Positions 1 through 64,000 of a DNA stretch of 64,000 bases are shown here, in pieces (the first letter of the stretch is position 1; each line of letters begins with the position of its first letter). Below the pieces are notes generated by a model. The model saw only the letters and a program-made list of their open reading frames with translations. It did no database searches and was not told where the DNA came from. Source of the DNA: Salminus brasiliensis (taxonomy: Eukaryota > Chordata > Actinopteri > Characiformes > Bryconidae); assembly GCF_030463535.1 (NCBI RefSeq), contig NC_132892.1, positions 35,319,049 to 35,383,048 on the forward strand. The letters run 5' to 3'. Made by a program: the position numbers and the translations under genes.

Positions 1-190
1 CAGATCTCATCAGTGAGATGGTTAGCAGTCTCAGCTGTGCTTCATCAGAACATGCAGAACAGGGACTCTAGAACCCTCTGGGTAACAGAACTGCATCTGA
101 GACAACAAACACCACTCCTCAACCACACACTGACAGACGCACGTCCGGACTGCAGCTACAAGCCCAAACCAGCAGCCGGCTGTGTGTGAG

Positions 191-203
191 CATGTGTGTG
201 TGT

Positions 204-243
<40 letters not shown>
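191..243. repeat. (TG)n microsatellite
   Basis: A TG tract with one interruption. No gene is seen in 1-330. Confidence 0.95.
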
Positions 244-245
<2 letters not shown>

Positions 246-329
246 ACAAGGTGTGCATGGAGGTTACAAACTCTAACAGACTGTATGAGGGATCCACTCA
301 CAGAACCTACAGCTGTTCATAGACATGGA

Positions 330-1830
330 ATAATTCACAGTGGATACTGATGATAATGAACAATATTCATAGTGGATACATACAGTGTAATTCATACTAG
401 ACATTGAATAAATCACAGTGGATACAGAATAACTCAAAGTAGACACTGAATAATTCATAGTGAATAGTAAATAATCCAAAGTAGACAATGCATTATTTAA
501 AATAACCAGTGAATAATTCATATCGGTTAATGAATAACTCATATTAGACACTGAATAATTCACTATGGATACACAATAACTCATAGTAGATACTGAATAA
601 TTCATAATGGACACTGAATAAATCAAAGTAGATACTGAATAATTCATAATGGACACTGAATAAATCAAAGTAGATACTGAATAATTCATACTGGACACTG
701 AATAAATCAAAGTAGATACTGAATAATTCATACTGGATACTGAATAATTCAGAGTAGATACTGAATAATTCAGAGTAGATACTGAATAATTCATTGTGGA
801 TATTGAATAAATCAAAGTAGATACTGAATAATTCATACTGGACACTGAATAAATCAAAGTAGATACTGAATAATTCATACTGGACACTGAATAATTCAGA
901 GTAGATAGTGAATAAATCAAAGTAGATACTGAATAATTCATACTGGATACTGAATAATTCATACTGGATACTGAATAATTCAGAGTAGATACTGAATAAT
1001 TCATTGTGGATATTGAATAAATCAAAGTAAATACTGAATAATTCATAGTAGATATTGAATAATTTTATAATAGATACTGAATAATTCATAATGGATAGTG
1101 TTAACACTTAATTTTCCATAACAATAGAAAATTATTCATAGCAGATACTGAATAATTCATAGCGGATACTGAATACTTCATAGTAGATACTGAATAAATC
1201 ATAGTAGTTACTGAATAATTCATAGTAGATACTGAATAAATCATAGTAGTTACTGAATAATTCATAGTGGATACTGAATAATTCTTAGTAGATACTGAAT
1301 AATTCATAGTGGATACTGAATAATTCATAGTAGATACTGAATAATTCATAGTGGATACTGAATAAATCATAGTAGTTACTGAATAATTCATAGCGGATAC
1401 TGAATACTTCATAGCGGATACTGAATAAATCATAGTAGTTACTGAATAATTCATAGTAGATCCTGAATAATTCATAGTAGATACTGAATAATTCATAGTA
1501 GATCCTGAATAATTCATAGTAGATACTGAATAATTCATAGTAGATCCTGAATAATTCATAGTAGATACTGAATAATTCATAGTGGATACTAAATAATTTA
1601 TAGTAGATACTGAATAATTTATAGTAGATACTGAATAATTCATAGTAGATCCTGAATAATTCATAGTAGATACTGAATAATTCATAGTGGATACTGAATA
1701 ATTCATAGTAGATACTGAATAATTCATAGTGGATACTAAATAATTTATAGTAGATACTGAATAATTCATAGTAGATACTGAATAATTCATAGTGGATACA
1801 GAGTAATTCACAGGTGACTAGATCATTAAT
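330..1830. repeat. 21-bp minisatellite (TGAATAATTCATAGTAGATAC)
   Basis: About 70 copies of a 21-bp unit in two blocks with slightly different consensus, separated near 1100-1130. Because the unit is a multiple of three, long repetitive frames stay open on the - strand; they are not genes. Variants GTAGTT, GTGGAT and GTAGATCC form higher-order patterns in the second block. Confidence 0.95.
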
Positions 1831-2140
1831 AGTGGATACTGATTAATGAATGAAATGGCCAGCATTCACTGGTCATTCATAAGGTGTGTTCTTCAGTGTA
1901 TACTCTATGAATTATTGAGTGACGGCAGTGCATCATGTAATAAGCAGAGTCAGTAGTCAGTAGTGTCTATAAGCTGCTGAGCTTGAGCTTTTCTCATGCA
2001 CAGGAGTTTGACACCGTACCTGTTTGCGTTGCGGCGGCTGCTGTTTGGAGGAGCGTGAGCAGCAGGAAAGATGCAGTGGCCCCCGCCATATCGCCACTGC
2101 CGGCTGGACAAACCTGCGGTCAGTTCCACTGCAGCAGTGC

Positions 2141-2214
2141 AAGAGAGAGAGAGAGAGAGAGAGAGAGTAGTCCTCCACAGTCCTGCAAACAGAACTGACT
2201 TACAGCTCTCTACA

Positions 2215-2262
<48 letters not shown>
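2141..2262. repeat. (GA)n and (CT)n tracts
   Basis: GA repeat at 2141-2167 and CT repeat at 2217-2262, only 50 bases apart and complementary, so they could pair as a hairpin. Confidence 0.9.
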
Positions 2263-2420
2263 CCCTCCCCTCTCTCCTGGCGGTGGTATGTGAGCGCACA
2301 TGGACAGAGCCTTCCTCTGATTGTCCTGATCAGTCCAGAACCCTTTAGAGTGTGTTCCTCTCACAAGTAGAACTTTATCAGAACACTTCAGCCAAAGAGT
2401 CCTGTCCATAATTACATACA

Positions 2421-2890
2421 CGATGTGTCCAAATGTTTGTGGACACCCCTTCTAATGAATGCATTCAGCAGATCAACATCATGACTCTATTGGATCCATG
2501 CTGCCTAATGCCAGGCGTGGGCTAGAGGGGTATAAAGCCCCCCAGCATTGAGGAGCTGTGGAGCAGTGGAGGAGCTGTGTTCTCTGGAATGATGGTGGTG
2601 GAGCTCCATCCAGTACTTTTGGATGGGATGAGTTGGGGATGATGAGGTGGGGTGGTGATCATCAGTTAACATTCTTACCTCACTAACTCTATCTCTTGTC
2701 ACTGAGTGCAATCAAATCCTCACAGCAGTGCTCCTCCAGAATCTAGTAGAAAGTCTTAGAGAGTAGATAGACAGTCTTAGACAGTAGAGACAGTTACTCC
2801 AACAGAAGCAGGATCAGCTCTTTTTAATAGCCCTGATTTCAGAAGAAACAGTGAATGTGTCCCAATATGATTTTTTGTCCATGTAGTGTA
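2421..2890 (+). mobile_element. Short inverted-repeat DNA element (MITE-like), copy a
   Basis: Non-autonomous element of about 470 bases. It starts TGTCCAAATGTTTGTGGACACC, ends GTGTCCCAATATGATTTTTTGTCC, and its ends are imperfect inverted repeats. Internal landmarks are GCCTAATGCCAGGCGTGGGC and TCCATCCAGTACTTTTGGAT. The same family recurs at least eight more times in the window. No coding capacity; superfamily not determined. Confidence 0.75.
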
Positions 2891-3117
2891 TCTTAGATTA
2901 AGGGTCTGACTTGAAGACCACTTGAGGAAGACCACCCATTAAAAGAGTGTAGACTATGGGATTGTGAGTGGCTGCTCTCTGCAGAGGATCTGAGGGCATG
3001 AGAGGTTCCTGGAGGGGTGGAGGAGCTCTCCAAGATATGCAGAGGTCAAACCACTGAGAGCTCTGAGAGTTCTGGGCAGTATTTTATAGTCTCTTAACAA
3101 GTGACCTTAACATCTAC

Positions 3118-3605
3118 TCATCTACACCATAGGGACAAAAGATTTGGGACGCCTGCACATTCACTGTTTCTTCTGAAATCAATGTTATTTAAAGAGCTGA
3201 TCCTGCTTCTGTTGGAGTAACTGTCTCTACTGTCCAGAGAAGAAGACTTTCTACTAGATTCTTTAGAACACAGTTCCTCCACTGCTCCCTTGCTCATCCC
3301 AAAAGTACTGGATGGAGCTCCTCCACCATCATTCCAGAGAACACAGTTCCTCCACTGCTCCACAGCTCCTCAATGCTGGGGGGCTTTATACCCCCCTAGC
3401 CCACGCCTGGCATTATTAGGCAGCATGGAGCCAATAGGGTCATGATGCTGATCTGCTCCAGAGAGTCCTATTCTATTGGCAGTACTTCTTCTCTACAGGG
3501 ACTAGACAAGCTGTGTGTGTCTATATCAGCAATGGGTGCAGCTTAAAGTAGCTGAATGCGTTTATTAGAAGAGGTGTCCACAAACATTTGGACACATAGT
3601 GCATA
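3118..3605 (-). mobile_element. MITE-like element, copy b
   Basis: Same family in reverse orientation, from GGGACAAAAGATTTGGGACG to GTGTCCACAAACATTTGGAC. Together with copy a it forms a large inverted repeat around 2890-3118. Confidence 0.75.
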
Positions 3606-3690
3606 TCAGTGATGTAATGTAACTAAAATACTCATTGATAGACAGGTGTGTATTCTCACTACACCACACACACAAATACACACTCATATT

Positions 3691-3694
<4 letters not shown>

Positions 3695-3731
<37 letters not shown>

Positions 3732-3823
3732 GAACATGCTAGGACAGGAGTGTGAGCTGCCCATCTAATAAAATATGCTCTGGCACATTCTACATTCCTA
3801 TGACTGCCTGCTCTGAGGCTAAA

Positions 3824-3859
<36 letters not shown>

Positions 3860-3863
3860 CTCT

Positions 3864-3897
<34 letters not shown>

Positions 3898-3915
3898 CTC
3901 TCTCTCTCTCTCTCG
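3695..3915. repeat. (AC)n microsatellite cluster with CT tail
   Basis: AC tracts at about 3695-3729 and 3827-3898, then a CT tract to 3914. Nothing coding is seen between 3605 and 4070. Confidence 0.9.
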
Positions 3916-4074
3916 TATCTCAGAAGCTTAAAGAAGGGGATCAGGTTCACTATAAGAGAGAAGAGGTTAAGCTTAATGAAAAAAAAGAAAGAAAAATTTT
4001 TGTTGCCATGGCAACTCTGATTAAAGCCCTAACATGTCAGTGCAAAATGTCCCTCCAAGCTCCGCCCACCAACT

Positions 4075-5955
4075 CAGTATATAACACAATACCTACATTT
4101 AGAATGTTATTAATATTCACCCTAATGAGAGACTGTAGCTCCTCCTCCTCAGTGTATATCACAATACCTACATTTAGAGCGTTATTAATATCCACCCTAA
4201 TGAGAGACTGTAGCTCCTCCTCCTTAGTGTATATCACAATACCTACATTTAGAGCGTTATTAATATTCACCCTAATGAGAGACTGTAGCTCCTCCTCAGT
4301 GTATATCACAATACCTACATTTAGAGCGTTATTAATATTCACCCTAATGAGAGACTGTAGCTCCTCCTCCTCAGTGTATATCACAATACCTACATTTAGA
4401 GCGTTATTAATATTCACCCTAATGAGAGACTGTAGCTCCGCCTCCTCAGTGTATATCACAATACCTACATTTAGAGCGTTATTAATATTCACCCTAATGA
4501 GAGACTGTAGCTCCTCCTCCTCAGTGTATATCACAATACCTACATTTAGAGAGTTATTAATATTCACCCTAATGAGAGACTGTAGCTCTGCCTCCTCAGT
4601 GTATATCACAATACCTACATTTAGAGCGTTATTATTATTCACCCTAATGAGAGACTGTAGCTCCGCCTCCTCAGTGTATATCACAATACCTACATTTAGA
4701 GCGTTATTAATATTCACCCTAATGAGAGACTGTAGCTCCTCCTCCTCAGTGTATATCACAATACCTACATTTAGAGCGTTATTAATATTCACCCTAATGA
4801 GAGACTGTAGCTCCTCCTCCTCAGTGTATATCACAATACCTACATTTAGAGCGTTATTCATATTCACCCTAATGAGAGACTGTAGCTCCGCCTCCTCAGT
4901 GTATATCACAATACCTACATTTAGAGCGTTATTAATATCCACCCTAATGAGAGACTGTAGCTCCGCCTCCTCAGTGTATATCACAATACCTACATTTAGA
5001 GCGTTATTATTATTCACCCTAATGAGAGACTGTAGCTCCGCCTCCTCAGTGTATATCACAATACCTACATTTAGAGCGTTATTAATATTCACCCTAATGA
5101 GAGACTGTAGCTCCTCCTCCTCAGTGTATATCACAATACCTACATTTAGAGCGTTATTAATATTCACCCTAATGAGAGACTGTAGCTCCTCCTCCTCAGT
5201 GTATATCACAATACCTACATTTAGAGCGTTATTATTATTCACCCTAATGAGAGACTGTAGCTCCGCCTCCTCAGTGTATATCACAATACCTACATTTAGA
5301 GCGTTATTAATATTCACCCTAATGAGAGACTGTAGCTCCTCCTCCTCAGTGTATATCACAATACCTACATTTAGAGCGTTATTAATATCCACCCTGAGAG
5401 ACTGTAGCTCCTCCTCCTCAGTGTATATCACAATACCTACATTTAGAGCGTTATTAATATCCACCCTAATGAGAGACTGTAGCTCCGCCTCCTCAGTGTA
5501 TATCACAATACCTACATTTAAAGAGTTATTGATATTCACCCTAATGAGAGACTGTAGCTCCTCCTCCTCAGTGTATATCACAATACCTACATTTAGAGTT
5601 ATTAATATTCACCCTAATGAGCGACTGTAGCTCCTCCTCCTCAGTGTATATCACAATACCTACATTTAGAGCCTTATTAATATTCACCCTAATGAGAAAG
5701 TGTAGCTCCTCCTCCTCAGTGTATATCACAGTACCTACATTTAGAGCGTTATTAATATTCACCCTAATGAGAGACTGTAGCTCCTCCTCCTCAGTGTATA
5801 TCACAATACCTACATTTAGAGTGTTATTAATATTCACCCTAATAAGAGACTGTAGCTCCGCCTCCTCAGTGTATATCACAATACCTACATTTAGAGCGTT
5901 ATTAATATTCACCCTAATGAGAGACTGTAGCTCCGCCTCCTCAGTGTATTTCAAC
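4075..5955. repeat. 75-bp minisatellite, about 25 copies, open on both strands
   Basis: The unit (CAGTGTATATCACAATACC ... ACTGTAGCTCCTCC) is 75 bp and about 25 copies are present. Copies are near-identical and differ mainly at CCTCC/CCGCC, AATATTC/TTATTC/AATATCC and small 3- to 6-base losses. Since 75 is divisible by three and the unit lacks stops in one frame of each strand, frames of 540 codons (+, 4008-5630) and 514 codons (-, 4037-5581) arise. The translated 25-residue repeat resembles no protein I know, and codon positions show no coding bias. Not a gene. Confidence 0.95.
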
Positions 5956-6189
5956 CTAGAAGCTGTGCATTGTCTCTAACAAGTGAAGTCACTACAGGTC
6001 TAGCGCCTCTGCTGGCTGGGTGCAGTATGCTGTGTAGCTCCGCCCATCAACATATGTTTCAATGAAAAACTCCACCCATTTCCGCATCTCATTTTCCTCC
6101 TCTAAACTCTCTGCGCTGTTTCCTTCAAACCCAGTTTTGGCTTCATTTTTATAGAACGGATGGGAACAGAACCACAGCCAGACCAGTCC

Positions 6190-6190
<1 letters not shown>

Positions 6191-6238
<48 letters not shown>

Positions 6239-6323
6239 ACCTTAAGGTAGAATCTATGGAAGTGGGTTATGGGGTCACATTGTCTGGACATTTAGTCATC
6301 ACTCACTCAGCTGGGCCTGTTTC

Positions 6324-6354
<31 letters not shown>

Positions 6355-6493
6355 ACAGGTGATTGATATACAATCATTTTAGGGTGTTTTTAGGGTGAGG
6401 TGAGGCTGAAAGGCCCGGAGGGGGCAAGTCAGATAAGAGAGGAGTGGGAGAGAAAGTGAACAAGCCCACAGAGGAAAGAGTGAAAGGGGGGAG

Positions 6494-6556
<63 letters not shown>

Positions 6557-6557
6557 C

Positions 6558-6596
<39 letters not shown>

Positions 6597-6597
6597 C

Positions 6598-6648
<51 letters not shown>

Positions 6649-6770
6649 GACAGACAGAGAGAGAGGGAGAGACAGAGAGAGAGACAGAGATACACAAGTA
6701 GAGAGAAAGTAATTGCAGCTCCTCTGAATTCCAGAAATATCTACTGAAGTTCTGAGAAAAACCCTTTACA

Positions 6771-6801
<31 letters not shown>
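6191..6801. repeat. (AC)n, (TG)n and long (GA)n microsatellites
   Basis: AC at 6191-6235, TG at 6331-6355, an interrupted GA tract of about 200 bases at 6496-6700, and TG at 6776-6801. No gene is seen in 5960-6985. Confidence 0.95.
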
Positions 6802-6984
6802 GAGTGGGGGTCCATATGTACCGCTGGAGCTCTGTGTGCAGGACTGCCAATCTGCTACTCCACCACTGGAGGGCGTCAGTATTCCATATTATATAATAAT
6901 CCAGATCCCCTCACAAAAGGTGTTACAGAATTCACCTACCACAGAACACAACACACCTAAAACCCACTCAGAAGAACATAGAAC

Positions 6985-7640
6985 CAAAAGGAGAACCTTT
7001 CTTAGAGCATGAGGAAGAACTAATGAGAACCTAGAAACAAGAGCATGAGGAATATACGTTATGAAGAGAACCTCTTTGTAACCTCTCTAAGAGCATTATG
7101 TAGAACCACTGAGAGGAACCAAGACTCAAAAGGAGAAACTCTCTAAGAGCATCATGAAGAACCACTGCGAGGAACCAAGACTCAAAAGGAGAAACTCTCT
7201 AAGAGCATCATGAAGAACCACTGCGAGGAACCAAGACTCAAAAGGAGAACCTCTCTAATAGCATTATGAAGAACCACTGAGAGGAACCAAGACCAATATA
7301 AGATCCTCTTCAAAACACTATTAAAAATAGACCCAAAAGGAGAACCTCTCAAAAAGCATTCTGAAAGGAACCAAGACTCAAAAGGAGAACCTCTCCAAGA
7401 GCACAAGGAACAACAACTGACATAAACCAGTGGACAAAAAGGGGAAATGCCCTAAAAGCAACAAAAAGAACCCATGAGAAGAACCAAGACTTACAAGAGG
7501 AACCTCTTTAAGAGCATAAGTAAGAACCACTGAAATAACCAATGAACAAAAAGAAGAAAACCCCTAAAAGCACAAGGAAGAACCCCTGAGGAGAACCAGG
7601 TGTCTGGTGTTAGAAGCTGATTAGAAGCTAAAGATTATAT
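6985..7640. repeat. Degenerate ~55-bp array (AGGAACCAAGACTCAAAAGG)
   Basis: Irregular tandem copies of a unit containing GAGGAACCAAGACTCAAAAG, then GAGAACCTCT, then AAGAGCAT..GAAGAACCA. The unit resembles part of the dispersed repeat at 25925-26170 (GGAGGAACCAAGACTCAAAAGG), from which it probably expanded. Confidence 0.8.
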
Positions 7641-7802
7641 AACAGGGATAAATGAGGAAGGTTGAAGAGTAGGGAAAGGAGGGTCCATAAAACTAGGGAC
7701 GTGGTGATTTAGCTCCAGGTTAATGTAAGGCCAAGGGTAGTGGTCAGCTGCAAATGTTAAGCCTTCAAAGTACAGCTGATAGAAGACAAAAGGATAGTCC
7801 AG

Positions 7803-8951
7803 GGAGGCCCCAGTTAGTCCGGTTCGAGGACAGCATCTCCAGCATCATCACAATGAACACTGGGGCACCTCAGGGCAGTGTACTGAGTCCTCTGCTGTTC
7901 ACCCTGCTGACTCAGGACTGTGTTGTGAAACACAGTTCTAACAGCATCATAAAGTTCGCCGATGATACAACTGTGCTGGCTCTCATCAGCAAAGGCGACG
8001 AGTCAGCATACAGATAGGAGGTGCAGCAGCTGACAGACTGGTGTACAGTCAACAACCTTCCCTGGAATGTAGAGAAGACCAAGGAGATGGTTGTTGACTT
8101 CAGGAAAAAAAAAAGTTCCTTGGTGTCCTGGTAGAACCTCACCTGGTCCCTGAACACCAGCTCTACAGCCAAGAAAGCCCAGCAGTGTCTCTACTTCCTC
8201 CGGAAGCTGAGAAAGGCCCGTCTCCCTCCACCCATCCTCACCCTCTTCTATAGGGGAACCATTGAGGGCATCCTGAGCAGCTGCATCACTGCCTGGTTTG
8301 GGACCTGCACAGCCTCTGACCGCAAGTCCCTCCAACGCATTGTGAGGACAGCTGAGAAGATCATCGGAGTCTCTCTCCCCTCCGTCATGGACATTTACAC
8401 CACCTGCTGCATCCGCAAAGCAACCAGCATTGTGGATGACTCCACCCACCCTTCACACAGACTGTTCTCCCTCCTGCCATCAGGAAGAAGGTACCGCAGC
8501 ATCCGGTCCAACACGACCAGACTCTGCAACAGCTTCTTCCCCCAAGCCATCAGACTTCTCAACTCAACTCAACTTCTGAACTGATGTCTTTTCTGCTACA
8601 TGCACACACACACACACACACATTCACACACTCTCTCTCTCTCCAACCATTTACCCCAGATAAAATGGGAAGCATTTTTTGCACAAAGCATTTGCACTAA
8701 TAACTTTACTACCTCACTGGACTATTATATTTATTACACACTGCATAATTTGCACACTACCCCCAATTATTTATTATTCTCTGGTCTGTACTGTGTTGGG
8801 TTCTCTGTCCGCACTTGTATTGTGTTGCACTTGTGTTTTGTATGCACTGTGTCTATGTTGCACCATGGTCCTGGAGTAACGTTGTTTTGTTTCACTGTGT
8901 TCTCTGTATGTAGTTGAAATGACAGTAAAACCCACTTGACTTGACTTGACT
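7803..8951 (+). mobile_element. L2-type LINE 3' fragment, decayed
   Basis: The same family as the element at 10372: it begins at the coding text for RPQLVRF, continues through [13 protein letters not shown] and [11 protein letters not shown], and ends with the same 3' UTR and TTGACTTGACT tail. It is broken: an in-frame TAG lies at 8015-8017, and after 8106 an A-run replaces about 60 bases present in the other copy. It lies between two blocks of the degenerate tandem repeat at 6985-7640 and 8952-9570. Confidence 0.85.
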
Positions 8952-9570
8952 AGAACCTCTATGGTTCTAGTCTAGACCATGAGGAAGAACCCCTGAGACA
9001 AACCAAGACTCAGATCTAGAACTTTTATAAGAGCATAAGGAAGAACCCATGAGACAAACCAAGGCTCAGAAGTAGAACCTCTATAAGTGCATGAGGAAGA
9101 ACCCCTGAGACAAACCAAGGCTCAGATCTAGAACCTCTATAAGACCATGAGGAAGAACCCCTGAGACAAACCAAGACTCATATCTAGAACCTCTATAAGA
9201 GCATAAGGAAGACCCCTGAGACAAACCAAGACTCAGATCTAGAACTTTTATAAGAGCATAAGGAAGAACCCATGAGACAAACCAAGACTCAGATCTAGAA
9301 CCTCTATAAGACCATGAGGAAGAAACCCTGAACCCCTGAGACAAACCAAGACTCAGAAGTAGAACCTCTATAAGAACATGAGGAAGAACCCCTGAGACAA
9401 ACCAAGACTCAGATCTAGAACCTCTAAAAGGGCGTGACAAAAACCCCTCAAGACGAACTAAAAGGAGATCCTCTCTGAGAACCACTCAGAGGAACCTAGA
9501 CTCAAACAGAGAACCTCTGTAGGAAACCAATGACTGGTGTTAGAAGATGATGAAAGATTATAGAACAAGA
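8952..9570. repeat. Degenerate array, second block
   Basis: Continues the array type of 6985-7640, with a consensus around ACCCCTGAGACAAACCAAGACTCAGATCTAGAACCTCTATAAGA (given here as pattern, many variants). Both blocks end with a similar ACTGGTGTTAGAAG text (7609, 9531), suggesting that a duplicated array flanks the LINE at 7803. Confidence 0.75.
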
Positions 9571-10265
9571 ATAAAGAGGAGGCCCGGAGAGCTGACCATC
9601 AGCAGAGAACATTCCAGCGGTCATCAGAGAGGGTGAACACTGAGTGGGGGGATTCAGTGCAGCTGAGGAGGCAGAAGACCTGGAAGAGGTGGTTGAAAGG
9701 AGGCAGGAGGTATGGAGAAGTGAGCTAATGTTCTATATAGCTCTGCTAATGTTGACACTGGCAGTGTCCCAAATTTCGAACGTTTATTTTGCTCCTGTAG
9801 AATAACATGGAACCTCCTATTTGCTGTTTTCTGTCTACCATGAAGATAAACACAGCCTCATGCTCACTTGTGAAAGCTTCCCATACCTCTCATAATCCCA
9901 CCTCTGAATCACCGAAGACATCCTGATGCTGCCATTTCTGACGGGATCCTAAATTCCCCTTCTGCTTCATGAACACCTGATCACTACACAAAGGCACAGC
10001 AGTCCGAAAATATTGAACCACCGACAGTCTAATCTACAATCTAAATAAGAGATATGTGCAAACAAGAGCTGGACTGTTGGGCCTCATTCACCAGTGTTCT
10101 CCTAAGAGTGCTCTTATATTTGCTCTTGAGAAAATTTGAATCATTAGTCTTTATTTAAGTTTGCGTTCTCTTTGAAGGGGGAACCATTTTTACAAAAAAC
10201 ATGACCTCTCAAAACTCAGTACAAAACAGTAGTAAGACAGTAGCCAAAGGCAGCAGATCCACTGC
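9571..10265. other. Gene-free interval
   Basis: No exon or clear element boundary found. The text GGGCCTCATTCACCAGTGTTC at about 10080 resembles dispersed fish repeats. The interval ends at the truncated lectin 5' UTR. Confidence 0.5.
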
Positions 10266-12337
10266 CCCAGACCAGCTAACTGGGTCAGCATTGCAGTTTT
10301 CGTTGAAACGAACACCAACGCTAACTGAAGACCATGGAGAGAGCAGTGGTCCTCTTTGTGCTCCTGAACATGCCACCGTCCTGTGACAGTGATGCCTTCC
10401 TCCCCGATGCCCTGAACGACTTTTATGCACGGTTTGAGGCACAGAACAACACGTTGGTGAGAAAGACCACACCCAAGCCGGACGAGCAGGTGTTGTGCCT
10501 GACTGCAGTGGACGTGAGGAAAACTCTGCGCAGAGTCAACCCACGGAAAGCTGCAGGACCAGACAACATCCCCGGCAGAGTGCTCAGAGAGTGTGCAGAC
10601 CAGTTGACAGATGTTCTCATGGACATCTTCAACGTCTCCCTGCGCAGCTCCACTGTCCCAACGTGCCTCAAGACCACCACCATCGTCCCCGTGCCGAAGA
10701 AGTCCACGGTGTCCTGCCTCAATGACTACCGTCCCGTAGCTCTCACGCCCATCATCATGAAGTGCTTCGAGAGGTTAGTCATGAGGAACATCAAGAACCA
10801 ACTGCCCTCTTCATTGGACCCCCTGCAATTTGCATATCGTCCCAACCGCTCCACGGACGATGCCATCACCACCACCCTTCATCTCTCCCTTACCCACCTG
10901 GAGAAGAAGGACACCTATGTCAGAATGCTGTTCATAGACTTCAGTTCAGCATTCAACACCATCATCCCACAGAACCTCACCAGGACGTTAAGCCTGCTGG
11001 GCCTCAACACCCCCCTCTGCAACTGGATCCTGGACTTCCTGACAGGAAGGCCCCAGTTAGTCCGGTTTGGGGACAGCAGCTCCAGCACCATCACCATGAA
11101 CACTGGGGCACCTCAGGGCAGTGTACTGAGTCCTCTGTTGTTCACCCTGTTGACTCATGACAGTGTTGCGAAACACAGTTCTAACAGCATCATAAAGTTC
11201 GCCGATGATACAACTGTGCTGGGTCTCATCAGCAAAGGCGACGAGTCAGCATACAGAGAGGAGGTGCAGCAGCTGACAGACTGGTGTACAGTCAACAACC
11301 TTCACTGGAATGTAGAGAAGACCAAGGAAATGGTTGTTGACTTCAGGAAATCAAGACCGGACCACTCTCCGCTTAACATCAACGGCTCCTCTGTGGAGAT
11401 CGTTAAGAGCACCAAGTTCCTTGGTGTCCACCTAGCGGAGAACCTCACCTGGTCCCTGAACACCAGCTCTACAGCCAAGAAAGCCCAACAGCGTCTCTAC
11501 TTCCTCCGGAAGCTGAGAAAGGCCCGTCTTCCTCCACCCATCCTCACCCTCTTCTATAGGGGAACCATAGAGAGCATCCTAAGCAGCTGCATCACTGCCT
11601 GGTTTGGGACCTGCACAGCCTCTGACCGCAAGTCCCTCCAACGCATTGTGAGGACAGCTGAGAAGATCATCGGAGTCTCTCTCCCCTCCGTCATGGACAT
11701 TTACACCACCCGCTGCATCCGCAAAGCAACCAGCATTGTGGATGACTCCACCCACCCTTCACACAGACTGTTCTCCCTCCTGCCATCAGGAAGAAGGTAC
11801 CGCAGCATCCGGTCCAACACGACCAGACTCTGCAACAGCTTCTTCCCCCAAGCCATCAGACTCCTCAACACAACTCAACTTCTGAACTGATATCTTTCTG
11901 GTACATGCACACTCTCTCTCTCTCTCTCTCCAACCATTTACCCCAGATAACATGGGAAGCATTTTTTGCACAAGCATTTGCACTGATAACTTTACTACCT
12001 CACTGGACTCTATTTATTGCACATTGCACAACTTGCACACTACCGCCAATTATTTATTATTCTCTGTCTGTACTGTGTTGTGTTGTCTGTCCGCACTTGT
12101 TTGTTTGTGTTGCACTTGTGTCTTGTATGCACTGTGTCTATGTTGCACCATGGTCCTGGAGGAACGTTGTTTCGTTTCACTGTGTACTCTGTATGTAGTT
12201 GAAATGACAATAAACCCACTTGACTTGACTTGACTTGACATCTGGACAACCTTTTTGGTGAGTGAGTGTAAGGATGCTCAGTTAAGCCATCAGTTTAACC
12301 ATCTATCTAGACCTTCAGAGGTGGCCCTAGAAGTTGA
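10266..12337 (+). pseudogene. Fish-egg lectin copy 1: first-exon relic split by a LINE
   Basis: The 5' UTR (from CCCCAGACCAGCTAACTGGG) and the start of exon 1, ATG at 10334 through codon 12 ([12 protein letters not shown]), match the intact lectins. At 10371/10372 the sequence switches to LINE coding sequence. The lectin text resumes at 12238 with the rest of exon 1 (ATCTGGACAACC), a good donor (G|GTGAGTGAG, about 12258) and the conserved start of intron 1 up to about 12337. There it is replaced by another retroelement tail ending in TCTTA repeats. Exons 2-5 are absent, and the TATA box seen in the other copies is missing upstream. It is therefore a broken copy. The four bases ACAT appear on both sides of the LINE and may be the target-site duplication. 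Confidence 0.85.
10372..12237 (+). mobile_element. L2/CR1-type LINE, 5'-truncated, with open reverse transcriptase frame
   Basis: The frame open to 11890 encodes a non-LTR reverse transcriptase. Visible motifs are [15 protein letters not shown] (fingers), [63 protein letters not shown] and the catalytic FADD box (codons for F-A-D-D at 11198-11209, residues 289-292 of the chimeric frame), followed by the C-terminal maturation region to LLNTTQLLN. The endonuclease domain is missing, so this is a 5'-truncated insertion, typical of target-primed reverse transcription. The 3' UTR has a CT run, a T-rich region and a terminal (CTTGA)n-like short repeat at 12219-12238, as in L2-like elements. The catalytic region shows no stop codon, which suggests a young insertion. 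Clade assignment (L2 rather than another CR1-group LINE) is by resemblance only. Confidence 0.85.
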
Positions 12338-12395
12338 GAATTTCCCCACTGTGGGACTAATAAAGGATTATCTTATCTTATCTTATTACCCAGCT
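12338..12395 (+). mobile_element. Non-LTR retroelement tail with TCTTA repeats
   Basis: CCCCACTGTGGGACTAATAAAGG followed by (TTATC)n, a 3' end typical of fish LINE/SINE elements. It truncates intron 1 of lectin copy 1. The interval 12395-13250 shows no exon that I can support. Confidence 0.55.
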
Positions 12396-13397
12396 CAGTA
12401 AAACTCATTAATCAATCATTAGATCTGGGTTCGAACAGTCTGCCCTTCACAGTGAGCATGGAGGTAGTATACTCCACCATCTGACTGACAAGAGCCTTAT
12501 AGATAAACCCAGTAAAACCTATCACCTATTCATCTATAATGATGTATCCTAATGTCCTCGTGAACTGACCAACCCCACATTTGAAAGCATTGGGGACTGT
12601 GGGGATCTTTGTGAAAGCTGTGTAAGTGGGTTCTAGAAGGAACTTTATTTTCCAATGTTCAATTTCAATGTTCCAGACCCAGAAGATGCCCTCGTGCAGT
12701 ACCTCCAGGTTTTCAGGCTACAATTGTCCTCGTAATCGGATCAAATTGAGTCTAATCCAAATCATTTTGTGGAGGGGAAACTCGGCTACGAAGCTCTGGT
12801 GAAGTGAACACATTGGGTGCTTGTAAGGCTATCAGGTAAGACTTCATAGCCGAGATGCCAACCAACCTAAGATCCTCACAACCACCTGACGCATCTGCTT
12901 CACCAGAGCTTCATAACCGAGCCATTTCTCTGGGGAAGGATATTCTGGTGTTGGTTGCAGATGTACAGTTTCTATGGTGGATGTTTTACATTTAATGTCT
13001 TCAACAACGTCTTGAATGACGCAAGTCCTCTTCTCTGGAAGGTGGTGGATAGAAGCTAGATGGAGCTCCACAGGAGTGTTCGTCTTCATCCAGAGCAGAT
13101 TACACTACTCACTGTGGGGGTACTCTAGATCAGTGAATCTAATGTAGCACTCAAAGTTCTACGCCAAATCAGCAAAGATGGCCACCCCACTCTGTTTATT
13201 GGAAAATCAGCTTAAATAGGTTTGCATGGGCTTTACGGGCTTTTGAGTGTGGTCTTGTTTGAGTGTGGTCATGTTTGTATTGATGAAAGGCAAACATGAC
13301 TCATTAGATTCTCCCATCCCTGACTGGTCTTCACTGGCTCTGACTCCACCCTTACATCTCCTCATCCTCATATTCACTCTTTACCTCCTTCATGAAC

Positions 13398-13406
13398 TAT
13401 ATATAA
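13398..13406 (+). promoter_or_regulatory. TATA box, lectin copy 2
   Basis: TATATATAA followed by CCTGCCCCAGAC, about 75 bases before the ATG. The same arrangement is found in copies 3 and 4. The preceding 150 bases (ATGTTTGTATT..., CACTGGCTCTGACTCCACCC) are also conserved between copies, marking a shared proximal promoter. Confidence 0.7.
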
Positions 13407-13479
13407 CCTGCCCCAGACCAGCTAGTTGGGTCAGCATTGCAGTTTTCGTTGAGACGAACACTGACGCTCACTGAAGACC

Positions 13480-15388
13480 ATGGAGGGAACGGCGGTCCTC
13501 TTTGTGCTCATGAACATCTGGACAACCTCTCTGGGTGAGTGAGTGTGAGGATGCTCAGTTTAGCCATCTAACCACCTATCTAGACCTTCAGAGATGATCC
13601 TAGAAGCTGGACTGTCTCTCAAGCTGTTCCTGCATTCTTACAAATTGGGTTCATCAAATATGTAACCATGACAACTGGTGGTGCAAATGGCTCTTTGCCT
13701 GATTAAAGAGTTCTTCTGATTGGTCCTGATTGGTGTTCCTCTGCTGTTCTTCTAGCTCTGGAGTGTAGGGTGGTTTCCGGCAGCCTGAAGCAGATAGACG
13801 CTGGGAACGGTCAGGTGTTCGGTACCAACTCCAAAGATGAGATCTTCACCCTGTACAGTGGAGCCTGGGCACAGATTCCTGGATCTCTGAAGCACGTCAG
13901 TGTGGGACCTGCTGGCGTCTGGGGCGTCAATTCAGGCAATTACATCTTCAGACTTCAGGGAGGAGACTGGGTTCCTGTTAATGGTGAGCTGGTCTTTATA
14001 TATATACATATAATTACATTACATATAATAATATATTACATATAATAAATAGAGATGTTTGAGGATCATCTGTTTCTACCTTTTTGTCCGTCTTCAATTC
14101 TAAGGCCTGCTGAAACAGGTCGACGCTGGTGGAGTGAGCTCCCCAGCAGGAGCCAACATGTTTGATGACATCTACTGCCTACCTGGGGGTCAAGGTGGTT
14201 CCTGGACAAATATCCCAGGAAAGCTGAAGCACTACAGCTGTGGGCCGAACAGCTGCTGGGGGGTGAACGCAGGAAACCTTATCTTCATTATGAAGGTACG
14301 GTGTGTTTACTGACTTGGAGTGGCTTGGAGTGTAATGTTCTCAGTACTAGGGCACTAGTACTAACAATACCACCTTTCCTCTGACAGAGTGGGGTTCGAC
14401 TCCCTGATCAGCTGAGCCCACCACTCTACACCAGTGCCCCAGTCCTTGGGCACGACTCTTAACTCTCTCCTACTCAAAGTCTTCTTTGATTCACCAACTG
14501 TTTTGACCATTTCAGCTAGAAATGAGTTCTTAAAACCCACTTACACCACAAGGTTACAAGGTTTTTAGGACAATTCTGACACTTCCCAGGGTTTTCTTTT
14601 TGGGATGTGTTCAGTTTAGGTGGACTGAGAACAATTCTGATGTAGACTTTCTGTTAGGACGTTCCTCAGCAACCCATTTAAGAACATTCTTAGAAAGATA
14701 CGGGTGTTGATGTCCACGGGTCATTCTCGAATCAGAAGGTTTTTACTATGGTATCCCTCAAAGAACCCTTTTAACTTTAGCATTTTAGCATGTACCTTTT
14801 TTTGTACCTGTGCAACATGACTCAAATGTAGATTGTCTCTGGATAACAGCATTGGCTAAATGCCATAAATGTTAATGTAAATGTACTGCTCTGAAACAAG
14901 TGGTGGCGCCCCTGGCCTCATATTGGACAACGTGAGGAGATGTTCTGAAAAAGTGTATGAATGAGGTGTAACCTGGTGGGTAGTAAATCTACTCTGCTGT
15001 ATTTCAGGGCGTGACTTCAACCAACTGTGCCGGCTCCTTAAAGTGGGAGCAGGTATCTGGATTTCTCTCCATGATTGAAGTTTCAACTGATGGAAATGTT
15101 CATGGGGTCAATTCCAATGGAGATATCTTTGTCAGGTACCTTTTATGGACTACTTTTCATTGGGTGCAGTGAAGGAAAATAGAGGTAGCCTGTGTAACTC
15201 GTAGGAAATAAGGTTATCTATGAACCGTCTGATTGGTATCTTGCAGGGAAGGTATATCTCTGAGCAACCCTACCGGCACTGGGTGGCGCCAAATCCAGTT
15301 CTGGCAGAAAGTCAAGCACGTTTCCTACGATCTCGGCCACCTGTGGCTCATCGGCACAGATAACAGCATCATGGACTGCACTGAGTAA
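13480..15388 (+). CDS. Fish-egg lectin, copy 2 (intact, 5 exons)
   Basis: Secreted tectonin-repeat beta-propeller lectin of the fish-egg lectin family, known to bind sugars and bacterial lipopolysaccharide in eggs and serum. Exons: 13480-13534, 13756-13983, 14105-14295, 15008-15135 and 15247-15388, all with GT-AG borders and matching phases (1, 1, 0, 2), giving 247 codons plus TAA. Residues 1-18 are a hydrophobic signal peptide (MEGTAVLFVLMNIW...). Exons 2-5 carry about five tectonin blades with the recurrent pattern VFGxNSKDEIF, VWGVNSGNYIF, CWGVNAGN and HGVNSNGDIF. Conserved cysteines lie in ECRV, CLP, SCGPNSCW, NCAG and the C-terminal DCTE. The start is the only ATG after a TATA box at 13398-13406, and it is shared with copies 3 and 4. 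This copy has the most distinct signal peptide of the three intact genes. Family assignment is from recognition of the repeat; sugar specificity cannot be read from sequence. Confidence 0.9.
14820..14880 (+). mobile_element. Fragment of CR1-like LINE 3' end in lectin copy 2 intron 3
   Basis: TCTCTGGATAACAGCATTGGCTAAATGCCATAAATG resembles the terminal sequence of the LINE fragments ending near 34857, 45885 and 51768. Confidence 0.5.
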
Positions 15389-15589
15389 AGGCAGGGAGGT
15401 CTCCTCTACAGCCCATAAGTGAGGTCCAGATCCGGCCTGTCTTACAGACTCAGAGGGAGAATCAGTAGACTCTGAGATTCCTAAAAATTCTCTAAAATCA
15501 TATTTCCTTTCCACTTTTTTCTACCATTTCCTTTGCTGCTGAATTAAACTCAGCAGTCCTGAAAATGTACTCATCTTTTTCTGAATTAA

Positions 15590-15595
15590 AATAAA
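15590..15595 (+). terminator. Poly(A) signal, lectin copy 2
   Basis: AATAAA about 200 bases after the stop, followed by TTTGATTCTGGCAA. Copies 3 and 4 have ATTAAA at the equivalent place (22922-22927 and 32360-32365). Confidence 0.55.
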
Positions 15596-15929
15596 TTTGA
15601 TTCTGGCAAAATATGCTGTGTGTTTTAATTGTGGCAACAAAACATTAAAATAAGCTTTATTTAAACTAACAAACATGAGGGGTTTATTAAGGTCTTCATT
15701 TTTCTTCAATAAAGCCTTAATTAGGCATTATTATTATTATTTTTATTATTATTAATAATAATAAAAACTTTATTTATAAAGCACTTTGCTACATGTAATG
15801 CAGCTCACTGTGCTTCTTAGCATAAGATAATAAACAATGAAACATCAGAAACAAAGAAAATGTATATAAATATATATAAAAAGCCGTACAGAAACTGTTT
15901 ACAGACAGATGAAAATAGAATACATTAAA

Positions 15930-16360
15930 AATGTATGTCCAAAAGTTTGTGGACACCCCTTCTAACGAATGCATTCAGCTAGTTGCACTCATTGCTGACA
16001 CAGATGTGCAAATGCACACACACCGCTTGTCTATTCCCTGTAGAGAAGAAGTACTGCCAATAGAATAGGACTCTCTGCAGCAGATAATCCTGAACCTATT
16101 GGCTAGAGGGGTATAATAAAGCCCCCCAGCATTGAGGAGCTGTGGAGCAGTGGAAGAACTGTGTTCTCTGGAATGATGGTGGTGGAGGAGCTCCATCCAG
16201 TACTTTTTGATGGGATGAGTTGAGGAGTTGTGGAGGATAATCCTGACCTCAGTAACACTCTTGTCACTGCATGCAATCAAACCCTCACAACAATGCTCCT
16301 CTAAAACCTAGTAGAAAGTCTTCTTTTCTGGACAGTGGAGACAGTTACTCTGACACAGGT
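15930..16360 (+). mobile_element. MITE-like element, copy c
   Basis: Starts TGTCCAAAAGTTTGTGGACACC and contains the family landmarks; the right end is lost near 16360. The preceding 15600-15930 is AT-rich with an (ATT)n run and no gene. Confidence 0.7.
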
Positions 16361-17324
16361 TTCAGAAGGCAGTGTTGGGCGCCTGATGAATATCTGTTGG
16401 TAAAGTGTTCCAGAGGTTTGGTGCAAAGTGGTCTTTACTACTACAACATTTTTAGCACATACATGAACAACAGAGGCAACCCTTTAGTTTCCAGCTTTCC
16501 TTCAGAGATGGAGCTTCACATTTCTAGACAGACCAGTAGAGAAAATCTCTGATACTGCACTGCACTGGCGGACGGAGCTCTGTGTGAGGGGTTGTAAAAG
16601 TGCTTCAGCTCCACTAGAGGGCACCGGAGATTCAGCGCCTACCTCTTTTCCACTTTACAGGTTTACAAACATAAATGGTTCAAATATTGACTTAAAGTAA
16701 AACACTGAATTTAGATCAGCATTATCATTTCAGATCATGCTCTTGATTTTGCATCTTTTTCCTGGATTGTTTCAGGCTAAAATGCCTGATTTTGCTGCAT
16801 ACAGCAACATTTTAAACAGTATTATTAAATATAGTTTAGTGAGTTCCCATCAACAACAAACAGACAAACTGGTAATCACATGACCTCTGAACCAAGAATA
16901 AACAGAACTGATAGATCATTTACATCCCAAAATTACAAATAAATTTAGGACTGTTCAGAAAATCTGTATTAAAATAAAATACTAAAACATCCAGTTTCAT
17001 TAAAAATCTGACCAGTCTGACTAATCAAGCCCAGGGGCAGGTTCTGTCTGATAAGTGGGGTCAATTATCTTCTCTGACATTTGCGTAGCACCTTTTTTGA
17101 TGATTTTCGGCTTGTTAAGGTAAATTTCTGATGATCATAAGCAGAGTTTTGATATGATCGATTCGCCCTGTCCCATGATGAAAGTTCTACTGGGGCATGC
17201 TAATGTCCACACTGGCAGTGGTTCAGTTTTCTATCCAGATGTAAACACAGCATCACTCTCACTTGTGAGTCTTTCCTTCTTGTTTTTCTATCTCTGAAGA
17301 TTACTGAAGATACACACAGCTCTG
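16361..17324. other. Gene-free interval
   Basis: No exon recognised. The segment GGTAATCACATGACCTCTGAACCAAGAA at about 16872 recurs at 23230 and 23825, showing low-copy local duplication downstream of the lectin genes. Confidence 0.5.
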
Positions 17325-17902
17325 AAAAAAATTAGGAGAACAATTTGATTTCCTAAATCTGCATCGTCTCTACATGTCTGGTAGCCGTTGTATTCCAGGT
17401 ATTTCATCAAACAGAGCTGAGATATCTGAATGTGAGACTAGTGGAGAGGTGATTCGGTGCTTGAATGGTTCTAGATAAATCATTATAGTTATGCTGTAAA
17501 TTCTATAAAACTGTAAAAGTGTGTCTACAGCCTGCAGAAAACTCTCACATCTTAATGAGCTGTTCCAGTTTGGAATGTAATTGTACTGGTTGTAATGTGA
17601 TATCAGAGAGGGCAGGACTCTGGTACTGTACTGAAGTAGAGCTCTGCAGTACCTGTACTTTACTTCAGGACTTTTCATTCTACTCTCTATAATATTAGTG
17701 CTTAGGTCTGTGTGTGAAGCTCTTCAGTCTGAAACATGCCACACAACGATAGAAACTGATCGATCGATTGATTGATTGATTGATGTAATAAAAGTTAGCC
17801 ATGAGGCATTTCTACAACACAACTGATATTTGATATTTAGCAAAAACAAAAACACAGTGTTTCTCTATGTTTCCCCACAAGGAGGTGCTGTCTTGCTCTG
17901 AC

Positions 17903-17938
<36 letters not shown>

Positions 17939-18410
17939 TAAATATTTATAACACCATTCCTTCACAACATAACTTCTGTCACACAACAGCAATGTGAAAG
18001 ACTAGTGGAGAGCCGGCCAGGACATGAGAGCTGTGATTGGCTATTTAAACACAGTTCTAATATCTAATATCTAATATCTAACCTTATTATTTCATCATAG
18101 TGATTTCTGAAAGCTCTCAGAGTTCAGATATTAGAACTGTGTTTAAATCTGAAAAATAACTTATTTTATTATAATTATTATCATCTCTTCTTTAAATTTT
18201 TTGAGTAGTTTTTTTTTTTTGCAAATAAATAAATAAATGCTCTAAATAATAAATGTTTTTATTTGGATGGAATTTAGAGGAAATGCTGTCCATGGTTTAT
18301 GAAATACAACGCAAATATTATTATCCCTAAAACACACTGCCTATAAATAGTAAAAGCAGAGAAACTAATCATGTAGGGTGGTCTCTTTATTTTTCCTGGA
18401 GGTGTATGTG
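17325..18410. mobile_element. Possible ~1.1 kb DNA element with inverted ends
   Basis: ACAGCTCTGAAAAAAATTAGG at the left and the complementary type TTTTTCCTGGAGGTGTA at the right form imperfect inverted ends of a common fish transposon type. The interior holds (GATT)n at 17757-17783, (AAT)n at 17906-17938 and a perfect inverted repeat (see 18043). No transposase frame remains. Confidence 0.45.
18043..18148. repeat. Perfect 23-bp inverted repeat, 60-base loop
   Basis: Left arm 18043-18065 (ATTTAAACACAGTTCTAATA...) and right arm 18126-18148 are exact reverse complements. The loop begins with ATATCTA repeats. Such arms can form a stable hairpin in RNA or a cruciform in DNA. Confidence 0.85.
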
Positions 18411-18426
18411 TCCATTTTTCAACATA

Positions 18427-18457
<31 letters not shown>

Positions 18458-18463
18458 ACACAC
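18427..18463. repeat. Poly-C run with (AC)n
   Basis: Seventeen C in a row followed by an AC tract. The interval 18465-19200 is AT-rich and shows no gene. Confidence 0.9.
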
Positions 18464-19489
18464 TTTATAAAAATGTCACCTTTATCAAGGTATGCAAGGA
18501 AGGCATCAATGGATTGGTCACAGTCTTTCACTGTACAACAGAGAGAGGTTTAGAAGTGAAGACCTGTGTTACGTTCTAGGAAGATACAAGTAAGATACAT
18601 ACAGATACATACATGGGTGGTGAAAATCAAGACCCTCATTAACCAAACTCTCAGTTTCTAATCCTGATGTTCTGGAAATGACACTGTGATAAATTCAGAA
18701 GGTAAGGATGAAAGCAGATGGGTATCATTCTGTTATTAATATATTACAAAGCCAAAGAAGCACTAAAACAGTGTTTCAGTAAATTATATTTCATATAATG
18801 TTATTTTATGTAATTTATATAGTTTATATAAATTAATTATAAAACAGCATTTCAGTAAAATATATATAAAACTCAGTATTTTATTTAATTTTTTACTGTG
18901 CATAAAATCTAAGATTAAAAAGTGTACGACTTGATGCTGCAGTTCTACCATAAACCCTTATTTGCTGACCATGTGCAATCTGATCACAGATGGCTAGATG
19001 GCACAGATGGATACAGATGGCTGTAGCATTTTATGGATTAAAGTCAGATGCTGGACACACTTTCACCACTCTGAAGTCACTCTAGAGCCCAGTTCCCCTT
19101 TTCAAATTCCTATAGGGGTTCAGATTCATACCAGTGAGGGACTGAGGAAGCTGGATCTAAGAGCACAGTGTGTTTTCTAGTGTGTTTATGTTAATCTTGG
19201 CCAGAAAGAGTATCAGGTGTATCAGGAACTGGAACACAGGCACATCCATCTCAGAAGACACCATTTCCATCTCAGAAATATCCAGCATCTCCCAGATCCA
19301 GTATGTAAAGTTAGCACTGTCTTAAAAACAAATATTAATACTGCAGTGCAAATAAGAAACAAGGAAATGAGAAGATGGCTAATATGCCTAAGAACAACAA
19401 CAGTCTGGGATTGGTGAACTACTGGAAGCATAAAGATAAGACATGAATGCAAATACAACCAGCTTGAGGAAGAAGAGCAAAAGGCTAGA

Positions 19490-19868
19490 GGAGCCCTGCC
19501 AATAGAATAGGACTCTCTGCAGCAGATCAACATCATGACCCTATTGGCACCATGCTGCCTAATAATGCCAGGCGTGGGCTAGAGGGGTGTAAAGCCCCCC
19601 AGCATTGAGCTGTGGAGCAGTGGAAGAACTGTGTTCTCTGGAATGATGGTGGAGGAGCTCCATCCAGTACTTTTGGGATGAGTTGGGAGGAGGCTGAGTG
19701 TTCATCACTGCCATCACTAATGCTCTTGTCGCTGAATGCAATCAAATCATCACAGCAGCACTTGATGTTCAGTGCTAGTCCAACAAAGCAGGATCAACTT
19801 ATTTTAAAACCTTCAGTTTCAGAAGCAATGAATGAGCAGGTGTCCCAATACTTTTGTTTATATAGTCT
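19490..19868 (+). mobile_element. MITE-like element, copy d (5'-truncated)
   Basis: Begins inside the family sequence (GCCAATAGAATAGGACTCTC) and ends with GTGTCCCAATACTTTTG and TATATAGTCT. Confidence 0.7.
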
Positions 19869-19979
19869 ACCTGGCACTTGGTTGAATGTATTGGTCTAAA
19901 ACCTGGATTCATATCCTTCTTCACAGCTTTTCTGAAAGAAGAAACTTGCTGTTTAACAGTCTCCCCCTCAGTCTACTAA

Positions 19980-20110
19980 GACTGTGGAGCTGGAAATGGC
20001 AGAAGAAACAAGAGGCCTGCTGGTCATAACCTTCTTCCACCTGCTCTTCAGCCTTGGAGCACTTGGGGCACTGACTCAGTCGGATGACCTCTTTAACTTG
20101 ACCAAAGGGT
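19980..20110 (+). pseudogene. Relic of an rdh8 last exon
   Basis: The text GAAATGGCAGAAGAAACA, then GAGGCCTGCTGGTC, then TTCCACCTGCTCTTCAGCCTTGG, lines up with the last exon of the gene ending at 60307 (GAAAATGGCAGATGAAACAG, GGAGGCCTGTCGGTC, TACCACCTGCTCTTCAACCTGG). In translation it is MAEETRGLLVITFFHLLFSLG against [21 protein letters not shown]. No other rdh8 exon is found nearby, so it is a stranded fragment 1.1 kb upstream of lectin copy 3. The sequence that follows it (about 20150-20250) recurs at 29550-29660 upstream of lectin copy 4. Confidence 0.65.
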
Positions 20111-21125
20111 TATGGCTTAAAACCAGAGCTCTTCTGACCAACGTGACATGGTTGAAACATCTCCCAAGAGACAACCCCCCATCCAGCAAAGATGTAAACA
20201 CAGTGTCCTGTTGGGTGGAGGATCAAGCAGATTCCCTGACCAATTAATGTTTGGAGACTTTTACCTGTTCTTCCTTACAAAGGGTTCTAGTTCTCTGAGG
20301 TTCTTTGGTTGTCTTGCTGCTCCACTTTAAGGTCTATCCACAGATTTTAGTATGTTATGCTTTAGTAATGTAATTTTTTGTGAGGATACAAAAATTGATT
20401 CTTCTAATGACTCTTCCATGAAGATCATATTAGAGCAGGTGTTGCTGCACAGTAGAACAGTGCAGCAGTTCTCTCTGAACATTTTATTGTCTTCTAGACA
20501 TTAAGTTGACCTCCACCATTCCTGTTAATCACCTTTTTCCAATTACACTGTAAACTAGTGAACCCGCTACGTGAAAATGTTTTGCTTATATATCTTCTTA
20601 TAGTCTTCTCCTGCTTTAGGTCATCTGTGATGTTAATGTTCAGAGTGCTCAGCAGCTGCTTAGAGGGGTCCATGGCTGCTAATCGTTGAGGCAAGGCTGG
20701 GGAGCTTTGAAATTTGTCCTAAGGATGACTGTGAACAAGCCATAACCCTCTGGTCAGAGATCTAAGACCTGACACTTACCCTACTGTGAAATAAAGTGAC
20801 ACTGGGGCATCGTAAGATTTTCTATTTCTTTGGAGTCAAAGACCAAAAATTAACTTTACTTTTTAATTAAAAGGTTGACATTGATTGACCTTTTAAATTG
20901 CTCTAATGCTTTCCTGTGTCCCCAGGTCTTTAGAGACGAGGTGGGTATAAGAAGAAGAGAGGACAATTCTGCATTCTGAGGGGAAAGTCCCTGAGTGAGG
21001 TTATGTTTGTATTCATAAACAGCAAACGTAACATTAACCACCCCCACTGACTGGCTTTTTCACTGGCTCTGACTCCACCCTGACACCTTCCCAACATTTT
21101 CAACATGTTCCTCCTTCATGAAGTG

Positions 21126-21132
21126 TATATAA
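21126..21132 (+). promoter_or_regulatory. TATA box, lectin copy 3
   Basis: TATATAA with CCTGCCCCAGAC downstream, 60 bases before the ATG. The upstream block GGTTATGTTTGTATTCA and CACTGGCTCTGACTCCACCC is conserved with copies 2 and 4. Confidence 0.7.
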
Positions 21133-21191
21133 CCTGCCCCAGACTTGCTAAGGAAAAGCATGATGATGAACACTGACGCTAACTGAAGACC

Positions 21192-22724
21192 ATGGACAGA
21201 GCAGTGGTCCTCTTTGTGCTCCTGAACATCTGGACAACCTGTCTGGGTGAGTGAGTATGAGGATGCTCAGTTTAGCCATCTAATCATCTAGACCTAGACC
21301 TATCTAGACCTTTATGGATATTTCTAGAAGGTAGACTCTCAAGCAGTGACACCAACACCTGTAGGTAGATGATTCTTTAAGTGTTTCCATTCTTATTGAT
21401 TATATTCCTACATTCTTGAAAATTGAGTTCTTCAATGGTTCTATTTAGAACATCGCCAAAGAACCATTTGGATCCTGATTAAAAGCGTCTTCTGATTGGT
21501 GACAAGCCAGGTTTAACTGTGGTGTTACACTGTGATCCTCACAGCTCTAGAGTGTAGATTGGTTCCAGGCAGCCTGAAGCAGATTGACGCTGGGAACAGC
21601 CAAGTGTTTGGAGTCAACTCAAAAGATGAGATCTTCACCCTGTACAATAAGGACTGGGTGCAGGTTCCTGGATCTCTGAAGCACGTCAGTGTGGGACCTG
21701 CTGGCGTCTGGGGAGTCAATTCAGGCAATAACATCTTCAAACTTCACAAAGGAGATTGGACTGTTGTAAACGGTGAGCTGGTCTCTATGTCCCTGACAGA
21801 TATTTAGCATATAATAAATGTAATATGTAGTTAACCTGTAAGGTGTTCATCTGTTTCTACCTTTTTGTCCATCTTCAATTCTAAGGTTTGCTGAAACAGG
21901 TTGACGCAGGAGGACAGGGCTCCCCAGCAGGGGTCAACATGAATGATGACATCTTCTGCCTGCCTAAGGGTCAAGGTGGTTCCTGGACGAATATCCCAGG
22001 AAAGCTGAAGTACTACAGCTGTGGGCCGTACAGCTGCTGGGGGGTGAACTCTGCAGACAACATCTTCATTATGAAGGTACGCTGAGTTCATATGCACCAG
22101 ATTAGGCTTGGGGTGTAATTGTCTCAGTACTGTGGTTAACAACATCGCCCTCCCTCCGGCAGAGTGGGGTTAAATTCCCTGGTCAGGCAAGCCCACCAAG
22201 TAAAGAACCCTTTAAAGGTTTAAAGAAGCTTCACTTGATGTGCAGATGGTAAATTGGTTTGGTAAAGTTTTAGGAAGTCTCAATCTGCTGTATTTCAGGG
22301 CGTGACTTCAACTGCTTGTGCTGGCTCCTTAAGCTGGGAGCAGGTATCGGGATCTCTTTCCATGGTTGAAGTTTCAACTGATGGAAAAGTCTATGGGGTC
22401 AATTCCAATGGAGATGTTTTTGTCAGGTATGTTTGACTGAATATTTTTCATTGGGTTTGGTGAAAGAAAATGAAGGTAGTCGGTGTAATTCATAGGAAAC
22501 AAGGCTTTGTATGAACAGTCATATCTTTGCTAGAAGATTTGTAAGACTCAGAATATGCCTTGATATGATTGGTTTCTTGCAGGGAAGATGTTTCTTTCAG
22601 CAACCCTACCGGCACTGGATGGTGCCAAGTCCCATACGCTAATAAAGTCAAGCACGTTTCCTACGATCTCGGCCACCTGTGGCTCATCGGCACAGACAAC
22701 AGCATCATGGACTGCACTGAGTAA
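21192..22724 (+). CDS. Fish-egg lectin, copy 3 (intact, 5 exons)
   Basis: Tandem paralogue of copy 2 with identical exon sizes: 21192-21246, 21545-21772, 21886-22076, 22299-22426 and 22583-22724. It encodes 247 residues starting with the signal peptide [19 protein letters not shown], followed by tectonin blades such as VFGVNSKDEIF, VWGVNSGNNIF, CWGVNSADNIF and YGVNSNGDVF, and the C-terminus GTDNSIMDCTE. All splice borders are GT-AG and the frame is open throughout. It differs from copies 2 and 4 mainly in surface positions of blade 1 (YNKDWVQ, LHKGDWT) and in the last exon (WCQVPYANK), as expected if ligand-facing residues vary. Exon 3 is almost identical to that of copy 4, so the two duplicated recently or have undergone gene conversion. 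The protein is expected to be secreted, probably from oocyte or liver by family knowledge. Confidence 0.9.
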
Positions 22725-22980
22725 AGGCAGGGAGGTCTCCTCTACAGCCCCAAAGTGAGGTCCAGATCCGGCCTGTCTTACAGACTCAGAGGGAGAATCA
22801 GTAGACTCCTCAGTAGATCAGTAGAAGTTCCTGAAATGCTTTTCTAATTTACTTTACTCCTTTGCTGCTGAATTTAACTTGATTTTCAGCAGTGCTAGAA
22901 ATGTAATTCATCTTTCTCTAAATTAAACTAAATTTGATTCTGGCAACATGTGTGTTTTTGTAATTGTCATAAACAATCAA

Positions 22981-25080
22981 GCAAACCAATGAACACAAAT
23001 TTGTGGTTGAATAATTTTTTAAACACCTGAATTAGACATTTGTAAATGCATTATCTTTATTATTATTATTATTATTATTATTAAGAATTAAGATTTATTA
23101 CGAATTAGATATTATTAAGAATGCAGATTTTGCACCTTTTCCCTTGTTTTTAGCACATCACTAGTGTACTCACACATTTCACAATGTACAACAATAGTTT
23201 TAAACTGAGTTTCTGTCTAAAAAAAGCTGCTAACCGTACAACCTCTGAACCAAGAACATGGTAAACTGATACATCATCGATTTGTAGATGTTGTGATGTA
23301 GAATCTTCAGGGCCTCTGTATGACCATAAAGTAATTGCAGACTGACACTTGAGAAGTGAGGGGATTTTCCCAGTGGTCCAGTCTTGTAAGGGCCAGCCCC
23401 AGAATAGTAAAACACTCAGCAAGTTAGCTTCTAGCCAGCACTTCCTAAATGTATCTAGTTAAAATTATCTAGCAAAGGTTCCAGTGCTTGTTAAAATGTA
23501 TCCAGTACTTGGTAAAAGTATCTGGCATGCAGGCAGTTCGTATCTAGCCAGCACGTTTTTAAAAGTATCCAGCACTTGGTAAACAAATCTATCACTTGTT
23601 ACTCATACTATTCCTCATTCTTGATGATTCTAGACTTCTATCTTCATGTAAAATTACTTTTAGTTTTGGTTGGACCTAAACAAATAGTTGGTTAAGCACC
23701 TTTTCATCCTTGTTTTAGAAACTGGAAACGGAAATCTACAATATTGCACATCCCTATACATTAAATACATTTCTCACAATGTACAGCAATATGTTTAAAC
23801 TGAGTTTCTGTCTAAAACAAACTGGTAATCACGTGACCTCTGAACCAAGAACATGATACACAACTGATACATTATCTACTTGTACACTCTGTAGTTCTGC
23901 TGACAGTTGCACTGCCTCACAGCTCAATGCTGGGGGACCTTATACAACTGTAGCTCATTCTTGGATTTTGGCATGATGCCAATAAGTAATTTGCTTTAGA
24001 GAGTCCTATTCTATTGGCAAATATGCCACAAGTTGCTTGCATGAGATGGTAGATATGGTCCAACAGGGTTATAAGTTATTATAATGAGTGATGGTGAACC
24101 ATAATAGTACATCGAGTGCAAGGGTGTTTATTTAGTGAAATGATGAAAATAAATAAAACAAAATAAAAAAAGAAGAAAGAAAATAAAATCTATTTACAGA
24201 AGATGTGTATAAAATGTGAGGAAGCAATGTTATCCCTCAAAATACACTAGCTTGACAATCAACCACCCATACACTCTCACTAAAGAGACCAGACTTTCAC
24301 TGGTCTACCCAGCAACTCCAGTCTACCAGTCCTTCTTCTCTGCTGGGGGAGACAATTCTGACAATTACTTGATCAAGTAAATACAGAACCCAAGAAAAGC
24401 ATGTTCAAAATGTTTACTTCAATGATAACAAGATAAAACTCAAATAATTTACAAGATTGAATTCAATAGAATATGAGCCCCATGAATTCCCATGAATGAA
24501 TCACTCCAACAAAAGTCTACTGCGCATATCTTAACTTGCCCGGGTATATATAAGGTCTGTTTAATGTAAGTATTCTAACTTGTAAACATTTGAGAAGCAT
24601 ATAATGTACCTGCTGCACACTGTCACTGTCACATAAACACAGAGGGATGAACATTTGCAGAGATGGACTCAATGCAAGTAATTTATTAATAGAACACAGG
24701 AGAACATAAAAGGGTGAGCGTAGCAAAAATGCGGCAGCTAAAGGGCATAAACGTGAACACAGTGATCAACACTACCAGAACATGGCAAACAAGAGGGCAA
24801 AAACAAACAGACCTGAGACCGGGGGATTAGCTGGGGAACCAGCTACTTGGCAAGAGTGGATCGAGAGTCGTGGGTATCTTTCTGTGAAAAGCGAGCGAAC
24901 CTGGAAACACTGGAAGCTCGAACCTTTGAGTAGAGTCGAGCCGAAGCTGGCCTAAACACTACATTATTACAGATGGGAACCTCTCAGGCTACCTCAAGTT
25001 TCCTTAACCATTTATCCATTTAATTCTCGGCGTGGAACACACACACGTTATATAGTTCAAACGACCAGAATGTAATTCTG
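22981..25080. other. Gene-free interval with low-copy repeats
   Basis: (ATT)n at about 23056-23085. A repeat pair at 23180-23290 and 23765-23885 shares CACAATGTACA, CTGAGTTTCTGTCTAAAA and ACCTCTGAACCAAGAACATG. A possible LTR-like piece lies at about 24645-24965 (TTATTAATAGAACACAGGAGAAC), low confidence. No exon found. Confidence 0.5.
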
Positions 25081-25560
25081 CAAGACTGCATGATGTACTT
25101 TCCTTACATGATGCAGAGAAGCTGGTGCATGCATTCATAACATCAAGACTGGATTACTGTAATGTTTGTCTGGTTGGAAGTTCATGTAAATCATTAAAAA
25201 AAGCTCCAACTAGTTTAAAATGCAGCTGTTGAAGTGCTTACCAGAGCTAGAAAATGTGACCATATTAGTCCCATTCTCTCGTCCCTGCATTATACTCATT
25301 CTGATGTATAAGTCATTAAATGATTTGGTCGCACAATATCTTGGAAAACTTCTTAAACCAAGAATCAATGCTGGAATAAGCTTCCTACTGGTGTCCGGGA
25401 CTCCTTTTTCCTCTTTTCGAGTCCCGGTTCCTCTTGACCTGAGGGAGGTTTTAATTGCCACTGTTGCCACTAGCTGCTCAAAAGAGGCTCGGACCCGGAT
25501 CTCTGTAAAGCTGCTCTGGGACAACATTCATTGTGAAAAGTGTAACACATGACATTATGA
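25081..25560 (+). mobile_element. LINE 3' fragment, decayed
   Basis: Broken reading in + frames gives HAFITSRLDYCN and later text like DLCKAALGQHSL, matching the C-terminal region of fish non-LTR reverse transcriptases. Multiple frameshifts and stops are present. Confidence 0.6.
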
Positions 25561-25924
25561 ACTAAACTAGCAAAATAAAAGAAACTATTAGCTGACATAA
25601 TGCAGAGGGAATGTGTATGGACTTGAAAAAAATGAAAGTGACAAGGTTTAACTGGAAGGAACAAGGAAATGAGAAGATGGCTAATATGCCTAAGAACAAC
25701 AGTCTGGGATTGGCGAACTACTGCAATCATCAAGATAAGACATAAACGCAAACACAGTCAGCTTGAGGAAGAAAAGCTCAAGATTACACACAAGATAAGA
25801 ATGGAAAGTGAAAGAGCTGCAGAGCAAGAACATCATTCAGAAAACCCAGAACCTGCTAGAATGAGAGACACACTGTTCCTCTAGGTTTCAGTGCTATGGG
25901 TGTCATGATAAAATCCATAATTCA

Positions 25925-26530
25925 TCAAAACATTACAAGTCAAGTCAAATTTATTTATGTACAGCTTTTTAAACTGTTGTCGTCACAAAGCAGCTTTACA
26001 TAATTAGGAATTAATAAAAGACAGAAAAAAAAGAAATAACGTAAGACATGAAGGATCAAAGACCCCCAGTGAGAAGCCAACGGAGACAGTGGCAAGGAGA
26101 ACCTCCCTCAGAGCTGGAAGAAGAAACATTGGGAGGAACCAAGACTCAAAAGGGGGACCCGACCCATCCTCCTCTGATCAGAACTATTTATTAATTATTG
26201 ATAAAAGTTACCAAACCATCTAAACTGTTAAACTGCTCTGATCATAATCATGATATAATAATCGTGGTGTAGAAGAACTGTATATAGTCATGGCAGTGAT
26301 GGTCAGAGTAATGAGAGGAATGATGGGTAATAGTGATGATATTAATAGTGGCAGATAGTTAAGAGTCCATTTAGGTTTGAACATGGTCATTACACAGGTA
26401 GCAGTGGTAGGAGGGTGTGCAGCTGGTCTGACATGGGTGGTGGTGGGTGGGCGGCCTGGTGCAGCTGGTCTGACGCAGGTAGAGGGGACCTCAGCGGTCA
26501 GTCTTCCAGCAGGTCAGGCTGGGTGGCCAT
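25925..26530. mobile_element. Dispersed fish repeat (CAAGTCAAATTTATTTAT type)
   Basis: AAGTCAAGTCAAATTTATTTATGT, CAAAGCAGCTTTAC, AGGAGAACCTCC and GGAGGAACCAAGACTCAAAAGG in this order are characteristic of a very common fish interspersed repeat. The interior shares its core unit with the arrays at 6985-9570. Confidence 0.6.
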
Positions 26531-26595
26531 TTACTGGGAGAAGGTAAAGAGAGAGAGATAAATAATGAATAGGATGTTTACCATAAAGGTATAAT

Positions 26596-26775
26596 CTACA
26601 CTACAATGTTTTTGGACACCCCTTCTAATGAATGCATTGAACTTCTTCAAGTTGCACCCATTGCTGACACAGATGTGCAAATGCACACCCATTATTGTAT
26701 TGCCAATAGAACAGGACTCTCTGGAACAGATGAACATGAACCTGATGGCACCCCTACCTAATGCCTGGGGATAAC
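26596..26775 (+). mobile_element. MITE-like element, copy e (3'-truncated)
   Basis: Left end TACAATGTTTTTGGACACCCC plus internal GACTCTCTGGAACAGATGAAC; ends near CTACCTAATGCC. Confidence 0.65.
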
Positions 26776-27249
26776 TGTTCATGCGATCACATTTTCCTAC
26801 AGCTCTCCTGGATTGCCCAGTGAGAGCAAAAGGAAAATGTAGTCTGTCATAACATCCTGGCATTTGGTAGTGGGACAAATTTGAAAATACCACCTAGTGA
26901 TGAATGAATTATGGTCTTCCATTGAATTAATCTAGAGCTTTGTGGTCAGTCTCTAATATAAATGATCTGCCAAGCAGATAATATCAAAGACTTTCCAATG
27001 GCCATTTATTTACAAGAGCTTCCTTTTCCACAGTGGAATCTCGTCCCTCAGTACCTTGTAGTGAGACAGCTCCAATTACCATCAGCTGAAGCATCTATTT
27101 GCACTGTGGACAGCTTGGCAAAGTCTGGGCTAATTAGAACCGGTTTGGAACTCAAGGCACTGCGAAGGACCACTTTCAGTCATTGGTCACCTTCTTTCTT
27201 TTTAGACTTGAGGGTCAGTCCAGTCAGTTAGCTGTCTAGTGTGAGGTCA

Positions 27250-27840
27250 GGGACTATTTCTAATAGCTTCCACCTTGTCCACTTCTGGACGGATCAAGCT
27301 CTTTCTCACCTGATATCATAGGTACTATCTGACACCATTTACATTTGACAAGCCAGCATTTATAAATGCATTTAAGGACAGTGGCGAAATGCTGGAGGTG
27401 ATCATCCCAGTCATTGCAAACTCTTAAACCACAATCCACTGAATACTGAAAGGTCACTGGAACGTCATGTAGTCCAAAAAGCATAACCGTGAAGTGAAAG
27501 AGGCCCAGAGGAGTGCGGAATGCTGTGTATTCCCAAAAGTATTTGCCTGCAAGACCTCCCAGTACCCTCCCAGCATGTGTCAAGGGTTGTTATAAATGGA
27601 GTGTGCCCAAGCCGTTCCTGTAGGGCATCTATTGAGGGAATATTGTAAGCATCAAACCTTATAATAGCATTGATCTTCCTAAAATCAATGCAAACCTTCA
27701 GTGACCCATAAGGCTTATGAACAGTCACTATTGGGCTACACCATTCACTATCTTAAGCAGTTTGAGCAATCTTTTTAAAACTCAATAGGGCCAGATTGGA
27801 CTAATTTTAGGATGGATGGTATACTTTGCCATATTCGTGC
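27250..27840 (-). mobile_element. Ty3/gypsy reverse transcriptase remnant
   Basis: Minus-strand frames give KPYGSLKVCIDFRKINAI, PSIDALQERLG and, after a frameshift, EYTAFRTPLGLFHFTVMLFG, the typical order of a gypsy-class reverse transcriptase. The catalytic region is degenerate and at least two frame breaks are visible. No LTRs could be paired with it. Confidence 0.75.
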
Positions 27841-27842
27841 AC

Positions 27843-28285
27843 CTACACTACCGCTCAAAAGTTTGAAATTTCCTTGTTTTCAATGGAAACACACTTAAGA
27901 TTATGAAATAAAGCAAATAAACAGGATATGCATACATTGTCAGAGTAAGAAATATTGATTTTAATGAAAATTATGACGGTGTACTTCACATTTTGCCTTC
28001 ATTAAAGAAGCCACCTTTTGCAGCAGTTACAGCCTGGCAGACTCTAGGCATTCTAGCTGTCTTCCTCCGTACCAAATGGTCAAGCTGCTCCCACAACAGC
28101 TCAATAGGGCTCAGATCCGGAGACTGTGCTGGCCACTCTATTACAGTCAGAATTCCGGCTGACTCCTTATTTCTTAAATATTTCAGACACAATTTGGAGG
28201 TGTGTTTGGGGTCATTATCCTGTTGTAGGATGAAATTTGCCCCAATCAAGCGCTGTCCACAGGGTATGGAATGGCGTTGCTAAAT
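27843..28285 (-). mobile_element. Truncated Tc1/mariner transposon
   Basis: The end ACACTACCGCTCAAAAGTTTG at 27845 is a Tc1-type terminal sequence. The - strand encodes the transposase C-terminal region ([14 protein letters not shown], then WPAQSPDLSPIELLWEQLD), including the second D and the final E of the DDE triad. The N-terminal half is missing. Confidence 0.8.
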
Positions 28286-28870
28286 CTTGTGGTAGTCTTG
28301 TTTCTTTAAGATCCTTTCCATCCTCTTCTGATTGCAGGACCAACAGAACAAGTTTTGGTTCTCTGTGCGTTCTCCTTCCATTCTCTCATGACGTTATAAG
28401 CACTTCATAGGTCACGGGCCCTTGCTTTTGCAGGACATCAAATGGCCCCTGCCACTTTGCAAGAAACTTGTTGGTGGAGGTAGGAAGTAGAAATTATCTT
28501 GCAAGCTTTCTGGTTCTGTTGGGCGTTCTCCAGGTGAAGCCAGGCCTGCTCTCCATACGACTCCAGGTGATGTCTCATCTGCAAGACAACGTTAAAATGG
28601 CTTTCTCTTTACCAGCTTCTGGCTTGTCCTCTCACTGGTGGTACAAGAAATCAAGGGGTCTCTGAATGGATCACTCATAAAGGAGCTCAAATGGTGAGAA
28701 CCCACCTGAAGCTTCAGGAACCTCATGATATGCAAAGAGTAGGAAGGACAACCACTTGTTCCAGTTTGTGGGCAAATTCCAGTGATTCCCAGATGCTGCT
28801 GAAAGGTAGAATTTTGACAAGCTTGACAAGCTGGTGTATGTGCACACTTTGGAGTCATCTGGGCTCCTTT
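28286..28870 (-). mobile_element. Second gypsy-like remnant
   Basis: Minus-strand text resembling the integrase-distal region of gypsy elements (SDPFRDPL, TSERTSQKLVKRK). It lies on the wrong side of the reverse transcriptase for one intact element, so the locus is rearranged or holds two elements. Confidence 0.4.
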
Positions 28871-29261
28871 CTTTTTAATCTAAGCACAGTTTATGTTTTA
28901 GGGTGTTTACAATAATCTTGGCCAGAAAGCGTATGAGGTGTATCAGGAACTGGAACGCAGGTACATCCATCTCAGAAGACAGATAAATATCCAGCATCTC
29001 CTGGGTTCCAGTATGCAAAGTTAGCACTGTCTTAGAAACAAATATTGATTCTGCAGTGCAAATAAGAAACAAGGAAATGAGAAGATGGCTAATATGCCTA
29101 AGACAATCTGGGATTGGGGAACTACTGCAATCATCAAGATAAGACATAAATGCAAACACAGTCAGCTTGAGGAAGAAGAGCCTCCAGGTTTCCATGCTAT
29201 GGTTGTCAAAGCCATAATTCATCAAAACATTATATTAATAATGAATAGGATTTTTCCCTAC

Positions 29262-29450
29262 ACTACATGTCAAAATATTTGTGGACACCCCTTCTAATGA
29301 ATGCATTGACACATATGTGCAAATGCACACACTAGAATAGGACTCTCTGGAACAGATAAACATGAACCTGATGGCACCATGCTGCCTAATGATGTGGAAC
29401 TGTGTAATATATGAGCAGATGTCCTCATTCTTTTGTCCATATAGTCGACC
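29262..29450 (+). mobile_element. MITE-like element, copy f (internally deleted)
   Basis: Has the left end (TTTGTGGACACCCCTTC) and the right end (ATTCTTTTGTCCATATAGT) but lacks most of the middle. Confidence 0.65.
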
Positions 29451-30098
29451 TGGCTCTTGGTTCCATATACTGATCTAAACACTGATTCATAGCCTTCTTC
29501 ACATCTTCACTTGCTGGTTTCATGGTTTAATATGAAGCTCTTCCAGAAAACCAAAGTTAACATAACATCTCTCAAGAGACAACCCCCCTATCCAGCAAAG
29601 ATGTAAGCATGGTGTCCTTTTGGGACGAGGATATAGTAACTTCCCATACCAATTAGTCCACTGTGGATTTGGGATTTTGAAGCTCAGGCCTACAGGACAT
29701 GTTTCTAAAATGCATCAGGCTTCTTAAGATTCCTCCTTCTGTTGCTTTTGTAATTCTACAGATTTACTAACTAAATATTTGACCCTTCTGTAAAATAGAG
29801 ACACCTAGGCATCCTAAGATTCTCTATTTCTTTGGGCTTGGAGACCTAAAATAACTTTAATTGAAACTCTATGTTTCTCTAATGCTTTCCTGTGTTCCCT
29901 GTTCTTTAGAGAAGGGGTGGGTATAGGAAGAAGAGAGGGCAATTCTGCATTCTGTAAGAAGAAAAAGTCCCTGAGTGAGGTTATGTTTGTATTCTTTAAA
30001 GGCAAACTTCCCCCCACTGGCTGGCCTTCACTGGCTCTGACTCCACCCTGACACCTTCTCAACGTTTTCACCTGACTCTGTTCCTCCTTCTTGAAGTG

Positions 30099-30105
30099 TA
30101 TATAA
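30099..30105 (+). promoter_or_regulatory. TATA box, lectin copy 4
   Basis: TATATAA followed by CCTGCCCCAGACTGG, 72 bases before the ATG, with the same conserved upstream block as copy 3. Confidence 0.7.
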
Positions 30106-30176
30106 CCTGCCCCAGACTGGCTAAGGGTCAACATTGCAGTTTTCATCAAGACCAACACTAATACTAACTGAAGACC

Positions 30177-32168
30177 ATGGACAGAGCAGTGGTCCTCTTT
30201 GTGCTCCTGAACATCTGGACGACCTGTCTGGGTGAGTGAGGATGAGGATGCTCAGTTTAGCCATCTAGACCTAGACCTAGACCTATCTAGACCTTTATGG
30301 ATATTTCTAGAATTTCTAATGTGTCTACCTCTCTTAAGGTAGACACATTAAGGCATATGGTTCCTAAAGTGGAGGATGGTTATACCTCTATACCTACTTA
30401 CTGTTTTCATTACTTAAGAGCTTTTTCTGATTGGTGGAAAACTGTATCTGTGTGATCCTCACAGCTCTAGAGTGTAGCGTTGTTCCAGGCAGCCTGAAGC
30501 AGATTGACGCTGGGAGTGGTCAGGTGTTTGGAGTCAGCTCGAAAGATGAGATCTTCACCCTGTACAGTGGAGCTTGGATGCAGGTTCCTGGATCTCTGAA
30601 GCACGTCAGTGTGGGACCTGCTGGCATCTGGGGAGTCAATTCAGGCAATTACATCTTCAAGCTTCAGGGAGGAGACTGGACTGTTGTTTATGGTGAGCTG
30701 ATCTTTGTGCACATCTAATAAATGTAATATATCGTGTTACACTGTTAAGGGTTCCTGTTGATCTGTTTCTACCTCTTTGTCTTCAATTCTAAGGTATGCT
30801 GAAACAGGTTGACGCAGGAGGACTGGGCTCCCCAGCAGGGGTCAACATGAATGATGACATCTTCTGCCTGCCTAAGGGTCAAGGTGGTTCCTGGACGAAT
30901 ATCCCAGGAAAGCTGAAGTACTACAGCTGTGGGCCGTACAGCTGCTGGGGGGTGAACTCTGCAGACAACATCTTCATTATGAAGGTACGCTGAGTTCATA
31001 TGCACCAGATTAGGCTTGGGGTGTAATTGTCTCAGTACTGTGGTTGACAACATCGCCTTCCCTCCGGCAAAGTGGGGTTCAATTCCCTAGTCAGGCAAGC
31101 CCACCACTCTACACCAGTAAGAGTCCTTTGGCAAGGCTAAGGCAAGGCTAAGGCCAAGGCTAAATCCATATTCTCCTACACTCTTAAAAATAAAGGTGTT
31201 GCTATGGGTTCTTTGAGTGACGTGAAAAACCCTTCACCAATTTGAAGATTCTCCACATCAAACACAGCTCTTTCTGGAACCAAAAGTGGTTCTTCTAAAT
31301 AAAAATATCATCCAAATGTCATAATTGTAAAAGTATCACTCCTACACTCAAGTGGTGGTGAACACAATGATGTTGAACTGGACAGTGGTGCATCTACTCT
31401 ATAGTTTGAAACATCTTGTTAAATCCTTATTCAAGGTAAATCCACTTCAAAAAACACTTTGATGTAGGGTAAATCTACTCAAAGTTTTAGGAAGTCTGAA
31501 TCTGCTGTATTTCAGGGCGTGACTCCAACAGCATGTGCCGGCTCCTTAAGCTGGGAGCTGATATCTGGAGGTCTTTCCATGATTGAAGTGTCAACTGATG
31601 GAAAAGTCTATGGGGTGAATTTCAAAGGAGAGATGTTTGCCAGGTACCTTTTTATGATATATTTTTCATTGGGTTTCGTGGGAAAAGGGTGATCAGTGTA
31701 GTCAAGTCAAGTGGGTTTATTGTCATTTCAACTACATACAGAGTACACAGTGAAACGAAACAACGTTCCTCCCGGACCATGGTGCAACATAGACAGTGCA
31801 TACAAGACACAAGTGCAACACAAACAAACAAGTGCGGACAGACAACACAGTACAGACAGAGGATAATAAATAATGACTGTAGTGTGCAAGTTGTGCAATG
31901 TGCGATTCATAGAAAAAAGATTTGTAAGACTTCAGAATATGTATAGACTGTGAGGCCACGGTCTGATCGACCTTATATGTAATGACAATAAAAGCCTCTT
32001 GATTTGACTCGATTGGTATCTTGCAGGGATGGTGTGTCTCCCAGCAGCCCTGCTGGTACTGGGTGGCGCCATATCCCGTTTGACCAGAAAGTCAAGCACG
32101 TTTCCTATGATCTCGGCCACCTGTGGCTCATCGGCACAGATAACAGCATCATGGACTGCACTGAGTAA
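30177..32168 (+). CDS. Fish-egg lectin, copy 4 (intact, 5 exons)
   Basis: Third intact tectonin lectin gene: exons 30177-30231, 30465-30692, 30794-30984, 31516-31643 and 32027-32168 (55, 228, 191, 128, 142 nt), 247 residues, all GT-AG. Its signal peptide equals that of copy 3. Blades read VFGVSSKDEIF, IWGVNSGNYIF, CWGVNSADNIF and YGVNFKGEMF, ending in DCTE. Odd points: exon 4 has several replacements (WELISGG for WEQVSGS, NFKGEMFA for NSNGDVFV), and intron 4 contains an antisense L2 LINE 3' fragment (31697-31910). A further retroelement-like tail (31955-32015) lies just before the last acceptor. The splice acceptor itself (TTGCAG) is intact, so the gene should still be functional. A duplicated piece of the lectin 3' UTR lies downstream at about 32680-32830. 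Confidence 0.88.
31697..31910 (-). mobile_element. L2-type LINE 3' UTR fragment, antisense, in lectin copy 4 intron 4
   Basis: The reverse complement matches the 3' end of the LINE at 10372: (CAAGT)n start, then GGGTTTATTGTCATTTC, then the text complementary to the region around 12030-12210. It is the third copy of this family in the window. It lies within an intron and leaves the splice sites untouched. Confidence 0.8.
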
Positions 32169-32679
32169 AGGCAGGGAGGTCTCCTCTACAGCCCCAAAGT
32201 GAGGTCCAGATCCGGCCTGTCTTACAGACTCAGAGGGAAAATCAGTAGACTATTCTGTTGTAGAGATTCCTAAAAATTCTCTAAAATCATCTTTCCTTTC
32301 CACCTTTGCTGCTGTAATTAACTCTGTATTTCCAGCAAACGTAATTCATCTTTCTCTTGATTAAAAGAAATGAATCTGGCAACATGTGTTGTGTGTTTTT
32401 TAAATTATCACAAACTTAGTAACACTTAACACTTAAATTGATAAAATGAGAGGTCTAAAGAGGAGAGATCCTCCTCTTTGTCCAATAAAGCCTTATTTGG
32501 CATCACTAAATGCATTACAATTGGCCCAGATCCTGCTGAAGAAGGGACAAAGGAGGAAGAGATGGGACATGGCTTCTAAAACAGCATAGGAGGAGTGTAA
32601 GTAGAGGTCTATTAAACACGGATGGAGGCTGGTGATTGGCTGCATTAGTCTCCTGATAGATCTTTTTGCTGGAGCTTTC

Positions 32680-32830
32680 ATTGCTATGAAATGCAGTAAA
32701 TCTGTTTCTTGATTAAAATAAATATGATTCACTTTTATATGATTCATGTGTCGTGTGTTTTTAATTGTCACAAACAACCAAAACAAATCCATTAATACTT
32801 TCATTATAACATTTTTATTTGTTCAGTATT
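32680..32830 (+). repeat. Stranded duplicate of the lectin 3' UTR end
   Basis: TTCTTGATTAAAATAAATATGATTC followed by GTGTGTTTTTAATTGTCACAAACAA repeats the arrangement found after the poly(A) signals of copies 2-4. No lectin exon precedes it directly, so it is a remnant of a deleted copy or a local duplication. Confidence 0.5.
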
Positions 32831-32940
32831 AGAATTAGAACTTTCTAAATGCTTTAAGTTTCATTCATAACTGAAGATCTATGAATAATTACGCTAATAA
32901 TACATGACACATTTTGTTACCACCCTGTTATGCACATTAC

Positions 32941-33295
32941 TGTAACATAGGGGTTGAGACAGGCTGCATGTGCAGACGGACTTTATTAGGGCTACAGCAA
33001 TACTCGCTCTCAGGACAGGCAGAGGTCAGGAAGCAAGCAAGCATGTACAACACAGGTGAACCTATAATCCAGGTTGCAAAAGAAAGCAGAAGGTCAAACC
33101 CAGAAGAAACAACAATTCACCACAAGCACGTCCAAGACTGGTCGAGTCACATTGACCTCACCAAGAACCGTCCAACCTGAGGAGCTTAGGAGGAGTCCTA
33201 ATCAGTCCTATCATGAACAGCACCTGTGTGCTGGAGATGAAGCACATGACCTGCGCATGAGTTCCCCCTTGAGGCCAGCAGTGGAAGACATTACA
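32941..33295. mobile_element. Solo LTR-like element with 5-bp target duplication
   Basis: A 355-bp unit starting TGTAACATAG and ending GACATTACA, so TG...CA ends with short inverted repeats (TGTAA/TTACA). It is flanked by ATTAC at 32936-32940 and 33296-33300. A related copy is at 53565-53910. These are hallmarks of a solo LTR, although a full element is not present to confirm it. Confidence 0.7.
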
Positions 33296-35024
33296 ATTAC
33301 AGTTATAAGTGTGTGATTGGTAGCTCTTAGACTCATGTGGGTTCTAGATAGTGCCATAGATTTATTACCAAATAGTGTTCTGTGTTCTAAAGTTATGTTC
33401 TACTCATCACTAATTAGAGACCGTTAGAGACTACATGCAGATACAAAGGTAAGAACATACCAGGAGAAAAAGCTCCTTAGAAGAAAACAACTAATAGGAA
33501 CCAACACTAAAAAGGAGAACCTCCCTAGGATGATGTAGAAGAACCACTGAGAGGAACCGAGTCTCCCAAAAAGAAGCCATCCTCCTCTTGTTGAGATCAG
33601 ATGGTAAAACACATAACTAAATCTTTAGGTAAAGGTATTCAGGTGAACCAATTAATGCAGCGATTGGAGTTATCATGCAGTGATCAATCGTTCTTTAACT
33701 AGAATAAAGGAGAAGAAGAGGTGAAGAGCATGAAGAGGTGCTCCAGCACTAGGGTTGGGGGCAAAGTTCTCCGTTCAGTGTCAGCACAGCTCTTTTGTAA
33801 ACAGTTCCTGGCAGCTGCTGACAGAAGAGCCAGGGCTAATAGGTCAGCCTCAACATGGGCAGAATACAACCCCAATGACAAGACATTTAGCTTACAATCC
33901 CACCACTGATCTGTCATAAGCTTGTAACTCTCATAACTTTTTCCTAGTAGGAATTCTCATTTTAGATTCTCATCAGCTATAAAATGTTTACTGGTAACGT
34001 GATCAGATCTACAGATCTATAAAGACTCTGACTAGTTACATCACCAGAACATATGGTAAAGCCATTTCAGAGTTGAACCCTGGTTTTCCTTCATATCAGG
34101 ATTTCACTGAACAGATGTAAGATGTAAGAAGTTGTAATTGATGAGTTCATTGAGAAAATTTACGATGATGTTCATTTATTGAGGTGCTGGACGTCACTGG
34201 CGTCTGCGGGCCGGTGCGTTGGAGTCGGGTATGTGGCGCTTTCCTCCAGCCGTAATGACTGCACATCCAAATACCACAGGTTGGGTAATCGGTGGTCCGA
34301 ATTAGGGAGAAATTAGGTGGATCAAATTTTAAATAAATAAACCAGAAAAGGGTGAAAAAACAATACTTATGTCCTACATCCAAGGAATACAATGATTTAC
34401 ATGGATTTGCATGATTTACATAATTGCAGTGTTTTGACAGTGTATAGATACTGGTTCTTTTTGTTGAAACCAGTAACTGTCTTCAAGTATGGTTTGGCTA
34501 CAACAGCAAATACAACAAGGAGTTTTTGAATATTTACATTTATGAATATGGAGTTTCGCTAGCAATAAAATATACTAATTATAAATTCCTGATCTGCCTT
34601 GATGGGGGAGATCTTTCCAGAACCAAACAACAAATGTTGAGAACAAAGAGAAAAGTTACTGTTAATGTTCTGTATAATAAAAGAATATAAGAAAGGCAAA
34701 GAGGACAATTCCAAAATAAGCCATGTCACTCCTCTGCTGTGTTCTCTCTTTGAACTATTAGTTGATTCTAACTAGCTAAGGTTCTTCTTGGGTAAATAGC
34801 AAAGCACTTTTGTAAGTCGCTCTGGAGAAGAGCGTCTGCTAAATGCCATAAATGTAAGTAATTTAATAATTCTCAGGACACACACATGCTGCACTGCACT
34901 CTGCAACAGTTACGTAAGAGACCAGGGCAAGAGGGCACTGCAGGAGTGTTTGTTCAGTGGCATACAAAAGCCCCAGGTGATGAGGACAGTGGTGTAGATT
35001 TGAGGGTTCCTCCTGGCTGCAACC
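33296..35024. other. Gene-free interval upstream of the VWA gene
   Basis: Contains a piece of the AGGAGAACCTCC-type repeat (33470-33600) and a LINE 3' end (TTTGTAAGTCGCTCTGGAG at about 34811-34857). The promoter of the VWA gene should lie in its last part, but no clear TATA box is seen near the ATG. Confidence 0.5.
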
Positions 35025-38000
35025 ATGGGCCGGGTTCAGCTGCTCCTGCTCGGTTCTCTGTGGTTCTTCATCTGTTTCATTACACCAGCACATAGCGGTA
35101 AGACTGCCGTAAAACTGCCGCATTCATAGACACTTACATACGAGGAGAGGTGCAAGTTAAACTTCATGCAGAGAATAGGCACGGCATTCACTCTCACATG
35201 CACACTATTAGTATCATATCTTCTCAGAAACATCTCAGAAAACTGGGATTGGACTGCAGCGCTGCAGATTGGACATGAGATTACTTTATATAATTTATCA
35301 ATAGAGTAATTTTGACCAGAGGAGGTCGGGTCCCCCTTGTGGGTCTTGGTTCTTCCCAAGGTTTCTTCCTCCAGCTTTGAGGAGGCTTTTACTGCACTGC
35401 ACCGTAAAGAGCCTGTGTTACTACAAGCTTCTATTGCCAGAGATCAGCCCCACCAGACTACAAGTCCCTGTTGTTACTGTGTAATAAGCCTTGGAGTGTT
35501 AATGGGTTAATGTTTTAATAAATTTGACTTTGACCGGTCTTCAAATGTTGTAAATCATTCTTTGATTATGTTCTTTTATCTCCACTGCTCTGTGCTGCAG
35601 TTACTGAAGAGATGCTGAAGCAATGCAATGACAAGCTGGTGGAGAAGACAAAATCTTTGGCTGACATTGGTGAGCTAAAAAGCCAGGCTACTCAGATATG
35701 TCATTTGAAATGGAAATATTAACAGAGTGTAAATATTGTTAATGAGTTCATCAAATACTTCTGTGTCTGGCGCTCAAAACACAAGAATGTTGAATGCGGC
35801 CTCCAAGGCAATATGATCTGAGTCTATACACCTCCCAATAACTTGTACTTACACTACACTACACTATGACAAAATATTTCTTCTAATGATTGCATTCAGC
35901 TACTTTAAGCTGCACAGATGTGCAAATGCACATACACAGCTTGTCTAGTCCCTGTAGAGAAGAAGTACTGCCAATAGAATAGGACTGTGCAGCAGATCAA
36001 CATCATGACCCTATTGGCTCCATGCTGCCTAATAATGCCAGGCGTGGGCTAGAGGGGTATAAAGCCCCCCAGCATTGAGGAGCTGTGGAGCAGTGGAGGA
36101 GCTGTGTTCTCTGGAATGATGGTGGTGGAGCTCCATCCAGTACTTTTGGATAAGTTGGGGAGTTGGGGATGATGAGGTGGGGTGGTCGTGATCATCATCC
36201 AACATCCTGACCTCACTAACGCTCTTGTTACTGAATGCAATCAAATCCTCACAGCAATGCTCCTCCTTCAGAATCTAGTAGAAAGTCTTCTTCCCTGGAC
36301 AGTAGAGACAGTCACTCCAGCAAAAGCAGGATCAGCTCTTTTAATACACTTGATTTCAGAAGAAACAATGAATGAGCAGGTGTCCCAATACTTTTGTACA
36401 TACAGTGTATGTGTAATTGTTTGAACTGCTGTTTAGAAACAATTTAAAGTACTTAAATTGTTTTATGTAAATGTAATCTAATTTAATCTCTGGTTTTGCT
36501 CCTCTATAGAGACAGAACAGTCCCATCTGAAATGTGAGCTGAAACGGGTCAAAAGCACATTCAACTACATGCTTCAGGCTGTCAATATGCAGAAGCCTGG
36601 AAAAAGTATGCACCATTTATCACATCATTCCAACCTGAAATCATTCTCTGACCTAAACAGTGGCTTGTAAAAGCTTTATACACAGGAGCATGAGCACACT
36701 AAGGAGTGGCTCACATATTATTAATAAAGACTGCCGCGGAATATAGATCATCTTTACTTGTAAAATGAATGAGCATTTAATGACATTACAGTATTGTCCG
36801 ATATTTGCTCTGTACTTTCTAATACTCAAGGAATTTGTAGGCCACACGATTTTTAAAACTATAGTCTTTGCTCTTCACTGTCAAACTCTTCTTGCAGAGA
36901 AAAAAACAGCCCAATGTTAGTTAAACATACACACTGCCACTACACACGTGGACAAAATTGTTGGTACCCCTCGGTTAATGAAAGAAAAACCCACAATGGT
37001 CACAGAAACAACTTGAATCTGACAAAAGTAATAATAAATAAAAAGTCTATGAAAATTAACAAATAAAAATCCGACATTGATTTTAAACTATGCTTTAACA
37101 GAATTATTTTAAAAAGTAAACTCATGAAACAGGCCTGGACAAAAATGGGACATGTTAAATCAAGGTGTATCCACTAATTAGCATCATAGGTGTCTACAAT
37201 CTTGTAATCAGTCAGTGGGTCTATATATAGGGCTACAGGTAGTCACTGTGCTGTTTGGTGACATGGTGTTTACCACACTCAACATGGACCAGAGGAAGTG
37301 AAGGAAAGAGTTTCAGGAGAGTCTCAGGAGATTAGAAAGAAAATTATAGACAAGCATGTTAAAGATAAAGGTTATAAGACCATCTCCAAGCAGCTTGATG
37401 TTCCTGTGACTACAGTTGCACATATTATTCCGAAATTTAAGATCCATGGGACTGTAGACAACCTCCCTGGACGCGGCCGCAAGAGGAAAACTGATGACAA
37501 ATCAAAGAGACAGAAAATACGAATGGTAACAAAAGAGCCCAGAAAAACTTAAAGGTGAACTTCAAGCTCAAGGAACATCAGTGTCAGATCGTACCACCAT
37601 CGTTGTTTGAGCCAAAGTGGACTTCATGGGAGGCGACCAAGGAGGACACCATTGTTGAAACCAAATCATAAAAAAGACAGACTGAAATTTGCCAAACTAC
37701 ATGTTGACAAGCCCCATTGAATTGAATTTTTTGCCAAGGCACATCAGCTCTATGTTCACAGATGGAAAAATCAAGTATATCAAGAAAAGAACACTGTCCC
37801 TACTGTGAAACATGGAGGAGGCTCTGTTATGTGCTGAGGCTGCTTTGCTGCATCTGGCACAGGGTGTCTTGAATCTGTGCAGGGTACAATGAAATCTCAA
37901 GACTATCAAGGGATTCTAGACAGAAATGTGCTGCCCAGTTTGGTCTCAGTTGCAGGTCATGGAAATTGCAACAGGATAATGACCCAAAACACAGCTAAAA

Positions 38001-41000
38001 ACACCCAAGAATGGCTAAGAGGAAAACATTGGACTATTTTGGAGTGGCCTTCTATGAGCCCTAACCTAAATCCTATTGAGCATCTTTGGAAGGAGCTGAA
38101 ACATGCCATCTGGAAAAGGCACCCTGTGTCGGATTTTCATTTGGTCATTTTCCTAGAATGTTTATTTATTATTAATTTTGTCAGATTCAAGTTATTTCTG
38201 TGACCATTGTGTTTTTTTCTTTCATTAACCGAGGGGTACCAACAATTTTGTTCACGTGTGTAGGACCCGAGGATGGCTGGTTTGTATCCGGGGTCATGCC
38301 GTCAGCAGCCAGAGCCTGAGATAGCACAACTGGCCATTCTCTCTCTACCCATCTCTGGGTGGGTAGATGGTTCTCTGTCTCCCCACCTTACTTCAGTGTG
38401 ATGCTGGCCGGCACGGGTATCTGCTAGCCGATGTATCAGAGCTGGGTAGCCGCTGCTTTCCTTCAAGCGTGTTGGTTGCCTCGTGATGTTGCATGGATGG
38501 CAGTTCGATAAGAGGCGGTGGCTGGTTGCGCATTTGTTGGAGGAGGCAGGTGTCAGTCCTCAGCCTCCCAGTATTAGAAGGACAGTAATAATGAGTGGGT
38601 TGGGGAATTGGCCATCTAAAATTGGTGAGGAAACTTTGGACAATATCTGCTTTGAGTTTGTCTCATCTACAATAACTGCAAACGGGCCAAAGGTAATTGT
38701 TTACCAGAGTTGAACTATGGTCTCAAAGCTTCCTTTTTAACATCACTGCACCACAGCCATCCCATGGCACAAATACAGTAGCAGTTCCCAATCCCAGTCC
38801 TGGGGATTCTGTACACTCTTCGCTTTAAATGGAGATAACTATTTTTAAACTCACCGGAACCCACTCATGAAGGGTTTGGTAATAAGCTGATAGGTTGACT
38901 CAGCTCTGAAATTCACAGATCATTGGTTTCTCAGGAAACCAACTGTTCTAACTGTGTCTGGTTTATATGTACAGTTCTGCAGGAACTGCTGGATAATCGT
39001 CTGCACCAGCTTGGAAATGACCAAACAGGTCCTGTGAGAAACGGTATGGGAAATGTGCATGTTCACTGATCACAAATAATCTATCTGAGGATTTGATCTT
39101 TTCTTTGATTTATGATGTCTGGCTGATGCTCTCATCCAGAGTGACATATGGCTGTGGTTGTACGTTTACAGGCATTCATAATGGACATGAAGGTCATTGT
39201 AAGATTTTATTAAGATCTCTTCTTCACTTCACTTTTTTTTTTTGGGGCATAATGAATGAGAACATGCATTAGACATAAACAAAAAATTGGCCACACATTT
39301 TAATTTTGGAGATTTCAAGTCAAAATGACATCCATATATTACACTTAATATTTAGTTAAATGTCCCTTTAGAAGTTGTACCTTCATCAGACACTTTTGGT
39401 TGCCATCAACAAGCTTCTGGCAGATGTCTGGTTGAATATTTGATTCAGTTACATTTCTTGGTCAGATCAGACTTTTAAGCACAATCCATAAATTTGAGCT
39501 CAGGCCATTGCAATGGGTTAATATTCTTGGTCACTGTCCTGTTGGGACTCCTACCTGTGTCCAAGGTTTACCCAACTGGCTGTTGGCCTGGGGTTCTGAT
39601 GAAGAACTCTAAAGTAGTCTTCCTTCTTCATTATTGGAGTTATGAAAGAACTTCATTTTTAGAGGAGGTACATACCTTGAACCTCTTCTTACCAATCTAG
39701 CATTATAAAAAATACCTTGTTCTGGTGTCAAGGACAAGTCTGCACAACCCTCCACCACCCCGTCACCTCACCTTCAACCTGTCATCTATAATTCCTGGCT
39801 CCACATATCAGAATCAGAAATACTTTATTTATCCCAGGAGGGAAATTGCAGAGATTGGACTGGCTTCCTACCACATGGCAGGACTGGACTGGCTTTCTTC
39901 CCGTTCATGGCAGGCCTGTGCTTCCCGTCCATGGCACCCAAGTGCTATGGTTCTTGGGTTTTTCCTCACCATCTGAACCAGTTTTATTACTGAGGGTGAA
40001 AGTTTGGGTCTTCCAGGCAAAATGTCTACAGCTCCTAATAACCTGTCTTAAATCAATACTGATAGAACCGATGATCTTAGATTCTGTAGTTGTTATCCCC
40101 AAATGACGTTCCTTACTCATGTAAATCTACAATCATCCTTCTCAGATCTGCTCTGAGCCTCTTTGACTTTCCCATTGGACTGTGGGTTGGTCAGTCCATT
40201 GAGTGCTGTCAATCAAAACCATTTCGATCAGCTGTAGCCCATCATGATCACTAACAGGAAGTTAAGTGGTCTTGCCCTTGGAGGGTTAAAATACATTTTG
40301 GAACTTTCAGCACCACTGAATTAATACCCTAAGCGGGTGTATAGATATTTTTATCCTGTGTTGATTTCAGAAATTTAGAAACTCTGCCCGAAACATGTTA
40401 ATAGTTACAAGACGTAACTTCTAAAGGGACATTTAACCAACTATTGGGTCTGCTGTATGGATATTTTTGCCCCTGGATGCATAATATTGACTTAGAACAT
40501 TTCAGAAAATGCCAAACATGAATACTGTGACCAAATTCTTGCTTGTTTTTTAGATGTATGTTGTACTCTAATCCTGCACCCAGAAAAAAATCCCAATATT
40601 GTAATGGCATTCATGTCCATGTTGAGTGTATGTAAATCTATAGAAATCTTTTTTACATTGACTTGACTTTTACATTGAAAGTGAAGACGTTTTCACCTGT
40701 AAATGTGCTATTTTGGAGAAACAAGGAGTTTGTCAGTAAATCATCTCACATCATCTGGAATAATGTGTCGATTCTCTGCAGAGTCTACAAAACCTTTGAT
40801 AAATCTGGTCTTCTTGTTCGATGGTTCTGGCAGCATGAAGACTTCTGAGTTTGAGATGAACAAAATGTTCATTTGGGAAGTAATCAGGAAATATAAAAAC
40901 ACACCCATACAGGTAAACAACTTCTATAAATTAAACTGTAAGTACCTAAATTATATGGTAAGTAACTAAATTACTCTACAGGTAACTAAATTACACTGTA

Positions 41001-44000
41001 GGTAACTAAATTAAACTGTAGGTAACTAAATTAAACTGTAAGTACCTAAATTAAACTGTAAGTACCTTAATTATACGGTAAGTAACTAAATTACATTACA
41101 GGTAACTAAATTACACTGTAGGTAACTAAATTAAACTGTAAGTACCTAAATTATATGGTAAGTAACTAAATTACACTGTAGGTAACTAAATTAAACTGTA
41201 GGTAGCTAAATTAAACTGTAAGTACCTTAATTATATGGTAAGTAACTAAATTACATTACAGGTAACTAAATTACACTGTAGGTAACTAAATTAAACTGTA
41301 AGTACCTAAATTATATGGTAAGTAACTAAATTACATTACAGGTAACTAAATTACACTGTAAATACCTAAATTATATGGTAAGTAACTAAATTACATTACA
41401 GGTAACTAAATTACATTACAGGTAACTAAATTACACTGTAGGTAACTAAATTACACTGTAAATACCTAAATTGTATGGTAAGTAACTAAATTACATTACA
41501 GGTAACTAAATTACGGTGTAGGTAACTAAATTAAACTGTAAGTACCTTAATTATATGGTAAGTAACTAAATTAAATTACAGGTAACTAAATTACACTGTA
41601 AATACCTAAATTATACTACAGGTAACTAAGGTACATACCTGTAGATCTTCTCCTCATCTCTTCTCTGGGTTTAGTTTGCTGCGGTCCAGTTTTCGGATAG
41701 ACCCAGGACTGTTTTCACCTTCAAAGATTATAAGGACAACACAGCCGAGAAGAAACTTGATGAAGAGGCTCATATGAAGAGTCTCACATACACACATCTG
41801 GCTATTGATCATGTTCTGTGAGTAACCCCAGTTTCTTTTAACCCCTTAGTTTTGATAATAAGTCCTATTATCCAGTATCTGCTATCAAATATTATAAGAC
41901 TAAACCAAGGACATTAAAAGGATATGTTTGGGTTTGGGACCTCGTGGACTTAGAATGAATGAATAAAGAACTTGTTGAGTTGTGAGAACTTATTTACCAC
42001 CCTGTTATTTCACCTCAAAATGAAACTCACTGATTTCCCTTTCACAGAGGGCTTATGATAAAAAGAGATAAGCTTTAAATTACTGGTTGGTTTACAGTAC
42101 TGTGATGACCCATACCAGCATAGCATAGTGCAGCCTAGCTGAGTCTAGTATAGCCTAGCATAACAACTCACAGAATACTCTAGCATAGTTACAGCCTAAT
42201 GTGCTGTTTACAAGCTGAAGAGACCTACAGGTACGAAATATCTTTCCCTTCTGATGTGAGTTAAGCTCCAGATTGGTCCAGCTAAGGGGGTCCGGGACAA
42301 TGAAGAGAAGAGAGGGCAACAGCTAGCTTAGGCTAGTGGTAGCTTTTAGCCTAGTGTGGATCACTGTTTGCCCCTCCTGGGATCCCCTTCTAAGGTTTTA
42401 CTGGTTCACCAGCTCTAACCAGAGCTTTCTCCAGTGGTCAGGGCTTATGTCATTTTGAGGGGAATACATTTAAGTCAGAACTGTGATGTAACTGTTTTGG
42501 GGTTTTGAAATGGGCCTGTTTTACAGTTCTGTTTTGGTTCTGCTTGATGTTTTTTTAAAGACTATTACAAGAAAGATACAGTTTAACATTCCAGGGAACC
42601 TTAAGAACCTTAAGAACACAGTGTTTCTATATGTTCCTGAAGGTTATAGATGTACAGTGGATGTGGATCATTTCTAATGTGACCAGCAATGGAAAAGGGA
42701 TACTGTAGAAACACTACGTACTAGATAAAGTATCAGTCCAGAGGCTAATGAGCTGTAAATGTAATGAGACAGCTGTCCACCTGGGGGAGCCAGAGGGAAG
42801 ACCTGGATAGCAGTCTCGGATTATTAATCCTACATTTACATTTACAGCATTTAGCTGACGCTCTTATCCAGAGCGACTTACAAGGTTACTGGTATTACAG
42901 AGGCCAATGCAGTGTTAGGAGTCTTGCCCAAGGACTCTTTTGGTGTAAGCGCAGCATAGCCACCCAGTTCTGGAAGGTACTGGTGTTCTCTGTTGCGCCA
43001 CACCAACCACAACATACTTGGTGGAGCATACCACCAGGATGGATTCAAAAGCAGATATGGGGTTTTGCAGGGACCTAGGCTGCTGGTGTGAAAGGACAGA
43101 GAGAAATTGACTGGACTAGGGAGGAGTCCATATCTACTGGACTTAGAGAGTCGCTAGCTGCTTCAAAAGGAGTGCCTTAGACAACTCTGGGAGAATACCG
43201 ATACCAGCGTGGTCTAGCTTTTACATGGAAAAACTCAAGACTCTGCGCAGACAAAGTGGAAGGAAGTCCTTACCATAAAGGATTGCCACCAGCTGCTGTC
43301 ATTTGGGCTGATCACTAGGTGGCATAGAGCACAGGCGGCACCTTACAGTAAATGCCTTTTCTTTTCCAGGGTAAATCTCTTTGATAATGTGAGCTCTGGG
43401 GCAGATCCTGAGGCTACCAACATACTGATCATCCTCACAGATGGAGTCGCTTCTGATTTTGATAGTAAAAATGTCATTAAGCGGTGTGATGACCAGCATA
43501 TCGTACGAATCGTCATTGGGGTGAGTTAAAGCAAGCACTAGCCAACCACACAATACAATCAAACTCCACCTGTTCATCCATCTGTCCTCCACTTCAAAGC
43601 TGTAAGCATAGATTTGTATTGACAGGTAGGGGCCGTTGACATGCAGAGGACTGCTAGATTTGCCTCAGAGCCCAAAGAAGAGAACACTATTGAGATTAAA
43701 AATGAAAGTGAACCGGGAGGAATTTTTGCTAAAATTCAAAACAAGTTCAGCAACATTGGAGGTAAGCAGAAATAGACCTTGGGAATGTTACGTTTCTATA
43801 TAAACTCACAGAGCACTTTATTAGGAGGTTGGACATTGGATGTTGGACGATGTTGTCATGATTGTATCACAATTCCAGAAGATCTTTCAGTAGAACTTTT
43901 GTCCCAAATTCTTCAGATCTGTCATGTTTATGAAACTAGTGTGAGAGACTTCTCCTTTGTGAGATGCTGAGATGCCGTTAGAAACTATGGTCAAGGGACG

Positions 44001-47000
44001 AACATGGTCAGCAACAATTCTCACACAGTCTGTGGTGTTTTTGGTTGACCAATTATTGATTACCAGCCTAAAGTAGGTCAAGAACACCTTCTTCACACGA
44101 TTACACCACCTTTACACCACCTCCACCAGCCTGGACAGTTTACACAAGGCAGGTTGGCTTCATGGATTGATGCTGTTGGTGCCCTACTATCTGTGATCCT
44201 CAGCAGAAATCCAGATTCATCAGACCAGGCTACGTTCCTCCAGTCTTCAGTGTTGGTGAGCCTGGGCTGAGCCACTGCAGCCTCAGCTTCTGCTGTTGTA
44301 GCTCCCCCTCCTCAAGATTTGAGATGTTGTTCATTCTGAGCTGCTTCTCTGCTCTCCACAGTTGTACAGAGTGGTTATCTGAGCTACTGTGGCCTTCCTG
44401 TCAGCTCTAACCAGTCTGACCATTCTTTGTTGACCCTTTCTCATCAATAAGGTGTTTTCTTCTGCAGAACCACCGCTAACTGGGTGTGTTTTCTTCATTC
44501 CACCATTTAGAACCAAACATGGTTGTATGCATTGCACAACCTGAGCAGTTCCTAATAAAGTGCTTGGTGGGTGTATGTCTTCCAGTGGTCATGTTCATGC
44601 CTTGTCTTAGTTACTGTAGTTATGCTCTTACTTATAGTGCATAATTTAAACTGCTGTTTTGGGAAAATAGGTATTTGGTACACTGCTGAGTTTGAATGTT
44701 TTCCCACCCACAAAGAATGGAGAGGTCTGGAATTTGTATCATAGGTACACTTCAACTGTGAGAGACAGGTATGCCTGGAAAAACTAGGAAACACTTGAAG
44801 GAAATGGACGATGCAAGGCTTTAATGAACCATGGCAGGGTAACACAAGATGGGGTATACAAACAAGAGGGGATAAATCAAGGCACAGCGAGTGTAGTTGA
44901 TACCAAAAATCTCTATTTTGGTCTCATCTAACCACATGACCTTCACCCATGCCTCCTCTGGATCATCCAGATGGTCATTGGCAAACGGCAAACGGGCCGG
45001 GACATGTGCTGGCGTGACCAGGGGGACCTTGCATGCCCTGCAGGATTTTAATCCATGATGGCATAGTGTGTAACTAATGGTAATCTGAGACTGTGGTCCC
45101 AGCTCTCTTCAGGCCATTGACCAGGTCCTCCTGTGTAGTTCTAGGCTGATTCCTTTAACCTTTCTCAGAATCATCCTTACCCCACGAAGTGAGATCTGGC
45201 ATGGAGCCCAATACCGAAGGAGATTGACAATCATCTTGTGTTTGTTCCATTTTCTAATAATTGCGCCAACAGTTGTTGCTTTCTCACTTAGCTGCTTGTC
45301 TATTGTCCAGAAGCCCATCCCAGCCTTGTGCAGGTCCCTGGTGTCCTTAGACAGTTCTTTGGTTTCATTTCAAACAGGTACAATTAATCCAGATAATGAG
45401 TGCAGAATAGGAGGGCTTCTTAAAGAAAAAACGAAGAGCCAGAATTCTTGCTGGTTGGTAGTTTATCAAATACGTATTTCATGCAATAAAATGCAAATGA
45501 ATTACAAACCGGATTCCAAAAAAGTTGAGACACTAAACAAATTGTGAATAAAAACTGAATGCAATGATGTGGAGATGGCAAATGTCAGTATTTTATTTGT
45601 AATAGAACATAGATGACAGATCAAAAGTTTAATCTGAGTAAATGTAACATTTTAAAGGAGAAATATGTTGATTCAAAATTTCATGGCGTCAACAAATCCC
45701 CAAAAAGTTGGGACAAGTAGCAATAAGTTGCTGGAAAAAGGAAATTGAGCATATAACGAACAGCTGGAAGACCAATTAACACTAATTAGGTCAATTGACA
45801 ACATAATTGGGTATAAAAAGAGCTTCTCAGAGTGTCAGTTTCTCTCTGAAGCCAAGATAGTAAGAGGATCACCAATTCATTTACATTTACATTTACGGCA
45901 TTTAGCAGACGCTCTTATCCAGAGCGACTTACAAAGTGCTTTGCTATTTACCCAAGAAAAGCCTCAGCTAGTTAGAATAGGCTAATAATTCAAAAGATAC
46001 CTTTAAGCTTAGACATTGCTAAACACAATACAATAAGGCGACCATAGAACTATTCGTCCAAGTACTCTCTGAAGAGGTGGGTCTTCAGTCTGCGTTTGAA
46101 GACCGCGAGCGACTTGGCCGTTCGGACACCCAGGGGCAGCTCGTTCCACCACTTTGGTGCCAGGACAGAAAAAAGCCTGGACGCTTGTCTTCCGCGGATT
46201 TTGAGGGATGGCGGGTCGAGCCAAGCCGTACTTGAAGCTCGAAGGGCTCTTGGTGCGGATCTGCTTTTGACCATTGCCATCAGATACGGAGGGGCTGGTC
46301 CGTTCTGGGCTTTGTAGGCCAGCGTCAGGGTTTTAAATCTGATGCGGGCAGCTACAGGAAGCCAGTGGAGAGAGCGCAGCAGTGGAGTGACATGGCTAAA
46401 TTTTGGGACATTGAAGACGACCCGTGCCGCTGCATTCTGGATGAGTTGCAGGGGCCTGATGTTGCGCAACTCATCCAGAATTGTTGCCACCATTGTTGCG
46501 CAGAAAGATAGTGCAGCAATACCAGAATGGTGTTACCCAGCTTAAAATAGCAAAGACTAAGTTATCATCATCAGCCGTGCTTAACATCATCAAAAGATTC
46601 AGAGAATCTGAAACAATCGCTGTGCGTAAGGGTCAAGGCCGTAAAACTCTACTGGATGCTCGTGATCTCCGGGCCCTTAAACGTCACTGCACCTCAAACA
46701 GGAATGCCACTGTCAAGGAAATAACAGAATGGGCTCAGGAATACTTCCAGAAATCATTGCCAGTGAACACAATCCACTGTGCCATCCGCCGTTGCCAGCT
46801 GAAACTCTACAATGCAAAGAGGAAGCCATTTCTAAGCAAGCTCCACAAGCTCAGACGTTTGCACTGGGCCAGGGGTCTTTTAAAATGGAGTGTGGCAAAA
46901 TGGAAGACTGTTCTGTGGTCAGATGAGTCACGATTTGAAGTTCTTTATGGAACACTGGGATGCCATGTCATCCGGACCAGAGAGGACAAGGATAACCCAA

Positions 47001-49993
47001 GTTGTTATCAACGCAAAGCCTGCATCACTGATGGTATGGGGTTGCATGAGTGCTTGTGGCATGGGCAGCTTGCATGTCTGGAGAGGCACCATTAATGCAG
47101 AGAACTATGTTCAGGTTCTAGAACAACATATGCTCCCATCTAGACGTCATCTCTTTCAGGGAAGACCCTGCATTTTTCAACAAGATAATGCCAGACCACA
47201 TTCTGCAGCAATCACAACATCATGGCTACGTAGGAGAAGGATCCGGGTACTGAAATGGCCAGCCTGCAGTCCAGATCTTTACCTATAGAGAACATTTGGA
47301 GCATCATAAAGAGGAAGGTGCGACAAAGAAGGCCCAAGACGATTGAACAGTTAGAGGCCTGTATTAGACATAAATGGGAGAGCATTCCTATTTCTAAACT
47401 TGAGAAACTGGTCTCCTCTGTCCCCAGACGTCTGTTGAGTGTTGTAAGAAGAAGGGGGGATGCCACACAGTGGTAAAAATGGCCTTGTCCCAACTTTTTT
47501 GGGATTTGTTGATGCCATAAAATTTTGAATCAACATATTTCTCCTTTAAAATGTTACATTTACTCAGATTAAACTTTTGATCTGTCATCTATGTTCTATT
47601 ACGAATAAAATATTGACATTTGCCATCTCCACATCATTGCATTCAGTTTTTATTCACAATTTGTTTAGTGTCCCAACTTTTTTGCAATCCGGTTTGTAAT
47701 TTAAAAATCAAACATTGTGATTTTCTGGATTTTTTAGAGTGTGTCTCTTACAGTTGAAGTGTACGTACACTTGAAAAATCAGCAGTGTATCAAATACTTT
47801 TTTCCCAGCTACTTTAAGTTGCACCAATTACTGACAAAGATGTGCAAATGCACACAGAGCTTGTGTAGAGAAGGACTGCCAATAGAATAGGACTCTTTGG
47901 AGCAGATCAACTTAAATCTATTGGCACCATGCTGCCTAATGATGAGTGTATGATTGTATGTAAATCTGTTATTGGGACCTAACATGTAAACCATGTTACA
48001 CAGGTAAGAGTATGCAGAGTTTGGAGTCTTACACAAGAACTCCCATTAGTGTACAGCTATGTCTAGTGTACAGATTGTCTAGATTGCATAAATCCAAACA
48101 AACGGATCTGCTTAACCAATGCAATGTGATCAAAATCTTGTTTGCAAAAGTGTAAAGATCGCTGTTACAGTCCCACAGTATTAGAATTTAATGATGAATA
48201 GACCAATAGAAATCTTTTTTTACATTGACTTCCTTTGAAAGTGAAGACGTTTTCACCTGTAAAGGTGCTATTTTGGAGAAACAAGGAGTTTGTCAGTAAA
48301 TCATCTCACATCTTCTGGAATAATGTGTCGATTCTCTGCAGAGTCTACAAAACCTTTAATAAATCTGGTCTTCTTGTTCGATGGTTCTGCCAGCATGAAG
48401 ACTTCTGAGTTTGAGATGAACAAAATGTTCATTTGGGAAGTAATCAGAAAATATAAAAACCCATCCATAGAGGTAAACAACTTCTATAAACATTTTACCC
48501 TTAAGTACTTTATTTAGGCTCCACTATGGGTAACTCAATTACACTACAGGTAACTAAATTACACTACAGGTAACTACATTACACTGTAAGTACCTAAATT
48601 ACACTGCAGGTAACTTAATTACACTGTAAGTACCTAAATTACACTACAAGTAACTCAATTACACTGCAGGAAACTAAATTACACTGTAAGTACCTAAATT
48701 ACACTACAGGTAACTAAATTACAATGTAAGTGCCTACATTACACTGCAGGCAACTACATTACACTACAGGTAACTTAATTACACTGCAGGTAACTAAATT
48801 ACAGTGTAAGTAACTAAATTACACTGCAGGCAACTAAATTACACTGCAGGAAACTACATTACACTGCAGGCAACTACATTACACTACAGGTAACTTAATT
48901 ACACTGCAGGTAACTAAATTACACTGTAAGTACCTAAATTACACTACAGGTAACTAAATTACACTGCAGGTAACTAAATTACACTGCAGGTAACTAAATT
49001 ACACTGTAAGTACCTAAATTACACTACAGGTAACTAAATTACACTGTAAGTACCTAAATTAAACTGAAAGGTAACTACATTACACTGCAGGTAACTTAAT
49101 TACACTGTAAGTACCTAAATTACACTACAGGTAACTAAATTACGCTGTAAGTACCTAAATTACACTGCAGGTAACTAAATTACGCTGTAAGTGCCTAAAT
49201 TACACTACAGGTAACTAAATTACAATGTAAGTACCTAAATTACACTGCAGGTAACTAAATTACACTGTAAGTACCTAAATTACACTGCAGGCAACTACAT
49301 TATACTACAGGTAACTTAATTACACTGCAGGTAACTAAATTACAGTGTAAGTGCCTAAATTACACTGCAGGCAACTAAATTACAGTGTAAGTGCCTAAAT
49401 TACACTGCAGGCAACTACATTACACTACTGGTAACTTAAATACACTGCAGGTAACTAAATTACACTGTAAATACCTAAATTACACTGTAAGTAACTAAAT
49501 TACACTTCAGGTAACTAAATTACACTGTAGGAAACTAAATTACACTGCAGGTCACTAAATTACACTGTAAGTACCTAAATTACACTTCAGGTAACTAAAT
49601 TACACTGTAAGTACCTAAATTACACTACAGGAACCTAAATTACACTGCAGGTAACTAAATTACACTGTAAGTACCTAAATTACACTACAGAAACCTAAAT
49701 TACACTGCAGGTAACTAAATTACACTGCAGGTAACTACATTCAAATTGTTAAAAAAACAGCCGTCACTCACCCATCTGTCTCTGAATTTGAAAATGGAAC
49801 ATTTTATACCTTTTTGGCAACAGCATAGCAACCACCTTGCAACAGCATAGCAACTGCCTACCACACACTCAACAACTCCACAGCAACCACTTAGCAACAC
49901 CATAAAAAAACACTTGTGATAGCAACCATCTAGCAACGTCAGTTTCACTCTAGTGACCACCTAGCAGGAGCCTAACACCTGCCTGGGAGTAGA

Positions 49994-50057
<64 letters not shown>

Positions 50058-53000
50058 TGTATAGGCAGTCATGTAGCTCTCCAGAAACTGCCAGCCAGTA
50101 ATTGTTTTTATTTGTTTTGTTTACAATGTTTTTGGTCACTCTTTATTTGGAGTGGTCCTTTTTAGATGAAATTAACATTGATCAGAGTCTCAGTACCAGA
50201 TCCACAACCTCTCACTGATGTAGCAGCAGTGAAGCATCTGAACACGTCCAGTAGATCAAGAGACTTTTATTGAACTGTAGGAATAAAATCTGTTTATAAT
50301 CTGCAGAATTCAGCTGTTTTCACATTATTTAGAGTGTCCAAGTTCATTCCTGTAGATCTTCTCCTCATCTCTTCTCTGGGTTTAGTTTGCTGCGGTCCAG
50401 TTTTCGGATAGACCCAGGACTGTTTTCACCTTCAAAGATTATAAGGACAACACAGCCGAGAAGAAACTTGATGAAGAGGCTCATATGAAGAGTCTCACAT
50501 ACACACATCTGGCTATTGATCATGTTCTGTGAGTAACCCCAGTTTCTTTTAACCCCTTAGTTTTAAGTCCTATTATCCAGTATCTGCTATTAATAATTCC
50601 ATAAACTCAGAGAACTCATTTCTAATTGATGTTGGAGAAATTTAAGTATGGGTATACAAACAGGTCTTTAGAGTTTAAAGGGTTAAAGTGGCTTAAAATT
50701 AAACTGTTAATGACAGCAGAAGTGTTTAAACTGTGTTAGAGGTTGCTTATTTCCCCTTAAGACTAAACCAAGGACAGTAAAAGGATATGCTTTGGTTTGG
50801 GACCTTGTGAACTTTTAGCCATAGAATGCATTAATAAAGAACTAAAGTTAACCCTATTTACCATCACGATGGCCCACAACAGCATAGCATAGTGCAGCCT
50901 AGCCGAGTCTAGTATAGCCTAGCCTGTCCTGTCGCTGTGTCTTCTCAGCATAATGTGCTGTTTCTACAGAAGTTGGAAGTCTTGGTGAAGTCATGGATGA
51001 TCAGTTATGGTTCTCAGATCATGTTGCAAATGTGACTCGGTCCTGCAGATTTCTCCTGTACAACATCTGGAGAATTCCACCCTTCCTCTCTAGAGAGTCT
51101 CAGGCACAGGTGCTCGTCCAGTCTCTCCTCACTTCCAGACTTGACCACTTTAGCTCTCTTCTGGCTGGTCTCCTTCAGACCCCTGCAGCTGATCCAGAAC
51201 ACAGCGGGTTGGGTCGTCTTCAACGTTCCTAAATCCAGCCATGTTCTGCTCCTGCTCTTCTGGGTTCTCTCTTCACTGGCTTCCTGTAGCTGCTGCCCAG
51301 GTCATCAGATTCAGAACCCTGACTCTGGCCAAAAAGCCAAGACTGGACCAACCAGCCCCTCCATACTTGATGGCGATGGTCAATCAAATGCCTATCTGCA
51401 CCAGGAGTCCTTCCAGCTTCAAGTACGGCTCGGCTCGACCCGCCATCCTTTAAGATCCACAGAAGATGAGCGTCCAGACTTTTTACTGTCCTGCACCGAA
51501 GTGGTGGAACGAACTTTCCCTGGGTGTCGGAACAGCAGAGTCCAACGCTCGCTGTCCTCAAACCCTGACTGAACACCCTCCTCTTCTGAGAGGACTTGGG
51601 TGAAGAGTAGGGTATTATGGTCTCCATATTGACTTGTGTTTAGTGGAGTCTAAGATTAGAGGAGCTTTACATTTTTAGTCTGTTAAAACTAGCTGAGGTT
51701 CTTCTTCAGTAAATGGTAAAGCTCTTTTGTAAGTCGCTCTGGAGCGTCTGCTAAATGCCCTAAATGTTGACAAGCTGAAGAGACCTACAGGTACGAAAAA
51801 TCTTTCCCTTCTGATGTGAGTTAAGCTCCAGTTTGGTCCAGCTGAGAGAGTCCAGGACAATGAAGAGAAGAGAGGGCAACAGCTAGCTTGGGCTAGTGAT
51901 AGCTTTTAGCCTAGTGTGGATCCCTGGGATCCCCTTCTAAGGACACAGTAAAACACAGGGAAAGCTATGGTCACGAGGCCTGGTTCCCGAGTCTGGACGT
52001 GATGAGCTCTCTAGTATCAACAACACCATATTCGCCCGAATTCGCTGTCGTGTGTTACTGCTTCACCAGCTATGACCAGAGCTTTCTCCAGTGCACAGGG
52101 TTCATGTCATTTTTGAGGGTATAAATTTAAAGTATAAATTTCACAAATCAGAACTGTGATGTAACAGTTTTGGGGGTTTGGAATTGGCCTGTTAACAGTT
52201 CTGTTTTGGTTCTGCTGGATGTTCTTTTAAAGAAGCGTTTTTTTTCCTGGAAGTTTATAGACGTACAGCTTCCCTCTATAGTGACCAGCAATGGAAAAGA
52301 GATCCAGTAGAAACCCTACTTACTAAATAATGGATCAGTCTTATGAGCTGTAAATCCATGCTTGGGTCCAAAAACTTGTAAAAAGACACGCCTTTTCTTT
52401 TCCAGGGTAAATCTCTTTGATAATGTGAGCTCTGGGGCAGATCCTGAGGCTACCAACATACTGATCATCCTCACAGATGGAGTCGCTTCTGATTTTGATA
52501 GTAAAAATGTCATTAAGCGGTGTGATGACCAGCATATCATACGAATCGTCATTGGGGTGAGTTAAAGCAAGCACTAGCCAACCACACAATACAATCAAAC
52601 TCCACCTGTTCATCCATCTGTCCTCCACTTCAGTGCTGTAAGCATATATTTGTATTGACAGCTAGGGGCCGTCGACATGCAGAGGATTGCTAGATTTGCC
52701 TCAGAGCCCAAAGAAGAGAACACTATGTATTTAAATCCAAGTGAACCGGGGGAAATTTTTGCTAAACTTCAAAACAAGTTCAGCAACATTGGAGGTAAGC
52801 AGAAATAGACCTTGGGAACGTTACGTTTCTATATAAACTCACAGAGCACTTTATTAGGAGGTTGGACATTGGATGTTGGACGATGTTGTCATGATTGCAT
52901 CACAATTCCAGAAGATCTTTCAGTAGAACTTTTGTCTCAAATTCTTCAGATCTGTCATGTTTATGAAACCAGTGTGAGAGACTTCTCCTTTGTGAGATGC

Positions 53001-54039
53001 TGAGATGCCGTTAGAAACTATGGTCAAGGGACGAACATGGTCAGCAACAATTCTCACACAGTCTGTGGTGTTTTTGGTTGACCAATTATTGATTGGTTTC
53101 CAGCTCAAAGTATGTCAAGAAAACCTTCTTTACATCATTACACCACCTTTACACCACCTCCACCAGCCTGGACAGTTCACACAAGGCAGGTTGGCTCCAT
53201 GGATTGATGCTGTTGGTGCAGCCTCAGCTTCTGCTGTTGTAGAACCCATTGGCTCCATGCTGCCTAATAATGCCAGGCGTGGGCTAGAGGGGTATAAAGC
53301 CCCCCAGCATTGAGGAGCTGTGGAGCAGTGGAAGAACTGTGTTCTCTGAAATGATGATGGTGGTGGAGCTCCATCCAGTACTTTTGGATGGGATGAGTTG
53401 GGGAGTTCAGGATGAGGTGGGGTGGTGGTCGATCATCCATCCAACATCTTGACCTCTTTCGTGGCTAAATGTAATTAAATCCTCACACCTATTTTGCTCC
53501 AAAATCTAGTAGAAAGTCTTCTTCTCTGGACTTTTTTTAATCCCCTTGATTTCAGAAGAAACACTGTGACATAGTAGTTGTGGAAGGCTGCAAGTGCAAA
53601 GAGACTTTTTTTAGGGCGAAAGCAAAACTCATCATCAGGACAGGCAGAGGTCAAAAACAGGTAGGCAGGTACATCACAGGCAAACCCATAATCCAAGTCA
53701 TAAAACAAGCAGGAACATCACAAGTGCAAGATTAGTGTTGTCACAGTGACTCCACCAACACTCAAATCAGAGGTGCTTATCAGCAGTCCTCATCAGTCCC
53801 ATAATCAACATTACCTGTGTGCTTGGAGCTGAATTTCAGGTGAGGGGTGGAGCTTAGTCCTTGCACAAGACATGAGCTCCCCACTGAGGCCAGCAGAGGG
53901 AGACATTACACACTGAATGAGCAGGTGTCCCAATACTTTCGTCCATACAGTGTATTTGGTTTTCATAAAAGTTCTCCACTTCTTGTGTTTTTCCTCTCCA
54001 GTTTCTGCAGGTCACTGTAAGCCAGACGTGTCCGACTGA
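35025..54039 (+). CDS. Secreted protein with two tandem integrin-alpha-I-like VWA domains (13 exons)
   Basis: Exons: 35025-35097, 35601-35669, 36510-36605, 38975-39043, 40782-40912, 41675-41817, 43370-43520, 43626-43761, 48342-48472, 50386-50528, 52406-52556, 52662-52794 and 54002-54039. All have GT-AG borders and compatible phases, summing to 1464 nt (487 residues plus TGA). Residues 1-24 form a signal peptide ([18 protein letters not shown]...). Residues 25-102 are a charged, helical linker with two cysteines. VWA 1 (about 103-289) has MIDAS residues D116, S118, S120 (FLFDGSGS), Thr184/186 and D218 (ILIILTDG). VWA 2 (about 290-475) has D303, S305, S307 (FLFDGSAS) and D405. A 12-residue tail follows. 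The core (IVIGVG..., [12 protein letters not shown]) resembles the I domain of leukocyte integrin alpha chains (CD11 type). There is no propeller or transmembrane segment, so it is probably a soluble adhesion or decoy protein. Alternative: two adjacent genes sharing exons. No transcript evidence was available. Confidence 0.72.
35850..36412 (+). mobile_element. MITE-like element, copy g, in VWA gene intron 2
   Basis: Near-complete copy from ACACTATGACAAAATATTTC to GTGTCCCAATACTTTTGTAC and ATACAGTGTA, inside the intron between exons 2 and 3. Confidence 0.75.
36941..38262 (+). mobile_element. Complete but inactive Tc1-like transposon in VWA gene intron 3
   Basis: TA-flanked inverted ends: CACACGTGGACAAAATTGTTGG at the left and the complementary CCAACAATTTTGTTCACGTG at the right, 1.3 kb apart. 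Between them is a transposase on the + strand in pieces: helix-turn-helix part [20 protein letters not shown] (from 37331) with linker [10 protein letters not shown], and a C-terminal part (37877-38203) with [19 protein letters not shown] carrying the final E. Frameshifts and stops separate the parts, so no full enzyme is made. Confidence 0.88.
38265..38630 (+). mobile_element. SINE-like repeat
   Basis: CAGCAGCCAGAGCCTGAGA, GGGTGGGTAGATGG, GAGGCGGTGGCTGG, GAGGAGGCAG and AATGAGTGGGTTGGGGAATTGG in order match a widespread fish SINE type. It directly abuts the Tc1 element. Confidence 0.6.
39044..40635. other. VWA gene intron 4, no further exon seen
   Basis: Only repeat fragments recognised, e.g. 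ATCAGAAATACTTTATTTATCC at about 39815 (a retroelement 3' end in reverse) and TTAATAGTTACAAGACG near 40400. Confidence 0.45.
40925..41635. repeat. 20-bp minisatellite of splice-donor-like motifs, VWA 1 intron 5
   Basis: About 35 copies of a 20-bp unit, GGTAACTAAATTACACTGTA and variants (AGTACCTAAATTATATGGTA). It begins 12 bases after the exon 5 donor (CAG|GTAAAC). Nearly every unit contains AGGTAACT, GGTAAGTAAC or TGTAAGTAC, all close to the 5' splice consensus. Confidence 0.95.
42830..43310. mobile_element. Retroelement insertion private to unit A intron
   Basis: CATTTACATTTACAGCATTTAGCTGACGCTCTTATCCAGAG begins a stretch absent from the corresponding intron of unit B, which passes directly from GAGCTGTAAAT to the exon 7 acceptor region. 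Confidence 0.6.
43804..44574. mobile_element. Non-autonomous DNA element (CACTTTATTAGG ends)
   Basis: Inverted ends CACTTTATTAGGA and TCCTAATAAAGTG (the right end actually reads TTCCTAATAAAGTG). It lies in intron 8 just after exon 8. A truncated duplicate is at 52837-53230, so it was present before the exon duplication. Confidence 0.7.
45503..47698 (+). mobile_element. Tc1-like transposon with ~210-bp inverted repeats, nested
   Basis: TA-bounded ends TACAAACCGGATTCC and GCAATCCGGTTTGTA, with inverted repeats of about 210 bases (45503-45720 and 47487-47698). The transposase is readable on the + strand from 46500 to 47476: [26 protein letters not shown] (first D), [11 protein letters not shown] (second D), then [13 protein letters not shown] (E). 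It needs two frame changes and its N-terminus is interrupted by a LINE fragment, so it is inactive. Confidence 0.88.
45880..46490 (-). mobile_element. CR1-like LINE 3' fragment inside the Tc1 element
   Basis: On the - strand it encodes the C-terminal part of a LINE protein ([16 protein letters not shown], then [15 protein letters not shown], then [11 protein letters not shown], then [10 protein letters not shown]) in one open frame (46493-46050), ending in the terminal repeat GGCATTTAGCAGACGCTC / TTTACATTTACA. The open frame suggests a recent insertion. Confidence 0.85.
47807..47955 (+). mobile_element. MITE-like element, copy h (fragment)
   Basis: AGCTACTTTAAGTTGCACC to GGCACCATGCTGCCTAATGATG; both ends are missing. 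The outer transposon ends exactly where this fragment starts. Confidence 0.6.
48510..49745. repeat. 20-bp minisatellite, VWA 2 intron (expanded copy)
   Basis: Counterpart of 40925-41635 in the duplicated unit, with about 61 units, longer and more homogeneous (GCAGGTAACTAAATTACACT, TGTAAGTACCTAAATTACAC). The unit period is 20 bp and the phase is kept through almost the whole array. Confidence 0.95.
49997..50052. repeat. (TA)n microsatellite
   Basis: Uninterrupted TA tract of about 55 bases in the VWA 2 intron. Confidence 0.95.
50964..51768 (+). mobile_element. CR1-like LINE 3' fragment, private to unit B
   Basis: Same family as 45880-46490, sense orientation: broken frames with [27 protein letters not shown] and the terminal GTAAGTCGCTCTGGAGCGTCTG. 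In unit A the flanking text GTGCTGTTT/ACAAGCTGAAGAG is continuous, which fixes the insertion point and shows that it came after the exon duplication. Confidence 0.85.
53240..53955 (+). mobile_element. MITE-like element, copy i, interrupted by a solo LTR
   Basis: Family sequence from TTGGCTCCATGCTGCCTAAT to GATTTCAGAAGAAACAC, then the LTR-like element, then TGAATGAGCAGGTGTCCC to ATACAGTGTA. It lies in the last intron of the VWA gene, about 45 bases before the final exon. Confidence 0.75.
53565..53910. mobile_element. Solo LTR-like element, second copy
   Basis: TGTGACATAG to GACATTACA, related along its length to 32941-33295 (shared TCAGGACAGGCAGAGGTCA and GAGGCCAGCAG). The target duplication here is ambiguous (AACAC / CACTG). 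Confidence 0.65.
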
Positions 54040-54815
54040 CTGATGGCTATGAGGACAGCTGAAGCTATTAGATCTGAATCTCAGTGAACTCTACAATCTT
54101 AGAAAGAAAGGTGCTTCAAAGGGTTCTTTGAGTGATGTCATAGAAGAACCACATATTGGTTTGGTTTGGTTTGGTTTGGTAAAGAAGTGTGTTTCTAATA
54201 GAGATGTGTGAAAAAGTCTGAAAACAGACCTTAAAAAGGTTCTTTAGGGAACCAAAACTGGCTCTTCTACGGCATCACTCATGGAACCAGTAGGAGCACC
54301 TTTATTTTGGAGTGAATTGTCTAAAAATGACCCAGCAGAACATCACTTTGACATCAGGAAGATCAGACTCTGATGTTGAATTCTGGTTAGAAAGTCACAC
54401 ATCCATCAAAACCCAATACTGGGATGAGGTTGAGGTCCAACGTTACACAGACATTGCATACTGGGTACTGAACACCACGACCAACAACATATCAACATCT
54501 AAGAACGTTAGAAATTCACGCTGTGTGGACGTTAACATTGGGAAGTTCAGCAGATGTTGGGTTTTGGTCACCATACCTGAAATGTTATTATGTTAAATGT
54601 TGACGTTTGTTGGCATTAGGTGTTGTCCTGACATTGAATTTTGGTCACTACCTATATTCAACCTGATTTCAACGTCTGTAGATGTCAGGAGCTTTTTCAT
54701 TCATTAAAACGCTCTGAAGTTGAAGGTCATTGATGTTCTGCATGTGTTATAATGAGAGAACTCTATTAAATTCACCACTGTCTGGATTTCTGTTGTTATC
54801 TATCTTCATTCAGCC
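54040..54815. other. 3' flank of the VWA gene, no gene seen
   Basis: Contains (TTTGG)n at about 54160-54180 and a degenerate inverted pair AAAGGGTTCTTTGAGTGATG / GGCATCACTCATGGAACC (54117-54300) typical of short fish DNA elements. The true poly(A) site is unclear. Confidence 0.45.
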
Positions 54816-55250
54816 TACAGCAGTTTAGCCCCACCCATTAATCCTACAGCAGTTTAGCCCCACCCATTCAGCCTACAGCAGTTTAGCCCCACCCATTCAT
54901 CCTACAGCAGTTTAACCTTGCCCATTCAGCCTACAGCAGTTTAGCCCCGCCCATTCAGCCTACAGCAGTTTAGCCCCACCCATTCAGCCTACAGTAGTTT
55001 AACCTAGCCCATTCAGCAGTTTAGCCCCACCCATTCAGCCTACACCAGTTTAGCCCCACCCATTCAGCATACAGCAGTTTAGCCCCACCCATTCAGCCTA
55101 CAGTAGTTTAACCTAGCCCATACAGCAGTTTAGACCCGCCCATGCAGCCTACAGCTTTTAAGCTCCACCTATCATCTTTTCAGCCTACAGCAGTTTAGCC
55201 CCACCCATTCATCTTACATCAGATTAGCCCCACCCACTCAGCTAAATTTA
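54816..55250. repeat. 29-bp minisatellite upstream of rdh8
   Basis: About 14 copies of CCTACAGCAGTTTAGCCCCACCCATTCAG type units, some shortened or changed (AACCTAGCCC). The array ends roughly 220 bases before the rdh8 start codon. Confidence 0.9.
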
Positions 55251-55307
55251 GCCCCAGTCAGCTCTCTGAGCATGTGCAGGAGATAACTCGGCCAGGAGTG
55301 TGTCCAC

Positions 55308-55313
55308 TAATCC
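55308..55313 (+). promoter_or_regulatory. TAATCC, possible CRX/OTX site upstream of rdh8
   Basis: One TAATCC hexamer lies 155 bases before the rdh8 ATG. CRX/OTX factors bind this motif at photoreceptor genes, and RDH8 is photoreceptor-expressed, so the placement is sensible. A six-base match is weak on its own. Confidence 0.25.
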
Positions 55314-55335
55314 AAGCTCATACATGTGACCCCAG

Positions 55336-55402
55336 CCCTCTGTGTGTGTGTGTGTGTGTTTATCTGCTTTGAGAGTTACTTAAAACCTGCCATAGCCTGT
55401 CT

Positions 55403-55445
<43 letters not shown>

Positions 55446-55592
55446 AGAGAGTGTGTGAGGAGAAGCGATGGCGGCAGCGGGGCAGAAAGTGGTTCTGATC
55501 ACCGGCTGCTCGTCTGGAATCGGCCTGAAGATCGCCGTCCTGCTCGCCAAGGACCCGAACCAGAGATACCACGGTCAGGACGCTCGTCTGTA

Positions 55593-55660
<68 letters not shown>

Positions 55661-55661
55661 G
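55336..55661. repeat. Microsatellites around rdh8 exon 1
   Basis: TG at 55340-55358, AC at 55405-55442, then after exon 1 TG at 55595-55634 and AG to 55660. Exon 1 sits between them. Confidence 0.9.
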
Positions 55662-56567
55662 CCTCAGTTTAACCTCTTGAACTCTAGACTGATAACACTT
55701 AGCACATTTCAGTCACTTAAGTTCTAGATAATAACGGGCTAAGCGTAAGGCTTAGATGAAAACATTTGATACATGTTTCTTTTAAGAACCTTATAAAAGT
55801 GGTTCTAGATAAAAATTTGAAAAGAGTTCCAATATCCAAATAAAAACCCCACTTCATATAGGGTTCTAGGTCATTATTTTGGGTAACATGGTGGTTAGTT
55901 CCAATATTAGATCTAGAACATTTTAAAATGGATAAAAACTAGATAGCACCAAAAGAGGTTCCACTATTGGCCCAAGTCGCAAAACTCCCTTTGCTCAGAG
56001 AATACTAGACAGTCATGGTGACTAACATGATGGCAAGATCCATGACTGAATTATGCTGAAATGGTTCTAGATATTACCTGGTTAAATGTATGATACAAAG
56101 GGTCAAGGGTTCTTTAGCAAAGGCAGTGGTTCTATATAGAACTCGGCTCAGACAATCCTCAGAATGCCTACATTGATCTTCTCAAGAAGAAAAACATCTG
56201 CTACATGTTTACTTTACAAAGCTTTTAAAAATGGTTCTAGGTAACGCCAAAAAAGGGTTCCACCGTTCTTGCAAGTGAAAGTTGCTTAGACTGTACTAGG
56301 TAATTATGTTGGGTAAGTCTCTATAAAAAGGGGGTTCTTTAATGCTTCTGTAGAAAAGGCAGTAGTTCTATACAGAACTCAGATCAAAGAAACCTCTAAA
56401 TGCTTAAATTGGTTCTCACAGACAAGGAGAACATCTGGGACACGGTTCTTTTAAGAAGCTTTTTAAAATGGTTCTAAACACAGAAATGTGAATTTGCTGC
56501 CCAGCATGTCTACATTTCAGTGCAGACCACAGTTACACAACTGAATGGTGATGTAAAGTGTGTTTGT

Positions 56568-56609
<42 letters not shown>

Positions 56610-56744
56610 GAGAGAGAGACAAAGAGAGAGAACAGTGCCTGTACACATATATGTAAGACTCTTTATCCCTGCTTACCCCTAAACCCCTAAGTCTGCTCGA
56701 CTATATTCAGACCCAAACAACACTATATAATATCCACACACACA

Positions 56745-56784
<40 letters not shown>

Positions 56785-58728
56785 TCAGATACAATCTGCT
56801 GACTTGTTCTCAACAAAACAACAAAGGAACAAAGTGGAACAAAAATGGAACAAAGGTCCATCAGACAAGTCCATCACATAGAAACATTGTCCATCAAACA
56901 GGCCGTCCAGGTTTAGTGTCCATCCAACAGGTCCACCAGTGATGCTGTCCATCAGCCCCATCAGACAGGTTGACCATAACACAGGTCCACCCAGTTTAGT
57001 AGTCCATCAGCCAGGTCCATCAGACAGGTCCACCAAACAGGTGATACTGTCCATCAGACAGGTCCACCAAACAGGTGATACTGTCCATCAGACAGGTCCA
57101 TCAGTCGGATTTGATGTGTCTCAGACTTGTGCGTCTCTGTGTCTGCAGTGATAGCGACGATGAGAGACTTGAAGAGAAAGGATAAGCTGCTGGAGGCAGC
57201 AGGAGATGCCTATGGTAAAACTCTCTCCCTCCTCACTCTCGACGTCTGCAGCGAGGAGTCCGTCAAACAGTGTGTGAACAGTGTCAAAGACCGGCATATA
57301 GATGTTCTGAGTGAGTACTCACACACCAACTGTCCATCAGGCAGATACTGACTGTTCTAACTGTAATACTGTCCATAAGACAGGTCAATCAGTGATACTG
57401 TCCGTTAGACAGGTTAACCAGACAGGCACAGCAGACAGGTCCAGCAGACAGGTCCATCAGGCAGGTCAATCAGACAGGTCAATCAGACAGGTCCAATAGT
57501 GATACTGTCCATTAGACAGGTCCAAAAGTGATACTGTCCATTGGACAGGTCAATCAGACAGGTCAATCAGACAGGTCTAAAAGTGATACTGTCCATTAGA
57601 CAGGTCAATCAGACAGGTCCATCAGACAGGTCCAATAGTGATACTGTCCATTAGACATGTCCATCAGACAGGTCCATCAGACAGGTCCATCAGACAGGTC
57701 CAATAGTGATACTGTCCGTTAGACATGTCCATCAGACAGGTCAATCAGACAGGTCCAAAAGGGATACTGTCCGTTAGACAGGTCAATCAGACAGGTCAAT
57801 CAGACAGGTCCATTAGTGATACTGTCCGTTAGACAGGTCAATCAGACAGGTAAATCAGACAGGTCCATTAGTGATCCTGTCCGTTAGACAGGTCAATCAG
57901 ACAGGTAAATCAGACAGGTCCATTAGTGATACTGTCCGTTAGACAGGTCAATCAGACAGGACAATCAGACGGGTCCATTAGTGATACTGTCCGTTAGACA
58001 GGTCAATCAGACAGGTCAATCAGACGGGTCCATTAGTGATACTGTCCGTTAGACAGGTCAATCAGACAGGTCAATCAGACGGGTCCATTAGTGATACTGT
58101 CCATTAGATGGTCCATCAGCTATAGTATTCATAAAGCTGCACTGTGTGTACCAGTTTATCAGGACTGTATTGGGTCTTGAGTTTGAGTTTGGAACAGGAA
58201 GTCCTGGTGTGGAACTGTTATCCAGTGTTGTACTCAGTAGCCCCCTCTGCTGAACAAAAGCTGAGTTGCACAGTGTTCAGATGCTGCAGATTGAAGAGAC
58301 AGAAATAGAAGCTCACTACTCATTCAGCTAATCCCAGACCAGGTTTATTAATGGCTCAGGGATCCTCTTCTACACACTCACACACACACACACACACTCA
58401 CACACACACACACACAAACATTTAAACTCAGTTGAACTCTGAAAGCTGCACTCTCTGCTGTAGTCAATAATGCAGGTATCGGCCTGGTGGGGCCCTTGGA
58501 GAGTATCAGCATGGAGGAGATGAAGAAGGTGTTCGAGACTAATTTCTTTGGTGTGATTCGAATGATTAAAGAGGTCATGCCTGACATGAAGAAACGCAGA
58601 GCAGGACACATCATCGTCATGAGCAGCGCGATGGGACTGCAAGGTGGGGATGGTCATTAACACCATGACCTCATTAGTATTACTGTTATTATCTATAAAA
58701 TAATGGATGCTCAATGCCTAGTTTTCTC

Positions 58729-58788
<60 letters not shown>

Positions 58789-60307
58789 ATAAGGTGTGGT
58801 ATTCAACGATGTGTATGCTGCATCTAAGTTTGCCATGGAGGGCTTCTGTGAAAGTCTGGCTGTTCAGCTGCTGAAGTTTAACATCAAGTGAGTGCTGCCC
58901 TCATTTGCCCCTCCCTCAGTTCAGGCCAATTTAGTTCAATTCAGTTCAGTTCAGTTTAATTCAGTTCAGTTAAAATCATTCAATCAACCATTATAGTTCA
59001 ATTCAATTCAGTTAAGTTCAGTCCAATTCAGTTCAGTTCAGTTTAATTCAGTTTAATTGAGTTGAATTCAGTTCGGTTAAAATCATTTAACCTACCATTA
59101 CAGTTCAATTCAGTTCAGTTCAATTCAATTCAGTTCAATTGAGTTTAATTCAGTTCAGTTTAAATAATTCAATCAACCAGTTCAGTTCAATTCAGTTCAG
59201 TTCAATTCAATTCAGTTCAATTGAGTTTAATTCAGTTCAGTTTAAATAATTCAATCAACCAGTTCAGTTCAATTCAGTTCAGTTCAAATAACTTCAGATC
59301 ATTTCAGTTCAGTTTTAGGTCATTACTTAAAATTAAATTTTATTAAATGTAGTTCAATTCAGTTCAGTATAGTTCATTTAAATACAATTCAAACAATTTT
59401 AATGCAGATCAATTAAATTCAATTCAGTTCAGTTGAATTCAATTCAATAAAAATGAATTTCACTTCAGTTTGGTTTAATTCAGTTCATTTCAGTTCCATT
59501 CACTTCAATTCAATATAATTAAATGTAGTTCATTCATTCAGTTCATTTCACTTCAGTCTTCAATGCAGATCAATAAATTAAGTTCAGTTCACTTCAGTTC
59601 ATTTAGATGAGTTCAGTTAAGTTCAATTCAAATAAATTCAGTTAATTTCACATCAGTTTGGTTCAATTTCCTTTACTTCATTTTGGTTCAGTTCACTTTA
59701 CTTCAGTTAATTTCACTTTCAGTTCAGTTCACTTCTACTGAATTGAATTCAATTAAATTCTTGTCCAGGATGTCCATGATCGAGCCCGGTCCAGTCCACA
59801 CAGAGTTTGAGATGAAGATGATCGAGGATGTTTCTAAGAAGGAGTATCCAGGAACTGACCCAGACACCGTTAACTACTTCAAAAACGTCTACCTGCCCTC
59901 CTCCGTGGACATCTTTCAGACACTGGGCCAGACTCCAGATGACATCGCCAAGGTCTGTTAAGTGTGATGTTTCCAGGTGTTCCTGCTGTTCAGTGCTTTA
60001 CTGTAAAGGTACTCAGCTACTTGCACTTAAACCAGGTTCAAGTGAAGTGTTCCTAAAAAATCTCTGTCCCCCTCTGCAGTGTACTAAAAAGGTGATCGAG
60101 GCAAGTAGTCCCCGGTTCCGTAACCTGACGAACCCTCTGTACACTCCAATTGTGGCGCTGAAAATGGCAGATGAAACAGGAGGCCTGTCGGTCGGAGCCT
60201 TCTACCACCTGCTCTTCAACCTGGGGGGACTGATGCACATCAGCATGACAGCACTCAGGTGGATGACCTGTGGGTGCTTACGCAGCCGGACCATCTCACC
60301 AAATTAA
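55468..60307 (+). CDS. rdh8: Retinol dehydrogenase 8-like (photoreceptor short-chain dehydrogenase), 6 exons
   Basis: NADP(H)-dependent short-chain dehydrogenase; by family knowledge RDH8 reduces all-trans-retinal to all-trans-retinol in photoreceptor outer segments. Exons: 55468-55573, 57149-57310, 58464-58643, 58794-58887, 59769-59952 and 60080-60307, all GT-AG, phases 1, 1, 1, 2, 0, giving 317 residues, the usual family length. Cofactor motif TGCSSGIG is at residues 12-19 and NNAG at 91-94. The catalytic tetrad is N116, S144, Y157 and K161 (YAASK). PGPVHTEF follows in the substrate region. The C-terminus ([13 protein letters not shown]) has the cysteine and basic pattern used for membrane attachment in RDH8. 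The start is the first ATG (GAAGCGATG) after an AC microsatellite. A 17-beta-HSD type 1 identity is less likely given the C-terminus. Introns are loaded with minisatellite. Confidence 0.92.
55740..56480. repeat. Degenerate GGTTCTAGAT/TTTTAAAATGG repeats, rdh8 intron 1
   Basis: Irregular repeats of AAATGGTTCTAGATA, GGGTTCTTTA and AAGAACCT type words with a period of about 150-200 bases. TG and AC tracts follow at 56570-56605 and 56738-56781. Confidence 0.6.
56865..58115. repeat. GACAGGTCCATCA minisatellite on both sides of rdh8 exon 2
   Basis: Short units GACAGGTCCATCA / GACAGGTCAATCA organised into a 55-bp higher-order unit with GTGATACTGTCCGTTA. It occupies 56865-57115 before and 57330-58115 after exon 2, leaving only about 30 unique bases upstream of the exon. 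Confidence 0.9.
58738..58784. repeat. (TG)n tract before rdh8 exon 4
   Basis: Continuous TG tract ending 10 bases before the exon 4 acceptor (TTTTATAAG). It likely contributes to, or replaces, the polypyrimidine tract. Confidence 0.85.
58918..59760. repeat. (TTCAGTTCAA)n satellite-like repeat, rdh8 intron 5
   Basis: More than 800 bases of 5-base words TTCAG, TTCAA and TTTAA in irregular order, filling almost the whole intron between the exons ending at 58887 and starting at 59769. Confidence 0.9.
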
Positions 60308-60550
60308 CACAGCAAGCTAAGAGAGGTGAGCCAGCAACCAGGTTGCTGGTTCAAATAGCAGGACTGCATCTAAGCCACATGTTTATTATAGATCCTGAAA
60401 CACTGATAGACAACATCTTACACTTGTTTTGGGGAAAAAATTAACAAATCCTTTTGCTTATAGAAAATGCTAAGCTAATTACTAGATAACACACCCACTA
60501 CTGGAGACACTGTTCAGTCCAAACACTCCTCAAAAGTTAAAAGCAGTAAC

Positions 60551-61190
60551 TGATCAACACAGTGATTTATCAGTCTACTCAGGCTTTAGCAAAGTTCAGT
60601 AACACTGAGATCAATAACTGATCAGCACAGTGATTTATCAGTCTACTCAGGCGTTAGTAGAGCTCAGTAACACTGAGATCAATAACTGATCAGCACAGTG
60701 ATTTATCAGTCTACTCAGGCTTTAGTCGAGCTCAGTAACACTGAGATCAATAACTGATCAGCACAGTGATTTATCAGTCTACTCAGGCTTTAGTAGAGCT
60801 CCTGAACACTGAGATCAATAACTGATCAGCACAGTGATTTATCAGTCTACTCAGGCTTTAGTAGAGCTCCGTCACACTGAGATCAATAACTGATCAGCTC
60901 AGTGATTTATCAGTCTACTCAGGCTTTAGTAGAGCTCAGTAACACTGAGATCAATAACTGATTAGCACAGTGATTTATCAGTCTACTCAGGCTTTAGTAA
61001 AGCTCAGTAACACTGAGATCAATAACTGATCTGCTCAGTGATTTATCAGTCTACTCAGGCTTCAGTAAAGCTCAGTAACACTGAGATCAATAACTGATCA
61101 GCACAGTGATTTATCAGTCTACTCAGACTTTAGTAGAGCTCAGTAACACCGAGATCAATAACTGATCAGCACTTTGGTAGAGTTCAGTAT
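60551..61190. repeat. 68-bp minisatellite downstream of rdh8
   Basis: About nine copies of a 68-bp unit (ACTGATCAGCACAGTGATTT, ATCAGTCTACTCAGGCTTTA, GTAGAGCTCAGTAACACTGA). The region from 61190 to 62677 is AT-rich and I see no gene in it. Confidence 0.92.
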
Positions 61191-62677
61191 CCCGTACACA
61201 GTGTGCTATTTATAAATTAGATTTATGATTGTTTTTGATATTTTGTTAATAATCTAATAAATGCAACAACTGATAGCTAGATTACATTTACCGGTACCAT
61301 TATCCCAAACTAGGGATGTTCAATTCAGATTCCAACCAACCTAAGCATAGTGTGAGAAAGAGGTGTTTTGGTATCTTAAAAGGTGGTTGTAAATAACAAA
61401 TATAAATTATTCAATGCAATTATAATTATTATTGTCATTATAAAACTGTTATATATTTACATACTTAGGTATTGGTTTATTGATTCGTATTTTAATACTA
61501 TTGTATTTTAAAACTGCATTTTAAAAATTCCTCACTAAGACTGGACCTAATGTTCTTCCGAGATGTTAGCTAGCACAATTAGAGCACGGTGAGAACCATC
61601 ATGAGCAAAACAACAAACACTTACAATGCTCATCAGCAGGTGTTTTGAGAGGTTCTTCTAGAACACTGTATCCAGATTATAGTAATACATTTCTTCATTA
61701 GTGAACTAAACATTTAACACCCCTCTTCTTCCACAAGAGGGGGCACTGATAATCTTGTTTTTTATTATTATTATTATTTCTACTATTTTTCAGCCCCTTT
61801 GAAAATGTGCTTTGTATAATGTTGCCATTATCTCAAATAATTTTACCACCTCTGTTTTTGCTGACATCACTGCATGCAGACAAAACAGAGACTCTTATTC
61901 CCGAAGTTCTCATTCCCTGTATGTCAGTGTGTATGTCGTTGTATTGTACAGTGTTTTGTGGATTTTATACAAAGTGTATCATAAATCTGGTCACTAAGTG
62001 TTTGTCTCCTCAGTAAAATAATTATTTAAAAAAAAAACTAATTTTAGAATAAACACGAATAACATTCCTACAGAAAGTCGTGGTTCTCCATCATTACTTT
62101 CTAAACAAATCCTCAGATCTCCAGAACAGCAGTTTTACAGCAGAGGCAAAAACCTTTCTTAACTTTCAATGGAAGTCAAGGTAAAAGATGTGATACCATA
62201 TGTCCATATATTTATTTTTCAATATGGGGTGTTGGGATACAGTCTGGTTGGGAGGGCTTTCTGTTACAGATTACTATTGGTCAGTGTTGGTCAGTGGATT
62301 TCTTTTAATTAGTGGCTGAACTCTGATTCTGAATTGATTTGGTGGGCCGGATTAAAACCTTGTTTGACACCCCTGCTGTAATGTAATCCTGCTAGTAATC
62401 ACACATTTTCAAAATGTACCTGTAATCTAATTACCTACTGTTTTACTGTAACTGATCCTAGCGACTGATTCTTCTGTATCCTCATTACGCAACACTGTCA
62501 TGTGTATTCCATTGCTAAACAACCCTCTGTGAGTGTGTTTGTGTGTTAATGCATGATTTTTTACAGGTAAATGCTCAACCTATTGCTGCTAACAGATGTG
62601 CAAACAGAATCTGAGAGATGTGTGATCTGGGTCTGATCTTGACCCATGAACTTCGGGATAAAGAGGACACAGTCTTT

Positions 62678-64000
62678 TTAATCGGTGCAGTTGCTGATGG
62701 TGCTGGAGGCGATGACCCACAGGTGGCCAAGATCATAAAGACACATGTTTGGCTTTCTCAGGATACACGATTTGGCACCATCCAGTGCCAGCAGGAGTGA
62801 TTCGTGAAATGCCATCTCTGGAAGATACCAAGACAAGAACGTGTGTTTTCTTAAAACTTTACTGGTCGGCATACAGTTTGGTAAAAAGCTGCTGTCTATA
62901 GAGACGTAGAGATGCTGCAACTACGGAAACTACGGAGATGCTCAGACCTTGCTTTAGCCCATGCCCTTTAGGGGGCGTTGGGGGTTTCTTATAAGATACA
63001 CTAACCACCTCTTTCTCCAATTTAGCTGAGTGGATTTGAACCAGTGATTCTAGGACCATAGGGTGAGCAAGGACCTTCCTGACAACCTTGATTTTCAAAT
63101 CACAACACCAATAATTAATGCTGAAAAAAAAGAGTACCTGGTGAGGACATCTCCATTAGAATTGACCCCATATACTTTTCCATTAGTTGACACTTCAATC
63201 ATAGAAAGAGATCCAGGTACCTGCTCCCAGATTAAGGAGCCAGCACAATTGGTCTGAGTAACGCTCTGAAATACAGCAGATCCGACAATGGCAGAGAAGA
63301 CTGGTAAACAATGTATTATAATAGGGCATAAGAAGTAGAATTCATAAGACGTATGATTCACTGTTGAGACAATTACAAGTTAGTCCAAGGCTAGGCTTAA
63401 TCTGTGTCTGGGGAACCAGCCCATACCATTCCACATCGGACCAGTGGTGCCATTACTTCTGTGCAGAGCAAAGCTGATCTGGTGCACATGCTGTTTTTTA
63501 CCCAGTGCTCATCACACCGTACCTTCATAATGTAGTCGTCTGCAGAGTTCACCCCCCAGCAGCTGTATGGACCACAGCTGTAGTACTTCAGCTTCCCTTC
63601 GATTTTTATCCAGGCAGCACCTTCACCCCAAAGAAGGCAGTAGATGTCATCATACATGTTGGCTCCTGCTGGGGAGTTCATTCCTCCTGCGTCAACTTGT
63701 TTCAGGAGGCCTTCAAATTAAAGACAGAAGGCTTAGAACTTCAAACATCTACATTTATTATTATATGCTAACGTTCTGTCCAGGACACAAAGTCCAGTTC
63801 ACCTCGAACATTGACCCAATATCCACTCTGAAGTTTGAAGATGTAATTGTCTGAATCGACTCCCCAGATGCCAGCAGGTCCCACACTGACGTGCTTCAGA
63901 GACCCAGGAACCTGAACCCAGCAGTTATTGGACAGGCTGAAGATGTCATTGTTTGTGTCCACTCCATACACCTGGCTGTGTCCAGCATCAATCTGCTTCA
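62678..64000 (-). pseudogene. Fish-egg lectin copy 5, partial at window edge, last exon frameshifted
   Basis: A fifth tectonin lectin on the opposite strand. Exons read on the - strand: exon 2 from beyond 64000 to 63803, exon 3 63710-63523, exon 4 63265-63138 and exon 5 62817-62678, all with GT-AG borders. Exon 2 lacks about 30 nt and the signal-peptide exon lies outside the window. Exon 4 has the family length; exon 3 is one codon shorter (DDYIMK). In exon 5 the frame runs correctly to KHVS. One extra base near 62740 (TCTTTATGAT where the other copies have TCCTACGAT) then creates an immediate TGA, while the true ending (YDLGHLWVIAS...NCTD, stop at 62678-62680) continues in the next frame. 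It would lose about 22 C-terminal residues. Either it is a young pseudogene or the base is an assembly error. It is clearly more divergent than copies 2-4. Confidence 0.75.

Follow-up and report, generated by a model that had tools for sequence, protein, structure and literature searches.

Matrilins are secreted oligomers that carry VWA domains, EGF modules, and a coiled coil, the last at the C-terminus. A VWA domain of the collagen VI type has been proposed as the source of the integrin I domain (PMC12422189). According to the same article, from 2025, the Glu of the conserved I/LEGT motif is the internal ligand required for integrin activation, and neither collagen nor any other vWFA protein has a conserved counterpart of it (PMC12422189). 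I domains are studied as parts taken up by integrins. The locus described here, from a window of 64,000 nucleotides of Salminus brasiliensis DNA, apparently presents the reverse.

The reading preferred here, with a probability of about 0.5, is that of a functional gene whose product is secreted and probably oligomeric, and in which an alpha-L-type I cassette would have joined a new stem and later doubled in place. The parts are already known. The layout of signal peptide, coiled coil, and double I domain was not recognised in the open-access literature as covered by titles and the starts of abstracts, a collection with most subscription journals outside it. Fish orthologues may already be annotated, for instance as integrin alpha-L-like. 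Searches of prokaryote and viral collections gave 1 and 45 pattern matches, respectively, and no relative in either.

Gene structure and predicted protein

The gene lies on the forward strand and consists of 13 exons between positions 35025 and 54041 of the window, with GT donors and AG acceptors throughout, which join to 487 residues and a stop codon. The exon coordinates of the first-pass annotation proved accurate to within the stop codon when the frame was re-joined, the end being 54041. The predicted protein runs from a signal peptide through a coiled-coil linker with two cysteines to two VWA domains and a 12-residue tail. Exon 1 (35025-35097) has the start codon and the predicted signal peptide, a hydrophobic stretch at about residues 1-24. 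The linker begins in exon 2 (35601-35669) with Cys33, continues in exon 3 (36510-36605) with Cys56, and ends in exon 4 (38975-39043). I domain 1 is divided among exon 5 (40782-40912) with the DGSGS metal-site loop, exon 6 (41675-41817) with the metal-site Thr, exon 7 (43370-43520) with the TDG metal-site loop, and exon 8 (43626-43761), which encodes the C-terminal part and has Gly in place of the internal-ligand Glu. Exons 9 (48342-48472), 10 (50386-50528), 11 (52406-52556), and 12 (52662-52794) are copies of exons 5, 6, 7, and 8, and exon 13 (54002-54041) encodes the 12-residue tail and the stop. For exons 1-4 and 13, the 64-kb window has a single copy each.

The first exon set measures 131, 143, 151, and 136 nt and the second 131, 143, 151, and 133 nt. 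Both begin and finish in phase 1 and every join is in frame, as had been proposed for symmetrical sets, and the frame is kept with set 1 alone, set 2 alone, or both sets. The two VWA domains are 93% identical, and the full protein matches the Pfam VWA family in two stretches (E = 1.7e-59).

Strongly hydrophobic 19-residue stretches are confined to the first 25 of the 487 residues; a scan of the whole protein found none outside the signal peptide that might serve as a membrane anchor. A heptad pattern is present at residues 27-68; when the first 51 residues of the linker were shuffled 5000 times, its score was reached twice. The 12 heptad core residues include Cys33, together with one Lys and one Gln. 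The secreted layout suggested at first reading, a signal peptide followed by a helical linker, is supported as a prediction by the hydrophobic N-terminus and the heptad score, and the protein may be secreted and oligomeric. With the signal peptide plus linker as query, Pfam gave no family at E values up to 1, and solved structures gave no match below E 0.3. The stem has no relative outside the window at E below 0.05, so that the N-terminal exons rest on a single locus.

Type of the I domains and their metal site

In a phmmer search of PDB sequences, the best single-domain scores were 91 bits for alpha-L, 79 for alpha-X, up to 75 for alpha-M, 50 for alpha-E, and 33 for alpha-2. A collagen VI chain heads the ranking solely through the summed scores of many weak domains, the best of which has 25 bits. 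Each window domain is 41% identical to ITGAL. Both group with ITGAL at 96/94 in a tree of 10 rows and at 97/95 in a tree of 12 rows to which two matrilin domains were added, a grouping that rests on these few reference rows. As judged from these comparisons, the window domains are of the leukocyte integrin alpha-L type. The earlier assignment to the leukocyte alpha-I type is thereby borne out and narrowed, and the profile comparison that had been proposed, together with the trees, places alpha-L nearest, ahead of the VWA domains of matrilin and collagen VI. A matrilin or collagen VI type was rejected on the phmmer bits and the trees.

The metal site is complete in both domains, with DGSGS or DGSAS for the DxSxS motif, the Thr of LTYT, and TDG, and the sequence check agrees with the first-pass annotation on all three elements. 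The residue after TDG is Val in the window domains and Glu in alpha-L. This Glu is an ICAM contact, and Val at its position speaks against a plain ICAM decoy. The five residues found before FASKP in ITGAL are absent from the window domains, and three integrin relatives in the same genome are also without them. The glycosylation motif NES (residue 270) is present in domain 1 and absent in domain 2.

Integrin genes in the same genome

The genome of the fish (1.07 Gb, 103 contigs) was searched for I-domain relatives, with 80 matches. The closest outside the window belong to three genes that share its contig (G000 C15) and lie at 36.55, 36.59, and 36.69 Mb. The window itself is at 35.32-35.38 Mb, and these integrin-type genes are 1.2-1.3 Mb from it. 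Their I domains are 53-63% identical to those of the window, with exons of 131/143/139/136, 125/143/151/136, and 131/143/139/136 nt. The four-exon, phase 1-1 layout of the I domain is thus common to the window and to 3/3 integrins in this comparison within one genome. All three genes have FG-GAP repeats and an integrin Ig_1 exon downstream of the I domain, and are for this reason taken as integrin alpha genes. At the gene in the middle, a scan of the first 10 kb gave VWA only and the FG-GAP repeats appeared in the next stretch, and its Ig_1 exon passes the cut-off only with its neighbours in frame. In the tree, the window domains and the three genome integrins group at 99/98 and are joined with ITGAL at 95/96. 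The genes at 36.55 and 36.69 Mb are inverted near-copies of each other, with 172 of 182 I-domain residues identical and an identity of 87.8 to 99.5% across the main BLAST pieces, which suggests that the integrin locus itself was recently duplicated.

Integrin parts other than the I domain were sought in the window. On the + strand of the flanks, scanned with Pfam at 31001-40782 and 54042-63999, neither FG-GAP nor integrin Ig was matched. Moreover, FG-GAP and thigh exon probes from the genome integrins found nothing in the whole window below E 2.7, and none of the Ig_1 matches obtained lay in the window, the nearest on the contig being beyond it at 36.56 Mb. The introns within the gene were covered by the integrin probes, and the Pfam scan covered the flanks. 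When 668 ORF pieces from the three integrin loci were compared with the window, 155 hits were obtained at E 1e-4; among the best hits per bin, eight coincided with the eight exons of the I domains, and the remainder, elsewhere in the window, were taken as transposons. Flank scans, whole-window probes, and hydrophobicity therefore agree with the first-pass annotation that propeller, stalk, and anchor are absent. The outcome that it had named as contrary to its proposal, a full integrin with exons elsewhere in the locus, was looked for in the scanned flanks and by probing the whole window, and was not found; the integrin genes are separate and more than 1 Mb away.

An alignment of the five I domains reveals two further differences. 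The last full codon encodes Glu in 3/3 genome integrins and Gly in 2/2 window domains, and the first codon encodes Cys in 3/3 genome integrins and Ser in 2/2 window domains. Where the internal-ligand motif I/LEGT would be expected to provide its Glu, the window domains read NIGES and NIGVS. The absence of this Glu is what one would expect of a domain freed from control by a beta subunit, and since it is common to both copies the loss most simply predates the doubling.

Tandem duplication of the exon set

The outer ends of the self-BLAST matches place the first copy of the duplicated block at 40640-44301, its last piece being only 26 bases, and the second at 48206-53242, both on the + strand. 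As proposed at first reading, exons 9-12 copy exons 5-8, and pairwise counts give 6/131 different bases for exons 5 and 9, 0/143 for exons 6 and 10, 1/151 for exons 7 and 11, and 12/133 aligned bases for exons 8 and 12, the latter one codon shorter. For each exon, the acceptor (12 bases) and the donor (8 bases) are identical between the sets. The alignable introns differ at 33/945 bases (about 3.5%), excluding a poorly aligned stretch with 21/166, and large intron parts are unalignable between the copies by self-BLAST. Exons 6 and 7 together differ at 1/294 bases, fewer than the introns (Fisher p 0.0017). Divergence along the block is uneven, from 0.4% to 12.7% (p 4e-10, or 7e-6 when the poorly aligned stretch is excluded), and gene conversion or constraint may be the cause. 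Intron 8, of 4.6 kb, has a transposase ORF and five AATAAA/ATTAAA motifs. A 20-base minisatellite is present in intron 5 (40927-41629), with about 35 copies, and again in the copy of that intron (48529-49741), with about 61.

Age, constraint and direction

Between the window and the genome-integrin I domains, dS is 0.81-0.90 and dN 0.26-0.33, with a ratio of 0.29-0.41; the first two genome integrins are separated by a dS of 0.39. Rough three-point arithmetic on window copy 1 and these two integrins assigns the window branch a dS of about 0.64, a dN of 0.17, and a ratio of 0.26. The two window sets differ from each other by a dS of 0.040 and a dN of 0.036, and with dN so close to dS there is no sign of constraint since the doubling. 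Exon 8 is the fastest-changing (12/133 bases), mostly by amino-acid changes. These values point to an old split from the integrins, a branch constrained as a whole, and a recent doubling. Of 200 bootstrap trees, 10% unite the three genome integrins; the order in which window and integrin domains branched is thus without support, and we infer the direction from integrin to window. That the cassette left an integrin, and not the reverse, is suggested by its integrin-type sequence, which it has in common with human alpha-L, together with the missing integrin parts.

Neighbourhood of the gene

On the + strand, the flanks of the gene in the window contain tectonin/propeller matches just under the cut-offs, a Tc1-type transposase, and adh_short. 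Four stretches on both sides of the gene resemble one another by BLAST, namely 13260-15632, 20992-22967, and 30017-32399 on the + strand and 62710-64000 on the - strand. The first of these, with its pieces joined by X, matches the Tectonin family at E = 1.2e-59. These stretches resemble fish-egg lectins, and the products of the neighbouring tectonin genes may also be secreted and serve in recognition, a point that is no more than suggestive. Downstream (54042-63999) are exons of a short-chain dehydrogenase (adh_short, 7.9e-20), and one ORF piece there, which alone matches no Pfam family, resembles HSD17B1. A 75-base tandem repeat is present at 4073-5953 (25 copies, 96% match), and since its unit length is divisible by three, each strand has an open frame of more than 500 residues. 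At the gathering threshold, Rfam finds two UnaL2 LINE ends in the window and nothing else.

On another contig (C8), a tandem array of VWA exons was observed at about 35.178-35.285 Mb, with at least 30 matches having a 240-residue open frame. Among the matches listed, the spacing is about 2,782 bases from 35186732 to 35267390, other VWA exon types are interspersed, and there are no internal stops. The array looks like one giant VWA gene, perhaps collagen VI-like, or an assembly repeat.

Alternative explanations

Two alternatives accept a working gene. The protein might have mainly a single I domain, the sets being used alternatively or the second skipped; joins through set 1, set 2, or both are all in frame, and the transposase ORF and five AATAAA/ATTAAA motifs in the long intron 8 (4.6 kb) favour this. 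In contrast, the second set retains acceptors and donors matching those of the first, four exons would have to be skipped together, and neither set has a stop or frameshift, which leaves about one chance in four for such a protein. Slightly less probable is a matrix adaptor of the matrilin kind, a coiled-coil oligomer whose VWA heads bind matrix and not leukocyte ligands. A stem with two VWA heads is like a matrilin in outline, and matrilin domains score 150 and 160 against 252 for ITGAL. However, the window domains cluster with alpha-L, have no Cys at both ends, and gave VWA-type Pfam matches with no EGF module. Their lack of the residues before FASKP, which might seem to favour a matrilin, is shared by the integrins of the same genome.

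The remaining alternatives deny the gene, its doubling, or its independence. Decay, in which an integrin fragment would be open by chance and unused, draws on the near equality of dN and dS between the copies, the diverging exon 8, and the transposons in the introns. It is improbable given a dN/dS of 0.29-0.41 against the integrins at dS 0.81-0.90, the lack of stops, the GT-AG borders everywhere, and the metal site intact in both copies. A false duplication, with two haplotypes assembled end to end, would account for the 99-100% likeness of exons 6 and 7, and was rejected as very unlikely in view of the intron divergence outside the poorly aligned stretch, the unequal minisatellites, the unalignable intron parts, and the single occurrence of exons 1-4 and 13. 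An ordinary integrin alpha gene with its remaining exons elsewhere in the locus has the type of domain in its favour and is the least probable of all; it was rejected because the + strand of the scanned flanks gave no FG-GAP or integrin Ig and the window probes are negative, and in addition the nearest Ig_1 match is outside the window and tectonin and adh_short matches flank the gene on either side.

Proposed origin and role

Under the preferred reading of a working gene with a doubled cassette, the four-exon phase 1-1 cassette would have come from an integrin alpha-L-type gene, acquired a signal peptide and a coiled-coil stem, and subsequently been doubled in place via tandem duplication. The coiled coil, perhaps assisted by Cys33 within its core and the neighbouring Cys56, would link several chains. 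The two I domains of each chain would use the metal site to bind an acidic ligand. With the internal-ligand Glu gone, a beta subunit would no longer act on the last helix, binding would be unswitched from within, and its strength would come from the number of heads (avidity). Secretion, oligomers, ligand, and role are all inferred. The protein would most likely act on LFA-1-type ligands, as a soluble decoy or as a bridging factor, or else serve as a soluble recognition protein. More tentatively, and with less than even odds, a fish lineage may have made the I-domain cassette a free-standing multivalent soluble recognition protein, in which gain and loss of cassettes would vary the number of heads between species or individuals. 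If expressed, the protein would be a natural uncoupled, multivalent alpha-L-type I domain for probing the purpose of the internal ligand. It would also be a candidate for a soluble factor that regulates how fish leukocytes adhere, or that regulates recognition.

Comparison with known systems

The VWA arrays of collagen VI are likewise secreted strings of VWA domains. In contrast to them, the window domains match collagen VI weakly (best domain 25 bits), and the Pfam scan gave no collagen helix. Matrilins are alike in their coiled coil and VWA domains. However, the coiled coil of the window protein is N-terminal and the matrilin sequences cluster apart; matrilin-type VWA domains, EGF modules, and a C-terminal coiled coil were not found in it. 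The genome integrins at 36.55, 36.59, and 36.69 Mb share with the window the four exons and their phases at 53-63% identity, whereas they have FG-GAP and integrin Ig exons and keep the Cys and Glu. The I domain of integrin alpha-L (CD11a, LFA-1) resembles those of the window in its metal site, at 41% identity, and is the nearest in the trees of solved domains. Unlike alpha-L, the window gene gave no sign of a propeller, a stalk, a membrane anchor, or the Glu of the internal ligand, and its protein is predicted to be secreted, with two copies of the I domain on a coiled-coil stem.
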